Shown: piece after piece, positions 1 to 64,000 of the stretch
Position numbering within the stretch: the first letter of the stretch is position 1
Layout: every line of letters begins with the position of its first letter
Notes under the pieces: generated by a model
What the model was told of the DNA's origin: nothing
Database searches by the model: none
What the model saw: the letters and a program-made list of their open reading frames with translations, nothing else
Program-made: the position numbers and the translations under genes
Origin: Chloroflexota bacterium
GTDB lineage: Bacteria > Chloroflexota > Anaerolineae > Anaerolineales > Villigracilaceae
Direction of reading: 5' to 3'
DNA length: 64,000 nucleotides
Assembly: GCA_021787595.1 (NCBI GenBank)
Contig: JAJYLQ010000012.1
Location: 1-64,000, forward strand

Positions 1-53
1 TTCAGCAATGTCTGTTCCTCTTCACTCAAGTCCACCATATATTTCTTCACCAT
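1..53 (-). CDS. IS630-like transposase, N-terminal edge (partial)
   Basis: Only the first 17 codons of this minus-strand gene are inside the window; it runs off the left edge. The ATG is at 53 and is preceded by a good Shine-Dalgarno sequence (AAGGAGA). The peptide begins MVKKYMVDLSEEEQTLL, which resembles the start of IS630-family (DDE superfamily) transposases, where a short basic stretch is followed by 'LSEEE' and a helix-turn-helix. Identification rests on this N-terminus alone, so the family is likely but not certain. A hairpin just upstream covers the ribosome binding site (see next entry), as is common for transposase genes. Confidence 0.5.
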   Translation of the reverse strand, partial: MVKKYMVDLSEEEQTLL

Positions 54-54
54 G

Positions 55-79
55 CCTGTCTCCTTTGTATGGAGACAGG
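55..79 (-). promoter_or_regulatory. Hairpin covering the transposase ribosome binding site
   Basis: Positions 55-63 and 71-79 form a perfect 9-bp inverted repeat (CCTGTCTCC / GGAGACAGG) with a 7-nt loop. In the minus-strand mRNA the 3' arm contains the Shine-Dalgarno sequence one base before the AUG at 53. Folding would hide the ribosome binding site. This layout is known in insertion sequences, where it limits translation from read-through transcripts. The function here is inferred. Confidence 0.5.
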
Positions 80-413
80 ATAATCCGAATCGCACTTATC
101 AAAGCATGCTTGACACAGTACTAGTTCATGGAAGAAAATAGTGTAAAAGGTGCATATATAAAGTGGAGAGGGCCACAGGTGAACAGGGAAACCGTGGCCC
201 TTCGGGGGAAAGCGTCAACCGGGGGAACAGCCCTTGAGTTTTTGAAGAAGAACTGGCGCAGGATGTGCCGGAACTTATCACGGATTTTCCTACTGACGCG
301 GTTTCATTCCGCCTCTCGCGCAGTTTTTTCCAATAAAGGTCGGAGCGGCAAGCTCGTATAATTCCGCCTATTGATTCCGCGTGGGTATGTTTGCCTTCAT
401 GGGATTCTTCCTG
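80..413. other. Intergenic stretch with possible gene remnant
   Basis: No convincing intact gene lies here. On the plus strand, 238-336 is open without a start codon and reads like a natural protein end (EEELAQDVPELITDFPTDAV, then about 11 residues and a stop), so it may be a degraded C-terminus left beside the insertion sequence. A 77-codon open frame at 128-361 in another phase has unlikely composition and no ribosome binding site. Confidence 0.25.
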
Positions 414-1079
414 TCAGCCTTCCAGTGCCAGCTCTTTCAGGCGGCGATGCCCTGCATATACGCCTCGATATTTTTCGGGAAGCAGGACGGCGATGCGGCA
501 CATGATCTCGTCCGTAAACTGCTGGAGCACCGCACCGCGGTCTTTCGCCGGCAGGGATGGCAATGAGAAGGCCTTTCCCGCATGCAGAACAATGTGCGAG
601 CGGCGCAGATGCCTGAGATTGCCTAAAATAACTTTATCCTCCGTCCCGGCCAGTCCGACCGGCACGATCGGACGATTGAGCTTGGCCGCCAGGTAGCTGA
701 CTCCCGGCTTGCCCTCGTTCATCCCGCCGACGCGCGAACGCGTTCCCTCCGGCGCGATGACGAGGATATTGCCTTTCTCCATCAGGCCAATGATCCTGCG
801 CATCGCTTTCAGGTCCGGATTGAATCGGTCAATGAAAATGAAGTTTGCGTATTTGGCCGCCCAGCGGAGGAAGGCATTCCTTTCCCATTTTTCGGCAACC
901 GGGATGAATACATCCCAGCGATCAATGGCGTAGAACAGCATGGCCGCGTCCAACATGCCGATGTGATTTGTGGCGATCACGAAAGCGCCCGTGGGCGGTA
1001 CGTTTTCATAACCGTGAACATCAACTTTTGCGATGATGTTGATCAGCCTGCGAAGAAGCCAGCGAAGAAATGTACGCAT
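414..1079 (-). CDS. plsC: Lysophospholipid acyltransferase (PlsC/AGPAT family)
   Basis: This 221-residue protein is probably a 1-acylglycerol-3-phosphate acyltransferase, which adds the second acyl chain during phospholipid synthesis at the inner membrane face. It has the family's catalytic block NHIGMLD (NHx4D) near residue 40, a FIDR block, and the acceptor-binding EGTRSR motif near residue 110. A basic, hydrophobic N-terminus (MRTFLRWLLRRLINIIAKV) fits membrane association. An upstream in-frame ATG at 1103 would add eight poorly conserved residues, so I prefer 1079. The gene stands alone. Broader acyltransferase specificity cannot be excluded. Confidence 0.85.
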   Translation of the reverse strand: MRTFLRWLLRRLINIIAKVDVHGYENVPPTGAFVIATNHIGMLDAAMLFYAIDRWDVFIPVAEKWERNAFLRWAAKYANFIFIDRFNPDLKAMRRIIGLMEKGNILVIAPEGTRSRVGGMNEGKPGVSYLAAKLNRPIVPVGLAGTEDKVILGNLRHLRRSHIVLHAGKAFSLPSLPAKDRGAVLQQFTDEIMCRIAVLLPEKYRGVYAGHRRLKELALEG

Positions 1080-1133
1080 TGGCTTATTGTACACGAAACA
1101 CAAACAGTCGAAACTTAAATCACTGATGTTACG

Positions 1134-1262
1134 CAGCGGCTCGTTTCGGCGGGATCAATCCCTGCCTCAGTCCATGAAAGTGGCGCCAGCCCGCAGGCGT
1201 CGCCGTGGCAACAGCTTCCAAGCCCTGAGCAGGGGATTTATCCCCGCTCGCTGCGTAAGGTG
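1134..1262. repeat. Dispersed repeat (GGGATTTATCCC type)
   Basis: The gap between the acyltransferase and PilZ genes carries a GC-rich palindromic unit with CTGAGCAGGGGATTTATCCC and GGCGTCGCCGTGG blocks. The same blocks recur, partly inverted, at about 51200-51320. This is intergenic filler of a dispersed family, not a gene. Confidence 0.6.
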
Positions 1263-1324
1263 AGTTAAATCAAAAAGGTTCCATCGTTCATGGCGACGGA
1301 ACCTTTTATGCCGGTTGGCCCTGC

Positions 1325-1708
1325 TTACCGCCATAAATAATCGGCGGTGGATGTCCTGTTGGGATTCTGGGAACCGTACTTATCGAACATGCGGGCAAAG
1401 ATCTCGAAGTCGCTGGGCGTCATGTTGACGATTTGAAAACCAACGTCGTAAAGCGCCGGATCAAGGCGGTCTTTTGTACACCATTTGCTTCGCGCGCCAA
1501 AAACCATGAAAGGTTTTTCGGAAATATCGCCCGGAAGCTCGATGCGGAAGAAGAAATCCCGATTTTGCGAGATCGGCTTGGCCGACTCCAGTTTGAACCC
1601 TCCGGTGCTGATGTCCGCCAGATGACCCACCAGTTCTCCGGTATTTTCGTTCATGACCCTCATGTAATAAGAGAAATTCCTTCTAGGTAGCCGACGTCTT
1701 TCTACCAT
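1325..1708 (-). CDS. PilZ domain protein
   Basis: This 127-residue single-domain protein looks like a PilZ cyclic-di-GMP receptor. The N-terminus holds an arginine block (ERRRLPRRNF) matching the RxxxR nucleotide-binding motif, and about 30 residues later is DISTGGF, matching (D/N)xSxxG. Both parts of the c-di-GMP binding signature are therefore present. The start at 1708 has AAGGA upstream at good spacing; an in-frame start at 1750 lacks one. No flagellar or diguanylate cyclase gene is nearby, so the output it controls is unknown. C-terminal to the barrel is a short helical tail. Confidence 0.85.
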   Translation of the reverse strand: MVERRRLPRRNFSYYMRVMNENTGELVGHLADISTGGFKLESAKPISQNRDFFFRIELPGDISEKPFMVFGARSKWCTKDRLDPALYDVGFQIVNMTPSDFEIFARMFDKYGSQNPNRTSTADYLWR

Positions 1709-1801
1709 AATTGAATTCCTTTCTGCTCGTCTATGGAAAGTATATAGCAAGTCTTGAAAAGAATCAACGGTACAAAAATCTCTTTATCGTGTGATCAACT
1801 T

Positions 1802-2959
1802 CTACTCGGCTTTCAAAATATGAGTGATGATCGAAGCGCCCGAACCGCCGATGTTTTGTGCCATGCCGATCTTCGCTCCATCCACCTGGGTCTTGCCGCA
1901 TTCGCCGCGCAGCTGCTGGGCGACTTCCACGATCTGATACATGCCCGTTGCGCCGACCGGATGCCCGCGCGCCTTCAACCCGCCGCGCGTGCAGATCGGC
2001 ACTCGGCCCGCTGGCGTGATCTCGTTATCGAGTCCGAGTCGAACGCCTTTGCCGCGTTCCGCAAATCCGCAGGCTTCGAGCGAAAGCGCCGTCATGATCG
2101 AAAACGCGTCGTGAAGTTCGAATACGGCAATATCTTTTGGCTCGACGTTTGCCATTTCATAGCATCGTTTTGCTGAATCATAAGCAGCGGAAAGAAATAA
2201 CGGATCTTTGCGCGAATGGACGGCAATCGTATCGGTCGCGGACGCCGAAGCGGCTACCACCACACGCGGCCTTCCTGGCATCGAAGCAACTTTTTCCGCC
2301 GGGACGATGACCGCCGCCGCCGCCCCATCGCCGATGGGGGATGCATCCAGCAAATTGATGGGCGTTGCCACCATCGAGGACTTTTCGAAGCGTTCGACCG
2401 TGATCTTTTCATGCAGGCGGGCAAATGGATTGTGCATGGCGTTGGCATGGGCATTGATCGAGAACGGCGCAAAGTCCGTGTGCCTCCAGCCGAACTCGAA
2501 CATGTAACGCTGCATCACCAGCGCGTTGAGCCCCACGAACGAAACGCCCTGTTCGACTTCATAATCCGCGTCGGCGGCGGTGGCCAGGGCCGCGGTCACA
2601 TCGTGACCGGCCTTGTCGGTCATCTTTTCGACGCCAACCACCAGCGCCGATTCGATGTCGCCGGACGCGACCGCCATCAGTCCCGCGCGAAACGCCGCCG
2701 CGCCCGAGCCGCACGCGGCTTCGATCTTGATGGCTTCGCGATGCCAGAGTCCGATCCAATCTGAAAAAAAAGTTCCGAGCTGATTCTGACCATCAATCAA
2801 CGGCGCAAGCATATTGCCGACGAACAGTGCATCCACTTTATCCGCGCCCGCGTCCTGCATCGCCGCAAAGGCTGCTTCGCCGCCGATCTCGCGCAGAGAT
2901 TTGTCCCAATGCTCGTCAACCGAAGTTTGCCCGATTCCAAGAATGGCTATTTTTCGCAT
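1802..2959 (-). CDS. Thiolase family protein (acetyl-CoA acetyltransferase-like)
   Basis: This 385-residue protein belongs to the thiolase superfamily, which makes or breaks acetoacetyl-CoA-type bonds. The nucleophilic cysteine is in EAACGSGAAAF (Cys83) and the C-terminal histidine block is KARGHPVGATG. The last active-site loop reads QNIGGSGAS, so the cysteine of classical biosynthetic thiolases is replaced by Asn, as in archaeal and SCP-x-like thiolases. Archaeal members of this group often work with a small DUF35 partner in HMG-CoA synthesis; none is adjacent here. The start at 2959 lies two bases from the divergent start of the next gene, so the two share a promoter region. Confidence 0.85.
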   Translation of the reverse strand: MRKIAILGIGQTSVDEHWDKSLREIGGEAAFAAMQDAGADKVDALFVGNMLAPLIDGQNQLGTFFSDWIGLWHREAIKIEAACGSGAAAFRAGLMAVASGDIESALVVGVEKMTDKAGHDVTAALATAADADYEVEQGVSFVGLNALVMQRYMFEFGWRHTDFAPFSINAHANAMHNPFARLHEKITVERFEKSSMVATPINLLDASPIGDGAAAAVIVPAEKVASMPGRPRVVVAASASATDTIAVHSRKDPLFLSAAYDSAKRCYEMANVEPKDIAVFELHDAFSIMTALSLEACGFAERGKGVRLGLDNEITPAGRVPICTRGGLKARGHPVGATGMYQIVEVAQQLRGECGKTQVDGAKIGMAQNIGGSGASIITHILKAE

Positions 2960-2961
2960 GT

Positions 2962-3564
2962 ATGAATTTTACCAGCGGCGACTATCAGCGTCTATCAGAA
3001 TTAAAATTGGCAGCGATGAAGGATCATTCCGACTGGCTTGAACAATTGCTGGCAAACCTGGATCATTGCGGTTTGGATGGACAGGCCGCGCTGAAATATT
3101 TGAAGGATCATCGCGTCGAAGTGAGTCTGCGCGATCAACCCACCGCGGCGCGCTGGACCTTGACCGGTCAGCTTCAACTTCATCCCCGCTACGCTGACGG
3201 CGCGTCCGACGCGGCTTATCCGTTGAGTTTGATTATTCATGAAGTGAAACATTTGCAACAAGGATTCTTTATAGCACTTTCGGTCTATGGCGAACTCGAA
3301 GCATGGCAACTTCAATTCTCTTTTTTGAAATCATTGACTGGGATCTATCATCCTGAGACGAATCCAAACAATGTTATTCAAGAATTAATGTCGCTGCCGC
3401 TGAATGGAAATCGTGACACACTTCGGCAAGCGCGGCAACGGATGCAGGCGTATGCCGGCAAAAGATATCGTGTTGATTTATTGCCGTTGTATCCACTGCC
3501 GAAAGAACTTATGTTCATCTTGACTCAGCGTGAATTTGGTTCAGACAACCGCCTACGAAAATAA
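2962..3564 (+). CDS. Protein of unknown function with HExxH motif
   Basis: I do not recognise the family of this roughly 200-residue protein. It contains LIIHEVKHLQQG in the middle, an HExxH zinc-peptidase signature, followed about 15 residues later by a Glu-rich helix (YGELEAWQLQF) that could supply the third ligand of a gluzincin-like site. No signal peptide or membrane segment is visible, so it is probably cytoplasmic. The ATG at 2962 immediately follows the divergent thiolase start; a second ATG at 3016 is an alternative. HExxH occurs by chance fairly often, so peptidase activity is a suggestion only. Confidence 0.6.
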   Translation: MNFTSGDYQRLSELKLAAMKDHSDWLEQLLANLDHCGLDGQAALKYLKDHRVEVSLRDQPTAARWTLTGQLQLHPRYADGASDAAYPLSLIIHEVKHLQQGFFIALSVYGELEAWQLQFSFLKSLTGIYHPETNPNNVIQELMSLPLNGNRDTLRQARQRMQAYAGKRYRVDLLPLYPLPKELMFILTQREFGSDNRLRK

Positions 3565-3610
3565 TATTTTGTTTTAATGTGCTTCACAGATTTTCGTTAT
3601 ATGATGATCG

Positions 3611-3807
3611 TGTGGAAAGGAGGTACCCATAGAGACACCGCCTGAAATACAATCCAAGGGAAAGGGTGAGACGACCTAACCTGCTGGATAAGTTGTTTGA
3701 GTTCATATATCCAGACGTTCTCCAAACGAAAAGACGGTGGCGAGCTGCCTTTTCCCGGTAACAAAGAAAAAATTGACGGATGGGTGACACCCATCCGTCT
3801 CTTTTTA
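3611..3807 (+). ncRNA. Candidate structured small RNA ending in a terminator
   Basis: This gap has no good gene but folds well on the plus strand. GGAAAGG (about 3615) can pair with CCTTTTCC (about 3749), CACCG with CGGTG inside that, and a 7-bp hairpin CTGGATA/TATCCAG sits at the tip. It ends in a strong intrinsic terminator. A TATGAT box at 3600-3605 is a plausible -10 element. Length (about 195 nt) and long imperfect hairpin shape recall 6S RNA, but I cannot confirm the class. Confidence 0.45.
3775..3807 (+). terminator. Intrinsic terminator
   Basis: A perfect 11-bp stem (GACGGATGGGT 3775-3785, ACCCATCCGTC 3789-3799) with a 3-nt loop is followed by TCTTTTT. It is one of the clearest terminators in the window and ends the candidate small RNA, since the upstream HExxH gene stopped more than 200 bases earlier. 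Confidence 0.85.
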
Positions 3808-3942
3808 ATTCAATAGACCTCTTGCATAAGCGTCCTCGTCGCCGTCCCCGGCGGTGTCGCATGGCGCTCTTCCATGGCGCCATGCGACACCGCCTTGAGC
3901 AAAGGGATTCATTGACTTTTGCAAGAAATCTAATAATGAATT
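3807..3942. mobile_element. MITE-like element with terminal inverted repeats
   Basis: Outer inverted ends AATTCAATAGACCTCTTGCA (3807-3826) and its imperfect complement (3920-3942) enclose a perfect 18-bp palindrome (3850-3867 / 3877-3894, GGCGGTGTCGCATGGCGC and complement). The element is about 136 bp and has no coding capacity, which fits a miniature inverted-repeat transposable element. The AGACCTCTTGCA end resembles ends of IS5-type elements that I know from other bacteria, but that link is from memory. Confidence 0.55.
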
Positions 3943-3975
3943 GGAATAAGATAATGAAAGTTGTGAATGTCCCGC

Positions 3976-4326
3976 CTATTTCATTCCCGCCAGAACTTTG
4001 GTGATGACCGTGTCCAGCAAAACAGAATCGACCTGTCCGTTCAGCCGCGCCAACACTGCGGATTTTATTCTTTGTTTCAATTCCGCATCGCTCGTTGATT
4101 CTCGTCGCTGCCCATCGCGCGGATACGCCGCCACCAAATTGACTGACTGACTGTAAATCGCTTTGGGCGGCGCGCCGGGTTCGACGCGGTTGATCTTGAT
4201 TCCATGTTTTAGCGCGCGTTCCACGGCGAGGTCCGTCATGACGACGTTGTCGGTCACGTCAATGCTCGTGACGCCGCGCGCCTTCATCTCATCAATATCG
4301 CGTTCGGTATAAAAGACTTTCGCCAT
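3976..4326 (-). CDS. Small BMC-associated protein: EutQ/EutT N-terminal-like domain plus amphipathic helix
   Basis: This 116-residue protein is last in the eut operon. Residues 1-47 (FYTERDIDEM, then DVTDNVVMTDLA, then HGIKI) match in pattern the N-terminus of EutQ in the same operon and the usual N-terminus of EutT. A variable linker follows, and residues 81-116 form one predicted amphipathic helix (LKQRIKSAVLARL, LLDTVITKVLAGM) that looks like a cargo-encapsulation peptide. A paralogue sits in the second BMC cluster at 28394. No catalytic residues are evident, so an adaptor or assembly role is my inference. The start at 4326 has AGGAGG upstream, eight bases after the preceding gene. Confidence 0.75.
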   Translation of the reverse strand: MAKVFYTERDIDEMKARGVTSIDVTDNVVMTDLAVERALKHGIKINRVEPGAPPKAIYSQSVNLVAAYPRDGQRRESTSDAELKQRIKSAVLARLNGQVDSVLLDTVITKVLAGMK

Positions 4327-4334
4327 CGAGCCTC

Positions 4335-4964
4335 CTATTTTTCGGGCCGGCCATCGAGTTCTTCGAGCGCTTTCACCGCCGCATTGCGCGCCGTGAGAAT
4401 CTCCGCCTCCGAGCCGGAGAGCCACATGCGGCCAAAACGTCCGACCGATGAGATGTGCAGCAATTTGATGGTCGAACCTTTCTCGGCTTCGTTGAAAGCA
4501 TAGTTGATGTACGCGGCAGGCGCGCATTCCAGGACCAGCATCGTTTCGCCGGGGACCAGCATCGAGCCGCGCCGGAAGCGATTCAGCAGTTGCGCCTGAT
4601 ATGGATCCACATTCGTAATGACTTGTATCGAAGCAATGGACGGCTTGACGCGGTCTTCGATCTTCAATCCGAGACGGGCCAGGACGATGCGCCCTGCTTC
4701 CAAAACTTCGGCCTGCGATTTCGAGTGAACCTCGAACATGCCGAACTCGCGCTCGACGATCTGCGCGCCCGGTTTTGCCTCCGTGGACTTGACCGCAATA
4801 TCCACGAGACGAAAGACTTCGTTGCCCGGTGCAACTTCGATGTATAACGCGGCCATGCCCTCGGTGGGAAGATCGCCCTGCGTGATCGTCCCGACGAAGG
4901 CCGCGTACTGCGGCTGCATCCGGTCGAGATAGGAATAGCAGCGAAGTGAAAATTGATCAGCCAT
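4335..4964 (-). CDS. BMC-T shell protein, CcmP/CsoS1D-like (permuted tandem domain)
   Basis: This 209-residue protein has two BMC domains, roughly residues 15-100 and 110-205. The opening SYLDRMQPQYAAFVGT and the block IVEREFGMFEVHS closely follow the pattern of CcmP and CsoS1D, trimeric shell proteins made of permuted BMC domains that can stack in pairs and have a gated central pore. Such trimers are thought to pass larger metabolites or cofactors. It is unusual beside a standard EutL-type trimer, so this shell has two different tandem-domain proteins. It lies eight bases upstream of the small protein gene and follows eutJ in the same direction. Confidence 0.85.
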   Translation of the reverse strand: MADQFSLRCYSYLDRMQPQYAAFVGTITQGDLPTEGMAALYIEVAPGNEVFRLVDIAVKSTEAKPGAQIVEREFGMFEVHSKSQAEVLEAGRIVLARLGLKIEDRVKPSIASIQVITNVDPYQAQLLNRFRRGSMLVPGETMLVLECAPAAYINYAFNEAEKGSTIKLLHISSVGRFGRMWLSGSEAEILTARNAAVKALEELDGRPEK

Positions 4965-4983
4965 AGAAAAGCTCCAATTATGT

Positions 4984-5040
4984 CGTCCTGGGCCTTCGCT
5001 TAAGAAACGTGATTCTTCGCTTCGCTCAGAATGACATTCA
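4984..5040. repeat. Dispersed repeat (cttcgctcagaatgaca type)
   Basis: The gap between eutJ and the CcmP-like gene contains GATTCTTCGCTTCGCTCAG followed by AATGACA, repeated at about 22729-22756. It belongs to the dispersed families that fill most gaps of this operon. Confidence 0.55.
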
Positions 5041-5045
5041 AAAGA

Positions 5046-5891
5046 TTAGTTGTGCATGGCAATGCCAAGCGGCGTGACGAATAATGGATTGCCGGGCAGC
5101 ACCGTTTCGATGCCCGTCACTTCCTGAACGACCTTGTCCATGCCGGGGTAGGCGCACGTGCCGCCTACCAGATAAATCCGTTCCACTTGATGACCTTGAA
5201 TGTGACGATTGATGATCGTACCGACTTTTTCCATCACGGGGCGGATGACCGGGAAGAGCCGCGTCTGCTCGTTTGGATTTTTCTTGAGCGCTTCGGCCTC
5301 CTCGAAAGTGGATCCCGTTGAACCGGCGATCACCAGCGAGAAGTGAGTCCCGCCGGTCGGCTCATCCGCTGTGTACACGACTTTGCCGTTTTCGAAAATT
5401 GCGATGCCTGTGGTCCCGCCGCCGACATCCACGATGGCGCCATCTTGAATTTGCAAAACGTTGTTGGCCGCGGTCGGTTCATCAATCAAACCTGTGCAAT
5501 CCAGCCCCGCGCCGTATAAAACATTCGCCGTCGCGCGGACTTCCGCTTGCGGCACGCCGGGCGGATACGCGGTGGCAGCGGATGTCAAGGTGAATCCAAG
5601 TTTCTCCTCGACCTTCGATTTCATCTTGCGAAGCAGATCCACCGCGCCGACAAAATCCACAACGAGACCATCGCGCACGACTTCCGCGAATTGATATTCG
5701 CCTGCGATGGGCTGGCAGTTTTCATCGAGCACGATCAGCACGGTGTAGGCCGTTCCCAAATCCACGCCGGCGTGGACCGTGCCGCGATAAATACCGGACG
5801 GCAAAAGCAGATCAGGGTCAGGATGCCAGCCATTGGCTCCAGACATGATCGAGTCGGTGCGGGTGAGAAGGTCAGAAAGATTCGGATTCAT
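5046..5891 (-). CDS. eutJ: Ethanolamine utilisation protein EutJ (Hsp70-like ATPase fold)
   Basis: EutJ is a conserved eut-operon protein of the actin/Hsp70 ATPase fold, thought to act as a chaperone for microcompartment enzymes. The sequence shows the fold's phosphate and adenosine blocks: GVDLGTAYTVLIVLD (phosphate 1), IDEPTAAN, VDVGGGTTGIAIF (phosphate 2) and YLVGGTCAYPGMD (adenosine). With the start at MNPNLSDLL (5891) it is 281 residues, close to enterobacterial EutJ. Upstream in-frame codons up to 6005 fall in a dispersed repeat and are not conserved, so the start is set here although the Shine-Dalgarno is weak. It follows eutT. Confidence 0.85.
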   Translation of the reverse strand: MNPNLSDLLTRTDSIMSGANGWHPDPDLLLPSGIYRGTVHAGVDLGTAYTVLIVLDENCQPIAGEYQFAEVVRDGLVVDFVGAVDLLRKMKSKVEEKLGFTLTSAATAYPPGVPQAEVRATANVLYGAGLDCTGLIDEPTAANNVLQIQDGAIVDVGGGTTGIAIFENGKVVYTADEPTGGTHFSLVIAGSTGSTFEEAEALKKNPNEQTRLFPVIRPVMEKVGTIINRHIQGHQVERIYLVGGTCAYPGMDKVVQEVTGIETVLPGNPLFVTPLGIAMHN

Positions 5892-5904
5892 TGATTCAAG
5901 AACC

Positions 5905-5964
5905 GGACACGGATTTCGCGGATTTCGTTTTCTCTTACTTCGTGCAACTTTGTGTCCTTTGTGG
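5905..5964. repeat. Dispersed repeat (CACAAAGGACACAAAG type)
   Basis: The eutT-eutJ gap contains CTTTGTGTCCTTTGTGG beside a 'gatttcgcggatttcg' stretch. Similar tracts are at about 7300-7378, 9437-9508 and 26846-26942, three of the four in gaps of BMC genes. Confidence 0.55.
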
Positions 5965-6735
5965 TTAAGTAAGCTTTCCTGCTTTGAAATACAACTCCAA
6001 AACATAAACTGCCGATGAAAAGCGATTCAACGCATGTGAAATATTATTTCCAATTCCACTTTGATCGAGGCCTCGATCCGCGCCGAAGGCCTCCAGCGCG
6101 ACCACTTCGACTTCGCGCGCCTGCGTCCGCAGGACATTCAGCCAGTGAATCATCTCGTGGTCTTCCGGCCCTGGAATGATGTGCTGGATTCCAAGATGAC
6201 GATCCGGCCAATGCGAAATTTCGTGTAGTTCTTCTTCGCGCTTGCCCAATAAAATCAAGGGAGCGACTGGCCGCGCATGATATTCAGCACTCATGATCTC
6301 ACGGCAATACGCCGACAATGTATCGAGGTGTGAGGCGAGACTCGCCATCTGAAATCCGCGCGCCTTCGCCGCGGCAAGCATGACCCAAGCATGGAGCGAG
6401 TCGACGCGTCCACGGAGGATCAGCCTCGGGTCCGTTTTGGATGCGAAGTGCCCCGCATCCAGTTGAGTCATGTGATCGGGCTTATGCTTGATCGGTTGTC
6501 CGCATACCGCGCAGACCGGAACGGGTCCGGTAAGGACGACGGGGAATGTGCCAGGCTTGTCCCAGTCAGGATGGATGTGATTCGATTCGATCACCTGTGA
6601 TTGCGCGTCCATTTTGTGTTGACGCAGAAACTCGCGCGCTAAATCGGTGAAGCGCGTCTCGGACGGAAACACAGGCAGCCGCCCGCGCCCGTTCTTCCAG
6701 TATTCACGCAATTCGCTTTCGGTGACGATCGTCAT
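5965..6735 (-). CDS. eutT: Ethanolamine utilisation cobalamin adenosyltransferase EutT
   Basis: EutT transfers adenosyl from ATP to cob(I)alamin, making the adenosylcobalamin needed by ethanolamine ammonia-lyase. This 256-residue protein has the EutT-specific metal site PVCAVCGQ (Cys75, Cys78) with nearby histidines (KHKPDH), then a helical ATP:corrinoid transferase domain with LRGRVDSLHAW and, near the end, IGNNISHALNRFSSAVYVLE. The first 45 residues carry the same short module as EutQ and the two small proteins (TESELREYW, SETRFTDLAREF). Its ATG overlaps the eutQ stop by four bases, so the two are translationally coupled. Confidence 0.9.
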   Translation of the reverse strand: MTIVTESELREYWKNGRGRLPVFPSETRFTDLAREFLRQHKMDAQSQVIESNHIHPDWDKPGTFPVVLTGPVPVCAVCGQPIKHKPDHMTQLDAGHFASKTDPRLILRGRVDSLHAWVMLAAAKARGFQMASLASHLDTLSAYCREIMSAEYHARPVAPLILLGKREEELHEISHWPDRHLGIQHIIPGPEDHEMIHWLNVLRTQAREVEVVALEAFGADRGLDQSGIGNNISHALNRFSSAVYVLELYFKAGKLT

Positions 6736-7292
6736 TTCTCGTTCCAGTTCACCGGATATACCACATACACAAAGCGCGTCCGGCTCGGCGTGCCGAACGT
6801 GATGCTCGACCCTTTCGGGATGTAAATGACATCGCCCGGGCCGCCGCGCACCTGCTCGATGCCGCGCGTGATCACCAGTTCGCCTTCAAGCACGATGTCC
6901 ATCTCGTCGTATGTCAACGTCCACTTCATCTCGCCTTTTTCGAGCGCCATGTAGCCCGCGCCCATCGGTCCGCGATCCTCTTTGACCACTACATCTTTCA
7001 GCCGGACGTTTGTACCCGGTGTGGCTGGTCCATCGAGGAACGGTTCCATGTTGACGCTCGCGCCATGCACGACTTTCAATGACGGTAACGATCCGCGTTG
7101 AGGCGAATCAAATGGCGTTTCTCTTCCAGGCTTTGAGTCTGATTCCGTTTCGCGGATGACTTTTACGCCCAGAGAGTATGCCACGTCCATGGCTTCGTGC
7201 GTGACGATGTCGTCCGCGCCCAGAAGGAGCGTGTTCGATGGCTCGCGCGCGATGCGGCGAATGTCTTCCGCGGTGAACAATTGACGCGACAT
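6732..7292 (-). CDS. eutQ: Ethanolamine utilisation cupin protein EutQ
   Basis: This 186-residue protein has an N-terminal BMC-associated module (LFTAEDIRRIA, ADDIVTHEAMDVAYSLGVKV) and a C-terminal cupin barrel (about residues 95-186) with GPMGAGYMALEKGEMKW, YDEMDIVLEGELVI and GDVIYIPKGSSITFGTPS. Enterobacterial EutQ has been reported as an acetate kinase despite its cupin fold; whether this distant copy shares that activity is unknown. If it does, it would supply the ATP-forming step missing from the cluster, though a phosphotransacetylase is still absent. The gene overlaps eutT by four bases. Confidence 0.85.
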   Translation of the reverse strand: MSRQLFTAEDIRRIAREPSNTLLLGADDIVTHEAMDVAYSLGVKVIRETESDSKPGRETPFDSPQRGSLPSLKVVHGASVNMEPFLDGPATPGTNVRLKDVVVKEDRGPMGAGYMALEKGEMKWTLTYDEMDIVLEGELVITRGIEQVRGGPGDVIYIPKGSSITFGTPSRTRFVYVVYPVNWNEK

Positions 7293-7299
7293 AACGATG

Positions 7300-7378
7300 G
7301 TTAACTAACCACGCAGGACACGAAGAGAAACGAAAACTTCGCGCTCTTCGCGTTCTTTGCGGTTCGATTAACCGCGCT
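7300..7378. repeat. Dispersed repeat (CACAAAG/cgcgaag type)
   Basis: The eutM-eutQ gap holds TTAACTAACCACGCAGGACA, then runs of 'cttcgcg' and a GGTTCGATTAACC end. It is similar in style to the repeats at 5905 and 9437. Confidence 0.5.
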
Positions 7379-7381
7379 GAC

Positions 7382-7711
7382 TTACTTTTCTTTTCCGCCG
7401 CCGCGTCCGCCGAAGGAACCCTTCGTATTTTGCGGCAGGATCATCTCGACATCGGAGTGAGGGCGAGGAATCACGTGGACCGAGGCAAGCTCGCCGACGC
7501 GCTTCGCAGCGGCCGCGCCCGCGTCCGTGGCGGCCTTCACCGCACCGACGTCGCCGCGCACCATCACGGTCACGTATCCGCCGCCGACATATTCACTGCC
7601 GATCAGCGTCACGTTGGCGGCTTTGACCATGGCATCGGCGGCTTCGATCGCGCCCACCAGGCCTTTGGTCTCCACCATCCCAAGAGCAATCATGGAAACA
7701 TCTACTGGCAT
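7382..7711 (-). CDS. eutM: BMC-H hexameric shell protein (EutM/PduA type)
   Basis: This is the only single-domain BMC shell gene in the window, so it should form the bulk hexagonal facets. The 109 residues start with the canonical [20 protein letters not shown] and continue through [19 protein letters not shown] to [12 protein letters not shown]. The pore-loop region corresponding to the usual K-x-G/S-x-x loop follows 'YVGGGY'. The tail after IPRPH is longer than in EutM and ends in a Gly-rich basic stretch ([11 protein letters not shown]), which may reach across the shell face. It sits between the aldehyde dehydrogenase and eutQ. Confidence 0.95.
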
Positions 7712-7779
7712 AGCAAACTCCTTTGATGATAATTTTTCCGATTAGACATCGGATGTCGGGGTTGAAATGAATTCAACTC

Positions 7780-7886
7780 TGAGATCTGAGTTCTAACCAG
7801 TCTCATCGCGCTGAGCGGAGTGTAACGTAGTCGAAGCGCCCTTCGACTTTTCTCGCCGAACGCGGCTCGCTCCGCTCAGGGCGAAA
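7780..7886. repeat. Dispersed repeat (gctgagcggag...ctccgctcag type)
   Basis: The gap upstream of eutM has GCTGAGCGGAGTGTAACG followed by TAGTCGAAGCGCCC and GCTCCGCTCAGGGCGA, a palindromic unit known as filler in many genomes. A fragment of the same type (GCTGAGCTTGTCGAAGC) is nested in the insertion at 50594-50660. Confidence 0.55.
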
Positions 7887-9398
7887 CTATTTCTTCAACT
7901 CCAACAATACTTTTCTCACGATCTCATCCACTTGTGAATCAACATTGCCCGATGGAACAGATGCGGGCGAAGAATAAGAGCTACCTGTAAACAAACTTCT
8001 TTGTGCAGGTGCATCCGTCGAACCGGGGGCAAACGCTTCGGGCGGAGGAACGCGCATCTCGTAAGCCAGCTTCTTTACGTTGTAAAGATGATGCACGGTG
8101 ATGTTGTCGCCGGTGATCGCGCCCCCGATCCCGCCGGAGCCGAGCGTCATGGATGGCATCACGCCGGTCGTGTATCCCGTCGCGCCGAGCGTGCCCCACG
8201 TGTTGACCAAAATACGAAAGACCGGTTTTTCCAATCCGAATTGCATGATGACGTTTTGATCCTGCGCATGGATGACGAGCGAATGCCCGCGCCCGCCGTA
8301 TTGGATGAGTTCAATGGAACGCTCGCAGCCGGCTTCCCAGCCGTCGGCTTCGTACCAGCCAAGCACGGTGGTCAATTTCTCGCCGGAAAGCGGTTCCTCC
8401 GGGCCGACGCCTTTCAATTTGCAGACGATGATACGCGCCCAATCCGGCACGCTGAATCCATACATCTGCGCCAGTTGCTGCGGACTCTTTCCAACCGCTT
8501 TAGGATTCGGCAAATGCCCAACAAACAAATTCTTGGCAAGAATTTTCGACATTGTCTCATCGGCAAAATACGCGCCTTCGGCTTTCATCAACTCTTCGAG
8601 CCTGGATGCAATCGGGCGATCCGCAACCACGGATTGCTCGGTGGCGCAAATCACGGAATGATCGAATGCTTTCGACGAGACGATATATTTCGCGGCGCGC
8701 TGTAAATCAGCGGAGCGGTCAACATAAACCGGCACATTGCCGGGGCCAACGCCGTAAGCTGGTTTGCCGACCGAATGCGCGGCGCGCACCATATCCGAGC
8801 CGCCGGTAGCAAGGATCAGCGCTGTATATTTATGTCTCATCAATTCCTGCGTGCCGGGCAGTGTGATGCGTGTCATGCACGAGATCAATCCCTTTGGCAT
8901 TCCGGCGCGTTCGCCAGCTTCGGCCATAATACGGATCGTCTCGACACAACACTTGTAAGCAGACGGATGCGGGGCAACCACAATCGCATTGCGCGCCTTG
9001 ACCGCGATCAGTGTTTTGAACATCGTCGTCGAAGTTGGATTCGTGCTAGGAGTCAGCGCGGCCACCACGCCCATCGGCCAGGCAATATCGTACGTTCCTT
9101 TTTGCGGATCGTGCCCGATCACGCCGACCGTTGGAATGTCTTTGATCGCGTCCCAAAGGATCTTCGACGAAAGCACATTCTTGAGAACTTTATGTTCTGG
9201 AACGCCGTAGCCTGTTTCCTCGACTGCCATCTTTGCCAGCGACTGGGACGCATCATACGCGGCTTGCGCCATCGCCGCGCAGATGCGATCCACTTCAGCC
9301 TGAGTCGCGTGAAGGAATTTTTGCTGCGCCTCGCGCGCCTGTACAGCCAGCGTGCGTGCTTCTTGAATGGAGAGAAGATCGTTATCAAGGTCTGCCAT
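7887..9398 (-). CDS. eutE: Acylating acetaldehyde dehydrogenase (EutE-like), BMC cargo
   Basis: This 503-residue enzyme should oxidise acetaldehyde with NAD+ and CoA to acetyl-CoA inside the shell. The catalytic cysteine is in HSVICATEQ (Cys251), and the CoA-acylating EutE/PduP pattern is supported by ALTPSTNPTSTTMFK and GGSDMVRAAHSVGKPAYGVG. The last residues after a Ser/Pro-rich linker are VDEIVRKVLLELKK, a typical C-terminal encapsulation peptide; in EutE and PduP the peptide is N-terminal, so this copy has it at the other end. The start at 9398 (MADLDND) is preferred over an in-frame start at 9416. It is the only aldehyde dehydrogenase in either BMC cluster. Confidence 0.92.
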   Translation of the reverse strand: MADLDNDLLSIQEARTLAVQAREAQQKFLHATQAEVDRICAAMAQAAYDASQSLAKMAVEETGYGVPEHKVLKNVLSSKILWDAIKDIPTVGVIGHDPQKGTYDIAWPMGVVAALTPSTNPTSTTMFKTLIAVKARNAIVVAPHPSAYKCCVETIRIMAEAGERAGMPKGLISCMTRITLPGTQELMRHKYTALILATGGSDMVRAAHSVGKPAYGVGPGNVPVYVDRSADLQRAAKYIVSSKAFDHSVICATEQSVVADRPIASRLEELMKAEGAYFADETMSKILAKNLFVGHLPNPKAVGKSPQQLAQMYGFSVPDWARIIVCKLKGVGPEEPLSGEKLTTVLGWYEADGWEAGCERSIELIQYGGRGHSLVIHAQDQNVIMQFGLEKPVFRILVNTWGTLGATGYTTGVMPSMTLGSGGIGGAITGDNITVHHLYNVKKLAYEMRVPPPEAFAPGSTDAPAQRSLFTGSSYSSPASVPSGNVDSQVDEIVRKVLLELKK

Positions 9399-9436
9399 AA
9401 TCACTCTTTCAACCACAACCCCGTTAGAGTGCGGGG

Positions 9437-9508
9437 CTTAAGACACAAAGGGCACGAAGAAAGAAGGAAAGATGAAAGAATCTTCGCGGCCTTAGCGACT
9501 TCGCGGTT
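9437..9508. repeat. Dispersed repeat (CACAAAGGGCACGAAG type)
   Basis: The eutL-aldehyde dehydrogenase gap holds GACACAAAGGGCACGAAG followed by 'cttcgcggccttagcgacttcgcgg', a member of the same family as 5905-5964 and 26846-26942. Confidence 0.5.
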
Positions 9509-9510
9509 CA

Positions 9511-10167
9511 TCAATAGTTCATCGGTTGACTTGCCACTTCCAACACTTTATTTTGAAATGCAACAGCCGCGGCTTTGCAGGCGGGCTGGTCGCCGGTCAG
9601 CATCACGCCCATGTAGTTCGTCTCCGAAGGCGGCATGGTCAACGAAACGATTCGCACATCCGCGGCTTTGAGCGCCGCATCCAATGCGACCAGGCCTTCG
9701 TTCGGCGGTGCGATCAGATAAGCAATCGGCGTGCCGACGGGAATATCGCAGACTTTCGAAAGGTAGGTTCCGGTGCGCGAGATGACATGCGGGAAAAAGG
9801 CGATGGAACCATCTTCATTGGCGGAATACCAGAGCGCCTCGTTCTTCAAGTATTGGACCGCGGCATTGAGTCCGGCTCGGACTTCGGCGGGATCGGGTCC
9901 CGCTAAAATTGCCATGATCTCGCCTGACAATTTTCCCGACGTATGCTTCGCGCCCGCGTAGAACGAATGCGCGTACACGACTTCCACATCAGCCATCTTC
10001 GTGGCTTCGTCAATGGATACGTACGTTGCGTCGTCGTTGTCCGCGCTGATGAGGCCGATGGACAGTTGATCGTCGCGGAGCTTGAGTCGACTCGCGAAGC
10101 TGCGATCCACTTGCGGAATCAATTGAACACATAACGGCGTTGCATAAATTGGGTCGAGAATTGCCAT
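9511..10167 (-). CDS. eutL: BMC-T shell protein EutL
   Basis: This 218-residue tandem-BMC-domain protein has the same length and pattern as EutL, a trimer with a gated pore. The opening PIYATPLCVQLIPQVDRSFA and LGLISADN-like block (SIGLISADNDDATYVSIDEA) are characteristic, as is SFYAGAKHTSGKLSGEIMAI. The second domain runs from about residue 110 (WYSANEDGSIAFFPHVIS) to the end. The start at 10167 has GAGGAA at good spacing; an ATG two codons upstream is too close to that site. It lies between eutC and the aldehyde dehydrogenase, separated from eutC by a palindromic repeat. Confidence 0.92.
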   Translation of the reverse strand: MAILDPIYATPLCVQLIPQVDRSFASRLKLRDDQLSIGLISADNDDATYVSIDEATKMADVEVVYAHSFYAGAKHTSGKLSGEIMAILAGPDPAEVRAGLNAAVQYLKNEALWYSANEDGSIAFFPHVISRTGTYLSKVCDIPVGTPIAYLIAPPNEGLVALDAALKAADVRIVSLTMPPSETNYMGVMLTGDQPACKAAAVAFQNKVLEVASQPMNY

Positions 10168-10180
10168 AGTCATTTCCTCA

Positions 10181-10261
10181 TGTCGTTGCGAGTCTTCGAG
10201 AAGCAATCTCCTCGCTGATCGGAGATTGCCACGTGGCGCCCTGGCGCCACTCGCAATGACA
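10181..10261. repeat. Palindromic dispersed repeat, TGTCATTGCGAG family
   Basis: An 81-bp unit begins TGTCGTTGCGAG and ends CTCGCAATGACA, with GTGGCGCCCTGGCGCCAC near the right end. The same terminal 12-mers bound units at 12858-12971, 18674-18713, 56413-56516 and others. It ends immediately at the eutC stop codon. Confidence 0.8.
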
Positions 10262-11248
10262 TTACTTAGCCAGCTTCAATTTCACGCCTGACGCCTGGTT
10301 CTTTCGCATCTTCTGTGCGATTTGTACCACATACGCGCCGGCTTCGAGCGGATTCGTTCCACCGTTTTCAAAGATGTTGCAGACCACATCGCGGTCGGCG
10401 TCGGTGTCGCCGTATTTCGGTTTATAGCCCATGTACGCGCTCATCGACTCAGCGCGGCCCAGGCCGGGACGCTCTCCGATCAACAGAACCACCACATCCG
10501 GTTTGATGAGTTCGCCAACATCGTTCATCACGCCGACGCGCGCGTACTTTATGAAAAACGGTGTTCCAAAAGTCAGATTTGCATTTTGCACGCCCTGTCT
10601 GATGACCGGAAACATCTGGCGCAGATTCGCTTCGATTGCCGCGGCGGATAAGCCGTCGCCAACGACCAATTGGACATTCACGTTCTTCTGGCATTTCTCG
10701 TTGATGATATGTTTGGCATCATCACTCAACTGGCGTCCAAGATCGGGACGCAGCAAATATTCCTGTTTGCCGCCTTCGACTTTGGTTTGAACGGTAAACA
10801 GATTGAATTCGTCGAGCAGTTTCTGATCCACGTCACGATATAAAGCATCCTGCGTAATTGCGTGATCGCCCTGGAACAATAATAATGAAGCCGTGCTGTA
10901 ACGCGGACCGGCGCGTCCAACGCCGATGCGCGCCGTGGTCGAAGCCATCAGCGCGCGCAGACCGTTTGCGTCTTTCGGGTTTTTGACGCGCGGCGTCATG
11001 CGCGCTTGCGGAGTCGTTGGGTCAGGCAGATCAATGTTCAGTGCGGCGCTTGAGCCGGTTGCGCGCGGTTTGACGGGGACAACGGAGGGCGATGATAAAG
11101 CCGTCGAAACGGGAGCCGATGCAAAGTCGGATGAAGAAGCGAGGGATTGCTTCGCTTTGCCCGCAATGACATTTGTTTTCACTGCTCCCGATTCTTTTAA
11201 TTCGCGAACAATCGCATCCACAATCGCGGCTAGTTGGGCGTCATCCAT
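10262..11248 (-). CDS. eutC: Ethanolamine ammonia-lyase small subunit EutC
   Basis: EutC forms the adenosylcobalamin-dependent ammonia-lyase with EutB, splitting ethanolamine to acetaldehyde and ammonia. The 328-residue protein is slightly longer than E. coli EutC because of a low-complexity linker (about residues 25-85). The N-terminal helix (DAQLAAIVDAIVRELKESG) matches the known EutC encapsulation peptide. The conserved core shows GVGRAGPRYSTASLLLFQGD, VVGDGLSAAAIEANLRQ and LLIGERPGLGRAESMSAY, the last two binding the cobalamin tail side in known structures. It follows eutB after a 225-bp gap holding a palindromic repeat. Confidence 0.95.
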   Translation of the reverse strand: MDDAQLAAIVDAIVRELKESGAVKTNVIAGKAKQSLASSSDFASAPVSTALSSPSVVPVKPRATGSSAALNIDLPDPTTPQARMTPRVKNPKDANGLRALMASTTARIGVGRAGPRYSTASLLLFQGDHAITQDALYRDVDQKLLDEFNLFTVQTKVEGGKQEYLLRPDLGRQLSDDAKHIINEKCQKNVNVQLVVGDGLSAAAIEANLRQMFPVIRQGVQNANLTFGTPFFIKYARVGVMNDVGELIKPDVVVLLIGERPGLGRAESMSAYMGYKPKYGDTDADRDVVCNIFENGGTNPLEAGAYVVQIAQKMRKNQASGVKLKLAK

Positions 11249-11335
11249 AACTTATCTCTTGCGATCTGTGTAGGATGCGTTCTCGCTAACGCATCCGGCG
11301 GCGTTAGAAAAAACGCCGACTATCATACAGCGCAA

Positions 11336-11433
11336 GGTCAGGCTCAAGCCGCCGTCTCGAAGATCCCGCGCAGCGGGACCGGCGGCGTCCAGGCTGCGCT
11401 GAGGACGGCGCAGCGAGCCACTTTGCGCTGTAA
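11336..11433. repeat. GC-rich inverted repeat in the eutB-eutC gap
   Basis: Ends TACAGCGCAA (11337-11346) and TTGCGCTGTA (about 11423-11432) are perfect complements and enclose GC-rich sequence with internal palindromes (CCCGCGCAGCGGG). It occupies the largest gap of the eut operon. I did not find another copy in the window. A hairpin here could change the EutB:EutC expression ratio. Confidence 0.5.
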
Positions 11434-11473
11434 TACTATGGAATAAAAGAAAAGTCCGCGAATGATTCACAAT

Positions 11474-12841
11474 CTATCTCTTCAGAAAGATGGACGGGTC
11501 GCCGGCTTTTTCGGTCAGCACACCATCTTTCATCAAGCCGAGGTCAACCATCCATTTTTCGAATTCGGGCGCGGGACGAAGTTTGAATAATTGCCGCAGG
11601 GCGGGCGCATCATGAAATGAAGTGCTTTGATAGGAAAGCATCGAGTCGTCGCCCATGGGGAGTCCCATAAAATAATTGCACCCCGCGGCGGTGAGCATGA
11701 CTGCGAGATTCTCAATGGCGTTTTGATCGGCGCGGGCATGATTAGTATAACAGGCATCACACCCCATCGGAATACCGGTGAGCTTGCCCATGAAATGATC
11801 TTCGAGTCCGGCGCGCTGAATTTGGCGCGCATCGTAAAGATATTCGGGACCGATAAATCCAACGACGGTATTGACTTGATAAGGATGATAACGTTTCGCA
11901 AATCCGTAACAACGCGCTTCCATCACGAGCTGATCCCAGCCATTGTGCGCGTCAGCGGAAAGCTCGGAGCCTTGTCCCGTTTCAAAGTACATGAAGTTCG
12001 GACCTTTGGGGAAGCAGTGCTTTTTGGCAAGTTCGTACGCTTCGTCAATCATGCCGACGGAGATGCCGAATGAGTCATTTCCTTTTTGCGAACCCGCGAT
12101 GGACTGGAAAACCAATCCAACTGGCGAGCCGGATTGCATACATTTCATCTGTGTTGTGACGTGTGACAGCACACAATTCTGTGTTGGAATGTTCCAGGTC
12201 CTGATGATGTCATAAGACATATCGAGCAGACGGGCAACGGAACTGTAAGAATCATCAACCGGATTGATCCCGATAACTGAGTCGCCAGAACCGTAAGACA
12301 AGCCTTCATAGATTTCGGCGCGGATGCCTTCGGGCGAATCAGTTGGATGATTGGGCTGGTTGCGCGAAGAAAGCGTTCCCGGCATGCCGATGGTGTTGTT
12401 GCAATGCGCGCTGACGGGCATCTTTTTCGCGCCATACATCAAATCGAGATTGGACATCAGCTTCGTGACGCCCGCGATCATTTCAGCAGTTAATCCGTTG
12501 GAGGCGCGATGGATCATTTCGGTAGTGGTCGTATCCGCTAAAATCCATTCGCGGAATTCGCCAACGGTCCAGTCCTTGATTTCATTGTAAACCGACTCAT
12601 CCACTGCATCTTGGATGACGCGCGTAATTTCATCCTGGTCATACGGCACGGCGGGACTTTCGCGCAAAACCCAAAGCGGCACTTCCGCTAAAACCAATTT
12701 GGCCGCGACGCGTTCCGCGGCGGTCTCCGCGCCCACGCCCGCGAGACGATCACCCGATTTCTCCTCGTTGGCTTTGCCCATGAGGAGTCGGATATCCGGG
12801 AATTCGTAGGTCTTGCCGTGCAGTTTCGTGCGGAGCAGCAT
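11474..12841 (-). CDS. eutB: Ethanolamine ammonia-lyase large subunit EutB
   Basis: EutB is the catalytic TIM-barrel subunit of ethanolamine ammonia-lyase. This 455-residue copy is the usual length and has strongly conserved blocks: DTTTTEMIHRASNGLTAEM, MPVSAHCNNTIGMPGTLSSR, SYGSGDSVIGINPVDDS, QSIAGSQKGNDSFGI, ETGQGSELSADAHNGWDQ and MGCDACYTNHARADQN. These include the substrate-binding and cobalamin-contacting residues of the known structures. No encapsulation peptide is visible, so it probably enters the shell bound to EutC. A TGTCATTGCGAG repeat separates it from eutA. Confidence 0.97.
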   Translation of the reverse strand: MLLRTKLHGKTYEFPDIRLLMGKANEEKSGDRLAGVGAETAAERVAAKLVLAEVPLWVLRESPAVPYDQDEITRVIQDAVDESVYNEIKDWTVGEFREWILADTTTTEMIHRASNGLTAEMIAGVTKLMSNLDLMYGAKKMPVSAHCNNTIGMPGTLSSRNQPNHPTDSPEGIRAEIYEGLSYGSGDSVIGINPVDDSYSSVARLLDMSYDIIRTWNIPTQNCVLSHVTTQMKCMQSGSPVGLVFQSIAGSQKGNDSFGISVGMIDEAYELAKKHCFPKGPNFMYFETGQGSELSADAHNGWDQLVMEARCYGFAKRYHPYQVNTVVGFIGPEYLYDARQIQRAGLEDHFMGKLTGIPMGCDACYTNHARADQNAIENLAVMLTAAGCNYFMGLPMGDDSMLSYQSTSFHDAPALRQLFKLRPAPEFEKWMVDLGLMKDGVLTEKAGDPSIFLKR

Positions 12842-12857
12842 AATGGCTCTTATTTTA

Positions 12858-12971
12858 TGTCATTGCGAGTGGCGCCTAAGCGCCACGTGGCAATCTTATG
12901 GAACTACTACTCTGCGAATCACTTGAGATTGCTTCGTCGTGGCGCCAACAGCGCCACTCCTCGCAATGACA
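12858..12971. repeat. Palindromic dispersed repeat, TGTCATTGCGAG family
   Basis: A 114-bp unit with perfect 12-bp terminal inverted repeats (TGTCATTGCGAG at 12858, CTCGCAATGACA ending 12971) and internal GAGATTGC/GCAATCT and GGCGCC blocks. It fills the eutA-eutB gap. Confidence 0.85.
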
Positions 12972-12980
12972 GGCATAAAA

Positions 12981-14441
12981 CTAATGATAGAAAATCAAAG
13001 TCTTCACGCTCAACGGGACGACGCGTCCATCCATAAGCGGAGTGCCCAAATCAATGTAGTCGCCTTCCGATAAGCCAACTTGATCAATGACCAGTAAAGA
13101 ACGTTCGGGAGCGAGACCTTTCAGCGTTTGTCCTAACGCTTGGGCATAATCGCGTTCGATGATGACAACCAGCGGTCGTCCCTTCGGCATTGTATCTGAA
13201 AATTCGCGCAGGCCGCTTGCGAGTTGTGAGAGCGAAGTATAGTCGAGCGGACGGTTTAGTTCAAGCGCAATGGCAAATGGATCGGTCGAAATGTTCACAT
13301 CCCAGCGGCGAACGGCTTCAGCAATTGCCATCGAAATGACAGACGGTGCAGGGGCGGGGTCGTCCCGCCCAGATGCAAGCATTGGCCGAATCACCGGCAC
13401 GTTCTTCATCGGCAGGATTTCACGCTCGGCCCAAATCGTCGAGCCGGATAATGTCACAGTTTGCGTGCTTGCGCCCAAAACAGTTGCACGCAGCGTTTCT
13501 GCGGGACGCGCAATTTCATACGAATTCAAAACTGAATGCTGGCGCAAAGACTCCGCGAGCAAAGGGCCGACATCATCATGAACCGTTGCGTCTGCGACAG
13601 AATCAATTTTGATCGGGTTGTAATAATAATGTCCGATGCCGCCCGAAAACATCAACACTGTTCCTTTGCCCGAAACTGGCGCGGGCGGCGTAAGATACAC
13701 TTTTTGCGCCAGCGGCGAGGATGTGCCCTCGATCAACTCGACCGCCAGATCCGCCATGCGATTCGTGAAGCGGCGCAGATCATCGAGCGACGGCGAATCA
13801 CCGATTATCAATTCCAAATTACAGTCTTTTAAAATGTGCTTTGCAGGCTCGGCGATGTGACGAACTAAGCCGCTTCCGCGCTCGACCTCGAGGATGCGCC
13901 CGCCAAAATTCATTGCCGCGCCGCTGACGTAGTTTCCGTTTTCAAACGTCACGCTGTTGGCGCTTCCGCCGCCGATATCAACATTCGTGACGGTTGCATA
14001 ATGCGTCTGCGAATAGAGCGCCGCGCCCGCGCCTTTGCCCGCGATGAGGCTTTCCACATTGGGTCCCGCCACGCTGACGACAAATTCTCCAGCCAAGCCC
14101 GAAAGCGCGCGCAGGATTTCATCCGCATTTTTCTTTTTGGCTGTCTCACCCGTGATGATGACCGCGCCGGTTTCGACTTGCTTTGGATCAACGTTTGCCG
14201 CGGCATATTCGCGCCGCACGATTTCGTTGAGTTTGTCCGCATCAACAGTTTCATAATCCTTGAGCGGCGTAAAAACAATCGGGCTTTGATAGATCACGGC
14301 GCGGTCGGTGATGTTGATGCGCGGAATTTGTCCGGGGCGCGCCGCGTCTGTAAGACTCAGGCGCGAAAAAACAATCTGCGTGGTGGTGGTTCCCACATCC
14401 ACGCCAACGGAAAGCAGATCGTGTGCCTCGCTGTCTGGCAT
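12981..14441 (-). CDS. eutA: Ethanolamine ammonia-lyase reactivating factor EutA
   Basis: EutA is the ATPase that removes damaged cobalamin from inactivated EutBC. The 486-residue sequence shows an actin/Hsp70-type ATPase fold: SVGVDVGTTTTQIVFS (phosphate 1), the conserved GETAKKKNADEI, NVDIGGGSANSVTFENG (phosphate 2) and MFSGGIGHYYYN (adenosine). ATVLGASTQTVTLSG also matches EutA. It lies between eutN and eutB as the second gene of the operon. Confidence 0.95.
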   Translation of the reverse strand: MPDSEAHDLLSVGVDVGTTTTQIVFSRLSLTDAARPGQIPRINITDRAVIYQSPIVFTPLKDYETVDADKLNEIVRREYAAANVDPKQVETGAVIITGETAKKKNADEILRALSGLAGEFVVSVAGPNVESLIAGKGAGAALYSQTHYATVTNVDIGGGSANSVTFENGNYVSGAAMNFGGRILEVERGSGLVRHIAEPAKHILKDCNLELIIGDSPSLDDLRRFTNRMADLAVELIEGTSSPLAQKVYLTPPAPVSGKGTVLMFSGGIGHYYYNPIKIDSVADATVHDDVGPLLAESLRQHSVLNSYEIARPAETLRATVLGASTQTVTLSGSTIWAEREILPMKNVPVIRPMLASGRDDPAPAPSVISMAIAEAVRRWDVNISTDPFAIALELNRPLDYTSLSQLASGLREFSDTMPKGRPLVVIIERDYAQALGQTLKGLAPERSLLVIDQVGLSEGDYIDLGTPLMDGRVVPLSVKTLIFYH

Positions 14442-14451
14442 ATCTTTACGC

Positions 14452-14527
14452 GCTGATTACTGTCTACTGCTTACTACTCACTGCTTACTGCTCACTGCTT
14501 ACTGCTCACTGACCACTGCTCACTGCT
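14452..14527. repeat. Short degenerate tandem repeat (actgctcactgctta)
   Basis: About ten copies of a 7-8 base unit (ACTGCTC / ACTGCTT variants) fill the eutN-eutA gap and overlap the last codons of eutN. On the other strand this reads AGCAGTGAGCAGTAAGCAGT, the same motif as at 42129-42178 and 46405-46505. Confidence 0.8.
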
Positions 14528-14810
14528 TTTGATAGGTGAATTTCCCGCCCGATTCGAGCGAGTCGATCACGCCAACAATGACCGAGTCAACCGACGCGTT
14601 TTGGGTGAGTCCGGTATAGCGCGCGGACGAGCCTTCGGTAACGATGACCAGATCGCCCGTCCCCGCGCTGACCGTATCTACCGCGATATACGGTTCGCCG
14701 GTGGGTTTGCCTTCCGTATCCGCAGCGCGCACGATCAACAGCTTGCGCCCGCGCAAAGCTTCGTCTTTGATGGTGGAAACGGTCGAACCAATGACAAGTG
14801 CGATTCGCAT
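14520..14810 (-). CDS. eutN: BMC-P pentameric vertex protein EutN
   Basis: This 96-residue protein is an EutN/CcmL-family pentamer that caps shell vertices. It has the family pattern VIGSTVSTIKDEALRGRKLL, then IAVDTVSAGTGDLVIVTEGSSAR and DSVIVGVIDSL. It is most similar in the window to the vertex protein at 27980, which supports a recent duplication linking the two clusters. The start at 14810 has GAGG four bases upstream; in-frame codons further upstream are not conserved. It is the first eut gene downstream of the candidate promoter at 14878-14906, and its end lies in a short tandem repeat. Confidence 0.93.
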   Translation of the reverse strand: MRIALVIGSTVSTIKDEALRGRKLLIVRAADTEGKPTGEPYIAVDTVSAGTGDLVIVTEGSSARYTGLTQNASVDSVIVGVIDSLESGGKFTYQKQ

Positions 14811-14877
14811 GGTGGCCTCACAAATTAACGGTTGTGAAATCCTTTGGAATGGAACACGAATGAGCCGATCTTTTCTG

Positions 14878-14906
14878 ATTGTACAGGATGAATGATATTT
14901 GGGCAA
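14878..14906 (-). promoter_or_regulatory. Candidate promoter of the eut operon
   Basis: On the minus strand TTGCCC (14906-14901), a 17-bp spacer and TACAAT (14883-14878) form a reasonable sigma-70 promoter about 68 bases upstream of the eutN start. This would let the eut operon start independently of the upstream MFS gene. No operator or riboswitch structure was seen in the leader. Confidence 0.4.
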
Positions 14907-14971
14907 ATCCGGGCCGCCAACTCTTTAGCGCGAATCAGCGTCATTGTTCAGACCATTTCCTTCTGCAAGGA

Positions 14972-16207
14972 TCAATCCCTCATCTTTAATAATGCCGCGG
15001 CCATGAGAAGTCCGCAAACCGCAGAAAGTATGAACATCAGATTGAATCCGGACGCGTCTGCAATCCAACCCCCGATGACGGGCGCGAGAATCGTCGCCGG
15101 CGCGGGAATTGTATTGGCCAGCCCGATATAAATCGGGCGCTCCTCCGGATTTTTGGCAAAGCTGACGCTGAAAGCCAACGGAATTGTCCAAATAGCGACG
15201 GTGGCCGCGGCTTGCAAAAGAAAGATCGCATAAAACCATTCAGAAGAGGAAGCGAACCACGCGAGGAACGCGCTCAATGACGCGCCCAATGCGCCGAGCG
15301 CCATCACGCCGCGATGACTCCAGCGGTCACCCCAGCGTCCCATCAACGGACTCAAAACGATCTGTCCGATCAGGAGCATCGAAACCATGATGCTGGCCGC
15401 GGCATCGCTCATGCCAAACTGTCCAACGGCATAAATGATATAAAACGAAAAAGCCATCCCGGCAAACTGGCTGAGGACACGCACAAAAAGGAACATCCGA
15501 AAATTCGAATCGCTCCGCAGGATCGCAAGCGACTTTTTCAGGAATGCGGAAACTTGTTCTTTCTCTTTCGGTTGGGATTCCGGTTCGCGTGTCTGTGAAA
15601 GAAAAACAAACGAAACGGCCATCCATAAAAACGTCAGCGCAAAGCAAAGGCTGAAGTTCAACGGCCCCGCCACTTTGTCCAGGATGAGACCCGCCAAAAT
15701 CGCAGAGAGTCCGGCCATTCCATTGTACGCGGCAGACTGTGTCCCGAAGAATGTTCCATGCAATTCGACCGGCATCACTTTCGAAACCATGCTCGTCCAT
15801 GGATTGGCCGCCAGTCCCGCGCCAAATCCCTGCCAGACCAGCATCAAGAAGGTCAATACCAGCGCGGTCTCTTTTGTGACTTGAGGCGAGATGAACGCGA
15901 CGACCGCCAGGCCCAAATAGGGAACGCGTTCGTGAATCGTCATCAGCAAAACGAGAGGCTTGTAGCGCTTCATCCCGGACATCCAGCCGGCGGTGAGCAA
16001 TTGGGGCAGTTGCCAGCCGATATTGTGGACCGCGGGGACGAGGCCAACCAGCAGAGCGGAATCCGTGAGATGATGAACGAAGAGCGGAATGACCGCCGCG
16101 AATGAAGCGAAGCCAACACCGAAACCGAAGAAGCCGCCGTCGAACATACCGATGATGAAATTGAATCGCAAATGTTTGCGGATGAAGGCTTCGGCGTTTG
16201 GCAGCAT
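14972..16207 (-). CDS. MFS transporter
   Basis: This 411-residue protein has about 12 hydrophobic segments and major facilitator features, including GWMSGMKRYKPLV after helix 2 and PLMGRWGDRWSHRGVMALG between helices 8 and 9. The substrate cannot be predicted; it is not related to the ethanolamine transporters EutH or Eat. It precedes the eut operon on the same strand by 161 bp and diverges from the TetR/ABC operon, so it could belong to either the eut system or to efflux. A TAAAAT box seven bases upstream of the ATG suggests a leaderless or very short 5' end. Confidence 0.85.
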   Translation of the reverse strand: MLPNAEAFIRKHLRFNFIIGMFDGGFFGFGVGFASFAAVIPLFVHHLTDSALLVGLVPAVHNIGWQLPQLLTAGWMSGMKRYKPLVLLMTIHERVPYLGLAVVAFISPQVTKETALVLTFLMLVWQGFGAGLAANPWTSMVSKVMPVELHGTFFGTQSAAYNGMAGLSAILAGLILDKVAGPLNFSLCFALTFLWMAVSFVFLSQTREPESQPKEKEQVSAFLKKSLAILRSDSNFRMFLFVRVLSQFAGMAFSFYIIYAVGQFGMSDAAASIMVSMLLIGQIVLSPLMGRWGDRWSHRGVMALGALGASLSAFLAWFASSSEWFYAIFLLQAAATVAIWTIPLAFSVSFAKNPEERPIYIGLANTIPAPATILAPVIGGWIADASGFNLMFILSAVCGLLMAAALLKMRD

Positions 16208-16224
16208 GAAATGGATTTTATCAC

Positions 16225-16253
16225 TTGACAGATTGGCTCTTGTCGTCTAAAAT
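16225..16253 (+). promoter_or_regulatory. Strong sigma-70-type promoter of the ABC efflux operon
   Basis: TTGACA (16225-16230), exactly 17 bp, then TAAAAT (16248-16253). This is the best promoter match in the window. It is followed at once by the palindromic operator, so a bound repressor would cover the start point. Confidence 0.8.
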
Positions 16254-16277
16254 AAAAATGAACGCTCGTTCATTTTT
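16254..16277. promoter_or_regulatory. Palindromic operator, probable TetR-family site
   Basis: AAAAATGAACG-CT-CGTTCATTTTT is a perfect 24-bp palindrome with 11-bp arms. The core TGAACGCTCGTTCA resembles operators of AcrR/TetR-type repressors. It abuts the -10 box. The likely ligand is the TetR protein encoded at 16934 in the same operon, giving autoregulation; the divergent MFS gene starts only 47 bases away and may be controlled too. Confidence 0.75.
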
Positions 16278-16307
16278 ATAACTATTACCTGATTGGAGGA
16301 TGAAGTA

Positions 16308-16811
16308 ATGAAGAATGTCTTGAGGCACTTGAGCTCTTTCATCGCGCCGATTGTCGTGTGTATCGTGGTTCCCTATTTTATCCTCTTGTTCGAGCGACGC
16401 TTACCGATTCAATCGGCCATTACATCTTCGATCAGCTTGTTGATTCCTGGTTTAGCGATCATTGTTATCGGCCTCGCGCTGTTTACAGCGACCGCCAGGA
16501 TGTTCATTTTGATCGGCAACGGCACGATCATGCCGTGGGATCCGACGAGGAAGCTTATTGTTGCGAGTCTGTATTGCTATGTCAGAAATCCCATGATCCT
16601 GAGTCTTATCATTCTACAAATTGGCGAGGCAATCTTGTTTGCTTCGTATGGAATTGCCGCGTTGGCACTTTTTTTCTTTATTCTGAATACGGTTTATTTC
16701 ATATTGTCCGAAGAACCGGGATTGGAGAAGCGATTTGGGCAGGAGTATGTCGAATACAAGAAAAATGTCCCCAGATGGATTCCGAGACTAAAGCCGTGGC
16801 GGCCAGCTTGA
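16308..16811 (+). CDS. Isoprenylcysteine carboxyl methyltransferase (ICMT/PEMT)-like membrane protein
   Basis: This 167-residue protein has four or five hydrophobic segments and the C-terminal pattern of the ICMT/PEMT family: PWDPTRKLIVASLYCYVRNP, then SEEPGLEKRFGQEYVEYKK and VPRWIPR. Members bind S-adenosylmethionine and methylate lipids or small membrane substrates; the substrate here is unknown. It is the first gene after the operator. The ATG at 16308 has GGAGG eight bases upstream; an in-frame TTG at 16293 overlaps that site and is rejected. It may modify a compound exported by the ABC system. Confidence 0.8.
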   Translation: MKNVLRHLSSFIAPIVVCIVVPYFILLFERRLPIQSAITSSISLLIPGLAIIVIGLALFTATARMFILIGNGTIMPWDPTRKLIVASLYCYVRNPMILSLIILQIGEAILFASYGIAALALFFFILNTVYFILSEEPGLEKRFGQEYVEYKKNVPRWIPRLKPWRPA

Positions 16812-16848
16812 AAGATAACTTTGGTAAATTACTGGTTCGCGGCGGAGT

Positions 16849-16892
16849 GCGGACTTCAGTCCGCTTTTTGAAAAATGCAGACTAAAGTCTGC
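16849..16892. repeat. Paired small hairpins (GCGGACTTCAGTCCGC type)
   Basis: Two adjacent short palindromes, GCGGACTTCAGTCCGC and GCAGACTAAAGTCTGC, are separated by TTTTTGAAAAAT. This is a dispersed repeat style. The first hairpin plus T-run could also act as a weak terminator between the methyltransferase and tetR genes. Confidence 0.6.
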
Positions 16893-16933
16893 GATCTGCG
16901 AAATCTGTGATCGAGTTTTGAAAAGGCAATTGC

Positions 16934-17539
16934 ATGATCGAAGAGTCAATTTCAAAAGGGGAACGGACGCGGCGGGCAATTCTGGACGCCGCTTATAGTT
17001 TGATCATTGAACAAGGCTATGCCGCTACCTCCATGCGTCAGATCGCGGAACGGACTGGGCTTGCGCTGGGTGGAATCTACAATCATTTTTCATCGAAGGA
17101 AGAGGTTTTCAAAGCCATCATCGAGGAGCGTCATCCGTTCTTTCAAATCATTCCATTGCTCAATGCTGTGGAAGGTAAATCTGTGGAAGAGTTTGTCCGC
17201 AATGCGGCGCATTCACTTGTCGCCGAGCTCGGACACCATCCCGACTTCCTCAACCTGATGCTGACCGAGATCGTGGAGTTCAAAAGCCAGCATGTCTCTG
17301 TTGTCTTTGAGAAATTCCTGCCAATGATTATGCCGCTTGCAGAACGCATGGGAAAACTCGACGGCAACTTGCGGCGCATCCCTCCGCCAGTTCTATTGCG
17401 CGCATTTTTAGGTATGTTCTTTTCATACTACATTACTGAAATTCTGATTGGCCGCGCCATGCCGCCAGAAATGCAAACCCATGCGCTCGATTATTTTGTG
17501 GATATATTTTTGCGCGGGGCTTTAAAGGAGACCAAATGA
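16934..17539 (+). CDS. TetR family transcriptional regulator
   Basis: This 201-residue protein has a classical TetR N-terminal DNA-binding domain: RRAILDAAYSLIIEQGYAAT, SMRQIAERTGLALGGIYNHF and SSKEEVFKAIIEE. The C-terminal ligand domain is variable, as usual. Its stop overlaps the start of the ABC-2 permease gene by four bases, which ties it to the efflux genes. The most likely target is the palindrome at 16254-16277. Ligand unknown, probably a substrate of the pump. Confidence 0.92.
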   Translation: MIEESISKGERTRRAILDAAYSLIIEQGYAATSMRQIAERTGLALGGIYNHFSSKEEVFKAIIEERHPFFQIIPLLNAVEGKSVEEFVRNAAHSLVAELGHHPDFLNLMLTEIVEFKSQHVSVVFEKFLPMIMPLAERMGKLDGNLRRIPPPVLLRAFLGMFFSYYITEILIGRAMPPEMQTHALDYFVDIFLRGALKETK

Positions 17540-18663
17540 CGTTGCGCCTCGCTTCGATTGTTCGCAAGGAATTCATTCAAATCCTGCGTGACCCGCGCAC
17601 GCTGATCATGACACTGATCATCCCGATCATGCAGTTGTTCCTGCTTGGCTACGCGGCGACGACGGACATCAAGAACATTCCCATTGCTGTATGGGATCAG
17701 AGCCGTTCGCCGCAATCGCGCGCGCTGCTGGATGCATTCCGTTCAGCCAATTATTTTACGATTGCTTATGAAGTGGGATCTCAGCAGGATATTCAAACAT
17801 TGATCGAAGATGGCAGAGTCCGCGCCGCGCTGATCATTCCGCCTGATTATTCGCTGAGATTGGCTGAAGGCGACGCGCAAGTGTCCGTGATTTTGGATGG
17901 CTCCGATGCGACCAGTGGTTCCACCGCGCTATCGGCCTCCCAATTGATCGGACAGTCTTATTCAACAAAGATCATGACCGAAACCGCGTCCCGGCTTGGG
18001 CGCGGATCAGGGATCACGCCGCCGATTCAATTTCTGACTCAGGTTTGGTACAACCCAGACCTTGCCAGTGCCTACTTTATGATCCCCGGCGTGATTGGCA
18101 TGATTCTTTATGTAATTACCACGATGTTGACAGCGACAACGATCGTCCGCGAACGCGAACGCGGCACGATCGAGCAGCTCATCGTCACGCCCATCCGTTC
18201 GTGGGAACTTGTGGTCGGCAAAGTTCTTCCGTACGTTGTGCTTGGTTTTTTCGATACATTCGAAGTTCTGATTCTTGGGCATTGGTGGTTCGGCGTACCG
18301 GTGCGCGGCAGTCTCGCACTCGTTTTGGAATCATCTGGGTTGCTCCTGCTCTCCAGCCTCGGGATTGGACTCTTTGCTTCAACGATTGCGAATACGCAGC
18401 AGGAAGCCATGTTGGTGGTTTGGATGACACTCCTGCCGTCCATTTTTCTTTCCGGTTTCTTTTTTCCACTTGAAGCGATGCCTCCATTCCTGCAGGCTGT
18501 GGCATATATGATTCCTCTGCGTTATTACCTGATCATCATCCGTTCTCTCTTGATAAAAGGTGTGGGCTTAGCCGCTATTCAAACGGAGTTCATGACTCTT
18601 GCTGTCTTTGGATTGGTCATCATGGGCGCGGCCGCGGTGCGTTTCCGCAAGAGACTCGATTAG
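17536..18663 (+). CDS. ABC-2 type transporter permease (YhhJ/YbhS-like)
   Basis: This 375-residue membrane protein is the permease of an ABC-2 exporter. It begins with RKEFIQILRDPRTL and a first transmembrane helix, then an extracytoplasmic domain of about 140 residues, then five more helices with REREERGT-type text (RERERGTIEQLIVTPIRSWE), the ABC-2 signature. A membrane domain of this layout matches YhhJ/YbhS/YbhR. It starts inside the tetR stop. Only one permease gene is present for two ATPase genes, so it may act as a homodimer driven by an ATPase heterodimer. Confidence 0.92.
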   Translation: MTLRLASIVRKEFIQILRDPRTLIMTLIIPIMQLFLLGYAATTDIKNIPIAVWDQSRSPQSRALLDAFRSANYFTIAYEVGSQQDIQTLIEDGRVRAALIIPPDYSLRLAEGDAQVSVILDGSDATSGSTALSASQLIGQSYSTKIMTETASRLGRGSGITPPIQFLTQVWYNPDLASAYFMIPGVIGMILYVITTMLTATTIVRERERGTIEQLIVTPIRSWELVVGKVLPYVVLGFFDTFEVLILGHWWFGVPVRGSLALVLESSGLLLLSSLGIGLFASTIANTQQEAMLVVWMTLLPSIFLSGFFFPLEAMPPFLQAVAYMIPLRYYLIIIRSLLIKGVGLAAIQTEFMTLAVFGLVIMGAAAVRFRKRLD

Positions 18664-18673
18664 TAATGTCGAG

Positions 18674-18713
18674 TGTCATTGCGAGTGGCGCCTTGGCGCC
18701 ACTCGCAATGACA
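18674..18713. repeat. Minimal perfect palindrome, TGTCATTGCGAG family
   Basis: TGTCATTGCGAGTGGCGCC-TT-GGCGCCACTCGCAATGACA is a perfect 40-bp palindrome with 19-bp arms. It is the shortest member of the family and lies between the permease and first ATPase gene. In RNA it would form a very stable hairpin inside the operon. Confidence 0.9.
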
Positions 18714-18740
18714 TGCTAATTTGGCAAAGATGAAAAAACA

Positions 18741-19730
18741 ATGTCAGATATAAATTTGATCGAAGCAAAGAATCTTTACCGATACTTCGGCGAGACACAC
18801 GCAGTGGACGGCGTTTCAATCAGCGTCAAAGCCGGTGAGATTTACGGCCTGGTCGGCTCGGATGGCGCGGGCAAGACCACGACCATGCGACTCCTGGTTG
18901 GCGCATTATTAGCAGATTCAGGTGATGCAACTATTTGTGGCTATGATGTAAAGAAGCATACCGAGGACGCGCGTGCCCAGCTTGGTTATCTTTCACAACG
19001 TTTTTCGTTGTATGAAGATCTGACGGTTCTGGAAAACATTCGGTTCTTCGCGGAAGTACGCGGATTGAAACCGAATGAATGGTATCCACGCTCGATGGAG
19101 ATTCTTGAATTCGTCGGGTTGGCAAATTTCGCCTCGCGCCGCGCTGGTCAGCTTTCCGGCGGGATGAAACAAAAATTGGGATTGGCTTCGGCGCTGGTGA
19201 CTCGTCCGCGCGTGCTGCTGCTCGATGAACCCACCACTGGCGTTGATCCGGTGACGCGTCAGGACTTCTGGCAATTACTGATTCAGATCACATCGGCCCC
19301 CCTCAACCCATCTCCTCTCCCAGCGGGAGAGGGGCAAAGGGGTGAGGGAGAAGTCGCCGTTCTTATTTCCACACCCTACATGGACGAAGCCGCGCGCTGC
19401 AACCGCGTTGGATTCATGCGGCACGGAAAGATCATCGCAGAGGGCACGCCGTCGCAGCTTCGTTCGCGGCTCACGGATCGAGTCATCGAACTGCGCGGAT
19501 CACCGCTCAAACTTCTTCGCCAGGTTGCGCATCGAGATTCTGATGTCGAAGACGTGCGCGCGTTCGGCGACCGGCTGCATTTACGCGTCAGAGAAGGAAA
19601 GGCTGATTTAGTGGCGAGCCGCCTGCCGTCCGCGATACGAAGCGAAGGCGGGGAGGTGGATGACCTGCGCATCATCCCGGCTGTGCTCGAAGATGTCTTC
19701 ATTGAATTGTCGGAGCAAGCTTATGAATGA
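18741..19730 (+). CDS. ABC transporter ATPase with repeat-derived insertion
   Basis: This 329-residue ATPase powers the ABC-2 exporter. It has Walker A (GSDGAGKTTT), Q-loop, signature LSGGMKQKLGLASAL and Walker B (RVLLLDEPTTGVDP). Between the D-loop helix (FWQLLIQITS) and the H-loop strand (VAVLISTPYMDEA) about 18 residues (APLNPSPLPAGEGQRGEG) are encoded by a dispersed palindromic repeat at 19300-19348. Relatives run directly from helix to strand. The reading frame is kept, so the protein is probably still made; the position is a surface turn. It overlaps the next ATPase gene by eight bases. Confidence 0.92.
   Translation: MSDINLIEAKNLYRYFGETHAVDGVSISVKAGEIYGLVGSDGAGKTTTMRLLVGALLADSGDATICGYDVKKHTEDARAQLGYLSQRFSLYEDLTVLENIRFFAEVRGLKPNEWYPRSMEILEFVGLANFASRRAGQLSGGMKQKLGLASALVTRPRVLLLDEPTTGVDPVTRQDFWQLLIQITSAPLNPSPLPAGEGQRGEGEVAVLISTPYMDEAARCNRVGFMRHGKIIAEGTPSQLRSRLTDRVIELRGSPLKLLRQVAHRDSDVEDVRAFGDRLHLRVREGKADLVASRLPSAIRSEGGEVDDLRIIPAVLEDVFIELSEQAYE
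19300..19348. repeat. In-frame palindromic repeat inside an ABC ATPase gene
   Basis: CCCTCAACCC ... CTCTCCC-AGC-GGGAGAG ... GGGGTGAGGG. Related units lie at 43946-44004 and 50594-50660, each in or overlapping a gene and each giving the peptide text 'PSPLP' or similar. The insertion length preserves the frame. Confidence 0.85.
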
Positions 19731-20631
19731 GGCCGTTGTCCGCGTTGAAAATCTCACGCGCCGCTTCGGCGAATTTGTCGCCGTGGATCACGTCAACTTC
19801 GAAGTGGGCGCGGGCGAGATCGTTGGTTATCTTGGCCCGAATGGTTCGGGCAAGACCACGACCATCCGCATGTTGCTTGGCCTGCTCGCACCGAGTGATG
19901 GCAGGGCGACCGTGTTGGGATTCGACGCGTTCCGTCAAAGCGAAGAGGTGCGCGCCCGTGCCGGATACATGTCGCAGAAATTTGCGCTTTATGACGATTT
20001 GACCGTGATGGAAAATTTGGTTTTCTATGGCGGCGTGTATGGCATTCGGGACAAGGAACGCATCAAGGCGACCATCGAGCTGGTCGGACTCAACGGGCAT
20101 GAGTCCACGCTGACGCGTTCGCTCTCCGCCGGATGGCGCCAGCGGCTCGCGTTGGGCATCGCGGTGGTGCATCAACCGAAATTGCTTTTCCTCGACGAGC
20201 CGACCTCCGGCGTGGACCCGACCGCCCGCCGCGCCTTTTGGGATTTGATCTATGAAATGGCAGAAAGCGGCGTGACGATTTTGGTCACCACGCATTACAT
20301 GGACGAAGCCGAATATTGCGAGCGCGTGGGCATCATGCGTGACGGAAAATTATTAGCGATGGATACGCCGTCGAATTTGAAAGCGAAAGTGATTCCCGGC
20401 GACGTGTGGGAAGTCTTTGCCGAGCCGTTGCAAGATGGACTCGCCGCATTGCATGATGTGAGTGGCGTATTGCGAGTTGGACTCGCTGGCGATCATATCC
20501 GCACGATCACTGAACGCGGCATGAAGAGTGATGCTTTGCAAAAGGCGTTGAAAGATAAAGATGTGAATGTAAGTAATATTGCCCCCGGCGAGCCGACGCT
20601 GGAGGATGTGTTTCTTTCGTTAGCGCGTTAA
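19723..20631 (+). CDS. ABC transporter ATPase (second)
   Basis: This 302-residue ATPase is the partner of the preceding one. It has Walker A (GPNGSGKTTT), signature region LSAGWRQRLALGIAVVHQP, Walker B (KLLFLDEPTSGVDP) and H-loop (TTHYMDEAEYCERV). The signature LSAGW differs from the usual LSGGx, which may make one of the two nucleotide sites weaker, as in asymmetric exporters. In enterobacterial YbhF two such ATPases are fused in one chain; here they are separate. The ATG at 19723 overlaps the previous stop. A strong hairpin follows the stop codon. Confidence 0.92.
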   Translation: MNEAVVRVENLTRRFGEFVAVDHVNFEVGAGEIVGYLGPNGSGKTTTIRMLLGLLAPSDGRATVLGFDAFRQSEEVRARAGYMSQKFALYDDLTVMENLVFYGGVYGIRDKERIKATIELVGLNGHESTLTRSLSAGWRQRLALGIAVVHQPKLLFLDEPTSGVDPTARRAFWDLIYEMAESGVTILVTTHYMDEAEYCERVGIMRDGKLLAMDTPSNLKAKVIPGDVWEVFAEPLQDGLAALHDVSGVLRVGLAGDHIRTITERGMKSDALQKALKDKDVNVSNIAPGEPTLEDVFLSLAR

Positions 20632-20677
20632 AAAGTTGGCAGGTTGGGATGTTGAAACTTGCCAACCTGCCAACTTT
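20632..20677. terminator. Strong hairpin after the ABC operon
   Basis: AAAGTTGGCAGGTTGG (20632-20647) and CCAACCTGCCAACTTT (20662-20677) form a perfect 16-bp stem immediately after the ATPase stop. There is no long T-run, but the A/T ends (AAA/TTT) may allow termination in both directions, since the next gene converges on this point. Confidence 0.6.
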
Positions 20678-20693
20678 CTGACGCCGAATTATT

Positions 20694-20906
20694 TTACTGG
20701 CTTTGTTTTGCTGGCGCTTCAGGGATGATGATCGCCATGATGATATAAGCGATAACAACCCCCGGGCCGGTGAGAAACAGAAGAAGCACAGCGACCAGGC
20801 GAATCACGGTTGGGTCAATATTCGAATATTCGCCGATACCGGCGCAAATCCCCGCAATCATGCGATTGGCTGTACTGCGTGTCAATTGCTTATAGGAAGT
20901 GTTCAT
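20694..20906 (-). CDS. PspC domain protein
   Basis: This 70-residue protein is a stand-alone PspC domain: LTRSTANRMIAGICAGIGEY and NIDPTVIRLVAVLLLFL, followed by a second hydrophobic segment and a short tail. PspC proteins are small inner-membrane proteins linked to envelope stress sensing. No other psp gene is near. The ATG at 20906 has AAAGGAGA upstream; an earlier in-frame start at 20936 does not. Confidence 0.88.
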   Translation of the reverse strand: MNTSYKQLTRSTANRMIAGICAGIGEYSNIDPTVIRLVAVLLLFLTGPGVVIAYIIMAIIIPEAPAKQSQ

Positions 20907-20965
20907 GCGATTCTCCTTTTGATTTCTACCAGACATACGCAGTCGTTTTCAAAAGGTCGCAGGCA

Positions 20966-21341
20966 TTATTCGTTCAGATATTTCTGCGCGGCTTCCAGAA
21001 ATTCGCGTGCTTGATTTATTAGGTTGGCAGCAATTTGGGGACCTACAGTTTCATCTATGTTGTAATCGCCGGTTACACGTACATCAAAACCATCGACAAG
21101 CCAACGATGGAATTTAGGGTCGAGTTCTTTTGTCTTTGCAAAACAGCCCATATGCTCCAATGACTTTTCCGTGAGTGCTGAATTCCAAACCTTTTTCTGC
21201 AAGTAAAGCCTCAGCTGTATAAAACATTGCATAATAAGCGCGCCCGGCTGCCATTTCCGGTTTGTTCATGTCGAGTATACCCTCGGCAACTTCGATGGCA
21301 TCCAAGGCCCTTTTCAGGAATTTACGAGTCCGCTCATTCAT
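20966..21341 (-). pseudogene. HEPN domain protein (toxin half of MNT/HEPN pair), frameshifted
   Basis: Two overlapping frames together give one HEPN domain of about 124 residues. Frame 1 (from 21341) covers RALDAIEVAEGILDMNKPEM, GRAYYAMFYTAEALLAEKGL and GAYGLF; frame 2 resumes with AKTKELDPKFHRWL, VRVTGDYNI and ANLINQAREFLEAAQ. The switch is at a TTTT run near 21140, where one extra T (or two missing) breaks the frame. HEPN proteins are RNases kept in check by the partner nucleotidyltransferase. The break is either a real inactivation or an assembly error. The start overlaps the stop of the partner gene by four bases. Confidence 0.75.
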
Positions 21342-21670
21342 GCAGGCTGTCCATCGTGATGAATGTTTTTTAGCAGAGGCGTCTCGGCGCGTTTCCATTT
21401 TTCTTCCGACATGATAATTCGACTCACCAGAACATCATAGTCGAGAGACACATTCGAGATAAGTTCGCCCGTTCTTTCAATTTCTTCCCAATAACTTTTG
21501 TAATCCTTCAGCAGAATCATCACATCCACATCCGAGCCTTGACGATAATCCCCGCGCGCATACGAGCCATATAAATAAACAGCTTTCAATTGGTCACCGT
21601 AAATGCGGACGAGACCTTCTTTCAGGTCCCTCATGAGCTTCCTGACATGCGCCGGCACTTTCCTGTTCAT
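21338..21670 (-). CDS. MNT-family nucleotidyltransferase (antitoxin half of MNT/HEPN pair)
   Basis: This 110-residue protein is a minimal nucleotidyltransferase with the diagnostic GSx10DxD motif (YGSYARGDYRQGSDVDVMI). In studied MntA/HepT pairs such proteins add AMP to the HEPN RNase and neutralise it. It sits directly upstream of, and overlaps by ATGA, the HEPN gene, the normal order for this type. With the HEPN gene frameshifted, the antitoxin may be an orphan. Confidence 0.88.
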   Translation of the reverse strand: MNRKVPAHVRKLMRDLKEGLVRIYGDQLKAVYLYGSYARGDYRQGSDVDVMILLKDYKSYWEEIERTGELISNVSLDYDVLVSRIIMSEEKWKRAETPLLKNIHHDGQPA

Positions 21671-21685
21671 GTTTTTATTTTACTC

Positions 21686-22051
21686 TTATTTATATTTTCT
21701 ACTCTCGACAAAGTTCATGCCTGCTGCAACAAGTAGAAAGAATCCAAGCACCATGAATAATACGGCTTGCAGACCAAGCCATCTCAATTGCCATAGTCCA
21801 AACCCCGCAAACGCAAAACCGACCAACCCATAAAATATTGCATTGCGCAAATAGTTCGAGCCGATGCGTTTTGCCTGCATAATATTCCGCTGAGCAAGCT
21901 GATTCAGATCGCGAACTTGTTCCTCATGGCGATTCTTGCAAGCCAGACAATCATCAATTAACGCGGCACAATCGGAGCAGAGTCCGCGTTGACAGTGTTT
22001 ACATATTCCAACCGCAGGTTTATCAGGATGATAGAAGCAAACCATTTTCAT
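21686..22051 (-). CDS. Small membrane protein with B-box-like zinc finger
   Basis: This protein of about 121 residues starts with a zinc-binding domain: CFYHPDKPAVGICKHCQRGL then CSDCAALIDDCLACKNRHE, a Cys/His spacing like B-box fingers found N-terminally in bacterial membrane proteins. Two hydrophobic helices follow (AIFYGLVGFAFAGFGLW and LQAVLFMVLGFFLLVAAGM). Function unknown. The start is uncertain: ATG codons at 22051 and 22045 are both possible and neither has a clear Shine-Dalgarno, because the sequence upstream is a dispersed repeat. Confidence 0.75.
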   Translation of the reverse strand: MKMVCFYHPDKPAVGICKHCQRGLCSDCAALIDDCLACKNRHEEQVRDLNQLAQRNIMQAKRIGSNYLRNAIFYGLVGFAFAGFGLWQLRWLGLQAVLFMVLGFFLLVAAGMNFVESRKYK

Positions 22052-22053
22052 GA

Positions 22054-22165
22054 TGTCATTGCGAGCGAGCATTGGCGAGCGTGGCAATCTCCTATTTGTA
22101 TGTTAGCTGAGATTGCCGCGACCTCTGCGGGGTCTCACAACCCTGAAAGGGCGCAGGGCGTTGAG
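22054..22165. repeat. TGTCATTGCGAG-family repeat, diverged right end
   Basis: The left end TGTCATTGCGAG and inner GGCAATCTCC ... GAGATTGCCGCGACC are clear; the right end (CGGGGTCTCACAACCC) has diverged from CTCGCAATGACA. It lies between the zinc-finger protein and yjbQ and may supply the short 5' end of the former. Confidence 0.65.
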
Positions 22166-22190
22166 ATGGTTGCCAGAGTAGCAAACCAAA

Positions 22191-22603
22191 TTATTCGCCA
22201 ATAAGTTGTAAGATTAATTCTCTTTTTCGCGGCCTGTTGTCAAAGTCTACATAAATGATTTGCTGCCACGTTCCCAGCGTCAAGCGTCCGTTCACAAATG
22301 GAACCTCAATGACGGTCCGAGCAAACTGGCGCGCACATGACTGTGTCCATTGCCCCAACGCGCGTTGTGAGCGTATTCTCGATTTGGCGGGATGATTTCA
22401 TCGAACAATCTTCGCAGATCGCCAAGCACGCCGCTCTCGTATTCGATAGTGGTCAACGCGCTTGTGGAAGATGGACAAAAGATCGTGACCGTCCCATCTT
22501 TGAGTTCGCTTTCGGCAACCCGATGCGAGACTTGATCTGTAATGTCATGAATGTCCGCGTTGCCGCGAGTGGATAATGCAATGGAGAATGATTTGACCGG
22601 CAT
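22191..22603 (-). pseudogene. yjbQ: YjbQ family protein (secondary thiamine-phosphate synthase type), frameshifted
   Basis: The first frame (22603 down to about 22300) shows the YjbQ family: FSIALSTRGNADIHDITDQV, VTIFCPSSTSALTTIEYE, then HARWGNGHSHVRASLLGPSL-type text. The other frame continues with EVPFVNGRLTLGTWQQIIYV and DFDNRPRKRELILQ and stops at 22191. One missing base just after GPSL (near 22305) explains the break. Together they give the usual length of about 137 residues. YjbQ proteins complement thiamine-phosphate synthase mutants but their true role is unclear. Either the gene is dead or the base call is wrong; an independent frameshift lies 1.2 kb away. Confidence 0.8.
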
Positions 22604-22699
22604 ATCGTGATTGACCTAAGTTACTGCTTTCTGTAGTAAGAACACACAACATGTCGCCAAGAGGAAGCGTTTTCCTGCCTGCGAGCAGGCAAATGTGCG

Positions 22700-22758
22700 A
22701 CTGAAAGGTCTCCGCCGCGAAGCGGCGGGGATTCTTCGCTTCGCTCAGAATGACACTT
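22700..22758. repeat. Dispersed repeat (cgccgcgaagcggcgg + cttcgctcagaatgaca)
   Basis: TCTCCGCCGCGAAGCGGCGG followed by GATTCTTCGCTTCGCTCAG and AATGACAC. The second half matches 5010-5037. It fills the gap between yjbQ and the GyrI-like gene. Confidence 0.6.
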
Positions 22759-22784
22759 GAAAGGGAGGTGGCAACTTGAATCAA

Positions 22785-23528
22785 TTATATCTTCTCGATT
22801 GGATGTCTCAGCACAGTCTTTAACTTCTCCGGCTTGGCTTTGCGCGGATCGCCGAAGTAAATTTCGTGATGCTTGCCGCCCACCGTTCGTGCCGCCGTAG
22901 GTGGCCTGTGTGCCACGAGCGACAGCGGCACGCCGGTGCGAGACGGCAAGCCAACACAATCACAGCAGCCATTTTCTTTCACGAATTCCTTCATCCGTTC
23001 AATTGTAGCAGGTTCAGTAGCGTACGGACCGATGTGCATCACTTGCGCGCACAGCCCTTCCTCGAAAGATTGGAGTCGCAACCTGGATAACGCTTCGCTA
23101 TCGCCGCGTTTGCGACGCAGTTCAGCCAATCCTTCCTCAAAGACATCTTGTGAGATGATGTCCGGTTGCAAGATCATCAGCGTATAGCGCCAATTGTCTT
23201 TGATTGTAATATCGAATACTCCATCTTCAACCCACCACAATCCTTCGAGTGCCATAACAGGATAATCCACTGCGTTCGTCTTGCGTTTCTTCAACATGAA
23301 TTTCAAAGTGTATGCAATGCCGTACATGGCTTGTGTGGCTTCAGCAAATGCGGGTGATTTGCCCGGCTCGGACCCTTTTTCAATCGCGCCGTCAATCATG
23401 ACGAATTGCAAGCGCGGCACTTGCACGATTTCTACTTTTTTTGCGGATGGCGCATACAAATATTTCAAATCCTTTTTTAGGTCAAGTGTTTTCACGTTAT
23501 TCTCCGATTCGTTTATCTTTTTTTCCAC
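22785..23528 (-). CDS. GyrI-like small-molecule binding domain protein with in-frame insertion
   Basis: This 247-residue protein belongs to the GyrI-like family (SOUL/AraC-effector-type fold) that binds small ligands: YLYAPSAKKVEIVQVPRLQF, MIDGAIEKGSEPGKSPAFAE, then GPYATEPATIERMKEFVKEN and GGKHHEIYFGDPRKAKPEKL. In relatives 'ENG' runs straight into 'GKHHEIY'; here about 26 residues (CCDCVGLPSRTGVPLSLVAH, RPPTAARTV) intervene, encoded by a palindromic segment at 22881-22953. The frame is kept. The insertion falls in a loop, so the protein may still fold. Its end overlaps nothing; it overlaps the upstream membrane protein gene by 16 bases. Confidence 0.85.
   Translation of the reverse strand: MEKKINESENNVKTLDLKKDLKYLYAPSAKKVEIVQVPRLQFVMIDGAIEKGSEPGKSPAFAEATQAMYGIAYTLKFMLKKRKTNAVDYPVMALEGLWWVEDGVFDITIKDNWRYTLMILQPDIISQDVFEEGLAELRRKRGDSEALSRLRLQSFEEGLCAQVMHIGPYATEPATIERMKEFVKENGCCDCVGLPSRTGVPLSLVAHRPPTAARTVGGKHHEIYFGDPRKAKPEKLKTVLRHPIEKI
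22881..22953. repeat. In-frame palindromic insertion in the GyrI-like gene
   Basis: The segment contains CGTGCCGC (22888-22895) and GCGGCACG (22925-22932) plus GTGGCC/TGCCAC, that is, nested inverted repeats unlike the surrounding gene. It encodes the extra loop described above. No second copy is in this window. Confidence 0.6.
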
Positions 23529-23869
23529 CAGCCAACGGCAAGTGGAATAATAAAGGTCAGGGCATAATATAGGTATACATCCAGCTTGTAGTATCCATCT
23601 GCAGGTTTCAATGCCTTGACGATAAACAGGTAGTCAAGGATAACCGCGATCACCGTCCAGAAAATGGCTAAGATGAGATAGTATCTGAAATCTTCACTCT
23701 TCACTTTTTTCAATAATACCCAGAAGGTGATTGCCGCACCAATGGGCATAATGACCCAGCCTAAGAGCGCTGGGGGAAGAATAAGGAAAAAGGCAAAACC
23801 CAGGACATAGCCAATCAGCCAGAGGCCGATACCCCAACCTAACGCGTCTTTTATCAATTGTTTGTTCAT
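23513..23869 (-). CDS. Small four-helix membrane protein of unknown function
   Basis: This 118-residue protein has four clear hydrophobic segments (GIGLWLIGYVLGFAFFLIL; WVIMPIGAAITFWVLL; YLILAIFWTVIAVILDYLFI; YLYYALTFIIPLAVGWW) with short basic loops. I do not recognise the family. The end overlaps the GyrI-like start by 16 bases, so the two are co-transcribed and may act together. The start at 23869 has AAAGGAGA upstream. Confidence 0.75.
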   Translation of the reverse strand: MNKQLIKDALGWGIGLWLIGYVLGFAFFLILPPALLGWVIMPIGAAITFWVLLKKVKSEDFRYYLILAIFWTVIAVILDYLFIVKALKPADGYYKLDVYLYYALTFIIPLAVGWWKKR

Positions 23870-23919
23870 ACGTCTCCTTTATGAGTAGTTATAATGAGAG
23901 ATTATCAGGCGTTGTTTCT

Positions 23920-24909
23920 TTATTTCTTGATCATTTTGAAAATCGTTTGACCTCCTGAAGATTGATATAACTTTGCCGTCGCCTCTGCCCACGCTCGAAC
24001 CATCTCTCGCAATTCTGGCGGTTCAAGCACAGTAACCCAGTTGGCAAAGCTCAATGTCATCGAGGCAAGCCAGTTTAGATCAGGCGCGGTCAAAGTCGCG
24101 ATGATGCTCCCATCTTTGTTTTCTGTTATCGCTTTCCAAAGCTGACGATTGCTTTTGACGATATGCGCCGCCTCGGGGATGAATCTCAAGCGCGCCCGAA
24201 CCATCGGCTGATTTTTGAATTCATTTTCCAAATATTGGCGGATGTCGAAGTTCTCTGGCAACTGAAAAGATTGACTCAATGTCTTTAGTTTTTGAATCCG
24301 ATCCACGCGAAAGGTGCGGGGCGCGGCACGCAGATGACAATAACCGACCAGATACCATAAGCCCGCGCGAAACACTAACGCGTACGGATCAACCTGTCGC
24401 TTTGTTGCTTTTGCGTGAGTTGTGCCTTCGTAGATCATAGATACTCGAAGATGCTCGCGGGCCGCGCGGCGAAGCTCCTCCAAAATGGGAAACATCGAAG
24501 AAGGATCGGCGCGATGCAAGCCTGTTGCGATCAATGAACGCCGCGCCCATTCGATTTCATCGCGTTGTTCATTTGGCAAAACATTTTGCAGCTTTGCCAG
24601 CGCGCCTTGCGCCGCTTCCTTATAAAGTCGGCCCCACATTTCACCGACCAGACTCGTTCCCAGATAAACTGCAACCGCTTCTTCAAGCGAAAAGACCAGC
24701 GGCGGCAGTTTGTAGCCGCGCACAAGCGAGAAGCCGCCATACGGTCCGCGCTCGGCATAAACGGGGATGCCCATTTCGCCCAGCATCGCGAAATAACGAT
24801 GCATGGTTCGCACCGAAACCTCGAGCTTCCTGGCAAGGTCAGATGCTTTCTGGTTGGGCTGGTTCTGCAAAAGCAGGATCAGCGTGATCAAGCGACTGGC
24901 AGTATTCAC
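23920..24909 (-). CDS. WYL-domain transcriptional regulator (YafY/DeoR type)
   Basis: This 329-residue regulator has an N-terminal winged helix (ASRLITLILLLQNQPNQKAS, DLARKLEVSVRTMHRYFAML), a middle WYL domain (VDPYALVFRAGLWYLVGYCH) and a WCX C-terminal extension. WYL proteins often sense nucleic acids or small ligands. It may control the convergent-side genes 22785-23869 downstream on the same strand, or itself through the perfect palindrome just upstream at 24933-24971. Ligand unknown. Confidence 0.9.
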   Translation of the reverse strand: MNTASRLITLILLLQNQPNQKASDLARKLEVSVRTMHRYFAMLGEMGIPVYAERGPYGGFSLVRGYKLPPLVFSLEEAVAVYLGTSLVGEMWGRLYKEAAQGALAKLQNVLPNEQRDEIEWARRSLIATGLHRADPSSMFPILEELRRAAREHLRVSMIYEGTTHAKATKRQVDPYALVFRAGLWYLVGYCHLRAAPRTFRVDRIQKLKTLSQSFQLPENFDIRQYLENEFKNQPMVRARLRFIPEAAHIVKSNRQLWKAITENKDGSIIATLTAPDLNWLASMTLSFANWVTVLEPPELREMVRAWAEATAKLYQSSGGQTIFKMIKK

Positions 24910-24932
24910 GGCTCACGATCCTTTCAAAATAT

Positions 24933-24971
24933 AAACCGCATACATGTCAAATTATGACATGTATGCGGTTT
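24933..24971. promoter_or_regulatory. Perfect 17-bp-arm palindrome between dinB and the WYL regulator
   Basis: AAACCGCATACATGTCA-aatta-TGACATGTATGCGGTTT. It lies 24 bases upstream of the WYL regulator start and 31 bases after the dinB stop. It can be read as an intrinsic terminator for dinB (stem then TATATTTTG on the minus strand) or as an autoregulatory operator. Both are possible at once. Confidence 0.65.
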
Positions 24972-25001
24972 GCCTTTATTCACCACTTCTGTTGTATTTA
25001 C

Positions 25002-26162
25002 TCACCGCCCACGATTGATTATGTTCCTGCCATATTTCTCCTGTAACTCTTCCACGGCTTCCTGCAACTTGCGCGACTTTTCTGACTCAACATTCCACAA
25101 ACCCAATTGGCGGATCGGCGGCCCAAGCCCGCTTATGCCGACGCCGATCAACCGCACAGCCTGCCCGGATTTGCGGACGGCTCTCATTAAATGGATCGCG
25201 GCTTTGCCGATTTCATCTTCCCGGTCGGTCGGCGCGGGCAATGTGGTTTGCCGCGTCAATGTTGTAAAATCGGGCCAGCGGATTTTCAATTTGATGGTTG
25301 TGCCTGCCAAGTTATTTTTTCTCAATTGCCGCGAAACCTCTGCCGATTGTTCTTTCAATGTTTTCTCAAGCGATTTATCATCGCGAATATCGCGCGCAAA
25401 AGTTTCTTCTTGACTAATGGATTTTGTCTCGCGCTCGGTGACGATGGACCGTTCATCCTGACCTTTGGAATGCCGCGCCAGATCGCGGCCGTTCTCGCCA
25501 AACAGGCGGACCAATTCATTCTCCGGCCATTTGGCGATATCGCCAATCGTATGGATTCCCAATTCAGCCAATCGCCTGGATGTTTTTGGGCCAACGCCCC
25601 ACAGCATATCCGCTGGAAGCGGAGCGAGAAACGCGGCCTCTTCGCCAGCCGGAATGATCGTTAGTCCAAATGGTGGTGCGTCGCCTTTGGCGGCTTTTTT
25701 CCCGACCTCAGTAGCGATCTTCGCCACGAGTTTGTTGGAGGCGATTCCAATGGAGCAGGGAAGATGCAATTCGTCGCGGATGCCCGCTTGAAGTCGGCGG
25801 GCGAGGCGTTCGGGAGCTTCGTCCAAATCCGATATATCGAGAAAAGCCTCGTCAATCGAAATCTGTTCGACCAGCGGCGTCAGGCCCCGAAGTTTCGCCA
25901 TCACTTGTTCGGAGATTTCGCTGTACAGTTTGTGCCGGCTGGAGACGACGATCAAGCCGGGACACAAATGCAATGCCCGCGCCATCGGCATTGCCGAACG
26001 GACTCCGAATTGCCGCGCCGCGTACGAACATGAGGCGACCACGCCGCGCTCGTCCGGCCTGCCGCCGACCGCGAAAGCCCTGCCGCGCAATTCCGGGTTA
26101 CGCGTCTCTTCGACCGCGCAGAAGAACGCATCGAGGTCAAGATGAAGGATCGTGCGAGCCAT
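25002..26162 (-). CDS. dinB: DNA polymerase IV (Y-family, DinB)
   Basis: This 386-residue protein is a Y-family translesion polymerase. Palm catalytic blocks are ILHLDLDAFFCAVEE at the start and QISIDEAFLDIS near residue 100 (the two Asp/Glu metal sites); the steric-gate aromatic is Phe in DAFF. A helix-hairpin-helix region (WGVGPKTSRRLAELGIHTIG) and a little-finger domain follow. The C-terminus has no obvious clamp-binding QLxLF motif, though RQLGLWNVE may serve. The ATG at 26162 removes 16 non-conserved residues of a longer open frame. No lexA-like box was recognised. Confidence 0.95.
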   Translation of the reverse strand: MARTILHLDLDAFFCAVEETRNPELRGRAFAVGGRPDERGVVASCSYAARQFGVRSAMPMARALHLCPGLIVVSSRHKLYSEISEQVMAKLRGLTPLVEQISIDEAFLDISDLDEAPERLARRLQAGIRDELHLPCSIGIASNKLVAKIATEVGKKAAKGDAPPFGLTIIPAGEEAAFLAPLPADMLWGVGPKTSRRLAELGIHTIGDIAKWPENELVRLFGENGRDLARHSKGQDERSIVTERETKSISQEETFARDIRDDKSLEKTLKEQSAEVSRQLRKNNLAGTTIKLKIRWPDFTTLTRQTTLPAPTDREDEIGKAAIHLMRAVRKSGQAVRLIGVGISGLGPPIRQLGLWNVESEKSRKLQEAVEELQEKYGRNIINRGR

Positions 26163-26250
26163 ATTTCGATTATATAGCGCGGATTGGAAAAGCGGCGAAT
26201 GGTTTCGCACGCTCTCTGTGCCGTCGGTAGAACTAACTTCAAAGAGTTGA

Positions 26251-26263
26251 TATAATCTGTTTC
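26251..26263 (+). promoter_or_regulatory. -10 box next to the rpiB start (probable leaderless transcript)
   Basis: TATAAT at 26251-26256 is only seven bases before the GTG start at 26264, so transcription would begin at or next to the start codon. The -35 region (TAGAAC, 26228-26233, 17-bp spacing) is weak. No Shine-Dalgarno sequence is present. The same geometry recurs at 53672-53684 and 46519-46531. Confidence 0.5.
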
Positions 26264-26842
26264 GTGGCTGTCAACGATTCGGAAATTCATCAGATCGTGG
26301 AAAAGGTGCTCGACCAGGTTTTAACCGCGCCGGTCCCAACGTCAGCCGCGAAAACCGAATCGAAAAACGGAGGCCGCAAAATCGTCGCCGTGGGAGCCGA
26401 TCACGGCGGCTTTGAATTGAAAGAAGTCCTGAAAGCAGATTTGAATCAATTGGGCTTCGACATCAGCGATGTTGGCACGCACAGCAAAGAGTCCGTGGAT
26501 TATCCCGACTTCGCGCATGAAGTTGCGAAGCTGGTCAGTTCAGGAAAAGCGTGGCGGGGAATCGTCATTGACGGCGCGGGAATCGGAAGCTGCATCGTCG
26601 CCAATAAAGTCCCCGGCGTGCGCGCCGGGATGGCGTATGATGTTTCATCGGCGGTCAACAGCCGCGAACACAACGACACAAATGTGCTGACGCTGGGCGC
26701 GGGATTGATCGGAACAAATCTCGCGAAGCAAATCGTCAAAACGTGGCTCACAACCGAATTCGGCGGCGACCGCCACGCACGGCGCGTCGATAAAATCAAA
26801 CGGATCGAAAAGCAATATTTGATTCTGCCGAAAGGAAATTAA
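26264..26842 (+). CDS. rpiB: RpiB-type sugar-phosphate isomerase with N-terminal encapsulation peptide
   Basis: This 192-residue protein is an RpiB/LacAB-family isomerase (ribose 5-phosphate to ribulose 5-phosphate, or a similar reaction). The core begins near residue 40 with VAVGADHGGFELKE (Asp46, His47) and continues with DVGTHSKESVDYPDFA, VIDGAGIGSCIVANKVPG and SREHNDTNVLTLGAGL. At the position of the usual catalytic Cys of (V)CGTGIG the sequence has Asp103; mycobacterial RpiB uses Glu elsewhere as base, so activity is possible. Residues 5-20 (DSEIHQIVEKVLDQVL) plus a linker are an extra amphipathic helix typical of BMC cargo. First gene of the second BMC cluster. Confidence 0.9.
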   Translation: MAVNDSEIHQIVEKVLDQVLTAPVPTSAAKTESKNGGRKIVAVGADHGGFELKEVLKADLNQLGFDISDVGTHSKESVDYPDFAHEVAKLVSSGKAWRGIVIDGAGIGSCIVANKVPGVRAGMAYDVSSAVNSREHNDTNVLTLGAGLIGTNLAKQIVKTWLTTEFGGDRHARRVDKIKRIEKQYLILPKGN

Positions 26843-26845
26843 ACA

Positions 26846-26942
26846 CGACCCTCACAAAACGAAGGGCAAGCAGGCACGAAGTAGCACAAAGTTTTGAAAG
26901 AGTTTTTCCTTCGTGTTCCGTTGTGTCCTTTGTGTTAAAAGT
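26846..26942. repeat. Dispersed repeat (CACAAAG / CTTTGTG type)
   Basis: The rpiB-deoC gap holds ACACGACCCTCACAAAACG, then CCTTCGTGTTCCGTTGTGTC and CTTTGTGTTAAAAG, a loose inverted repeat of the same family as in the eut operon gaps. Confidence 0.55.
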
Positions 26943-26980
26943 TTTTTGAAATAGAATCACATTTGAAGAACGAGCATGGA

Positions 26981-27907
26981 ATGGATATTGACAGAAAAAC
27001 CGTAGAACAACTCGTCGAGATCATCACACACGAAGTCCTGGCTGCGATGGCGGAGCAGACGAGCCAGGGCGATATTCCCGAGGGAGCGCAATGCAAATTC
27101 AATTGCGCCGGCGGCGTTTGCGTCAACATGTGCCTTGACCGCACCGGAAGCGTCGTCAGCGCGGGGGCAGAACGGCTTTCATCGAACGTGGGCGTGATCC
27201 CGCAGGATTTGAGTCTGGCGAAGATGATTGACCACACGCTGCTCAAGCCGGATGCAACTCAGGACGAAATCGCGCAATTATGTTTCGAGGCAAAGAAATA
27301 TGGTTTCGCATCGGTGTGCGTCAACCCCACGTGGACGGAATTGTGCGCGACGCTGCTCAAAGGCTCGGACGTGAAAGTCTGTGTCGTGATCGGATTCCCG
27401 TTGGGCGCGACCGCGCCGGAAGTTAAAGCATTCGAGACACAGAACGCAATCGAACACGGCGCGAGCGAGATTGACATGGTCATCAACATCGGCGCGCTGA
27501 AGGCGCGTGATCTTGAGACAGCGGCGCGCGATATTCGCGGCGTGGTCACGAAGGCGCATGCGCGCGGCGCAATCGTCAAAGTGATCATCGAAGCGGTTCT
27601 GTTGAACGATGAAGAAAAGAACATCGCCTGCCTGCTCTCGAAAGAAGCCGGCGCGGACTTTGTCAAAACGTCCACCGGGTTTGCCAGCGGCGGCGCGACC
27701 GTCCATGACGTGGAATTGATGCGGCGCGCAGTCGGCCCGGAAATGGGAGTCAAAGCTGCGGGCGGAGTCCGAACGTATGAAGACGCGGAAAGCATGATCA
27801 AAGCCGGGGCGACGCGCATTGGTGCCAGCGCGGGAGTCAAAATTATTCAGGGACCTGGTCTGGCAAAGCCCGCCGCGGCGGGCGCATCGCCTGCAAAGAA
27901 TTATTGA
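26981..27907 (+). CDS. deoC: Deoxyribose-phosphate aldolase (DeoC) with N-terminal encapsulation peptide and Cys motif
   Basis: DeoC splits 2-deoxyribose 5-phosphate into acetaldehyde and glyceraldehyde 3-phosphate. The catalytic residues are clear: Asp165 (EIDMVINIG), Schiff-base Lys229 ([10 protein letters not shown]) and Lys258 ([11 protein letters not shown]). The core starts near residue 78; before it are an amphipathic helix ([19 protein letters not shown]) resembling BMC targeting peptides and a stretch with four cysteines (Cys38, 42, 47, 51; spacing Cx3Cx4Cx3C) not part of standard DeoC. It lies in a BMC cluster, so acetaldehyde would be released inside the shell. ATG at 26981 chosen; an in-frame TTG at 26963 is possible. 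Confidence 0.93.
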
Positions 27908-27912
27908 TCTTA

Positions 27913-27963
27913 TGTCACTGCGCGGCAGTCTGGAAATAACATGAGATTGCCACGCAATGACAC
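27913..27963. repeat. TGTCATTGCGAG-family repeat (short, diverged)
   Basis: TGTCACTGCGCGG ... GAGATTGCCACGCAATGACA. It sits between deoC and the next eutN. Confidence 0.65.
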
Positions 27964-27979
27964 TGGAACAGGAAACGTT

Positions 27980-28270
27980 ATGCTGATCGCAAAAGTAATT
28001 GGAACGACCGTCTCCACCATCAAGGACGAGAAACTTCACTCCCGCAAATTGTTGATCCTGCGCCAAACGGACGAGACCGGCGCAGCGTTTGGCAAACCGT
28101 ATGTTGCCGTGGACACGGTTGACGCGGGCATCGGCGATTTGGTGTTGACCGCCGCAGGTTCGTCCGCGCGGCAAACGAATCTCACGAAGGACTCGCCGGT
28201 TGATTCGGTCATCATGGCGGTGATCGATTCGCTCGAAGTGGACGGAACGGTCACGTTCCGCAAATCATGA
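27980..28270 (+). CDS. eutN: BMC-P vertex protein (EutN type), copy 2
   Basis: This 96-residue EutN/CcmL-family pentamer is the closest relative in the window of the eut-operon copy at 14520: both share VSTIKDE, AVDTV, GDLV and SSAR blocks and DSVI..VIDSLE. The start ATG at 27980 has AGGAAA upstream; 13 in-frame codons before it come from the preceding repeat. The similarity suggests duplication between the clusters, or one founding cluster that split. Confidence 0.93.
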   Translation: MLIAKVIGTTVSTIKDEKLHSRKLLILRQTDETGAAFGKPYVAVDTVDAGIGDLVLTAAGSSARQTNLTKDSPVDSVIMAVIDSLEVDGTVTFRKS

Positions 28271-28275
28271 CTCTA

Positions 28276-28372
28276 ATGTCGCTGCGAGGGCGTTCTCTCC
28301 CAAAGCAGTCTCCTGTTTCGACTTCGAGATTGCCTTGCCTCCTTCGCTTCGCTCATTCGGATCGCAATGACA
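28276..28372. repeat. TGTCATTGCGAG-family repeat
   Basis: Begins TGTCGCTGCGAGG and ends GATCGCAATGACATG, with CAGTCTCC ... GAGATTGCC and CTTCGCTTCGCTCATTC inside. It separates eutN copy 2 from the small-protein gene. Confidence 0.7.
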
Positions 28373-28393
28373 TGTGAGCATTTGGAACAAGCA

Positions 28394-28783
28394 ATGCCTA
28401 AAATCTTTTACACCGAGAAAGACATGGACGAATTATTCAAGCAGGGCATTCGGTCTTTGAAAGTGACCGATCAAGTTGCGCTGACTGACCTGGCATACGA
28501 ACGCGCCAATCGCTTGGGGATTCGATTGGATCAGGATACAGCAGACAATCCTCCCGCGGCTCCCGTTCGGCCGTATCTTTCCCAACCTTCGACGCCGCGC
28601 GCGTCAACGCCGGAGTCCTTCCCCTCAACTCCTCAACCTCGCTCAGTCCAGACTGCAAACGGGCGCGGCGATCTGCAAGCGCGCATCCGGGACGCGGTCA
28701 CCGCGCGGCTCGGCAATCAAATTGATCCGGCCTTATTGGATTCGATCATTCAACGCGTGATCAAAGCGACTGGGCTGAAATAA
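28394..28783 (+). CDS. Small BMC-associated protein, paralogue of 3976-4326
   Basis: This 129-residue protein has the same plan as the last gene of the eut operon: N-terminal module IFYTEKDMDELFKQGIRSLK, VTDQVALTDLAYERANRLGI; a Pro/Ser-rich linker of about 45 residues; and a C-terminal helix region LQARIRDAVTARLGNQIDPA followed by LLDSIIQRVIKATGL. The helix matches the other copy closely (both have a short hydrophobic repeat, a basic RIK/RIR block and 'LLD.(V/I)I..V'). Presence of one copy in each BMC cluster argues for a structural or targeting role in a shared shell. Function not established. Confidence 0.75.
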   Translation: MPKIFYTEKDMDELFKQGIRSLKVTDQVALTDLAYERANRLGIRLDQDTADNPPAAPVRPYLSQPSTPRASTPESFPSTPQPRSVQTANGRGDLQARIRDAVTARLGNQIDPALLDSIIQRVIKATGLK

Positions 28784-28787
28784 TCAA

Positions 28788-29108
28788 ATGCTATTCGGAC
28801 GGGTCAAAGGCACCGCGATCTGCACGCTCAAATATCAGGGCACGGAGGGGTTGAAACTGCTCGTCGTCCAGCCGCTCGACAAAAAGGTGGAGCCGATTGG
28901 CGCGCTGCAGGTCGCGGCAGATGTTGTGGATGCGGGTATCGGGGATCTCTGCGTGATGGTGCGCGCGCGCGAAGCATCGCTGGCCATGCCAATTGTCAAA
29001 TTCGTTCCGATTGACCTGGCGCTGGTTGGAATTGTTGATGAATTGGAAGTCCGCCCGGACGGCGAGTTCGATTATACGCTGCGCCCGGGCTGGCAAAAAT
29101 ATACGTGA
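28788..29108 (+). CDS. BMC-P vertex protein (EutN/CcmL type), copy 3
   Basis: This 106-residue protein is a more divergent member of the pentamer family: FGRVKGTAICTLKYQGTEGL, LLVVQPL, then AADVVDAGIGDLCVMVRARE and VGIVDELEV. It lacks the usual G-S-S-A-R block after the GDLV strand (REASLAM instead) and has a longer C-terminus (EFDYTLRPGWQKYT). It starts four bases after the small-protein stop and ends nine bases before copy 4, so the three form one transcription unit. Different vertex proteins may sit at different vertices. Confidence 0.88.
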   Translation: MLFGRVKGTAICTLKYQGTEGLKLLVVQPLDKKVEPIGALQVAADVVDAGIGDLCVMVRAREASLAMPIVKFVPIDLALVGIVDELEVRPDGEFDYTLRPGWQKYT

Positions 29109-29117
29109 GTCAAATCT

Positions 29118-29390
29118 ATGATGCTCGGCAAAGTTATCGGCACCGTTGTTACGACCATCAGCCACAAGGATTATAAGAACCGCAGGCTGCTGGTTGTCCA
29201 GCCGTTGATCGTGGATGGCGAAAAGCCCGACGAGGATTTCATCGCACTCGACAACACACAGGCCGGAATCGGCGACACGGTTCTGGTCAATCGCGAAGGC
29301 AACGGCGCACGGCAAGCCTTGAAAAATCCGGATGCATGCGTGATCTCGGTCATCGTGGGGATTGTGGATTCGGTTTACATCGAGTCCTAA
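29118..29390 (+). CDS. BMC-P vertex protein (EutN/CcmL type), copy 4
   Basis: This 90-residue EutN-family protein has MLGKVIGTVVTTISHKDYKN, RRLLVVQPL, then ALDNTQAGIGDTVLVNREGN and VISVIVGIVDSV, a compact and complete pentamer fold. It is the last gene of the second BMC cluster and is followed by a terminator at 29418-29450. With copies 2 and 3 it makes three vertex genes in this cluster, while no facet (BMC-H or BMC-T) gene is present. Confidence 0.92.
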   Translation: MMLGKVIGTVVTTISHKDYKNRRLLVVQPLIVDGEKPDEDFIALDNTQAGIGDTVLVNREGNGARQALKNPDACVISVIVGIVDSVYIES

Positions 29391-29417
29391 ACTGTAAAAA
29401 ATTGAAGCGCCCAAAAA

Positions 29418-29450
29418 ACCTTCGAGTCTGCTTCGAAGGTCTTTTTCTTT
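29418..29450 (+). terminator. Terminator of the second BMC cluster
   Basis: ACCTTCGA (29418-29425) and TCGAAGGT (29433-29440) form a perfect 8-bp stem with a 7-nt loop, followed by CTTTTTCTTTTT. It ends the rpiB-deoC-eutN unit. Confidence 0.85.
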
Positions 29451-29674
29451 TTGTGCCAGATAAATATACGAAATGGCTACGCGCAGCCGCCTTCGCCCAC
29501 CAACCCGTTTTCGCCCCGAAAAATTACGTTCGACAGCAGAAATGCCCAAATGAAAATTAGAGTTTTGACGAATTCGCGGAAAGCCACGCTTGTCGAAAAT
29601 TCGGCGGCGGTATAATCCCGCCTCTACTTTGGCAGAAGTCTCACTTACAACTGTTTAGAGAAAGGCTTACACTT

Positions 29675-31732
29675 ATGGCTTCCGTCCCCTATGCTCCCAA
29701 ACGTCCGCACGAAGTCGCACAGCATGGCATCATGCGTGTTGACAATTATTATTGGATGCGTAACCGCGAAGACCCCGAGGTGATGCAATACCTGCGCACC
29801 GAGAACGATTATGTCGAAGAAATGATGGCGCACACCAAACCGCTTCAGGCAAAGTTATTCGAAGAAATGAAGGCCCGCATCAAGGAGGACGATGCAACGG
29901 TCCCGGAAAAACAGGGCGGTTATTTCTATTACAGTCAAACGGAGGCAGGCAAACAATACCCGATCTTTTGTCGAAGGAAAGGCTCACTCGACGCGCCTGA
30001 AGAGATCATCCTCGACCAAAACCTGCTTGCGGAAGGCAGAAGCTTTTCTCGCGTAACCGCTTTTGCCGTAAGCCCCGATGGCACAAAACTGGCTTATTCG
30101 ATTGACCCGGATGGCTACGAAATCTGCACACTCTACATCAAAGACCTGGTCACAGGAAGTTTGCTGCCCGAACAATTTCCGAATACGTATGGCGAAGTCT
30201 ACGGGCATTCAGGCGCGGAGTGGTCGAATGACGGGCGCGTTCTTTTCTACCAGACGATGGACGCGGCACTGCGTCCGTACCGGATATTCCGTCACGTCAT
30301 CGGCACGGACCCATCCGAAGATCAGCTGCTCTATGAAGAATGTGATGAAACATTTTTCCTGTGGATGACAAAAAGCCGCAGCCAGGCTTTCATCCAGGCC
30401 AACTCGCATTCGACCACGACCGACGAATGGCGCATCCTCCCCGCCGACAGCGCAGGCACGGAATTCAAAATCTTTCAATCGCGTCAGCCGGGAATCGAAT
30501 ATCAGATCGAACATGCGGACGGCCGATTCTTTATCACCACCAACGAGAACGCTCAGAACTTCAAGCTGATGGAAACACCGCTCGACGCAACAACAAAAGA
30601 AAACTGGCGCGAAGTGATTCCACACCGCGACGACACGTTAATCACGGGCATGGACGCCTTCGAGGATTTCCTCGCGCTCTACGAACGCAAAGACGGCTTC
30701 CGGCAAATCCGCATTTCCGCGCCGGACGGCAAAGGCCACCCGCGCAATGTTGTTTTCCCCGAATCCGTGTACACTTTTTACCCGATGAACAACCCGGAAT
30801 ATAAGACGGACACCTTGCGACTCTTTTACACATCGCTGACCACGCCCAACTCGGTGATTGACTATCATGTTGACACAGGTCAATGGGAAATAAGGAAACG
30901 GGATGAAATCCCCAGCGGCTACGATTCGAGCCAATACGTTTCCGAGCGAACGTATGCCACTGCGCCGGACGGCGTCCGGGTGCCGATGTCAATCGTTCAT
31001 AAAAAAGGGATCAGGAAAGACGGGACGAATCCCACGCTGCTATATGGATACGGTTCTTATGGCTTCAGCACGGAACCTTGGTTCGATCTCAACCGCCTCA
31101 GCCTCCTGGACCGCGGCTTTGTCTTTGCCATCGGACACATTCGCGGCGGCTCCGAGCTGGGACGCGGCTGGTACGACGATGGAAAGCTGCTCAACAAGAA
31201 AAACACCTTCACCGACTTCATCGCCTGTGCCGAACATCTCATCGCAGAAGGATTTACGTCGAAGGAAAAGCTTGCCATCATGGGCGCGTCGGCGGGTGGT
31301 CTGCTCGTGTCCGCCTGCATGATCATGCGTCCCGATCTCTTCAAAGTTGTCATTGATCAAGTGCCGTTCGTGGATGTCATCACCAGCATGAGTGATCCGA
31401 CCATACCTTTGACAACATTGGAATATGACCAATGGGGCAACCCGGCGAACAAAGAGCATTTCGATTACATGCTGTCCTATTCGCCGTACGATAATCTCCG
31501 CGCAGCCGGGTACCCGCACCTGCTCATCACTACCGGGCTGAACGATGCGCGCGTCGCGTATTGGGAGCCTGCCAAGTTCGCGGCAAAACTGCGCGAATTG
31601 AAAACGGATGACAATCTGCTCCTGCTGAAAACCGAGTTCGACTCAGGCCATCACGGCGCAAGCGGACGCTACGACGTGTTGAAAGACACCACGCTGGAGT
31701 ATGCGTTCCTGATTGACCGTATTGGGACGTAG
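29675..31732 (+). CDS. ptrB: Oligopeptidase B (S9A serine peptidase)
   Basis: This 685-residue cytoplasmic peptidase has an N-terminal beta-propeller and a C-terminal alpha/beta-hydrolase domain. Catalytic Ser539 is in IMGASAGGLLVSA, Asp624 in TGLNDARVAYWEP and His659 in FDSGHHGASGR. The N-terminal DNYYWMRNREDPEVMQYLR is typical of oligopeptidase B, which cuts short peptides after Lys/Arg; the acidic specificity pair was not checked residue by residue. TATAAT at about 29609 is a possible promoter. A terminator follows at 31787. Confidence 0.95.
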   Translation: MASVPYAPKRPHEVAQHGIMRVDNYYWMRNREDPEVMQYLRTENDYVEEMMAHTKPLQAKLFEEMKARIKEDDATVPEKQGGYFYYSQTEAGKQYPIFCRRKGSLDAPEEIILDQNLLAEGRSFSRVTAFAVSPDGTKLAYSIDPDGYEICTLYIKDLVTGSLLPEQFPNTYGEVYGHSGAEWSNDGRVLFYQTMDAALRPYRIFRHVIGTDPSEDQLLYEECDETFFLWMTKSRSQAFIQANSHSTTTDEWRILPADSAGTEFKIFQSRQPGIEYQIEHADGRFFITTNENAQNFKLMETPLDATTKENWREVIPHRDDTLITGMDAFEDFLALYERKDGFRQIRISAPDGKGHPRNVVFPESVYTFYPMNNPEYKTDTLRLFYTSLTTPNSVIDYHVDTGQWEIRKRDEIPSGYDSSQYVSERTYATAPDGVRVPMSIVHKKGIRKDGTNPTLLYGYGSYGFSTEPWFDLNRLSLLDRGFVFAIGHIRGGSELGRGWYDDGKLLNKKNTFTDFIACAEHLIAEGFTSKEKLAIMGASAGGLLVSACMIMRPDLFKVVIDQVPFVDVITSMSDPTIPLTTLEYDQWGNPANKEHFDYMLSYSPYDNLRAAGYPHLLITTGLNDARVAYWEPAKFAAKLRELKTDDNLLLLKTEFDSGHHGASGRYDVLKDTTLEYAFLIDRIGT

Positions 31733-31786
31733 CAATCCATTGTTCTTGATTCCATTAGAAATAGATTACAGGAATCACAAAACAGA

Positions 31787-31820
31787 ATGCCCGGCTCGGA
31801 CTAAAAGCTGGGCATCTTTG
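31787..31820 (+). terminator. Terminator after oligopeptidase B
   Basis: ATGCCCGGCT (31787-31796) pairs with AGCTGGGCAT (31806-31815, one G-T pair) and is followed by CTTTGTG. It lies between the convergent ptrB and SpoIID-like genes. Confidence 0.65.
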
Positions 31821-31851
31821 TGCCAGTAGGCAATATCGCGGAAGTTGTCTT

Positions 31852-34243
31852 TTACTTTCCGCTTGAGAGTTGTATTGAATAGGTCGCGGGCTGATTAGGA
31901 ATGGCCGAATTATAAGAAACTTCTATTGTGTACGAACCATCCGCCAGTCCCGTGGTTTGAAAGTTGTAGTGATATTTCTTTCCCTGGATGGCGATCCCCT
32001 GCGCCGGATTGCCATTGACCCCGATTGGACCGGTCACCACATCTCCGTTCGCGTCGAGGACTTTCAATGTCACTGAGTTGTCGGCGGCGAAGTTGCCTTT
32101 GAAATCGGTGAGCGTAAACTCAATCGGGATCGTGCTTCCAGTTTGGGCCTTGTACGGATTCGCGGTAGTGAGCGGCGGAAGCCAGGTCAGGGTGTAGCCG
32201 TTGAGATAGGCCCAGGCCTGATCCACGGTCATCCCAACAGATTGTTCAAACGGTCTCTGTGCCTCTTCGTTCGCGATTGTCTGTTGCAGGCTGGGACTTG
32301 CCTTTGCGGAAAGATCGCTCAGAAAAGTCTGTATGGCTTGCACCTGCCCCTGAGTGATGATGGCGCTGGAGCCTTGTCCGTTGACTAGAGCTTGTAAATT
32401 GGGCTGCCACAGTTCTACGGTAGCGCGAGCTTCGTCCGCCAAGTCAGGATTATCCTGTAACAATCCTGTAATCTCTGAGCCGTTTGTGTTATAGAGCCGA
32501 ATATAATGTTGACCTTGTACTGTCTGGTTCAGGATTTGGTCGCGCACCGCATAGAACAAGTTGATATCGATCGCCGCCCGCTGGATGGAGGAGACGGTAT
32601 GCAAAACAGCCAGAGAAGTGTCGTTTGAGGCAGTCGCTGGACAGAACAACCCTGCAAGCCAACTGACAGGACACCAACAGGGTTTCGGGGTGGGCGTCGG
32701 CGTGGGCGTGAACGTTGGAGTGGTAGTGGCTGTGGGCGTTACAGCTGGAGAGCCGGTCGGCGTAGGTTGAGTTCCAGTCGGCAGGATGATTGGCTGCGGC
32801 ATCAAATAGAGGGTACCTTCCCAATATTCATGATAAGGTGGGTAATTCGGACCGGCGCGAGCAATATCCCACCAATATTGACCCCAGGCACCACCGCCAC
32901 AACTACCAAATACATCTTCTGTCAAATCCCCGGATGACATATTGCTATTATTGAATGGAACAGGAACGCTCAGACCGTAATAAAGCGACGCGCCGCCGAT
33001 ATTATCAAAGCCGCTAGATTGATAATAGGAGGATAAATGTGCATAACAAATGGCGGGAGAGCCGGACACATCAAAATGCGCTCTCCACCACGTAGACTGA
33101 AAAGGAGACAGATCAAACTGAAACGAACAAGAGAAGCCATTGAGATAATCCGAACATGACATAACATCTATATTAGGATTACCCCAATTATCAGGGTTAC
33201 CCATGCGCTCAAGATAAGTAAATGACAAAGCAGCGGCAGATAATGTAGGCCCAATAGAAAGTGTGGGCGTAGGAGTAGGCGTCGGCGTGGAGGCGCCAAT
33301 GACTTGAATCGGGGAAATCTCCGCATCCGGCCAGCCTTGTTCTGAAAACCAGCCACCAGTTCCGGTAGTCTTATATCTCAAATCCAAGTGTAGGGTGTAG
33401 ATACTTCCAGAAGGGGACGCGGTAGGCGCGATGATATTTGCTGTAAATTCAGGCGTGGTCTGTCCCGGAGTCATCGGTTGCCTTGAAACGCTGGTCGCGG
33501 GGATCGCCGCATCCGCTAATTGCCACTTCGTTGGATCGGTATCTGCCGGGCTTGCCTCGCCCAATGTCCAATCGTAGCCCAGTTCTACTTGACTGCTGTC
33601 GTTCCAACCGGATGCAAAGGATGTGTTTTGGATCGTAAGATTAATGGCAGAGGGCTGCCCACTCGTCAACACGGGCGAAGTCCCTATTGGGCTTCCAAAG
33701 TTATCATGGCTCACCAAATTCCAACGATCGGTAGGGGTCAGGACAGCGCCATTTGCATTGCTCATAATATCTATGCCAGTGTAGTAATGGGCAAGGATTT
33801 GGCGGTAATCGCTCCATGTAACGGACCAAGGAACGTTCCCACCCTCGCAGCGCTGGAAGCTCAGGCGGTGCGAGGGTGGGCGGGTTCGTTTTTACATCCA
33901 TTTCCCGAGGAAGGACGTTGGGAATGTACTCGCTTTCGACATCGAACCATCGTGGGTTGTGCTTATATGGATAACCTCCTGACCCTGTTTCTGCACACCC
34001 ATAAGCCGTGTCCTTGTAATGACATCGCTTTATTTTGCCGTTCGCATCTGTGATTGGAAAGTTTGTCCTCTGATCTAAGTGAGCTACGGTGATGTATAGT
34101 TGCTGAGAAAGTTCACTGGCTTGAACTGAGACGGCTTGTGATGCTTTTGCGTTGTTTGACAAGAACTGAGCATTAGCTCGTACCTGTTGAGAAATAAACA
34201 GAGAAAGGAAAGAAACGATCAGGAGAAACTTTTTGTGTGTCAT
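31852..34243 (-). pseudogene. Exported SpoIID/LytB-domain protein, broken by internal inversion and deletion
   Basis: Two minus-strand frames join at 33838-33880. The first (34243 to about 33880) has a signal peptide (KKFLLIVSFLSLFISQQVRA) and reaches EYIPNVLPREMD, the start of a SpoIID domain. The second, running to 31852, resumes with CEGGNVPWSVTWSDYRQILA and HYYTGIDI, the end of that domain, then two beta-rich domains joined by (TP)n linkers and a C-terminal domain. The domain middle is missing; at the join the ALEAQA coding bases are present in reverse orientation between 12-bp inverted repeats. SpoIID-type proteins act on cell-wall glycans; this copy is probably inactive, though the second part could be translated from 33765. 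Confidence 0.7.
33838..33880. repeat. Inverted repeat at the SpoIID break
   Basis: CCCACCCTCGCA (33838-33849) and TGCGAGGGTGGG (33869-33880) flank 19 bases that read GCGCTGGAAGCTCAGGCGG on the plus strand, that is ALEAQA, a conserved SpoIID motif, although the gene is on the minus strand. This is the footprint of an inversion or template switch. Confidence 0.75.
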
Positions 34244-34261
34244 GGCCCACCCGCTCTATTT

Positions 34262-35605
34262 CTATTGTCCGCTTCTATGGACTGAAATACTGCATAAAGC
34301 CGGGCACAGGGCGATAACCTGTGAGCTATCTGGCGACCAAGCCAAGCTGGTACCAGGGTTATTTGCAGTGAACTGGCGATCTGGAAGGACAGAATCAACT
34401 TGCCCAGAGAGAAAATCGACCAAGTACAACTTGGTATCTTCACGGCAATTTGGAGCACATTGCGGGAAAGATACAGCGCTACCAAGAACAAGCAGATGCC
34501 GGTTATCTGGTGCCCAAGCCATATCGCCTGCATAATGTCTACCTATGAGTTCTTGTGGCACGACTTCCGATGCATATAGATGCCCTGTCACCGTGTCAAG
34601 TACAGCCAGGTCAGTTGAACTGACCATTGACGTCGGTTCTTGCGACCTACTAATTGCCAAGTACTGTCCGTTCGAACTCCAACGCGCAAGAAAAGCCCAA
34701 CCTCCAAGGTTCAATTCACAGACCTGACCGGTATCGGCGTTCAAAATAAACGCGTATCCACCCCCTCCCATATAGCCTGTGCTGTACAAGAAGATAAGCG
34801 ATGTTCCCGGTTGCCATGCCATATCAAATAAGAGAGCTTCATTGCTTCTTCGTTTCTTGGCGTAATCCCATTGAGTGGGATCAAATGAAGAGGGGGAGAT
34901 GTTCTTTAATGATTTATCTAGTTTGGATATTTGCTTATCAGTAAGGTATATTATCTCGTCTCCTCCTGGTTTAACAGCGATGGGAATCTGCGATAAGCCC
35001 TTGGCAAGCATTTGCGCGGTGTCAGGATTCCCGTAGCTCACCCACAACTGAAGGTTAGATTTATCGACGTTATTTGTTTTATTAAGATCCACTGGGTATA
35101 ACACCGCGTTTAAGGCTGAGTCCCATGATGGAAGGCCATAAGTCGAAGGACGGGTCGCGTACACTTTCACATCACCAGTCACAGGGTTAAGTAACTCTAT
35201 ATTCTCTGGGTTAATTTGATCTGCTGGCACATTATTTCCCAACTCTTCGGTCATTAAAACTTGCTGGTTGTCGGGCAACCATTTGGCAATATGATAGAGG
35301 TTGCCTTGTAGGGCAGTTAACACCACCTTTGGCTCCGAAAACGTGTAGTTCTCCGGCGCAGATGGCGTGGTCGTAATATTCGCCAACGGGAAGGTACACG
35401 CAGGCGGTTCTTTTGCATTATTTGGTGATGAGGGTGAAGGATTAGATTGCGAAACACTTACTGACGGAACATACGCCGTGCTGGTGCTTCGTGCCGCGGG
35501 CGCATTCGCCACCGATCGAATGGCGAAGAACAAGGGGATGACCAAAATCAGCCCGATGACCAGCAGAATCTCCAGAATGCCCTTTGACTTCCCTAATCTA
35601 TTCAT
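34262..35605 (-). CDS. Membrane-anchored beta-propeller protein
   Basis: This 447-residue protein has an N-terminal anchor (GILEILLVIGLILVIPLFFA) preceded by basic residues, a Ser/Pro-rich linker, and an outward domain with repeated WD40/TolB-like strands such as YHIAKWLPDNQQVLMTEE, WAFLARWSSNGQYLAISRS, DMAWAPDNRHLLVLGS and SLAWSPDSSQVIALCP. It therefore probably forms a propeller outside the membrane. Function unknown. It lies just upstream of the broken SpoIID-like gene on the same strand, 18 bases away, so the two were probably one unit. Confidence 0.75.
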   Translation of the reverse strand: MNRLGKSKGILEILLVIGLILVIPLFFAIRSVANAPAARSTSTAYVPSVSVSQSNPSPSSPNNAKEPPACTFPLANITTTPSAPENYTFSEPKVVLTALQGNLYHIAKWLPDNQQVLMTEELGNNVPADQINPENIELLNPVTGDVKVYATRPSTYGLPSWDSALNAVLYPVDLNKTNNVDKSNLQLWVSYGNPDTAQMLAKGLSQIPIAVKPGGDEIIYLTDKQISKLDKSLKNISPSSFDPTQWDYAKKRRSNEALLFDMAWQPGTSLIFLYSTGYMGGGGYAFILNADTGQVCELNLGGWAFLARWSSNGQYLAISRSQEPTSMVSSTDLAVLDTVTGHLYASEVVPQELIGRHYAGDMAWAPDNRHLLVLGSAVSFPQCAPNCREDTKLYLVDFLSGQVDSVLPDRQFTANNPGTSLAWSPDSSQVIALCPALCSISVHRSGQ

Positions 35606-35784
35606 GATCGACTCCTTTTGTCTTTCCAGATTGTTGACCGCCGCTGCCTATAAAACCGCCTCTTCTTTTTACTTGAATTATGCAGGCAAATGCTACATCA
35701 AAAAATGGGGAGGGGATCAAACTCTCTTACAAAATGAGAAGCGGGCATTGAGATTCGCGGGCCGCCCGTGAAGCAGGCTTTTAA

Positions 35785-35826
35785 AATAAAATGATCCATC
35801 CTGAATTCAGGATGGATCATTTTATT
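35785..35826. terminator. Perfect palindromic terminator after citrate synthase
   Basis: A 42-bp perfect palindrome (21-bp arms, centre GAATTC) with A-rich and T-rich ends can stop transcription in both directions. It serves the citrate synthase gene on the minus strand (stem then TTTTAAAAGCC). Confidence 0.85.
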
Positions 35827-35840
35827 GATTCGAAATAACT

Positions 35841-37157
35841 TTACGCGGGCTGTAATTCTTTCTGCACAACCTCTTCCAGCATCTTCGTCGTCACCGATTT
35901 TGGCCGCTCGATGGGCCAGCCGAGGGCACGCGCCCAAACATAATTGGCCGTGACGCCCAATGCGCGTCCAACTCCAAACAGTACGGTGTAGAAATCGAAT
36001 TCGCGCACGCCGTAGTAATACTGCAGCGTGCCGCTGATGGCGTCCACGTTCGGCGCAGGATTCTTGGCCTTGCCCTGTTCTTTCAAAACTTGGGGAACAA
36101 CATCGAAGACCAGGTCGGCCAGGCGGACCAACTCATCATCCGGGAAGCGCTTCTTGGCGAAATCCATCTGGGCCGTGTAGCGCGGATCGGGCACGCGCAA
36201 GACCGCATGCCCGTAACCGGGGATGACGTGGCCGCCGTTGAGCGTATCCCATGCGAATTTGTAGAGTTCGTCACGGCTTGGGACGCCGCCGAATTTGTTC
36301 TTGACGTCAATCAGCCAGCCAAGGCATTCCTGGTTGGCAAGTCCATGCAGCGGGCCGGCCAGCGCGTTCAGCCCCGCGGAGAAGGCGTAATAAACATCCG
36401 AGAGCGTGGAACCAGCCAGGTGCGTCGCATGAGCCGAGGCATTGCCAGATTCGTGATCGCTGTGCAGGATGAAGTACAGGCGGGCGAGTTCGGCGTAGCC
36501 TTTCCTGTCCGACACTTTCATCATCTTCGAGAAGTTCGCGCCGTAGTCCAATTTCGGGTTGTATCTCGGCTTGCCCTTCTCATCAAAATATTTCATGCGA
36601 TAGATGAACGCCGCAATGACCGGCAGCTTGGCGGTCAGATCCAGGCTGTCTTCGAGCGCGGCTTCCCAATAGACATCCTTCTTCATCTCATGATACTTGT
36701 GAGCGAAGACGGAATTGTTCTGCAGGGCCAACACCGCCTGCGAAAACAGCGTCATCGGGTGCGTCTCTTTTGGCATGGCCTTGATCATCTTATAGACGTA
36801 ATCCGGGACGACCGCGCGCCTGGCCCATTCGGCTTCGACTTCCATCGCCTGCTCTTTGGTCGGGACCTCGCCCACCATCAGCAGGTAATACAGCCCGCCG
36901 ACCAGCGGCATCTTTCCGCCGCGCGCCTTGGGCAGCGCTTTCAAGACTTCAGGGATGGACATGCCGCGAAAACGGATGCCCTCTGCCGGGTCCACGAAAG
37001 AGACGTCGGTCAACAGCGACTTGATGTCGCGCATCCCGCCGACGATTTGTCCGACTGTGACGTGGTCCACCACAACATCGGCGTGTTCCTTGGCGAGGAC
37101 TTTCATGCGCTCGCGCCATTCGGGAAGTTGAGCAGAGATTTTCTCGTGCAGGATCAT
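35841..37157 (-). CDS. gltA: Citrate synthase, mitochondrial-like type
   Basis: Citrate synthase condenses acetyl-CoA and oxaloacetate. This 438-residue copy resembles the mitochondrial rather than the E. coli enzyme: LHSDHESGNASAHATHLAGS (first catalytic His), GPLHGLANQECLGWL, VIPGYGHAVLRVPDPRY (second His), KAKNPAPNVDAISGTL (Asp) and YTVLFGVGRALGV. Such eukaryote-like enzymes are known in scattered bacteria. The start at 37157 has GGAGG upstream at five bases; an in-frame start at 37193 lies in the preceding hairpin. It follows mdh on the same strand, so two consecutive TCA enzymes are co-expressed and could use the acetyl-CoA made by the microcompartment. Confidence 0.95.
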   Translation of the reverse strand: MILHEKISAQLPEWRERMKVLAKEHADVVVDHVTVGQIVGGMRDIKSLLTDVSFVDPAEGIRFRGMSIPEVLKALPKARGGKMPLVGGLYYLLMVGEVPTKEQAMEVEAEWARRAVVPDYVYKMIKAMPKETHPMTLFSQAVLALQNNSVFAHKYHEMKKDVYWEAALEDSLDLTAKLPVIAAFIYRMKYFDEKGKPRYNPKLDYGANFSKMMKVSDRKGYAELARLYFILHSDHESGNASAHATHLAGSTLSDVYYAFSAGLNALAGPLHGLANQECLGWLIDVKNKFGGVPSRDELYKFAWDTLNGGHVIPGYGHAVLRVPDPRYTAQMDFAKKRFPDDELVRLADLVFDVVPQVLKEQGKAKNPAPNVDAISGTLQYYYGVREFDFYTVLFGVGRALGVTANYVWARALGWPIERPKSVTTKMLEEVVQKELQPA

Positions 37158-37177
37158 GGTTTCCTCCAAAAAATATT

Positions 37178-37216
37178 CTCGCCCCTGCCCCATCTGAAAT
37201 CGGGGGCCGGGGCGAG
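37178..37216. repeat. GC-rich hairpin between mdh and citrate synthase
   Basis: CTCGCCCCTGCCCC (37178-37191) and GGGGCCGGGGCGAG (37203-37216) form a 14-bp stem with one mismatch. It resembles the CCCTCACCCC/GGGGTGAGGG family and would fold between the two genes. Confidence 0.65.
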
Positions 37217-37224
37217 GGCGAAAG

Positions 37225-38160
37225 TTAGATTTTTACCAGCTTCTTCAACGCTTCGTGCGTCTCTTTGACAGCCGCCGCAGACTTATCGAACAAAGCCTTC
37301 TCGTTGGCGTCAAGTTTGTATTCGATGATCTTTTCCATGCCTTTGCGCCCAAGCATCACCGGCACGCCGAAGAAAATATCGTTCAGGCCATACTCGCCCT
37401 GCATATACGCGGCGCACGGGACGATCAGATGCTTGTCCTTCAAAATGGCTTCAGCCATTTGCGCGCAGGCCGCGGCCGGCGCATAGAATGCCGAACCGGT
37501 CTTGAGCAGATTGACGATCTCACCGCCGCCCTTGCGCGTGCGGTTGACAATGGCATCGAGCTTATCGGCCGGCAAATAATCTTTCAAGGAAATGCCGGCG
37601 ATATTGCTTAGACGCGTCAACGGAACCATTTCATCCCCGTGCCCGCCCAGCACATAGCATTGAATATTCTCAAGGCTGACGCCGGTTTCCATGCCGACGA
37701 ACGCCCGCATTCGGGCCGAGTCGAGCACACCCGCCTGGCCGATGACGCGTTCGCGCGGCAGCTTGTTGGTCTTTAACGTGAGATACGCCATCGTGTCGAG
37801 CGGATTGGTCAACACAATGTAGATCGCGTCCGGCGAATACTTGAAAGTCTCCGAGGCGGCCTTGCCAACGATCTCGGCGTTGGCGCTCAACAGGTCATCG
37901 CGGCTCATGCCGGGTTTGCGCGGCAGGCCCGCCGTGATAATGATGATGTCCGACCCCTTCGTCGCGGCATAATCATTCGAGCCAACAATTTCAACATCCT
38001 TGCCAATGATCGGCATGGCTTCCAGCATGTCCAGCCCTTTGCCCTGCGGCATTCCCTCCAAAATATCCACCAGAACAAGGTCTGCCAGTTCCCGTTCGGC
38101 CAGCCAATGAGCGGTCGTTGAGCCGGTCATGCCGGCACCGACAATCGAAATTTTATTCAT
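37225..38160 (-). CDS. mdh: Malate dehydrogenase
   Basis: This 311-residue NAD-dependent dehydrogenase interconverts malate and oxaloacetate. It has the Rossmann motif VGAGMTGSTTAHWLAE, Asp at the end of strand 2 (LVLVDILEG), the substrate-binding AGLPRKPGMSRDDLL (Arg pair), and the catalytic His in YVLGGHGDEMVPLTRLS. The Arg-x-Pro pattern and length match bacterial LDH-like MDH. Downstream is citrate synthase. GGAGGC lies just upstream of the ATG. Confidence 0.95.
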   Translation of the reverse strand: MNKISIVGAGMTGSTTAHWLAERELADLVLVDILEGMPQGKGLDMLEAMPIIGKDVEIVGSNDYAATKGSDIIIITAGLPRKPGMSRDDLLSANAEIVGKAASETFKYSPDAIYIVLTNPLDTMAYLTLKTNKLPRERVIGQAGVLDSARMRAFVGMETGVSLENIQCYVLGGHGDEMVPLTRLSNIAGISLKDYLPADKLDAIVNRTRKGGGEIVNLLKTGSAFYAPAAACAQMAEAILKDKHLIVPCAAYMQGEYGLNDIFFGVPVMLGRKGMEKIIEYKLDANEKALFDKSAAAVKETHEALKKLVKI

Positions 38161-38272
38161 TGCGCCTCCAAAGTGATGCGATTTATTGAATTAATTCTAT
38201 CCGAAAGTGCAAATACCCAAAAGTACAAAATGTCACATTTTTGGACGGACAAAAAAAGCCGGTTTTTCCGCG

Positions 38273-38302
38273 AAAAAGGACTCCGCGTCCCGCGGAGTCC
38301 TT
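38273..38302 (-). terminator. Terminator of trxB
   Basis: AAGGACTCCGCG (38276-38287), a 3-nt loop and CGCGGAGTCCTT (38291-38302) form a perfect 12-bp stem; on the minus strand it is followed by TTTTTCGC. It lies 20 bases after the trxB stop. Confidence 0.9.
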
Positions 38303-38322
38303 ATCGCTTCTTTACCGGATGA

Positions 38323-39264
38323 TTAACCGGATTTCGCTTCGAGGAAATGAGTCGCCTGGATGGCTGCCGCCGCGCCCATTCCTGCCGAGGTCACCACCTG
38401 GCGGAAATGCGAATCCGCCGCCTCCCCTCCGGCGTAGACGCCTTCGACGCTGGTCTCCATTTTGTCATTGACCCTGAGATAGCCAAGCGAATCCATCTCC
38501 AATTGGCCTTTGAACATTTGCGTATTCGGCGTATGGCCGATAAAAATGAACACGCCGTCGGTTTCGAAAATGGTTTCCTCGTTAGTCTTGACATTCTTCA
38601 AACGCACGGCTTCGACTTTTTCCTGTCCAAGAACTTCGGCTACCACCGTATTCCAAATCACATTGACTTTTGGATGCTCGCTGACGCGCTTCTGCAACAG
38701 CGGCCCCGCGCGGAATTCCTCGCGGCGATGGATGATCGTCACAGACGAGGCGTAGCGCGTGATGAACAAACCTTCTTCGAGCGCGCTGTCGCCGCCGCCC
38801 ACGATGACCACTTTCTTGTCCTTGAAGAACCAGCCGTCGCACGTGGCGCAATACGAAACGCCGCGTCCGGTCAACTTTTCTTCGCCGGGCACTTTCAGTT
38901 TATTCGGGTCCGCACCGGTTGAGATGATGATCGAGTCTGCGGTGTATTCGCCGCTGTCCGTCTTGACCCTGAACGGCCGCTGCGACAAATCCACTTCGCT
39001 GGCTGTGTCATATTCCACCTTCGCGCCGAAATGCTCGGCCTGCTTTTGGAACAATTCACCCAACTGCGCGCCGCCCACGCCCTCCGGGAAGCCCGGATAA
39101 TTCTCGATGGTAAACGTCAGCGCGGCTTGCCCACCCAATTGCGTACCGGTCAGAACGACCGGTGCAAGTTCCGCGCGCGCCGCGTAGAGCGCGGCAGAGA
39201 GTCCCGCCGGGCCGGCGCCCAACACCAAAACCTTGACATGATTTGAATTGCCATTTGAATTCAT
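38323..39264 (-). CDS. trxB: Thioredoxin reductase
   Basis: This 313-residue FAD/NADPH flavoenzyme keeps thioredoxin reduced. It shows the FAD motif VLVLGAGPAGLSAALYAARA, the redox-active pair in SYCATCDGWFF (CxxC), the NADPH motif VVIVGGGDSALEEGLF and the C-terminal FAD block VYAGGEAADSHFRQV. The last motif has Ala-Glu-Ala where most relatives have GDxxD. A single gene flanked by a terminator and a divergent RDD-protein gene. Confidence 0.95.
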   Translation of the reverse strand: MNSNGNSNHVKVLVLGAGPAGLSAALYAARAELAPVVLTGTQLGGQAALTFTIENYPGFPEGVGGAQLGELFQKQAEHFGAKVEYDTASEVDLSQRPFRVKTDSGEYTADSIIISTGADPNKLKVPGEEKLTGRGVSYCATCDGWFFKDKKVVIVGGGDSALEEGLFITRYASSVTIIHRREEFRAGPLLQKRVSEHPKVNVIWNTVVAEVLGQEKVEAVRLKNVKTNEETIFETDGVFIFIGHTPNTQMFKGQLEMDSLGYLRVNDKMETSVEGVYAGGEAADSHFRQVVTSAGMGAAAAIQATHFLEAKSG

Positions 39265-39361
39265 TTGAATAACACCTTATCTCAATTTCTCGCCTTCCAT
39301 GAGACGACGCGTATCATGCGCTTATTACATGATCATTTTATCAGATGCACAAAAAGACAAT

Positions 39362-39402
39362 AAGTTGCAGAAGGCAGGGAGGATTATACTTCGCTGCAAC
39401 TT
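39362..39402. promoter_or_regulatory. Promoter with flanking inverted repeat upstream of the RDD gene
   Basis: AAGTTGCAG (39362-39370) and CTGCAACTT (39394-39402) are perfect complements that enclose a -10-like TATACT (39385-39390). The layout suggests a repressor site over the promoter of the gene at 39414; the regulator is not identified. Confidence 0.4.
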
Positions 39403-39413
39403 AGAGGTGCACA

Positions 39414-40034
39414 ATGGACACAACCAATACTTCTCCGCTGCAGTCTGGAAACGCAAAAGAAGCTGAAATACACGGAAAAAAATTCTGGCCGCGAGCGGGA
39501 GCCTTTTTGGTTGATTATCTTGCCATTGGCGTCTTATACATACCCACTCGATTTTGGTCTTTGGCCATATTGGGGGTTATCTTTTCCGCCATCACTCCTC
39601 TAAGCGGTAAGAGTTACTATTTGGTGCAATCCAGCTCACCATGGGTCGGCTATGTGATCGGAATACTACAAACCGTCGTTTACTTCGGTGTGTTTGAATG
39701 GCTTTTTGGCAGAACAATTGGAAAGATCATCTTCAGAATGCGCGTCATTGACAACAGCGGGGATTCTTGTAATCTAAAACAAGCATTTATTCGATCTGTC
39801 TACAGGCTAATAGACGGTCTCTTCTTCGGCATTGTCGCCTATAGCTATATGAAGCCTCCTGCTTACCAAAGACTCGGTGATCGGAAGGCTTCTACGGTTG
39901 TGGTATCGTCAAATGATGCTGCTGTCAAAAAGAATATTGTTTGGTGGAACTTTATTTTAGCGCTCGCTATATATCTGGCTGCCGAGAGCATGATCGTAAT
40001 GCTTGGAGCCTTGTTATATGTACACCCGACATAA
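39414..40034 (+). CDS. RDD family membrane protein
   Basis: This 206-residue protein belongs to the RDD family (named for conserved Arg-Asp-Asp). The N-terminus has FWPRAGAFLVDYLAIGVLYI (the RxxAxxxD helix), followed by two more membrane segments with FGRTIGKIIFRMRVIDNSGD between them, and an extra C-terminal helix. Roles vary and are mostly unknown; some members exchange ions. The gene is divergent from trxB, with a candidate operator-promoter upstream. Confidence 0.85.
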   Translation: MDTTNTSPLQSGNAKEAEIHGKKFWPRAGAFLVDYLAIGVLYIPTRFWSLAILGVIFSAITPLSGKSYYLVQSSSPWVGYVIGILQTVVYFGVFEWLFGRTIGKIIFRMRVIDNSGDSCNLKQAFIRSVYRLIDGLFFGIVAYSYMKPPAYQRLGDRKASTVVVSSNDAAVKKNIVWWNFILALAIYLAAESMIVMLGALLYVHPT

Positions 40035-40124
40035 TGAGCATTTGCTGGCGTTGATTCCCAGCGGCAGGGCATTTACGATAAATAGCGGCTAAGTCTTTCA
40101 GACAAAACGCGCCCTGCAGTTTAT

Positions 40125-41480
40125 TTAAACCTGGTCTGCTTCTTTATCCGTAGCCTTCAATGCTTCATCCAGCACCTCGAAGCCTTCCTGGAGTTGTTCT
40201 TCCGTGATAATCAACGGCGGGATGATCAGCGCGGTGTGCCAGTGAATATCCAGATACAATCCATGATCGAAACAATATTTTTTGAACGCGGCCATCTCCG
40301 GGCTTGACCCGTTCCACGGCGCCATTGGCTCTTTCGTCTTTCGATCTTTGACCAATTCGATGATGCCGAACAGTCCAATCGAGCGGACATCGCCAACAGA
40401 CGGATGCGACTCGCCCAAATCGGTCAACATGCGCTTCAACACCGGACCCATGGCGGCCGCGTGCTCGACGATTTTATCTTCCCTCATCACGTTGATATTC
40501 GCAATCGCCGCCGCCAGCGAAATGGGGTGTGATGTGTACGTCAATCCCGATTTATACGCGACATCATCGAAGTGCGCCGCGATCTCCGGCTTCATCGCCA
40601 CCGCGCCCAGCGGCGCATACGCGGACGTGAGTCCTTTCGCCATCGTCATGATATCCGGCACAACGTTCCAATGATCCACCGCAAACCATTTTCCGGTGCG
40701 GCCAAATCCGCTCATCACTTCATCTGCAATCATCACGATTCCGTATTTATCGCACAGGGCGCGCACGCCTTGCAAATATCCTTCCGGCGGGACGATGATG
40801 CCGTTCGTGCCAGTGACCGATTCCATCAAGATGGCGGCAATCGTTTCCGGTCCTTCGTATCGAATGATCTCTTCGAGATGATTCAGATAATCGCGCGTGA
40901 AATCTTCATCCGAAATATTTGGGTTCGTTCGATGGAACGTTGAGCGATACCGATACGGGTCAAGGAAATGGACAACGCCTGGCATCAGCATCGGCTCCCA
41001 GGCTACACGCCGCGGGTCGCCAGTCGCAGCCATCGCGCCCGCTGTCGCACCGTGATAGGAACGGTAGCGTGACAAAATTTTGTATCGTCCCGTATAACCG
41101 CGCGCTAATTTGATCGCGTTCTCATTTGCGTCTGCGCCGCCGAGCGTGAACAAAACCTTCGTCAGTTTTCCGCCCGGCGAAACTTCCGCGACCATTTTGC
41201 TCGCCAGCGCGCGGACTCGGTTGGTCATACTCGGCGCGGTGTAAGGCAAAGCGCGCGCCTGCTCGACCATGGCTTCGATCACGCGTTCGTCGCCGTGGCC
41301 GATGTTGACGCACATGGTCATCGAATTGAAGTCAAGATAACGCTTGTCATCCACATCCCAGAAATAAACGCCTTTGGCGCGCTTGACTGGAATTGGATTT
41401 ACTTTCGCTTGCGCCGACCAGGTCCAAAAAACGTGTTCCTTCGAGAGCGGGAGAATTTCATCATCGGAAATGTCAAACAT
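40125..41480 (-). CDS. Class III aminotransferase (omega-amino acid:pyruvate type)
   Basis: This 451-residue PLP enzyme is a class III aminotransferase. It has FTLGGADANENAIKLARGYT (phosphate-binding), RYRSYHGATAGAMAATGDPR, IADEVMSGFGRTGKWFAVDH (Asp holding the pyridine N) and the PLP lysine in MTMAKGLTSAYAPLGAV. Length and motifs fit taurine- or omega-amino acid:pyruvate aminotransferases; the exact donor is not predictable. The ATG at 41480 (MFDISDDE) replaces an earlier in-frame start. It is divergent from the kinase-like gene at 41582. Confidence 0.9.
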   Translation of the reverse strand: MFDISDDEILPLSKEHVFWTWSAQAKVNPIPVKRAKGVYFWDVDDKRYLDFNSMTMCVNIGHGDERVIEAMVEQARALPYTAPSMTNRVRALASKMVAEVSPGGKLTKVLFTLGGADANENAIKLARGYTGRYKILSRYRSYHGATAGAMAATGDPRRVAWEPMLMPGVVHFLDPYRYRSTFHRTNPNISDEDFTRDYLNHLEEIIRYEGPETIAAILMESVTGTNGIIVPPEGYLQGVRALCDKYGIVMIADEVMSGFGRTGKWFAVDHWNVVPDIMTMAKGLTSAYAPLGAVAMKPEIAAHFDDVAYKSGLTYTSHPISLAAAIANINVMREDKIVEHAAAMGPVLKRMLTDLGESHPSVGDVRSIGLFGIIELVKDRKTKEPMAPWNGSSPEMAAFKKYCFDHGLYLDIHWHTALIIPPLIITEEQLQEGFEVLDEALKATDKEADQV

Positions 41481-41505
41481 GAATGCCTCATTTCCAAAAC
41501 ACAAC

Positions 41506-41529
41506 TCGTAAAACGCAATTGCGTTTTAC
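41506..41529. repeat. Palindrome CGTAAAACGCAATTGCGTTTTACG
   Basis: A perfect 24-bp palindrome at 41506-41529 lies between two divergent starts, followed by further 'cgttttacgttttgcg' units, a low-complexity repeat style also echoed near 46960-47000. It could be an operator but looks like a dispersed repeat. Confidence 0.5.
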
Positions 41530-41581
41530 GTTTTACGTTTTGCGTTTTGACTTTTGTTTTCAAATTATAATCCTCCATCCT

Positions 41582-42130
41582 ATGCAATCCTTTCCATTCA
41601 AACGCACCGTTGTCGTTGGCACGACCAGTTCGGGAAAATCCACGCTGGCGAAAAAGCTGGCAGACAAATTCAATTTGGATTTCATCGAACTCGATGCGCT
41701 TCACTGGGAGCCGAATTGGACCGAAGCGCCGGTTGACGTTTTTCGCGCCCGCGTCGAAGCGGCTGTGCGCGCCGATCGCTGGGTCGTCGCCGGGAACTAC
41801 CATACGGTGCGCGATATCATCTGGCCGCGCGCCGAAGCGATCATCTGGCTCGATTATCCGTTATGGACGATCGTCTGGCAGTTGACGCGCCGGACATTCA
41901 CGCGCTGGTGGGCAAGGGAATTATTGTGGGGAACGAACCGCGAAAATCTTTTGATCCATTTCAAACTCTGGTCCGACGATTCGCTTTATCACTGGCTGTT
42001 CAAAACGTATTGGCGGCGCAAACGCGAATATCCAACGCTGTTCAGCCAGCTGGAATATACCCACTTGAAAATCATTCAATTGAAATCGCCGAAAGAAGCC
42101 GGGGAATGGCTGAGGTCGGTGGAGCAGTAG
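41582..42130 (+). CDS. P-loop kinase-like protein (topology-modulation FlaR/adenylate kinase-like)
   Basis: This 182-residue NTPase has Walker A in VVVGTTSSGKSTLAKKLAD and the pattern FIELDALHWEPNWTEAPVDV and WVVAGNYHTVRDIIWPRAEA, followed by IIWLDYPLWTIVWQLTRRT. These are features of small shikimate/adenylate-kinase-like proteins often annotated as 'DNA topology modulation protein'. The true substrate is unknown. TATAAT at 41566-41571 is ten bases before the ATG, so the transcript has almost no leader. Codons upstream of 41582 come from a repeat and are excluded. Confidence 0.8.
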   Translation: MQSFPFKRTVVVGTTSSGKSTLAKKLADKFNLDFIELDALHWEPNWTEAPVDVFRARVEAAVRADRWVVAGNYHTVRDIIWPRAEAIIWLDYPLWTIVWQLTRRTFTRWWARELLWGTNRENLLIHFKLWSDDSLYHWLFKTYWRRKREYPTLFSQLEYTHLKIIQLKSPKEAGEWLRSVEQ

Positions 42131-42178
42131 TCAGTGAGCAGTAATCAGTGATCAGTGATTAGTGATCAGTGATCAGCT
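42129..42178. repeat. Short degenerate tandem repeat (GTGATCAGTNAGCAGT)
   Basis: Several copies of AGTGATCAGT / AGCAGTAATCAGT fill the space between two converging genes. Same motif family as 14452-14527 and 46405-46505. Confidence 0.75.
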
Positions 42179-42670
42179 TCGTTTGCGGAACCAGGCAATG
42201 ATTTGAGTAATCCCCAAAGCGGCAACGATCGCCGACAGGATCGCCCATTCGAAGTTGAATTGGAATTTCAACAACATCGCCAGGCTGGCCAACCCAAAGC
42301 CGGCCAGGGCCAGCAGGGAAATCCGGACGAGATGCCGCGTCTCGACGACGCGCCGCTCCTCGTCCGAGGCCGCGAAGCGCAGGCGATGCCTGAAATCGGT
42401 CAAATCCCATGCCGTGAGTCCGCCGATCGCGCCCGCGAACATCCAGCCGGGCGTGAAGTTCAAAAACCATAATCCAAAAGCCGCGGCGAGGAAATTGAAG
42501 ATCAAACCGATGTAAGCAAACCAGCGCCAGCGCTGCCACACGGCAAAAAGCCAGGCCGCGCCGAAGAGAATGATCCAGCGCGCGAACTGCGGCAGCCCGA
42601 ATTGCAGATAGCCCCACGCCAGCGAGCCTGAACCAATCACGATGCTGATGACGAGCGCAAAAAGAGTCAC
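42173..42670 (-). CDS. Membrane protein of the MoxR/DUF58 operon
   Basis: This 165-residue protein has about five hydrophobic segments (LFALVISIVIGSGSLAWGYL; WIILFGAAWLFAVW; FAYIGLIFNFLAAAFGLWFL; a middle soluble loop with DEERRVVETRHLVRISLL; WAILSAIVAALGITQIIAW). I do not recognise the family. It overlaps the DUF58 stop by four bases and is last in the operon, so it likely assists the same envelope function. Confidence 0.7.
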   Translation of the reverse strand: MTLFALVISIVIGSGSLAWGYLQFGLPQFARWIILFGAAWLFAVWQRWRWFAYIGLIFNFLAAAFGLWFLNFTPGWMFAGAIGGLTAWDLTDFRHRLRFAASDEERRVVETRHLVRISLLALAGFGLASLAMLLKFQFNFEWAILSAIVAALGITQIIAWFRKRS

Positions 42671-43941
42671 GGCCTGCCCCCCGTTTGGATTCGCCGCGCA
42701 AAGACGCGCCGCGCCGCCTGATCAAAAGGCTGGGCGACGTTCCAATCCATCACCTGGATTCCGGCGCGCTGGATTCGTTTCAGCATCAGGCCGCGCTCCA
42801 TGCGGACGACTCTCGCCGCCAACTGGACCTGGGGCTGGCGCGGCAAAAAATTTTCCTCGAACGTCACCGGGTCTGGACTCACGACCAAAACCTGATAGCC
42901 GCGCGCCCGCAGTTGGATGAGCGTCGAATAATCATCTTCGACCAGCGGGCTGACCAAAACGATTTGCGATTCGGGCGGGAACATGCGCGTCGGCAAGTAT
43001 TGCAGCCCCTCGAAAATCTGGCTCGCTCCCGGCGCGGCGTGGGACAGGGCGTGAAGAATCCGTTCCCGCTGCAACCTGCCATAGCCCGGCCATGTCCACT
43101 CAAGATATTGACCATAAACCAGCAAGCCGACTCGATTGCCCTGGGAAAGAGACGCGTCTGCGATCGAAGCCGCGGCCAACACGGAATGTTCGAATAAAGA
43201 ATGGCCGCCAACGAATAAGTTGGATCGCTCGCGGCCGTCCAGCACGATGCCCACATCCGCCACGCGTTCCTGCTGGAATTCATTGGAATATAAATCCTCC
43301 GCATGCCGCGCGCTGACCCGCCAGTTGATGTGCCGCGGCGAATCGCCATCCTGATAATCGCGCACGCCGAAGAACTCCACGCCCGCGCCGCCGACGCGCG
43401 CCGGGATCGTCCCGGCATAGACGCGCGTGCGCCGCGGCCGGATGGGAACCTGTTTGAGCCGCGCCACCGGTGGGAAAACAAATAATTGTCCGAAGGTGCG
43501 AATATCCCGGGCAACGCGCAAAATGCCAAGATGATCGCCCGCCTCGGCATGGATGGTTTCCAATGGAAAGCCGCCGCGCGGCCCGCGCAGTGTGTATTCG
43601 AAAGAGAAGCTCTTGTTTTTGGGCAGCGAAATCAAATGATGATTGCTTCCATCCTGCACGGCCAGGGCCGGGGATAAGACGTCCGCGAGGGCCAGTTCTT
43701 CCAAATCGCCGCCGGTGTTGGTAATCATCACGCTGACCTTCACAGGAGTTTGCGGCGCAACGCGCTCCGCACTCAACTCACGGCGGACCTCCAGCTCGAC
43801 CTCGTCCGGGCTGAACCAAAGTCCATAAAGTAAACACAGCAGCAGCGGAATCGTCAACGCGATCAACGCGCCGTGCAAAGCCACGAGTCCGGCGAGGAGC
43901 AGGAGCAGAATCAACGAACCGAGGAACCAGGCGCGAGACAT
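42667..43941 (-). CDS. DUF58 domain protein
   Basis: This 424-residue protein has two N-terminal membrane helices (FLGSLILLLLLAGLVALHG; LIALTIPLLLCLLYGLWF), a beta-sandwich region and the DUF58 core with the diagnostic VGGAGVEFFGVRDYQDGDSP and RHINWRVSARHAEDLYSNEF, leading into a von Willebrand A-like domain (VADVGIVLDGRERSN). It works with MoxR ATPases in poorly understood protein maturation or envelope systems. The start at 43941 lies just after a palindromic repeat; in-frame codons above it are repeat-derived. Confidence 0.88.
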   Translation of the reverse strand: MSRAWFLGSLILLLLLAGLVALHGALIALTIPLLLCLLYGLWFSPDEVELEVRRELSAERVAPQTPVKVSVMITNTGGDLEELALADVLSPALAVQDGSNHHLISLPKNKSFSFEYTLRGPRGGFPLETIHAEAGDHLGILRVARDIRTFGQLFVFPPVARLKQVPIRPRRTRVYAGTIPARVGGAGVEFFGVRDYQDGDSPRHINWRVSARHAEDLYSNEFQQERVADVGIVLDGRERSNLFVGGHSLFEHSVLAAASIADASLSQGNRVGLLVYGQYLEWTWPGYGRLQRERILHALSHAAPGASQIFEGLQYLPTRMFPPESQIVLVSPLVEDDYSTLIQLRARGYQVLVVSPDPVTFEENFLPRQPQVQLAARVVRMERGLMLKRIQRAGIQVMDWNVAQPFDQAARRVFARRIQTGGRP

Positions 43942-43945
43942 TCTT

Positions 43946-44004
43946 CTCGCCCTCACCCCTTTCCCCTCTCCCAAAATTGGGAGAGGGGCTGGGGTGAGGG
44001 CGAG
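43946..44004. repeat. Palindromic repeat at the MoxR/DUF58 junction, supplying the MoxR stop
   Basis: CTCGCCCTCACCCC (43946-43959) and GGGGTGAGGGCGAG (43991-44004) enclose CTCTCCC-aaaatt-GGGAGAG. The moxR stop codon (43953-43955) and its last 16 codons lie inside. Same family as 19300-19348 and 50594-50660. Confidence 0.85.
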
Positions 44005-44957
44005 ATCACCGGCACGGGCGTCTTCTCCATCACATCGCGGATGACATCGCCTGCCACCGATTGCGACATCCAATATTCGGGCTGCAGGATCAAACGATGG
44101 CTCAAAACCGGCGCCGCAAAACGTTTGACATCATCCGGAATGACATAATCGCGTCCATCGAGCGCGGCATGGGCGCGCGCCATTTTGAGAAACGCCAGCG
44201 AGCCGCGCGGCGACGATCCAACCGACACGCGGCGGTCTTTCCGCGTGGCGTGAACCAGCGCTGCGATGTAACTTTCGATGTCGGCGTCCACGTGCGCCGT
44301 CTCGACGATTTCACGCAAAGCCGGCAATTGCTTTGGTTTCAAGATCTGCCGGAGCGAGACTTCATCCTGCATCCGCTCGCGGCGCCGGCTCAAAATCTCC
44401 TTCTCCTCCTCCATGTTTGGATAACCAACGGCCAGCTTCACCATGAAGCGGTCGAGCTGGGCTTCGGGCAACGGGAACGTCCCCTCGTATTCAATTGGAT
44501 TTTGGGTTGCCAGCACGATGAACGGATCAGGCAAAGCCAGCGTTTCGCCTTCGAGCGTCACCTGTTTCTCCTGCATGGCTTCGAGTAAGGCCGATTGCGT
44601 CTTCGGCGAGGCGCGGTTGATCTCATCGGCCAGCAGGACATTCGCGAACACCGGCCCTTTACGCATTTCGAATTTATTTTTGTTGCGATTGAAAATATAA
44701 CCGCCAGTAATGTCGCCGGGCAAAAGATCGGGGGTAAATTGAATCCGCTTGAAGTCCAGGCCCAGAGCCGTGGCAAAACTGCGCGCGATCAGCGTCTTGC
44801 CGAGTCCGGGAAAATCCTCGAACAACACGTGCCCGCCCGCCAGCGCGGCCGCCATCACCATTTCCAAAAGGCCGCGCTTGCCAACCACCGCGCGCTCGAC
44901 CTCATCAATGACCTTTCGGCTCAATTCCGAGACCTCACGAATGTCCGCCATGTTCAT
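43953..44957 (-). CDS. MoxR family AAA+ ATPase, repeat-derived C-terminus
   Basis: This 334-residue ATPase has the MoxR pattern: VVGKRGLLEMVMAAALAGGH, Walker A variant LFEDFPGLGKTLIARSFA, PDLLPGDITGG, Walker B VLLADEINRASPKTQSALLE, and the MoxR-specific VTLEGETLALPDPFIVLATQ and NPIEYEGTFPLPEAQLDRF. The final residues (SPSPQPLSQFWERGKG) are encoded by the palindromic repeat, so the native C-terminus was replaced or extended. Partners are the DUF58 protein downstream and the two membrane proteins upstream. Confidence 0.92.
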   Translation of the reverse strand: MNMADIREVSELSRKVIDEVERAVVGKRGLLEMVMAAALAGGHVLFEDFPGLGKTLIARSFATALGLDFKRIQFTPDLLPGDITGGYIFNRNKNKFEMRKGPVFANVLLADEINRASPKTQSALLEAMQEKQVTLEGETLALPDPFIVLATQNPIEYEGTFPLPEAQLDRFMVKLAVGYPNMEEEKEILSRRRERMQDEVSLRQILKPKQLPALREIVETAHVDADIESYIAALVHATRKDRRVSVGSSPRGSLAFLKMARAHAALDGRDYVIPDDVKRFAAPVLSHRLILQPEYWMSQSVAGDVIRDVMEKTPVPVISPSPQPLSQFWERGKG

Positions 44958-45514
44958 TCTCCAAGTTGTGATTCAAGATAATCAACCGCTGCTTTTGGAT
45001 CCAGATCCAGGGCCGTTGGAACGGGACGCTGAAACGGATTGGCCGGGCGCGGATAATCCACGAAGGATGTGTTCAATCCCGCGTCGAGATATTTCTCCAC
45101 CGCTTCATCCCGGATCCCGGGCCGGCGCGTCTCCCCGGACATTTCGCCCAGCCGCCTAGCAATCGCGCCCAAACGATTGGCGGCCTGCCACTTGTAATAA
45201 TTTCCCTTACGGACACGGGCCAGCAGCACCGCCAGCATTTCGACCTGTCCATGTGCAAACCTGCGGTTGGACTCATTGCGCCGGCCCGGGCGCTCCACTG
45301 GAACGAAATTCGATAAAGCGATTACGAACACTCCGGTCAGCAGCAAAATCCATAAGAGCAATTGCGGGACGAGGGAATAATAAAATCGGAACACCCACCA
45401 TAAATAAGCCAGCGGCACGATGACCGTCTGGTAAATCACATCGCGCAGGAAAAAAGCCAGAACGGCCAAAAACAGAGTCATGCCTGCCAGCCCAAGCCAA
45501 CGCCGACGATACAT
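44954..45514 (-). CDS. Membrane protein of the MoxR operon
   Basis: This 186-residue protein has two hydrophobic segments near the N-terminus (WLGLAGMTLFLAVLAFFL and LVPQLLLWILLLTGVFVIAL) and a cytoplasmic helical domain with NRRFAHGQVEMLAVLLARVR and KWQAANRLGAIARRLGEM. No family recognised. The ATG at 45514 uses the last base of the upstream stop codon, and the stop overlaps the moxR start by four bases, so it is fully coupled to the operon. Confidence 0.75.
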   Translation of the reverse strand: MYRRRWLGLAGMTLFLAVLAFFLRDVIYQTVIVPLAYLWWVFRFYYSLVPQLLLWILLLTGVFVIALSNFVPVERPGRRNESNRRFAHGQVEMLAVLLARVRKGNYYKWQAANRLGAIARRLGEMSGETRRPGIRDEAVEKYLDAGLNTSFVDYPRPANPFQRPVPTALDLDPKAAVDYLESQLGE

Positions 45515-46383
45515 CACGCGGCCCCGCAAGCCTGCAGGATGGAATGGAGACAGGCCGCCGCTTCCTTGATATCAGCCTGATTGGATTGGCGGGCGCCATA
45601 ACGAACCGACTCGAATAAACGCGTCAGCCGTCTGACCGCATCGGCGGGCAGGCCGGCAGATTGCATCCGCTCTGCGAACTCGCGCGGCGTCATGGCTTCG
45701 GCGCGGCGCAATCCGCGCTTCTCGCCGACGACTTCGCTCATCCGCACATAGGACTGGATGATCACATCTTCCCAATCGCGTCCGGAGGCCAGATCGTCCA
45801 ACGAAGAGCGGGCAATCGCGGCAAAGTCGTTCAGCCGCGAAGACCGCCGGGGCCGGGAACGCGCCCAGTAACGGTAGCCGGCCCGGGTCAGGACAAGAAG
45901 CGCCAGCAGCACGCCCAGGCTGATGAGATAAATCATCCACGGCGCGATGGCGGGCGGCCGAAACTTCGCCGCCGCGGAAGCGGAATCCAGATTCAAGGCT
46001 GGCGATTCTCCCGGCGCAGCCTGCGCGTCCGAGCTGAAAGCCGGAAATCGAATCAGTTGGTAATGGAATGCAAGAATCAGGGCCAGGACGCCAAGTCCAA
46101 GGCTGATGGCCTGGCGGATGACGCGCTTACGGAGATCGGGCGGAAGCAGGTAGAAAAACAAAATAAAGCAGATAAAGAAGGCCGCCCAAAACAACAGGAG
46201 TTTCCAAAGCGGTATGTTCGTGATCACATTGGCCGCAGCGGGAATATTCAGCGGATACGAGGAAAAGCGCACCGGGAAGGACCGCGCCGGCTCGAATTGA
46301 ACATCGTGCAGGCTGGAAGCCAACACCGCCAATGCCGCCAGGGCAACGATTGAAAACAACAAGAGCCAGCGCTTCCGGTTCAT
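45514..46383 (-). CDS. DUF4129 domain membrane protein
   Basis: This 289-residue protein is the first gene of the MoxR operon. It has an N-terminal signal-anchor, two further helices ([35 protein letters not shown]), a fourth helix ([20 protein letters not shown]) and a C-terminal DUF4129 domain ([57 protein letters not shown]). DUF4129 is usually found beside or fused to a transglutaminase in MoxR/DUF58 clusters; the transglutaminase is missing here. Confidence 0.85.
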
Positions 46384-46404
46384 GGTGACAAAATTTTACC
46401 ACCG

Positions 46405-46505
46405 GCAGAGTCAGTAATCAGTAAGCAGTGAGCAGTAGGCAGTAGGCAGTGAGCAGTAATCAGTAAGCAGTGAGCAGTGAGCAGTAAGCAGTGAGCAATA
46501 ATCGG
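46405..46505. repeat. Short degenerate tandem repeat (AGCAGTNAGCAGT)
   Basis: About thirteen copies of a 7-8 base unit (AGTAATC, AGTAAGC, AGTGAGC, AGTAGGC) run between the DUF4129 and DUF309 genes. It is the longest of three such tracts in the window. Confidence 0.85.
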
Positions 46506-46530
46506 CAAGCAGAGGTGATATACTGCCGCC

Positions 46531-46923
46531 ATGACCGCGAATGACTGCGACAAATCCTTACATCCCAAAGCCATCGAGGGGTTGCGCCTGTTCAATGCTG
46601 GAAGGTATTTCGAGGCGCACGAAGAGCTTGAAGCCGCATGGAAAGATGAAAGGGGAAAGATACGCGAGTTGTATCAGGGAATTTTGCAAGCTGGTGTTAC
46701 GTATCTGCACATCACGCGCGGAAATTATGCCGGCGCGATCAAAGTCTACGGACGAAGCATGAAGTGGCTTCGGGGTTGGCCGGAAACCTGCCGCGGCGTG
46801 AAGGTCGGACGATTGCGAAATGATTTGGACGCGGCTATCGAGGAAGTCAAGCGGTTGGGCGAAAAAAGAATTTCGGAATTCAATCGGGATTTATTGAAGC
46901 CGGTTGTTTGGAAGGAAGGTTGA
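46531..46923 (+). CDS. DUF309 domain protein
   Basis: This 130-residue protein matches the DUF309 family: [20 protein letters not shown] followed by [20 protein letters not shown] and [20 protein letters not shown]. The His and Glu residues of [10 protein letters not shown] are the conserved signature; function unknown. The ATG is only six bases after TATACT (46519-46524), suggesting a leaderless transcript. The next gene starts one base after the stop. Confidence 0.88.
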
Positions 46924-46924
46924 G

Positions 46925-47131
46925 ATGGGAGATAAAGTAGAAAGTGAAGAAGTAAGAAGTAAAACGCAAAGCGCAAGAGCCGATTCGCAAAACGAAAAAC
47001 GCAACGAGCAAAAGCAGGAATTTATTTGTGATCGCTGCGGATATGAGATGTACGAGAAGAACTGCAAAGTGGTTTGTTCAAATTGCGGAAACCGGTTTGA
47101 TTGTTCGGATTTGAATTTGTATTTTGATTGA
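46925..47131 (+). CDS. Zinc-ribbon protein, 68 residues
   Basis: This short protein has a low-complexity charged N-terminus and a C-terminal zinc ribbon: FICDRCGYEMYEKNCKVVCS then NCGNRFDCSDLNLYF, with CxxC pairs at both ends. Such proteins are widespread small unknowns. It follows the DUF309 stop by one base and is probably co-translated. Part of the N-terminal coding sequence looks like repeat material (aaaacgcaaagcgcaa). Confidence 0.7.
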   Translation: MGDKVESEEVRSKTQSARADSQNEKRNEQKQEFICDRCGYEMYEKNCKVVCSNCGNRFDCSDLNLYFD

Positions 47132-47221
47132 TGGTGTTCGATAAGCGATATTCGTTATTCGAGATTCGGCTGCCGTTATTTGGGAATCGGAAAGTGGTAA
47201 AATAAAATTATAGAGGCGTCT

Positions 47222-47425
47222 ATGACCAACGTAACTTTAGATGAAAAAAAGTTCAAGACTTTGCTCAAAGAGACCTTGATCGAACTCTTTGAAGAACGGC
47301 AGGATTTGTTTTCTTCCATTATCATAGAAGCGTTGGAGGATATTGGGCTGGCAAACGCCATTCGCGAAGGGCGCGAGGACGATTTTGTAGGCAGGGAAGA
47401 AATTGATTCGATATTGAAGGGATAG
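47222..47425 (+). CDS. Putative antitoxin of a RelE-type module
   Basis: This 67-residue acidic protein (FKTLLKETLIELFEERQDLF, then LEDIGLANAIREGREDDFVG, REEIDSILKG) lies four bases before a RelE-like toxin gene. Its C-terminal 'IREGREDDFVGREEI..IL' pattern is like the toxin-binding tails of small antitoxins in such pairs. No DNA-binding domain is evident in the first part. Confidence 0.75.
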   Translation: MTNVTLDEKKFKTLLKETLIELFEERQDLFSSIIIEALEDIGLANAIREGREDDFVGREEIDSILKG

Positions 47426-47428
47426 GAG

Positions 47429-47695
47429 ATGCAGATCCTATTCGAGCGAAATTTCAGCCGCGACTTGAAAAAGATAAAAGATAAGCGAGTCCTGAAACGG
47501 GTGAGTGATGCAATTGCAGAAGCCGAAGAGGCTACTTCATTGAAAGGTCTTACAAATTTGAAGAAGTTGGAGGGCTTTAGTACTTATTACCGAATTAGGG
47601 TTGGAAATTACAGGATCGGCATCGAAGTTTCAGAGGGCAAAATCATTTTCGTTCGTGTTTTGAATCGCAAAGAAATCTACCGCTATTTCCCATAA
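47429..47695 (+). CDS. RelE/ParE-family toxin
   Basis: This 88-residue basic protein has the RelE/ParE pattern: ILFERNFSRDLKKIKDKRVL, LEGFSTYYRIRVGNYRIGIE and IIFVRVLNRKEIYRYFP. RelE proteins cut mRNA in the ribosome and ParE proteins inhibit gyrase; the Arg (YRIRVGNYRI) and C-terminal Tyr-Arg-Tyr residues favour the RelE side. It starts four bases after the antitoxin stop. Confidence 0.85.
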   Translation: MQILFERNFSRDLKKIKDKRVLKRVSDAIAEAEEATSLKGLTNLKKLEGFSTYYRIRVGNYRIGIEVSEGKIIFVRVLNRKEIYRYFP

Positions 47696-47725
47696 ATTGC
47701 AAACGAAAAAAGAAGGATAAATCTT

Positions 47726-48460
47726 ATGCCTCGCTTGCTTTCTTTTCTTGCATTGATATTCGTTCTGACCGCCTGTGCTCCAGCAATTTCAACACCAACG
47801 ACGACGGTTGAAATTCCGCCAACATCTACATCCGCGTCCTTGCCAACCAAAACCCCAACTGCAACTGACACGGCAATGGTCAAACTCCCAACTCCAGAGC
47901 CAACTGCCGCACCCACAGTTGAACCGTTTGATCTTGGAACTGTGGAAAACCCGGGTAAATGCACTCCCGATGACTTGCCTACAATTTTGGCAAACGAAGA
48001 GGCCAAGTTTAAATATCCAGAAGGAACCCCAAATGGTACTTGGCATATTATTCCAAGCCGCGACAAAGCTTCGCCTTTTCACTCTGGACAAATAGAACTT
48101 TCAACATTTTGCAAGTTAAGTGGTACATATCATGGTGCAGATGTTACAGGACTTTATTTAATCGGTGTACACATAGAACAAAATGGTGATCAATTTGTGC
48201 ACATAGCCATCTCTCAAGATCTTCTTAACGAGTTAATGACGAATGGTAAACTGGACAGTAGTAATTTAAATAGACTCGGGATTCTTAATTTAACAGACCC
48301 AGATTCGCTTAACAATGTCAAGAGTCACGAGCCAAAACTTTTTGGAATCTTAAATGCAAATATTGATAGTGGATCTCAAGGAAAAGCCGATGAGCTACTA
48401 AATGGTGGGGGTGGTTTTCCTGACCTATCAGGAATAATATTTATCTCTTCAGTCTTGTAA
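47726..48460 (+). CDS. Lipoprotein of unknown function
   Basis: This 244-residue protein has a lipoprotein signal peptide with lipobox LTAC (Cys17), a Thr/Pro-rich linker of about 50 residues (TSTSASLPTKTPTATDT) and a C-terminal domain of unknown fold (GTWHIIPSRDKASPFHSGQI, KLSGTYHGADVTGLYLIGVH). The linker style is shared with other exported proteins in the window. The 3' half is more AT-rich than its neighbours. AAGGA precedes the ATG. Confidence 0.75.
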   Translation: MPRLLSFLALIFVLTACAPAISTPTTTVEIPPTSTSASLPTKTPTATDTAMVKLPTPEPTAAPTVEPFDLGTVENPGKCTPDDLPTILANEEAKFKYPEGTPNGTWHIIPSRDKASPFHSGQIELSTFCKLSGTYHGADVTGLYLIGVHIEQNGDQFVHIAISQDLLNELMTNGKLDSSNLNRLGILNLTDPDSLNNVKSHEPKLFGILNANIDSGSQGKADELLNGGGGFPDLSGIIFISSVL

Positions 48461-48510
48461 TACTCAGCACTTCACATTAGTTGCATAAAATGTAATAATG
48501 AGTCATTGGG

Positions 48511-49257
48511 GTGATAAGATATAATTTTCTTAAGTTAATACTTGTAATTGCCACTCTGGTTTTAGGGAATGTTCTTTTTGTATCTATTACAAAGGCTTGC
48601 TGCACTAACGCCCAATGTCCCTCAAGCCAACAATGTGTAAATGCACCACCCAATTGCAGTATTACTAGCGGTAATCAGGGTGTTTGTGTAAACAGGAATG
48701 AAACGTGCAACATTGGCGCAGGAGGCAACACTTGCCCGAGCGGAGAAGTTTGTTGCAACAATCTTTGCAGCTATTCTTGCGGGAGCGGTAGTGGCTGCAA
48801 CTGCACAACATGCTACTATCCGGGAGGCTGCGGAGGAAACATTTATAATATATCTTCCTTTTATACGCAGGCTACATCTCCTACATCTGCAACCGTCCAG
48901 TGGACACCGGACGACGGAGGCTTATGTGCCGGGAACGGTGCCGTATTAATTTTTATCGGCACAAATAGAAGCTTTGTAGACAACTACTGCGGTTTTAATG
49001 CATTGGATGCATCAAACATTTATCACTACGCATACACCAACGGCTGTTATGCAATCAGTCCACCTTACTACACAACCAACCCCAAAAACGGAAACAGAAA
49101 TGGCCTGTACAGCTTTAACACTTCAGACTACGGGATTACTTTGTCGCCGGACACGGTTTACTACGTAAAAGTTATAAGCGAGTACTACAAACACGGCAAA
49201 AGAAGAGATACCACTTATTTTAACCCCGGAGTGCCGGTTTATGGCATCGGTGTGTGA
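48511..49257 (+). CDS. Exported cysteine-rich protein
   Basis: This 248-residue protein has a signal peptide (FLKLILVIATLVLGNVLFVS) followed by a region dense in Cys (CCTNAQCPSSQQC; CPSGEVCCNNLCSYSCG; CNCTTCYYPGGCGG) and a C-terminal fibronectin-III-like domain (SPTSATVQWTPDDGG ... LSPDTVYYVKVISEYYK). The Cys region resembles disulphide-rich secreted modules. The base composition is AT-richer than adjacent genes, suggesting acquisition. GTG start at 48511. The 3' end overlaps the convergent CapA-like gene by 19 bases. Confidence 0.7.
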   Translation: MIRYNFLKLILVIATLVLGNVLFVSITKACCTNAQCPSSQQCVNAPPNCSITSGNQGVCVNRNETCNIGAGGNTCPSGEVCCNNLCSYSCGSGSGCNCTTCYYPGGCGGNIYNISSFYTQATSPTSATVQWTPDDGGLCAGNGAVLIFIGTNRSFVDNYCGFNALDASNIYHYAYTNGCYAISPPYYTTNPKNGNRNGLYSFNTSDYGITLSPDTVYYVKVISEYYKHGKRRDTTYFNPGVPVYGIGV

Positions 49258-51020
49258 GTCGGGAGCAGATTAAAGTCCAGCAATGGATACAACGTCGGGG
49301 TTTGTTCCGGCGCGGGCGTAGGGATGAGCGGAAGCCATCCGCTGTAGCCAAAGTACGCGGTAAGGAACGCGGTGCGCTCGTCAGGTGTCATCGGGCGCGG
49401 ACGCGCATAATCTTCCAGCATGGCGGTCAGCAATTCGGTGCTGATGTAACGATTATCGTAAATCACATGGCGGTCAATGAATTCCCAACGCTGCGCGGGC
49501 AGGGGCGGAATATCGGGTCGGGTCGGGTCGGGCGGCTGGTTGCCCATCTGATCGTAAAAGAAATTCCCCAAACCGTAATGAATGAACGCGTCTTTATAGA
49601 ATTCCATTTCGAGCGGAACATGCGATTGGCTTCCGCTGACGATCACCGCGCCGTCCTCCGCGACCTGGCGAAAATCATTGACTTGCCACGGCATCACTTG
49701 CGGCGAGAAACCTTCTTTATATTGGAATGTGACAATCGGCAAATAACCCTGGGTGCGTACCTGATTGATTTGCGCGGCGAGCTGTTTGTAATCGCACGGA
49801 TTCGCGCCGGCTTGATAATCCGTCGCAAGCGGCTGAGGCGGCTCGCCTTGGTTGCATCCGATAAAGGCAATTTTGTTCCCGTGATTCGTGATCAATAACG
49901 GCTGCCTCGCTTCATCGAGATTTGCTCCGCCGCCGTAATATTGAATGTGGTTCTGTTTGTAAAGATTCAGCGTAAACAAAAACGGATTCACGCCGTCATC
50001 CAAAATATGCGGACCGGTTAGCTCGACGACATTGATATGGTTGTCAAGGAACAATTGAATATATTTCGGATCACTGCATCGAGGCCAACGGTCATCGGGA
50101 TTCGGAGCCGGGCAATTCGGTGCAAACGAAGTCTTGTTGCTGACATGCACGATGTCTGCTTGACGCAAAATATCGCCGATGTCCTGTGCGGGATAGTCAA
50201 TGCCTTTGACTTCCATTTGATAGGCAATCGCATTCACCAATGATGTGGTACCGGTCATGATGATTGTTGTCAATTTTGACGCATCGCGATTGGATGAAGG
50301 AAGTTGGAAGGTTTGAAGGTTTGAAGGTTGCGAGGTTCGCAAAGCAAAAGCAATTTGCAATGGATATTTGCTGGCATCGAAATCTTTGTGAATCGGCGAT
50401 TGGCCGTCAACGGTTAATACTTTCCATTTTGGATCAAGTGATTCGAATGGAACGATTCCCCATGATGGAAGATTCTTCCAAGCATCATCAACCAATTGAT
50501 CTGCCGGTGCGGTCTGGACTGCGCCGTCAGCGGGCGCGCCCCAAAGCGCCGTGAACGCCGCCAGTGTCGAATCCGCCATCCATAACGGATGAACCTCACC
50601 CCCTCTCCCGACGGGCGCCGCGCTGAGCTTGTCGAAGCGAGAGGGGAGAAAGGGTGAGGGAGAACCGTGCCACGCGGCTTTGAGTTCATCGAGAGTCACA
50701 CCATCGGTCACAGTCGGGAATGGCGCGACGAGCGCGTAAACCCAGACGGATTTTAGATTGTTGATTTTCGATTGTTGATTGTTAACATCAAGCGTAATGG
50801 ATGCTGATGATGAATCTGTTGCTATTGGAATTCCCCAGCTTTGCGCGGCCTGGCGAAGTTGATCCGGCACAGCCGGGCTGATCCACAACGCGGCAGGCAT
50901 GGGTGTCGTCGTGGCCGTTGGCGTTGATCGCGAAATTGGTCCTAGCACATCAGGAGTCACAACCGCCTGCGGAGCGCACGCTGATAACAAAAGAACGATG
51001 ATGAGAATCAGTTTCTTCAC
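49239..51020 (-). CDS. CapA-like lipoprotein (poly-gamma-glutamate synthesis type) with repeat-derived inserts
   Basis: This 593-residue protein has a lipobox (LLLSACAP) and a C-terminal metallophosphatase-like CapA domain: VHVSNKTSFAPNCPAPNPDD, LTGPHILDDGVNPFLFTLNL, NKIAFIGCNQGEPPQPL, GAVIVSGSQSHVPLEMEFYK and FIHYGLGNFFYDQMGN. CapA proteins are linked to polyglutamate capsules, but most stand-alone copies are uncharacterised. Three stretches in the N-terminal half look repeat-derived and in frame: VNNQQSKINNLKS, SPSPFLPSRFDKLSAAPVGR and SQPSNLQTFQLPSSNRD. Despite this the frame is open throughout. Confidence 0.82.
   Translation of the reverse strand: MKKLILIIVLLLSACAPQAVVTPDVLGPISRSTPTATTTPMPAALWISPAVPDQLRQAAQSWGIPIATDSSSASITLDVNNQQSKINNLKSVWVYALVAPFPTVTDGVTLDELKAAWHGSPSPFLPSRFDKLSAAPVGRGGEVHPLWMADSTLAAFTALWGAPADGAVQTAPADQLVDDAWKNLPSWGIVPFESLDPKWKVLTVDGQSPIHKDFDASKYPLQIAFALRTSQPSNLQTFQLPSSNRDASKLTTIIMTGTTSLVNAIAYQMEVKGIDYPAQDIGDILRQADIVHVSNKTSFAPNCPAPNPDDRWPRCSDPKYIQLFLDNHINVVELTGPHILDDGVNPFLFTLNLYKQNHIQYYGGGANLDEARQPLLITNHGNKIAFIGCNQGEPPQPLATDYQAGANPCDYKQLAAQINQVRTQGYLPIVTFQYKEGFSPQVMPWQVNDFRQVAEDGAVIVSGSQSHVPLEMEFYKDAFIHYGLGNFFYDQMGNQPPDPTRPDIPPLPAQRWEFIDRHVIYDNRYISTELLTAMLEDYARPRPMTPDERTAFLTAYFGYSGWLPLIPTPAPEQTPTLYPLLDFNLLPTHTPMP
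50299..50337. repeat. In-frame insert (aaggtttgaaggtttgaagg)
   Basis: Tandem GGTTTGAA units, encoding part of SQPSNLQTFQLPSS in the CapA-like gene. Simple-repeat composition unlike the flanking sequence. Confidence 0.5.
50594..50660. repeat. In-frame palindromic repeat in the CapA-like gene
   Basis: CCTCACCCCCTCTCCCGACG ... GAGAGGGGAGAAAGGGTGAGG with a nested GCTGAGCTTGTCGAAGC unit. Same family as 19300-19348 and 43946-44004; encodes SPSPFLPSRF and following residues. Confidence 0.8.
50751..50784. repeat. In-frame insert (gattgttgattttcgattgttg)
   Basis: Repeats of GATTGTTGATT encode VNNQQSKINNL in the CapA-like gene. Low complexity, and unlike the GC-rich surroundings. Confidence 0.5.
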
Positions 51021-51087
51021 GAAGGAAGATTATAGCCGGAGAAAGATACGCAAGAATAAGAACTCATTCAGGCTTAACATCAATTCA

Positions 51088-51402
51088 TGTCATTGCGAGT
51101 CTTCGAGAAGCAATCTCATCGAGGGACCAATTGATTGTTATACCAGGCACGGACCCAAATTGCGGTTTTCTACCGCTTGATTCGCGGGGCTGAAGCCACC
51201 TGCTCAGTACGTGAAAGTTGTCGCTATGGCGCCACGGCGACGCCTTCGGACTGGCGCAACGAGTGGCGCCTTGGCGCCACTTTCATGCGCTGAGGCGGGG
51301 ATTTATCCCTTGCCGAATCCCGTTGAACAAAAGCGCGATTTATGCCCGTGTTCAGTATAGATGGGATTGCCACGTCGGGAAGAACACCCTCCTCGCAATG
51401 AC
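51088..51402. repeat. Composite repeat region (TGTCATTGCGAG ends, nested GGGATTTATCCC unit)
   Basis: The 388-bp gap between the CapA-like and enolase-superfamily genes is all repeat. TGTCATTGCGAGTCTTCGAG begins at 51088 and CTCCTCGCAATGACATG ends near 51402. Inside are GAGTGGCGCCTTGGCGCCAC and CTGAGGCGGGGATTTATCCC, related to 1134-1262. It looks like one repeat inserted into another. No gene seen. Confidence 0.7.
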
Positions 51403-51408
51403 ATGTCA

Positions 51409-52518
51409 TCATGGCTTAAGTTTGAGACGCGTCAACGTAAACGAAGCCAACGCCTCTTCGTCAATCGTCACGCCGAGGCCGATGCCGCGCGGCACGTCAA
51501 TCGTGCTGTCCTTGTTGAGCGTAAAGCGCTCGCGCGTGATGTCGCGTTTGTAATAACGATCCGATGCGGAAATGTCGCCGGGCAAGGTAAAGCCGGGCAA
51601 GGAAGCCAGCGCCAAATTGGAGGCGCGGCCGATGCCGGTCTCCAACATGCCGCCGCACCACACCGGGACATTTCGCGCGCTACAATAATCATGAATCTCA
51701 ACGGCCTGACTCAAACCCGCCACGCGCCCGGCTTTGATATTGATGATACGGCAGGCTTTCATTTCCAGCGCGTATCGCGCATGGCGCGGCGACAAAATAC
51801 TTTCATCGAGGCAGATCGGCGTGCGAAACTCCCTTTGCAATTTGTGATGATCCCAAATATCATCTTCATACAAAGGCTGTTCGATCAACAATAAATTCAA
51901 ATCATCGAGCGGCTTGAGCGCCTTTGCAGACTCCAAGGAATAGGCTGAGTTTGCATCCACCTGCAGGCGCAAATTTGGATAGACTTTTCGAACTGCCGAT
52001 GCGTCGCCGACATCGCGTCCCGGTTTGATCTTGATCTTGACGCGCGCATAACCGTTTTCCACATAACCGGTCACGGTTCGCACCAGGACTTCAGGCGACT
52101 CCTGCAATCCAACCGACACCCCCACCGAGACTCGATCCCGTTTACCGTCGAGCAGTTCGCGCAATGATTTGCCCGTGCGCTTGCCCGTCAAATCCCACAA
52201 CGCCATCTCGACGCCGGCTTTGGCAAGATGATGCCCGCGGATTCCAGCAACGCGCCTTTGAAAATCAACCGCGTCGCGGATATCTTTTCCAAGAATCTGC
52301 GGCGCAATGAAATCCTTGATGATATGCCAGGCCGTGCCGGTCGTCTCGTAGTTATAGCCGGGATCACGCGTCGCAACACATTCGCCATAACCCGTCAATC
52401 CATCAGATTGAATCGCGAGGATGACACATTCGCGGTCCACCTCGCGCCCGAACGATGTTTCGAACGGAGCGGCCAGCGGCATACGCAGATGATAAAGGGT
52501 GAGGGAGTCGATTTTCAT
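51409..52518 (-). CDS. menC: Enolase-superfamily N-acylamino acid racemase / o-succinylbenzoate synthase
   Basis: This 369-residue enzyme is a muconate-lactonising-subgroup enolase. Catalytic residues are recognisable: KxK in YARVKIKIKPG, the metal ligands in LQVDANSAY, LIEQPL and ICLDESI, and the second Lys in IINIKAGRVAGLSQA. The C-terminal block VWCGGMLETGIGRASNLALA is diagnostic of the NAAAR/OSBS group. OSBS makes a menaquinone precursor; no other men gene is present, so a promiscuous racemase role is equally possible. A possible gene remnant ends four bases upstream of its start. Confidence 0.9.
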   Translation of the reverse strand: MKIDSLTLYHLRMPLAAPFETSFGREVDRECVILAIQSDGLTGYGECVATRDPGYNYETTGTAWHIIKDFIAPQILGKDIRDAVDFQRRVAGIRGHHLAKAGVEMALWDLTGKRTGKSLRELLDGKRDRVSVGVSVGLQESPEVLVRTVTGYVENGYARVKIKIKPGRDVGDASAVRKVYPNLRLQVDANSAYSLESAKALKPLDDLNLLLIEQPLYEDDIWDHHKLQREFRTPICLDESILSPRHARYALEMKACRIINIKAGRVAGLSQAVEIHDYCSARNVPVWCGGMLETGIGRASNLALASLPGFTLPGDISASDRYYKRDITRERFTLNKDSTIDVPRGIGLGVTIDEEALASFTLTRLKLKP

Positions 52519-52521
52519 GGT

Positions 52522-52686
52522 TTAAAAGACCTTTCTTCGTTCCAATGCCTTCGCCAAGGATAAGGCAGAAAGCGGAAATGTCAGTAGCCTGCCTGCGGCG
52601 GAAGTTTCTTCCAGATATTTTACTTCGATCTTGCGCGCATGAATCTTGCCGCCATCTTTGGCCGGACGGCCGATTCCGCTGCGCGG
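52522..52686 (-). pseudogene. Possible gene remnant upstream of the OSBS/NAAAR gene
   Basis: An open frame of about 55 codons without a start codon ends in TAA three bases before the OSBS/NAAAR ATG. It reads like a real protein end (KIHARKIEVKYLEETSAAGR, LLTFPLSALSLAKALERRK), but upstream there is a stop codon at 52687-52689. It may be the C-terminus of a lost gene that was once coupled to the downstream enzyme. I see nothing else on the stretch 52519-52822. Confidence 0.35.
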
Positions 52687-52822
52687 TTATGCCGAACATG
52701 CGGCGCGTATCAAATATCGTTTGATCTCCGGTGTGTTGCAGAGGCAAGACAAATTAGAAATCCATAAGTCCAATTCCGCAATTACAGACAAACGTTTAAA
52801 ATTGGCAGCTCATGGAGGCAGC

Positions 52823-53308
52823 ATGAATCCACACCCGATGCAATTGTCCCTGATGGGCCTGGCGCTCATTTCGATCGTTACCGCCTGCGCGCCAAAAGCG
52901 ACCCCGCCAACCGTTGACCCGAACACAATGTCCACGGCGATCGCACGGGCCGCCCAAACCATTTTGACGGAGACCGCCGCCGCATCCAGCCCAACGCCAA
53001 CAGTTACCGTTACACCGACTCTGACCCCAACCGAGGCGGCTCCCGTCTCGCCGACTGCCAACGCAACGCCCAAGCCTCCCACCATCGGAAACTTTACAGG
53101 CTGTTGGTATGGGCCGGGACAAACGTATACGCTGGAAAGCAATATCAGCAAGGGCGCAAGAGTTCAGGTGCTTGGCATTGGAAGCGTGCCGGGCTGGTAC
53201 GTCATCCGCAACCCGTATTTTCACAAGCCCTGCTGGGTGCCAGCCTCCCAATTGGAAAATCTCCCCGCAAACGCAACTACCCTGCCGGTGATGACACCGG
53301 GGCCGTAA
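52823..53308 (+). CDS. Lipoprotein with SH3-like domain
   Basis: This 161-residue protein has a lipoprotein signal with lipobox IVTAC, a long Thr/Pro linker (TPTVTVTPTLTPTEAAPVSP) and a C-terminal bacterial SH3-like domain with two cysteines (GCWYGPGQTYTLESNISKGA, RVQVLGIGSVPGWYVIRNPY, KPCWVPASQLE). SH3-like domains usually bind cell-wall peptides. The ATG at 52823 has GGAGG upstream; codons before it are not conserved. A terminator follows at 53349. Confidence 0.82.
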   Translation: MNPHPMQLSLMGLALISIVTACAPKATPPTVDPNTMSTAIARAAQTILTETAAASSPTPTVTVTPTLTPTEAAPVSPTANATPKPPTIGNFTGCWYGPGQTYTLESNISKGARVQVLGIGSVPGWYVIRNPYFHKPCWVPASQLENLPANATTLPVMTPGP

Positions 53309-53348
53309 TCAAAAAACCATCGAAAATATTCAAGCCACCGTGAGCGAG

Positions 53349-53378
53349 AAAAAACTTCCTGCCAATGGAAGCTTTTTC
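53349..53378 (+). terminator. Terminator after the SH3 lipoprotein
   Basis: AAAAAACTTCC-tgccaat-GGAAGCTTTTTC: a short GC stem with extended A/T pairing and a T-run, 40 bases after the stop codon. Confidence 0.8.
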
Positions 53379-53383
53379 TTTTG

Positions 53384-53671
53384 CGGTTTATTCGTCATCT
53401 TATGCAGTCAGCGCCAAATTTGATCCTCGAAGCGCAAAGGGCTTACCGCGAAGACTCTTCTTACCCAATGTGCAACTCTTTCTACTTTGGACACGGAAAG
53501 CGCGGATTTTCAATTGCTTTTTTCGCGCCCGTCCGCGCCCGCCAGGAGTGAAAACAGGAGTTGCACATCAGGTTCTTCTTCCTTCGTGAAGAAAGAAAAT
53601 CTCTTGCCGCTCTTCGTGGTAAGGAACACGGTGACTGTGCAACGTCACTTATTCTATGGGGCCAAGTTTGC
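53384..53671. other. Intergenic stretch with an inverted repeat
   Basis: No gene seen between the terminator and the promoter of the YwiC-like gene. TGTGCAACTC (53479-53488) and GAGTTGCACA (53560-53569) are perfect 10-bp complements 71 bases apart. Open frames here have poor composition and no ribosome binding sites. Confidence 0.4.
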
Positions 53672-53683
53672 TATAATGCGTTC
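53672..53683 (+). promoter_or_regulatory. -10 box adjacent to the YwiC-like start (leaderless type)
   Basis: TATAAT (53672-53677) is six bases before GTG at 53684. Geometry matches the rpiB and DUF309 genes. The -35 region (TTATTC, 17-bp spacing) is weak. Confidence 0.45.
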
Positions 53684-54517
53684 GTGACTTCCATAGCAAT
53701 GAACAATCTTTTCCGCAAACAAATCGCCATCCCGCAGGATCATGGTTCCTGGGTTTTCATCTTCAGTCCGCTGGTGGTTGGCATTTTTGCAGGCGGCGTG
53801 TTCAGCTATGCCACGTTCAGTTTGTGCGTGGCGGCCATGGCCGCGTTTCTTTTACGACAGCCCATGACCGCGATGGTCAAGGCGTATTCGGGCCGCCGGC
53901 CGCGAACCGACTTGCCGGCGGCGCGTTTTTGGGTCATGGTGTATGGCACCATCGCATTGCTGGCCCTGGCCGGATTATTTTTGCTCGGCGATGGATATAT
54001 AGCTTATCTCGCTATTCCCGGCATCCCGGTCTTTGCGTGGCATTTGTGGCTGGTCAGCCGGCGCGCGGAGCGAAGACAGGCCGGCGTCGAAGTGATCGCG
54101 ACCGGCGTGCTGTCACTGACTGCACCCGCCGCGTACTGGATCGGCATCCGGCATTATGATGGATACGGTTGGTGGCTGTGGCTGTTGACCTGGCTTCAAT
54201 GCGCGGGTTCCATCGTCCATGCTTACCTTCGACTGGAACAACGCGAATGGAAATCTGTTCCCAGCCGCTATGATCGCTTTCGCCGCGGGGCGCGCGCTTT
54301 TTCTTACACCTCCTTCAATCTCTTCATCAGCGCCGCCCTCGGCCTGGGCGCCGGGATTCTGCCGCGTCCGATCTTTATCCCCTATCTCGTGCAATGGCTC
54401 GAAACGCTATGGGGAATTGACCATCCCGCGCTGCGATGGAAACCGGTGCAAATCGGGACCCGGCAATTAATCGTGAGTTTATTATGGACGATATTGTTCA
54501 TTGTGACATGGAAATAA
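53684..54517 (+). CDS. YwiC-like membrane protein
   Basis: This 277-residue protein has seven or eight hydrophobic segments and the diagnostic N-terminal IAIPQDHGSWVFIFSPLVVG of the YwiC-like family, followed by a charged loop (RQPMTAMVKAYSGRRPRTDL). Function unknown; in some bacteria ywiC lies near nitrate respiration genes, which are absent here. A GTG at 53684 directly after a -10 box is the likely start; ATG at 53699 is an alternative. Confidence 0.85.
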   Translation: MTSIAMNNLFRKQIAIPQDHGSWVFIFSPLVVGIFAGGVFSYATFSLCVAAMAAFLLRQPMTAMVKAYSGRRPRTDLPAARFWVMVYGTIALLALAGLFLLGDGYIAYLAIPGIPVFAWHLWLVSRRAERRQAGVEVIATGVLSLTAPAAYWIGIRHYDGYGWWLWLLTWLQCAGSIVHAYLRLEQREWKSVPSRYDRFRRGARAFSYTSFNLFISAALGLGAGILPRPIFIPYLVQWLETLWGIDHPALRWKPVQIGTRQLIVSLLWTILFIVTWK

Positions 54518-54648
54518 GAACGGAATTCACGCAGGGTAAGTGCATTCATCCGCTGAGCCATACTCTCTCCGCCAGGCCCGGAGAAATTAGCGCAAATTCG
54601 CGAAGATCAGTGGATTCGATGTGTTTTGCATGAATCAAGGAGTCGAAA

Positions 54649-54891
54649 ATGAATCAACTCAAATATGAGCTGCTCACTGAAGTCAATGGCCGCATGGAAG
54701 CGGATATGCTCAAGAGTTATCTCGAAGCCGAAGGCATTCGCGTGGAAATGTTCCAGGAGGCAATCGGGCACAACATTTATCCTGTGACAATTGACGGCCT
54801 GGGACGCGTGCAGCTATTCGTCCCGAAAGAGCAGGCGAAGGAAGCCAAAGAGATTCTCGAACAATATAACAAGTCAAAGGAGAATGAATGA
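54649..54891 (+). CDS. DUF2007 small protein
   Basis: This 80-residue protein has the DUF2007 ('putative signal-transducing') pattern: ELLTEVNGRMEADMLKSYLE, AEGIRVEMFQEAIG and VQLFVPKEQAKEAKEILEQY. The fold is ferredoxin-like and the function unknown. GGAGT precedes the ATG. The stop overlaps the start of the DsrE-like gene by four bases. Confidence 0.85.
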   Translation: MNQLKYELLTEVNGRMEADMLKSYLEAEGIRVEMFQEAIGHNIYPVTIDGLGRVQLFVPKEQAKEAKEILEQYNKSKENE

Positions 54892-55232
54892 AGAATACTG
54901 TCTTACTGGTTACAGCTTACGGTATGGGTCACGCCGCCCAGCCGGCAGACCTTCCGATCAAACTTATCGATAAATATTTCAACCTCCTGTTACAGGGAGA
55001 TAATTTACCAGGGGCCATTTGCTTTTACACCGACGGTGTAAAGTTGACGGTCAAGGATTCGCCGCTGCTCGATCCATTGCGACAGATGGAGAAGAAAGGC
55101 GTACGATTGATTATCTGCTCGACGTGCCTCGAAGCAATGGGATTATCAAAAAGTGTGCAAGTTGGAATCGTCGGAGGAATGCCAGACATCCTCGAAGCGC
55201 AAACAAAAGCAAGCAAAGTCATCACGCTATAA
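54888..55232 (+). CDS. DsrE/DsrF-like family protein
   Basis: This 114-residue protein belongs to the DsrE-like fold: VLLVTAYGMGHAAQPADLPI, then FNLLLQGDNLPGAICFYTDG and GVRLIICSTCLEAMGLSKSV. The conserved cysteines in ICSTCLEAMGL are at the position used for sulfur relay in DsrE/TusD and YedF-associated proteins. It may handle sulfur or act as a sensor; no sulfur operon is adjacent. It overlaps the DUF2007 gene and precedes an acyl-CoA dehydrogenase by 24 bases. Confidence 0.83.
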   Translation: MKNTVLLVTAYGMGHAAQPADLPIKLIDKYFNLLLQGDNLPGAICFYTDGVKLTVKDSPLLDPLRQMEKKGVRLIICSTCLEAMGLSKSVQVGIVGGMPDILEAQTKASKVITL

Positions 55233-55256
55233 ACAAAAGCCTGAGGAGGAGCGACA

Positions 55257-56402
55257 ATGAATTTCGATCTGAACGACGAACAACGCTTGTGGAAGAGGAC
55301 CGTTCACGACTTCGTGGAAAAGGAAGTCCGGCCCAAAGCCAAAGAGGTGGACGAAAAAAGCGAGTTCAACTGGGACGCCGCCCGCAGGATGGGCCCACTT
55401 GGGTTGCTCGGCTTGAACATCCCGGAAGAATATGGCGGTGCGGGCGTGGACGCCGTCAGCGCGGCGGTGGCGCTCGAAGAACTCGGCTGGGGCTGCGGCT
55501 CCACGGCGCTTTCGATTGCGGCGCACAACGGGCTGGGCACAACGCCATTGGTTTTATATGGCAATGAAAAGCTCAAGAAGAAATGGCTTCCGCTGGTTGC
55601 CAGCGGCAAAAGCAAACTCGGTTCACTCGCCCTGACCGAACCGGGCGCGGGTTCCGATTTACAGGGCGGCGTCAAAACGAAAGCCGTCAAATCGGGAAAT
55701 GAATGGCTCATCAGCGGCGCAAAAATGTGGACGACCAACGCCTCCATCGCGGAATACATCATCACGCTCGTTCGCACCGGACCCGAAGGCGGCACCCGCG
55801 CCCTGAGCATGATCCTCGTCCCGACGGATGCCAAAGGACTCAAGATCGGCAGGCCCGAAAAGAAGATGGGACTGCACGGCTCCCCCACTCACGCCGTGAC
55901 GTATGAAGATGTGCGCGTCCCGCTCAACAACTTGATCGGTGAAGAGGGCCGCGGCCTGCAGCAGACTCTCGCCACGCTCGATGGCGGACGAATCGGCATC
56001 GGCGCCATCTCGGTCGGACTGGCGCAGGCGGCCTTTGAATACGCGGAGGCCTATGCCAAGGAACGTCAGGCCTTCGGACAGGCGATCGCGAACTTTGAAG
56101 CCATCCAATGGATGCTGGCGGACGCAGCAACCGAAATCGAATCAGCGCGCCTGCTGGTCTACCGCGCCGCATGGATGAAGCAGCAAGGCCGCCCTTATAC
56201 AAAAGAAGCGGCCATGGCAAAGCTGTTCGCCACCGAAACGGCGGAACGCGTCTGCCGCAATGCCATCCAAATCCACGGCGGATATGGCTATTCCAGCGAA
56301 TATCCCGTCGAGCGCATTTATCGCGACGCGCGTCTGATGACCATCGGCGAAGGGACAAGCGAAGTGCAGAGGATGGTCATCGCCAGACATTTGTTGGCGT
56401 AA
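55257..56402 (+). CDS. Acyl-CoA dehydrogenase
   Basis: This 381-residue flavoenzyme introduces the first double bond into acyl-CoA. It has LGLNIPEEYGGAGVDAVSAA, LALTEPGAGSDLQGGVKTKA (FAD/substrate), MWTTNASIAEYII, RQAFGQAIANFEAIQWMLAD, IQIHGGYGYSSEYPVERIYR and the C-terminal IGEGTSEVQRMVIARHLL with the catalytic Glu region. Chain-length preference cannot be judged. GAGGAG lies before the ATG. A second family member is at 62235. Confidence 0.95.
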   Translation: MNFDLNDEQRLWKRTVHDFVEKEVRPKAKEVDEKSEFNWDAARRMGPLGLLGLNIPEEYGGAGVDAVSAAVALEELGWGCGSTALSIAAHNGLGTTPLVLYGNEKLKKKWLPLVASGKSKLGSLALTEPGAGSDLQGGVKTKAVKSGNEWLISGAKMWTTNASIAEYIITLVRTGPEGGTRALSMILVPTDAKGLKIGRPEKKMGLHGSPTHAVTYEDVRVPLNNLIGEEGRGLQQTLATLDGGRIGIGAISVGLAQAAFEYAEAYAKERQAFGQAIANFEAIQWMLADAATEIESARLLVYRAAWMKQQGRPYTKEAAMAKLFATETAERVCRNAIQIHGGYGYSSEYPVERIYRDARLMTIGEGTSEVQRMVIARHLLA

Positions 56403-56412
56403 ATTTTCCACC

Positions 56413-56516
56413 TGTCATTGCGAGTGGCGCCTTAGCGCCGCGTGGCAATCTCCGAGACAAACAATTGAATGTTACATGAGATTGCCACGATCCGCTGCGC
56501 GGGTCTCGCAATGACA
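56413..56516. repeat. TGTCATTGCGAG-family repeat
   Basis: TGTCATTGCGAGTGGCGCC at 56413 and CTCGCAATGACA ending at 56516, with GGCAATCTCC ... GAGATTGCC inside. It lies between converging genes. Confidence 0.85.
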
Positions 56517-56549
56517 TTCTTGTCTTATGGGCACGGCGACGCCGTATCC

Positions 56550-57104
56550 CTACTTATCTACGACAATCCACGCGCTGGAATCTTTGGCAATGACGCGGGC
56601 GTCACCAGAATCGAACAGCGCGGCGATTTGATCCGGCGCGAGAAAATGACTGCGCATCAATAACATCTTCTCACCCAGGGCAACCATCTTCACGCCAAAA
56701 CTACGAATATCCGGTTCTTCGATCACGATCCGCCCGCCGGCCTTGAGCACGCGAAAGAGTTCGCGCGCGGTACCGGCCTGATCTACCACATGATGGAACG
56801 CGTCCACCATGATGACGCGGTCGAAGGAATTATCGGGGAAAGGCAAACGCTCCGTTTGGGCCGCGGCCGCTCGAAGTCCCGGTTTGGATGCGGCGAAGCG
56901 CAACATACCAAGCGAAACGTCCGCAACGATAACTTGCGCGGCTTGATTCCGCAGCGCGAACGCCACGCGTCCCGTGCCGCCGCCCGCGTCGAGCAAGAGT
57001 CCGTTCGTCGGCAGGTCTGCCGCGGACATCATCCCATCCAACGACGAATACCCGCCGGCGCGGTTATACAAGGGTGCGATGAGATCGAAATGATCGAACG
57101 GCAT
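56550..57104 (-). CDS. Class I SAM-dependent methyltransferase
   Basis: This 184-residue protein has a class I methyltransferase fold: LLLDAGGGTGRVAFAL (SAM motif I), VIVADVSLGMLRFA, ERLPFPDNSFDRVIMVDAFH and AGGRIVIEEPDI. It is closest in style to the UbiE/Coq5 and Methyltransf_11 groups; the substrate is unknown. It starts one base after the comEA stop region and ends a seven-gene minus-strand run that starts at 61134. Confidence 0.88.
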   Translation of the reverse strand: MPFDHFDLIAPLYNRAGGYSSLDGMMSAADLPTNGLLLDAGGGTGRVAFALRNQAAQVIVADVSLGMLRFAASKPGLRAAAAQTERLPFPDNSFDRVIMVDAFHHVVDQAGTARELFRVLKAGGRIVIEEPDIRSFGVKMVALGEKMLLMRSHFLAPDQIAALFDSGDARVIAKDSSAWIVVDK

Positions 57105-57105
57105 A

Positions 57106-57687
57106 TCACTGCACCGTGATCAATGTTTTGATGTTATCAAAGGTTGCGGGGCCGATCCCGGCGACGTTCATGATGTCTTCGATCTTTTGGAACGGGCCGT
57201 GTTGATTACGATAATCAATGATCTTCTGCGCGGTCGTCGGGCCGATGCCGGGTAGTGTATCGAGCTGCGCCAGCGTCGCGGTGTTGATGTTGATCAGGTC
57301 CGCTGCCGGAACCGTCGGCGTGGTCAACACCAGGAACGGCGCGTTGGATGAAGAGGGCGGAGCTCCGGCTGCCGCTCCACTTCCAGCCGGGATGTTGATC
57401 TGCTGTCCATCTTCGAGCTTTGCGGCGAGATTGACCGAAGTTGTATCGGCAGTGGACAGCAGCCCGCCCGCCGCGTTTACCGCATCCTGAACGCGGCTTC
57501 CCTGCGCGAACGAATAAACGCCGGGATGGACGACTTCCCCCATAATTTGAATCGTGATGGAAGGCTGCGTGGGCGAAGGCAAAAGCTTCACGGGTTCGCC
57601 GGACGGCAAACGCGTCACGATGAACAGCGCGCCCGCCAAAATGAAACCAGCCAGCAATCCGATCAAAACGTACGCGACTTGCTTCAT
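57106..57687 (-). CDS. comEA: ComEA-like DNA-binding protein (SLBB plus helix-hairpin-helix)
   Basis: This 193-residue protein has an N-terminal membrane anchor (YVLIGLLAGFILAGALFIV), an SLBB domain (IQIMGEVVHPGVYSFAQGSR, VQDAVNAAGGLL) and a C-terminal ComEA helix-hairpin-helix domain (LININTATLAQLDTLPGIGP, TTAQKIIDYRNQHGPFQKIE). ComEA binds incoming double-stranded DNA at the cell surface in natural competence. No comEC is in the window. It lies between the GNAT and methyltransferase genes. Confidence 0.92.
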   Translation of the reverse strand: MKQVAYVLIGLLAGFILAGALFIVTRLPSGEPVKLLPSPTQPSITIQIMGEVVHPGVYSFAQGSRVQDAVNAAGGLLSTADTTSVNLAAKLEDGQQINIPAGSGAAAGAPPSSSNAPFLVLTTPTVPAADLININTATLAQLDTLPGIGPTTAQKIIDYRNQHGPFQKIEDIMNVAGIGPATFDNIKTLITVQ

Positions 57688-57696
57688 GGTTCTATT

Positions 57697-58131
57697 TTAC
57701 AACAATCTCATCACCAGCAATGATTCGCCTTTTGGCATGAATAAAGAAGCAAGCCGAACCAAACGGTTAAAGTAAGGGGGCATCTCATTCAAACCAATGG
57801 TGTGAAAATTCCATTTTTCATAGAACGGGCCGAGGCTCGAGCGGCATGTCAGATACAACGGGCGCCGCGCCCGTGCGATCAAATGCTCGATGATGAGGCG
57901 CGCAATGCCTTTGCCGCGATCCTCCAGCTCGACCGCGATGGATGCTAATTCGCCAATGTCTTTGCCATGCGGTTTAAGTTGCCCGCAGCCTCGCATCCTC
58001 CCGGACCCGTCAACGGCCACCACAAAGCGGCGCCAATCCAAACCCGTCGGGTTGATTCCCACCCGGTGAATCAAATTCCTGATCGCGGCAGAATCCGCTT
58101 CTGTCGCGGGACGAAGCACAAAGTCAGCCAA
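57697..58131 (-). CDS. GNAT family acetyltransferase
   Basis: This 144-residue protein has the GNAT fold: FVLRPATEADSAAIRNLIHR, then RGCGQLKPHGKDIGELASIA, VELEDRGKGIARLIIEHLIA (acetyl-CoA pyrophosphate loop R/Q-x-x-G-x-A variant) and YEKWNFHTIGLNEMP. It resembles the ArgA/YhbS-like subgroup. Substrate unknown. It overlaps the CPBP protease gene by eight bases. Confidence 0.88.
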   Translation of the reverse strand: MADFVLRPATEADSAAIRNLIHRVGINPTGLDWRRFVVAVDGSGRMRGCGQLKPHGKDIGELASIAVELEDRGKGIARLIIEHLIARARRPLYLTCRSSLGPFYEKWNFHTIGLNEMPPYFNRLVRLASLFMPKGESLLVMRLL

Positions 58132-58738
58132 GCAGACCTGCCGCGACGATAATGGTAAACGAGGCTACGAACCAATGAATCAAAAATGGATAAACGAACG
58201 AACGCGTCCGATAGGCCACCCAGCCAAATACAAAGCCGCCGAAGATTGTTGAAAGTGTCTCGACTTCCGGCTTGCCGATGTGCGCCAGCGCAAACGGGAC
58301 AGCTTGAAGCCATAACGCTTCCGGCCCAAATTTGCGCGCATAAGCGAATAAAATGAAACCACGGAACATGAATTCCCAACCGAACAGATCAATGAAAGTG
58401 TTCCATGGCAAGCCCGCTAATTGTGGTTTGTAATAATCCTGCATTGCCGCGCCGCGCGCCACAAACCAAAGCACCGGTGCGATCAGGATGATGCCCAACG
58501 CCGTGAGAATCAAGCCGGCTTTCCAATCGCCAAATGTAAATCCGTAGTCGCGAGGGTTATCACGGAAGACCACAAGAATAATGAAGAGCGGTATCAGCAA
58601 ATATAAAATCGTGCGGTCATAGCCTTTGTACGGAGTCAGTTGATGATAGTAATCCACCATCAAAAGCAGGGTCGTGACGATGGTGATCGTCAGGACTTTC
58701 CAATCAAAGTGGAGGCGTTCGCCGAGAAGAGTTTTCAT
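58124..58738 (-). CDS. CPBP family intramembrane metalloprotease
   Basis: This 204-residue membrane protein belongs to the CAAX/CPBP group. It has about six hydrophobic segments and the motifs LFGWEFMFRGFILF (E-x-x-x-R; the usual Glu-Glu pair is Trp-Glu here), VPFALAHIGKPEVE (FxxxH) and YPFLIHWFVAS (H). The single first Glu may limit activity. CPBP proteases cut prenylated or hydrophobic substrates. The ATG at 58738 replaces a longer start that overlaps the upstream gene. Confidence 0.85.
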   Translation of the reverse strand: MKTLLGERLHFDWKVLTITIVTTLLLMVDYYHQLTPYKGYDRTILYLLIPLFIILVVFRDNPRDYGFTFGDWKAGLILTALGIILIAPVLWFVARGAAMQDYYKPQLAGLPWNTFIDLFGWEFMFRGFILFAYARKFGPEALWLQAVPFALAHIGKPEVETLSTIFGGFVFGWVAYRTRSFVYPFLIHWFVASFTIIVAAGLLG

Positions 58739-58745
58739 AAATTTT

Positions 58746-60128
58746 TCAATACGGCAAATAGAGCTGGTTTCCATTCGGCCCCAGCATTTGGGAAATGACC
58801 GGCCAGTCATGATAGATTTCCAGTGACCAGTTTAGCACAAGAAGCAAAGCTACAACCAGCGCAACCCAAAGAAGTATTCGCGGACGAGATTTGAATGCGG
58901 CAAAACCGTTTACCCAAAAATTCGCGGCCACGATTGCAAAGAATGGAATCAAAGCCAGGTGGAATCGCTCTTCGGACAGAATGAAGACATGCGGCAATAA
59001 ATATCCGATGAAGAGCAAAGCCAGCAAAATCGTCTGCGGATGCCAGGGCAACCGCGCCGCACCGAACGCGCTGGATGATGCAACCGCGACAAACGGCAGG
59101 CCCAGAATCACAAGGATCAAAATCAAAAGCGGCGGAGGAATATATCCGAGAAAATCGTTGACGTAGAAATAAGTAAAGGCGCGCCATTCCACATCGAAGA
59201 AATAGCCCAGCCGGTTCGCAGCCAGAATCGGAAAACGCGCCGGATCTTGTTCGATAAACTGGATTGCCTTTTGTGTGCCGACTTCATCGCGGGTTTTATC
59301 GTCAAGAATGGACATCAGATCGAGCGAGGGGCCAAACGTAAATGTCCCGGTGGATTGCGGAGAATAACCAACGTAAAGGTTGTAGCCCAACGAAGTCTCG
59401 ATGCTGGTCAGTTTGTGGGCGAGCAAAGAATTACGGATGATCCACGGCGTGATGGTCACGAGAAGCGCGACCAGCGAAAGGATCGCGCCGCGGCGGTTTT
59501 TCAAAATAAACCAAATCCATAAAATGGCAAGCAGTCCGAACGCGAGAATAATGGAGCGCGTCAATGCGGCAAGGCCGAGGAGAAAACCAGAAAGAAGAAA
59601 GTTGAAAGCGGTTGGCTTTTCCGCGGCGCGAAGAAACGCGAGCACCGCAGCAAGCACAAGCAGAAAAAACAGATTCTCGGTTGCAAGCGCGATTGGGAAA
59701 ATCAAAAGCATCGGGTAAACCGCGACGATCCACGCGGCAATTTCGGCAGTCTTCTTTCCTCTTTCGTCTTTCTTTGCGTCAGGAGGAAAAAAGAAAGAAG
59801 AAAGATGTTGCGCGGTCAGATATGTTAGCGGCGCAAGCAGCGCGCCGAGAACCGTCTGCGCCAAACGCGCCGCGAAAAATCGTCCATCATTGATCCCGTT
59901 GAAATAATAAATGATTGCAAGAAAGGCCGGATACAACGGCGCACGAAAAGTGGTCGGCATCCCGCGCGGGTCGAGATGCAAAGTTGCGAGGTCAAGGTGA
60001 AGATACGGGGCAATGCGCGCCAAGTCGGCGGGCGCGTACCATCGAAATCCGAGTCCCGAAGCGAGGCTGCGCGCCAGCATATCGTATTGGAACATGTCGT
60101 CGAGGCCAATCCCTAATTGGCGCGTCAA
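58746..60128 (-). CDS. GT39-like membrane glycosyltransferase, start uncertain
   Basis: This protein of at least 460 residues has about ten hydrophobic helices and the GT-C signature near the start: GIGLDDMFQYDMLARSLASG, with the catalytic Asp pair, followed by FRAPLYPAFLAIIYYFNG. Such enzymes move sugars from lipid-linked donors. The first standard start codon is TTG at 60128, but conserved-looking membrane sequence (RIFLIALGLRLIPVLL) lies upstream in frame to a stop near 60215, with no ATG, GTG or TTG. A non-standard start or a small sequence error is likely. It overlaps nothing else but lies 58 bases after the SET-domain gene's stop in this annotation. Confidence 0.85.
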   Translation of the reverse strand: MTRQLGIGLDDMFQYDMLARSLASGLGFRWYAPADLARIAPYLHLDLATLHLDPRGMPTTFRAPLYPAFLAIIYYFNGINDGRFFAARLAQTVLGALLAPLTYLTAQHLSSFFFPPDAKKDERGKKTAEIAAWIVAVYPMLLIFPIALATENLFFLLVLAAVLAFLRAAEKPTAFNFLLSGFLLGLAALTRSIILAFGLLAILWIWFILKNRRGAILSLVALLVTITPWIIRNSLLAHKLTSIETSLGYNLYVGYSPQSTGTFTFGPSLDLMSILDDKTRDEVGTQKAIQFIEQDPARFPILAANRLGYFFDVEWRAFTYFYVNDFLGYIPPPLLILILVILGLPFVAVASSSAFGAARLPWHPQTILLALLFIGYLLPHVFILSEERFHLALIPFFAIVAANFWVNGFAAFKSRPRILLWVALVVALLLVLNWSLEIYHDWPVISQMLGPNGNQLYLPY

Positions 60129-60186
60129 AAGAACGGGGATCAGCCGCAGCCCAAGCGCAATCAGAAAGATCCGCGCCGGAAAAGAA

Positions 60187-60729
60187 TTAACGAACTGCCA
60201 CTTTGATTCCTTGATGAACCTCTTTTTTCAACGCGGCGATGCGGCGCTGGAGATATGGAGAAAAATATCCTTCGTATTTCTCCCATAACTCGGGCCGTTT
60301 CCAATCCTCGCCGGTGACGTGTCCGCGGCAGTTAGGCGAACCGCACGAGCAATCGAATTCGTCATAATTCGAACCGTCGCACATGGCGTAGTCGAGACAA
60401 ATTTCCTCGCCCGCTTCGATATCGCGCATGGCGATCAAACCGATTTGTCCGTTCAGCCCCACATTGGGATCACAGCAATGATTGAAGCAATCGGCTTCCT
60501 CCATCGAAGGAGTCATCAAATAGAAATTGTCCTCGATCTGCAAAACCTGCTGCGTAAAGTTGGGCATGTTCGGGTCAACCTCATCGGCGGCCATGATCTT
60601 TCCGCCCCACAGCGCGATCAATTCATCTTTCTGGATCGGCTCGATGGCAAACACGCCGCAGTTTCCCTTTTGGGGATGCGGACGGCTTTCCACTTTTGGC
60701 GACAAATATGAAAAATTCTTTCCGGTCAT
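60187..60729 (-). CDS. SET domain protein with post-SET motif
   Basis: This 180-residue protein is a complete SET domain: GNCGVFAIEPIQKDELIALW at the start, the knot residues EADCFNHCCDPNVGLNGQIG and AGEEICLDYAM, and a post-SET zinc motif CSCGSPNCRGHVTGEDW. SET enzymes transfer methyl groups from SAM to protein lysines; bacterial ones are scattered and mostly uncharacterised. A second, shorter SET gene lies just upstream. Both open the operon that continues with glycosyltransferase, CPBP and GNAT genes. Confidence 0.9.
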   Translation of the reverse strand: MTGKNFSYLSPKVESRPHPQKGNCGVFAIEPIQKDELIALWGGKIMAADEVDPNMPNFTQQVLQIEDNFYLMTPSMEEADCFNHCCDPNVGLNGQIGLIAMRDIEAGEEICLDYAMCDGSNYDEFDCSCGSPNCRGHVTGEDWKRPELWEKYEGYFSPYLQRRIAALKKEVHQGIKVAVR

Positions 60730-60738
60730 TCTTCTCCT

Positions 60739-61134
60739 TCAAACATTCTCGCGGCCCAGTTTGGCCGCGGCCTCGAGATCGGAGGCGAAGTAGTCGCATG
60801 TCAACTCCTTGCCTGCCGGGATATCCCGCGCGGCAATTTCCTGCAAGCCGTCGGGCGTATCTACAAGATTGGGGGCGCCCGCATGATTGACATGCCTGGA
60901 ATTATCCGCGCAAAGAATCATCATGCGTCGTTCGTCCATCACCGCAACATACGTGTAAATCTTCAGGTAATCCTGCGCGGCAGGAGGAAAATTATCGAAC
61001 TCGCTGGCCGGAATGGCAACGTCAACACGCGGATCATATTGCCAAACTACCTGACCTTTGCAAACCGGCTCCTTCAGGAAAACGCCAATGCCGTGAATCG
61101 AACTGTGCCGTAAACTGGTGCGGACGATAAACAT
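60739..61134 (-). CDS. SET domain protein, short
   Basis: This 131-residue protein is a minimal SET domain: SIHGIGVFLKEPVCKGQVVW, then ADNSRHVNHAGAPNLVDTPD (the RxxNH pattern) and AGKELTCDYFASDLEAA. No post-SET cysteines are present. Pairing with the second SET protein ten bases downstream suggests duplication or a two-part system. Substrates unknown. First gene of the minus-strand run 61134-56550. Confidence 0.88.
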   Translation of the reverse strand: MFIVRTSLRHSSIHGIGVFLKEPVCKGQVVWQYDPRVDVAIPASEFDNFPPAAQDYLKIYTYVAVMDERRMMILCADNSRHVNHAGAPNLVDTPDGLQEIAARDIPAGKELTCDYFASDLEAAAKLGRENV

Positions 61135-61339
61135 TCATGCCGCGCATGATAACCGCATCGCGCGGGAATGTGGGCCGGCCCGTTAAACCACATCGCCGCC
61201 TCGCTGAGGACTGCCCTCAACCGGCGGCGGTTGCGCTATGGCTGCGCGAGAAGATTCGTAATGCCGCAAACGAGAAAGGTTACGTATCATTCTCCTATCT
61301 AAGCGTCACATTTTACTACAAATCATTTCAGAGTTCCGA

Positions 61340-62020
61340 TTATTTTCGCGCTGCGGACTTCTTGTTTTCCAACTCGCGCAGCGCATCCTTTCCGATCCAG
61401 CGCGCTGATTTGGATTCGCTCTTCGACAACTCCCGCGCGACTTTTATTGCCTTCGTGCATAGACGGCTGTTCCGCTTCCCGATCTGACGCAATGCCCAAT
61501 TCACCGCCTTGCGGACGAAGTTGCGCTCGTCGTTCGCTTCCCGGACGATGAGCGGCAGCCATTTTTCGAACCTCTCGTCGCCTGACGTTTTATCGTGCAC
61601 CGCGAGCGACGCCATCAGCACGAACCCCGCGCGCTTGACGAATTCTTCCGAACACGCGCTCCATTCGTCTACTTTTTGATTCGCAAACTTGGTTTTATCG
61701 AACAGGTTGCTGCAAACCTGGTCGCAAACATCCCATGAATCAAAAACGTCCGCCCACGATTCCATCTGCGCTTCGGTTACCAGTTTTGGGTCGTCCACGA
61801 ACGCGGCCAGGATTCGCGCCTCGTGGATTCCCGAATCCCAAAGCTCCAAAGCCAAAGCGTGATCCCGCCGATGGGATTTGGCGATCCCGCGCAAAGTCGG
61901 GATGGAAACGCCGAGCGTATTCTTCGGGTTGATTCCGAAGCGCACCATGCCATCCGCATTGTGCGGATCAGCCAGCGATTTCAGATGAGTCAAAATTTCT
62001 TTGGCAGTTTGCGATGTCAT
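61340..62020 (-). CDS. DNA alkylation repair protein (AlkD-like HEAT repeats)
   Basis: This 226-residue protein belongs to the AlkD family of HEAT-repeat DNA glycosylases that remove positively charged alkylated bases: RFGINPKNTLGVSIPTLRGI, ALELWDSGIHEARILAAFVD, DVFDSWDVCDQVCSNLFDKT and ERNFVRKAVNWALRQIGKRN. The Trp and Asp of SWDVCDQ and the Arg/Lys of the later helix correspond to the DNA-binding concave face. Stand-alone gene. The ATG is at 62020; a C-terminal extension ends in a basic tail. Confidence 0.9.
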   Translation of the reverse strand: MTSQTAKEILTHLKSLADPHNADGMVRFGINPKNTLGVSIPTLRGIAKSHRRDHALALELWDSGIHEARILAAFVDDPKLVTEAQMESWADVFDSWDVCDQVCSNLFDKTKFANQKVDEWSACSEEFVKRAGFVLMASLAVHDKTSGDERFEKWLPLIVREANDERNFVRKAVNWALRQIGKRNSRLCTKAIKVARELSKSESKSARWIGKDALRELENKKSAARK

Positions 62021-62234
62021 GAGATGATTTTATCAGAACTGTTCAGGAAAGTCCGGCTCTCTGGGACTTGCCGTGGTGCGCAGCCAGCCGTAGGTCAAAT
62101 TGCCAATTTGACCTACATCATGCCGCCAAATATGCTGGTCCATCACGGCAATTCCCAATGAACCGAAAGTCCCATCCGGCCAGCGTCACTTTTTGCACGG
62201 TATAATCGTGGCAGCATATTCCACGGAGGCTCAA

Positions 62235-63404
62235 GTGAGTGACGCTCTTTTTCCCCTCAGCAATGAACACAAGATGATTCGGGATGCCGCACGCGATTTC
62301 GCCAAAAACGAAATCGCCCCGATCGCGGCGCAGTTCGACGAAAGCGGCGAATTTCCATACGAGACCATCAAGAAAATGGGAGAAATGGGATTCATGGGAA
62401 TCGAAGTGCCTGAACAATATGGCGGGGCAGGCATGGACACGCTGTCCTATGTGCTGGCGCTCGAAGAGATCTGCAAAGTGGACGCCTCGCACGGCGTCAT
62501 CATGTCAGTCAACAACTCGCTGTATTGTCACGGCATCATGAAGTTCGGCACCGAAGAACAAAAACAGAAATTTCTCAAGCCGGTCGCGTCGGGCAAAGCG
62601 ATCGGCGCTTATTCGCTGACCGAACCAATGTCCGGCTCTGACGCGGGGACGATGAAAAGCCGCGCGGTGAGAGATGGCGATTTCTACGTTCTCAACGGGC
62701 GCAAGTCCTGGGTCACAAGCGGGCCCATTGCGGATTACATCGTCGTCTTCACGATGACGGATCCCGCGAAGAAACAAAAAGGGATCAGCGCTTTCCTAAT
62801 GGATACGAAAAACGCGCCTGGATTCGTCCGCGGCAAGAAGGAACCCAAGCTCGGAATCCGCGCCTCGGCAACCAGCGAGATCATTTTCGAGAATTGCCGC
62901 GTGCCTGCCGCCAACCGTCTTGGCGAAGAAGGGGATGGATTCAAAATTGCGATGACTGTGCTGGATGCGGGCCGCATCGGAATCGGTTCGCAGGCGCTGG
63001 GAATCGCCGAAGCTGCCTACGAAGCCAGCGTCGCCTACGCGCGCGAGCGCGAAGCCTTCGGCCAGAAGATCGGCGAATTCCAGGGAACGGGATTCAAAAT
63101 CGCAGACATGAAGACGCGCATCGAGGCCGCGCGCCTGCTGATCTACAACGCCGCCGCCGCAAAGGAACGATCCAAAGCAACCGGCGAGCGGTACACGCTT
63201 CAATCTTCGATGGCAAAATTGTTCGCGTCCGAGACGGCGATGTTCTGCGCCCACGCTGCGGTGCAGATCCACGGCGGAATGGGTTACAGCAAGGAACTGC
63301 CTGTCGAGCGTTTCTTCCGCGACGCAAAGATCACTGAAATCTACGAAGGCACCAGCGAAATCCAGCGGCACGTGATCAGCCGCGCCGAATTGGGACTCAA
63401 ATAG
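62235..63404 (+). CDS. Acyl-CoA dehydrogenase (butyryl-CoA dehydrogenase-like)
   Basis: This 389-residue enzyme has ALFPLSNEHKMIRDAARDFA, GFMGIEVPEQYGGAGMDTLS, AYSLTEPMSGSDAGTMKSRA, SWVTSGPIADYIVVFTM, REAFGQKIGEFQGTGFKIAD and the catalytic-Glu block IYEGTSEIQRHVISR, closest to short-chain (butyryl/glutaryl-type) members. The GTG at 62235 has GGAGG five bases upstream; in-frame codons above it include a TATAAT box (62201-62206) and are not coding. It is followed after eight bases by a membrane-protein gene. Confidence 0.95.
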   Translation: MSDALFPLSNEHKMIRDAARDFAKNEIAPIAAQFDESGEFPYETIKKMGEMGFMGIEVPEQYGGAGMDTLSYVLALEEICKVDASHGVIMSVNNSLYCHGIMKFGTEEQKQKFLKPVASGKAIGAYSLTEPMSGSDAGTMKSRAVRDGDFYVLNGRKSWVTSGPIADYIVVFTMTDPAKKQKGISAFLMDTKNAPGFVRGKKEPKLGIRASATSEIIFENCRVPAANRLGEEGDGFKIAMTVLDAGRIGIGSQALGIAEAAYEASVAYAREREAFGQKIGEFQGTGFKIADMKTRIEAARLLIYNAAAAKERSKATGERYTLQSSMAKLFASETAMFCAHAAVQIHGGMGYSKELPVERFFRDAKITEIYEGTSEIQRHVISRAELGLK

Positions 63405-63412
63405 TTTCCCGC

Positions 63413-64000
63413 ATGAGAATTGGCGGTACAGCGAGTAAGGGCGCAAGCGCGTGGTCTTTGCGCGTCTTTTTGATTGGCGTCAAAAAGACTCTCTTATCTG
63501 GCTGGCTTCTTCTCCTGGTCGGCCTGGTGATCATTGCGTGCGGCCAATATCTGATGGAACAGCGTAACGCGCTCCTTCTCCATTCGCAGAACATCATTAT
63601 ATGGGGAATCATAAACAGGCTCGATATACCCAACCTGGAGAATGTTGTTTCTGCATTTGGTCTATTCCTGGTCGGAGGCTTAATCTGGTATTTCGGCGTC
63701 CCGTTAAAATATCGAATAACTGAGCAGTTGCCAATGGAACGGGCAGGCCTCAAGCAAATTGATTGGAAGTATTCGGCGCCGCGTCTGGCTATCATTGGCC
63801 TGCTGTTCGCCTTTTTGCTGTTTCAACTGGGATTGCATCAATACCAGACATTCTTTCCTCTGCTCTGGCTTGCTCTTCTAATCTGGCTCTCGCTCATTTT
63901 CTGGACTTGGGACCGACGTGCCCAAACCGATCTTGCTCCTGGCCTTAACCACACAGACATTGCGTGGATGCTTGGATTATTTGCATTTTCCATAATCGTA
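63413..64000 (+). CDS. Multi-pass membrane protein, 3' end outside the window
   Basis: An open frame of 196 codons runs from the ATG at 63413 to the right edge without a stop. It has at least four hydrophobic segments (KTLLSGWLLLLVGLVIIACG; VVSAFGLFLVGGLIWYFGVP; LAIIGLLFAFLLFQLGLHQY; FPLLWLALLIWLSLIFWTW) and a fifth beginning at the edge. The pattern recalls the N-terminal part of large glycosyltransferase-like membrane proteins, but the diagnostic part is missing. No strong Shine-Dalgarno is seen; it starts eight bases after the dehydrogenase stop. Confidence 0.65.
   Translation, partial: MRIGGTASKGASAWSLRVFLIGVKKTLLSGWLLLLVGLVIIACGQYLMEQRNALLLHSQNIIIWGIINRLDIPNLENVVSAFGLFLVGGLIWYFGVPLKYRITEQLPMERAGLKQIDWKYSAPRLAIIGLLFAFLLFQLGLHQYQTFFPLLWLALLIWLSLIFWTWDRRAQTDLAPGLNHTDIAWMLGLFAFSIIV

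Follow-up and report, generated by a model that had tools for sequence, protein, structure and literature searches.

Two small proteins in the 64-kb stretch of DNA analysed here (hereafter the window) bear on how a metabolosome connects its enzyme core with its shell. The window contains two microcompartment (BMC) clusters, one per strand, and each cluster encodes one of these proteins, A or B, as an earlier note had found without giving the strand, which is minus for A. By gene content, the clusters belong to types EUT3 and SPU6 in the 2021 catalogue, the available text of which notes SPU6 in Anaerolineae and EUT3 with a BMC-T(dp) protein (PMC8217296). The genome measures 4.08 Mb, and in a whole-genome search every PF00936 match falls inside the window. 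The clusters, the two proteins and their parts are as follows.

About 4.0-14.9 kb, minus strand: EUT cluster, with EutN, EutA, EutB, EutC, EutL, EutE, EutM, EutQ, EutT, an EutJ-like ATPase, a CcmP-like BMC-T and protein A.
26.3-29.4 kb, plus strand: SPU cluster, with RpiB, DeoC, EutN, protein B, EutN and EutN.
3976..4326, minus strand: protein A, putative stand-alone adaptor of the EUT cluster, 116 aa.
4186..4326, minus strand: H1/H2 module of A, residues 1-47 (AF2 strands and helices at 4-47), homologous to EutQ-N.
4096..4185, minus strand: flexible linker of A, residues 48-77 (low pLDDT), with the EUT-type SVNL motif.
3982..4095, minus strand: helices H3 (78-94) and H4 (101-115) of A, from the AF2 model, aligned with E. 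coli EutQ H3/H4.
28394..28783, plus strand: protein B, putative stand-alone adaptor of the SPU cluster, 129 aa.
28394..28534, plus strand: H1/H2 module of B, residues 1-47, from the alignment to A.
28535..28663, plus strand: Pro-rich linker of B, with the SPU-type APVRPYL motif.
28664..28774, plus strand: helices H3 and H4 of B, from the alignment to A.

We report here the homology, architecture, BMC association and locus-type groups of A and B and, judging from sequence, put at about 72% the probability that both are stand-alone shell-cargo adaptors, homologous throughout to Salmonella-type EutQ (residues 1-99), with the module directed to the shell and H3/H4 to encapsulation peptides (EPs). 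Specifically, the H1/H2 module would dock on the shell and, across the flexible linker, the helix pair would bind cargo enzymes by their encapsulation helices. The ethanolamine arm would be served by A, the deoxyribose-phosphate arm by B; by homology, both would act like EutQ1-99 with the same polarity, dividing the cargo between them.

A and B are 43% identical. Protein A has an ATG start, 8 nt separate it from the CcmP-like gene upstream, and an AGGAGG overlaps that gene's stop codon; the ORF of protein B opens at 28367, with the conserved start, MPK..., at 28394. In agreement with the claimed absence of a catalytic domain, A and B match no Pfam family at E<=1, and no family recurs convincingly across 32 family members. 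The EutQ cupin (PF06249) is thus missing from both, and A and B therefore correspond to the N-terminal part of EutQ, not to EutQ. Nor does either match PduM (PF15953) at E<=1, the module being all that PduM and A/B have in common, and the match of A to TIGR02536, confined to the C-terminal module region of that model, reaches 11.7 bits, below the curated cut-off of 152.6. AF2, given 32 aligned sequences, models A at a mean pLDDT of 73.6, with four helices in the order of EutQ1-99. The module region of A, 4-47, has a pLDDT of 79-89 by ten-residue block, and residues ~51-80 are of low confidence, in line with the variable linker described earlier; the lengths of the stand-alone proteins range from 95 to 132 aa.

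The module, of ~45 residues, had been said to recur at the N-termini of EutQ and EutT, and profile comparison bears this out, with hhalign giving P 98.1% (E 6.8e-14) against EutQ-N and P 58% (E 9.9e-5) against EutT-N. With the profile of the stand-alone module, 0/2000 shuffles score as high as the window EutQ and 1/2000 as high as the window EutT; for E. coli EutT, 119/2000 do, which is not significant. In the shuffle tests, HMMER lists 1354-1861 of 2000 sequences (3952-4802 of 5000 for PduM), and unlisted ones are counted as lower. The two occurrences lie at:

7152..7292, minus strand: module at the N-terminus of EutQ (6732-7292), from profile matches and shuffles, with which a low-confidence AF2 model agrees.
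6598..6735, minus strand: module at the N-terminus of EutT (5965-6735), from profile matches and shuffles.

On EutQ and EutT the module probably tethers those enzymes to the shell. No Pfam model is dedicated to it. Its fold found no Foldseek match at E<=0.001, and the best VIA-align score (Z 5.2) stands among many unrelated small alpha/beta proteins. A search for solved structures related by sequence also gave nothing, at E<=10 with the A/B profile and at E<=1 with the N-terminus of E. coli EutQ. The module may conceivably resemble a rearranged pyruvate-dehydrogenase subunit-binding domain.

Beyond the module, A corresponds to the whole N-terminal segment of EutQ. The NCBIfam EutQ model matches A across EutQ 3-99 (E 2.9e-4), at 20.6 bits far short of its cut-off of 193, and the profile of 32 stand-alones finds E. 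coli EutQ across 2-100 (E 3.2e-5 at Z=4000). At E<=1, the EutQ model matches 18 of the 32 members and TIGR02536 16; among ten members scanned with coordinates, the EutQ model matches five, four of them over both halves, and TIGR02536 five, all in the last ~42 positions. In Salmonella, according to the available text of a paper of October 2025, EutQ1-99 consists of four helices, H1/H2 being required for the link to the shell and H3/H4 for that to cargo; by itself it targets a reporter to the compartment, the EutC EP is bound with a Kd of 6.35 uM by EutQ and 7.60 uM by EutQ1-99, and the cupin is dispensable for compartment assembly (PMC12487888). From these matches and this function, we take A and B to be the free-standing counterpart of EutQ1-99, and the earlier remark that no function had been described does not hold for the homologous segment. 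Like EutQ1-99 of Salmonella Typhimurium as published, A and B have an H1/H2 module, a flexible linker, H3/H4 with the key hydrophobic residues of H4, and a gene in a BMC locus; unlike it, they are free-standing, have no cupin, occur as two paralogues per genome and accompany an EutM that differs at residue 64.

The residues named for Salmonella were located in E. coli EutQ by adding 4 to their numbers, the sole one of eight offsets that fits all five of them. Q75, L89 and V93 matter for EP binding (PMC12487888, available text). Across the 32 stand-alones, V93 is V in 30, L89 is I, V or L in 31, and R67 is R or K in 30, in favour of the adaptor reading; Q75 is K or R in 28 and Q in three, and E64 is not kept, which speaks against the adaptor reading.

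On the shell side, the candidate docking partners in the window are:

4335..4964, minus strand: CcmP-like BMC-T shell protein, encoded directly upstream of A, with no Pfam match yet a match to CcmP (PDB 4ht5) at E 1.2e-63.
7382..7711, minus strand: EutM, BMC-H shell protein (PF00936), with K53 and D57 kept and K at residue 64.
9511..10206, minus strand: EutL, BMC-T shell protein, with PF00936 in two stretches.

The gene of an EutJ-like ATPase of the actin/Hsp70 fold (5046-6005) directly precedes the CcmP-like gene and is kept in many loci. K53 and D57 of EutM are kept in 25/25 rows compared. Residue 64 is K in 23/25, a change of the Q64K type that abolishes EutQ binding when made in Salmonella EutM (PMC4827028, available text), and this weighs against the adaptor reading. 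The departure from the Salmonella binding surface would suit a different arrangement, in which A and B bind only EPs, with both ends and within the core, which they shape, and another protein attaches the shell. We hold this to be quite unlikely: in vitro binding of EutM is lost when the first 100 residues of EutQ are removed, as the available text of the same 2016 paper reports (PMC4827028), EutQ, EutM and EutL bind one another (PMC12487888, available text), and A/B-type genes adjoin shell genes.

At the C-terminus, what had been read as one long amphipathic helix is, in the AF2 model of A, a pair (78-94 and 101-115), and it is the second of these that is clearly amphipathic. Averaged over the family, the hydrophobic moment of the first helix has p 0.64, meaning that H3 is not amphipathic, a result against the adaptor reading, and for the second p is 0.054 at 100 degrees, or 0.005 if the best angle is taken. 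In single sequences, 0/4 helices of A and B reach p 0.05, and 2/4 cargo encapsulation peptides do. With no enzyme domain and a first helix that is not amphipathic, A and B are unlike a simple encapsulation peptide on an enzyme. The suggested resemblance of the C-terminus to such a peptide survives in part. The helix pair aligns with the EP-binding H3/H4 of EutQ, the stand-alone H3/H4 profile scoring the E. coli EutQ H3/H4 at 4.7 bits (7/2000 shuffles as high), yet the same profile scores some cargo EPs at up to 12 bits, above EutQ H3/H4 and thus against the adaptor reading; the A/B C-terminus may therefore behave like an EP.

Since cargo EPs score no worse than EutQ H3/H4, the polarity could also be reversed, as in a CcmN-like protein, with the module bound to the enzyme core and the C-terminal helices acting on the shell in the manner of an encapsulation peptide, and the fusion of the module to several enzymes, described below, would fit that arrangement. 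The deletions made in Salmonella say the opposite, EutQ without 62-99 being found with the shell and EutQ without 9-41 with the cargo, and EP binding was mapped to EutQ 63-99 by NMR and ITC (PMC12487888, available text), so that we regard the reversed polarity as unlikely. If H3/H4 of A and B instead bind EPs, as we favour, the following enzymes, whose EP-like helices are read from sequence, are the candidate cargo.

10262..11248, minus strand: EutC with an N-terminal EP-like helix (moment p 0.064), candidate cargo of A.
7887..9416, minus strand: aldehyde dehydrogenase EutE with a C-terminal EP-like helix (moment p 0.024), candidate cargo.
26264..26842, plus strand: RpiB with an N-terminal EP-like helix (moment p 0.020), candidate cargo of B.
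26963..27907, plus strand: DeoC with an N-terminal EP-like helix (moment p 0.14, not significant), candidate cargo of B.

Between its EP-like helix and the aldolase, the window DeoC (26963-27907) has a four-cysteine stretch, C-x3-C-x4-C-x3-C, and a similar stretch occurs in most SPU DeoC rows compared; a metal or Fe-S site is possible.

Within the window, only the EUT cluster (4335-14906) has the genes of EutM, EutL, the CcmP-like protein and the aldehyde dehydrogenase, and A and B therefore probably load one mixed shell. In particular, no aldehyde dehydrogenase, BMC-H or BMC-T gene was recognised in the window SPU cluster (26264-29390). Five family-f1 genomes have both clusters (G000, G152, G216, G240 and G390); in their SPU clusters no aldehyde dehydrogenase, CcmP-like protein or EutJ was recognised, and EutM was recognised in that of G216 only. 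The ethanolamine and deoxyribose-phosphate pathways both yield acetaldehyde and probably share one shell and one dehydrogenase.

EutQ in A's own cluster has the module without H3/H4, unlike Salmonella EutQ as published. Specifically, the stand-alone profile matches only the first 50-66 residues of nine Chloroflexota EutQ proteins (183-194 aa, the window's included). The window EutQ scores -2.7 bits against the H3/H4 profile (1171/2000 shuffles as high), and no helix pair stands between module and cupin in its AF2 model, the confidence of which is low (mean pLDDT 51). The EutQ of genome G208 has one EP-like helix, read from sequence, and a stand-alone is present there too. In G323 and G324, of the class of G301, EutQ-like proteins match the entire stand-alone profile, and no separate stand-alone was matched.

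The A/B profile detects 11/301 Chloroflexota genomes at E<=0.01, seven of them clearly (E<=1e-9) and four weakly (E 0.004-0.009), and three of the seven carry two stand-alone copies. A collection scan gave 25 loci, of which the named ones belong to Chloroflexota, mostly Anaerolineales, and to one Desulfobacteraceae bin. Two plasmid matches to B (Roseibium and Labrenzia; E 0.2-0.3) were discarded, the Roseibium one lying amid polysaccharide genes. The nearest recognised upstream gene is CcmP-like for 27/34 stand-alone genes, and EutN follows the stand-alone in 19/19 SPU-type rows; the row pairs L016/L018 and L005/L027 are seemingly the same contigs from two collections. In a tree of 32 stand-alones, 12 EUT and 20 SPU rows part with one change (support 90/95.8, unstarred by the tool); the wider tree has 37 rows, of which L021, L026, L033, L108 and L111, with untyped loci, are left out of the EUT/SPU counts. 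In line with this division, the linker motif AP[VIA]RPY[ILM] occurs in 17/20 SPU and 0/12 EUT stand-alones, and SVN[LMIT] in 8/12 EUT and 0/20 SPU ones. A and B represent two groups of the proposed adaptors, which follow locus type. These data bear on the idea that A and B, whose sequence is that of the EutQ N-terminal half, are functionless remnants of an EutQ gene after loss of the cupin. We consider this far-fetched, because both halves are kept in 32 aligned rows that group by locus type, the gene position is fixed, EutQ is present beside A, and relatives occur in other phyla, where five non-Chloroflexota stand-alones align full-length with the Chloroflexota ones (hhalign P 95.2%, E 2.7e-8).

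The module itself tracks microcompartments. In the genome of the window, the module profile A4, built from a 27-row alignment, gives four matches at E<=1.3e-15, all in the two clusters, and the next at 0.3; among the ORFs of the first 42 loci, module matches at E<=0.01 are stand-alones, EutQ and EutT only. Among 400 Chloroflexota genomes, 21 have a module match at E<=0.01 and 29 have PF00936 above cut-off. Before curation, the module is found in 16/29 shell-positive versus 5/371 other genomes (Fisher p 7.7e-17), and after it, with four chance matches dropped and G015 added, in 17/29 versus 1/371 (2.6e-21). The four dropped matches, named by reading the sequences, are three MenD-like proteins and one cytidylate-kinase-like protein. 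The sole shell-negative genome with the module after curation, G440, has a CcmP-like gene and a stand-alone on another contig. In a second phylum, that of G301 (297 genomes), the counts are 10/13 versus 12/284 raw (1.3e-10) and 10/13 versus 0/284 curated (2.3e-16); all four p-values ignore relatedness. Here, 12/22 raw module-positive genomes were dropped because the match spans only 17-37 of 49 positions and PF00936 is not above cut-off. The profile search with the module that the earlier note had proposed as a check thus did not refute a BMC association, whether in the genome of the window or in the co-occurrence within two phyla.

Ten shell-positive genomes of family f31, nine with recognisable SPU loci, have no detectable module, which counts against the adaptor reading; in one of the nine, G031, the RpiB start lies off the contig. 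The f31 SPU loci without a stand-alone or detectable module are L115-L118, L121-L123, L127, L128 and L132. The strict rule of one bridging protein in every BMC locus failed on the f31 loci and was rejected. Additionally, the module was not detected in three shell-positive genomes of the phylum of G301.

Other proteins carry the module as well. In six genomes (G455, G011, G136, G176, G425 and G015), the RpiB of an SPU locus has an EP and the module ahead of the isomerase, and no stand-alone adaptor was recognised in the stretches covered; loci with such an RpiB are L101, L102, L103, L105, L106 and L125. The 12 RpiB rows of stand-alone loci, one of them incomplete, have no module at E<=1. TIGR02536 or TIGR02536-like proteins of C. 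difficile, Listeria and Cetobacterium have a C-terminal module (0, 1 and 0 of 2000 shuffles as high) and an N-terminal EP-like helix, read from sequence. The TIGR02536 proteins of EUT2 loci resemble A and B in having the module, here at the C-terminus, and in a gene just before eutN (C. difficile, Cetobacterium), and differ from them by the EP-like N-terminus and a middle domain; a literature search found no published function for this family. The PduL (PTAC) of Acetoanaerobium has the module at its C-terminus (2/2000 shuffles as high). Small stand-alones are present in the EUT2 loci of Cetobacterium and Acetoanaerobium, and behind a BMC-T gene in L160-L162; these are the five that align with the Chloroflexota ones. 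In the Cetobacterium small protein, the module half is not significant (54/2000 shuffles as high), and for the H3/H4 half 3/2000 shuffles score as high.

The module also occurs next to shell genes in BFD-like [2Fe-2S] proteins (L163:1245-1955 and L166:12126-12830), at the N-terminus and with an EP-like stretch, adjoining a CcmP-like gene; in a class V aminotransferase (PF00266; L165:3089-4552), at the N-terminus, adjoining BMC-H, BMC-T and EutN genes; and in a malate/lactate-type dehydrogenase (L104). A class III aminotransferase (L100, the same as L107:5252-6781 and G440:C125; nearest NCBIfam PRK06148/PRK06149) has it at the N-terminus too. No BMC gene was recognised in the 16 kb around L100, and this enzyme is possibly a remotely encoded BMC cargo.

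PduM carries the module at its C-terminus (L169:1006-1497, L168:1026-1505 and L066:2151-2630). The last 50 residues of PduM from E. coli, Citrobacter and Listeria score 17.0, 19.4 and 18.1 bits, with 0/5000 shuffles as high, and for the PduM N-terminus 1059/5000 shuffles are as high. The match is mainly over the second half of the module, E-values for whole PduM are modest (0.0081, 0.00083 and 0.0033 for E. coli, Citrobacter and Listeria at Z=5000), and in an hhalign comparison of PduM with the module, where an Ilyobacter flavoprotein-module protein is included as fourth row, P is 96.9% (E 1.5e-10). According to the available text of one paper, PduM1-23 is an EP and PduM has no known sequence homology outside Pdu (PMC12108088); in the consulted parts of the literature naming both, we found no statement relating PduM to EutQ. 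PduM resembles A and B in that it has the module, in its C-terminal ~45 residues, and that its loss partly separates core and shell, shell-cargo co-localisation falling to R 0.42 from 0.78 (PMC9132943, available text). It differs in that the order is reversed, with an N-terminal EP, a middle domain and a C-terminal module. When PduB1-37 is missing, PduM is strongly with cargo and shows no significant shell association, as reported for one background (PMC9132943, available text). The PduM module alone therefore does not hold the shell, which is against the adaptor reading and lends something both to a reversed polarity and to A and B acting within the core only.

Taken together, the earlier proposal of a docking unit carried by adaptors stands in so far as the module is BMC-associated and the full EutQ1-99 architecture is present, while binding is attributed by homology. 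The best explanation of A and B is that they represent, as free-standing proteins, an adaptor segment described only recently; more novel are the domain family at large and the inclusion of PduM in it. No stand-alone form of EutQ1-99 is described in the available text of PMC12487888, nor a stand-alone adaptor in that of the 2014 and 2021 catalogues (PMC4207490, PMC8217296). The first of these also mentions EutQ homologues in glycyl-radical BMCs and notes that in Enterococcus faecalis and Listeria EutQ lacks helices one to three, and that assembly may consequently be different in these bacteria (PMC12487888), and a 2020 paper, in its available text, states that metabolosomes lack specific additional adaptor proteins (PMC6971018). 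By function only, A and B can be likened to the linkers CcmN, CsoS2 and PduB1-37, in each of which a polypeptide, or part of one, is dedicated to joining cargo and shell (PMC12487888, PMC9132943, available text). On a wider view, to which we give even odds, the unnamed ~45-residue domain is a general metabolosome shell-docking domain that has moved among stand-alones, EutQ, EutT, PduM, TIGR02536, RpiB, PduL, BFD, dehydrogenase and aminotransferases; loci using it would usually keep one polypeptide joining it to an EP or an EP-binding helix, and two pathways in one shell would have one adaptor per pathway. If this is true, the stand-alone family and a docking domain common to EutQ, PduM and TIGR02536 would join these cases, each carrier would be testable by a small truncation, and the domain would offer a sequence handle for cargo prediction and for the loading of engineered shells.
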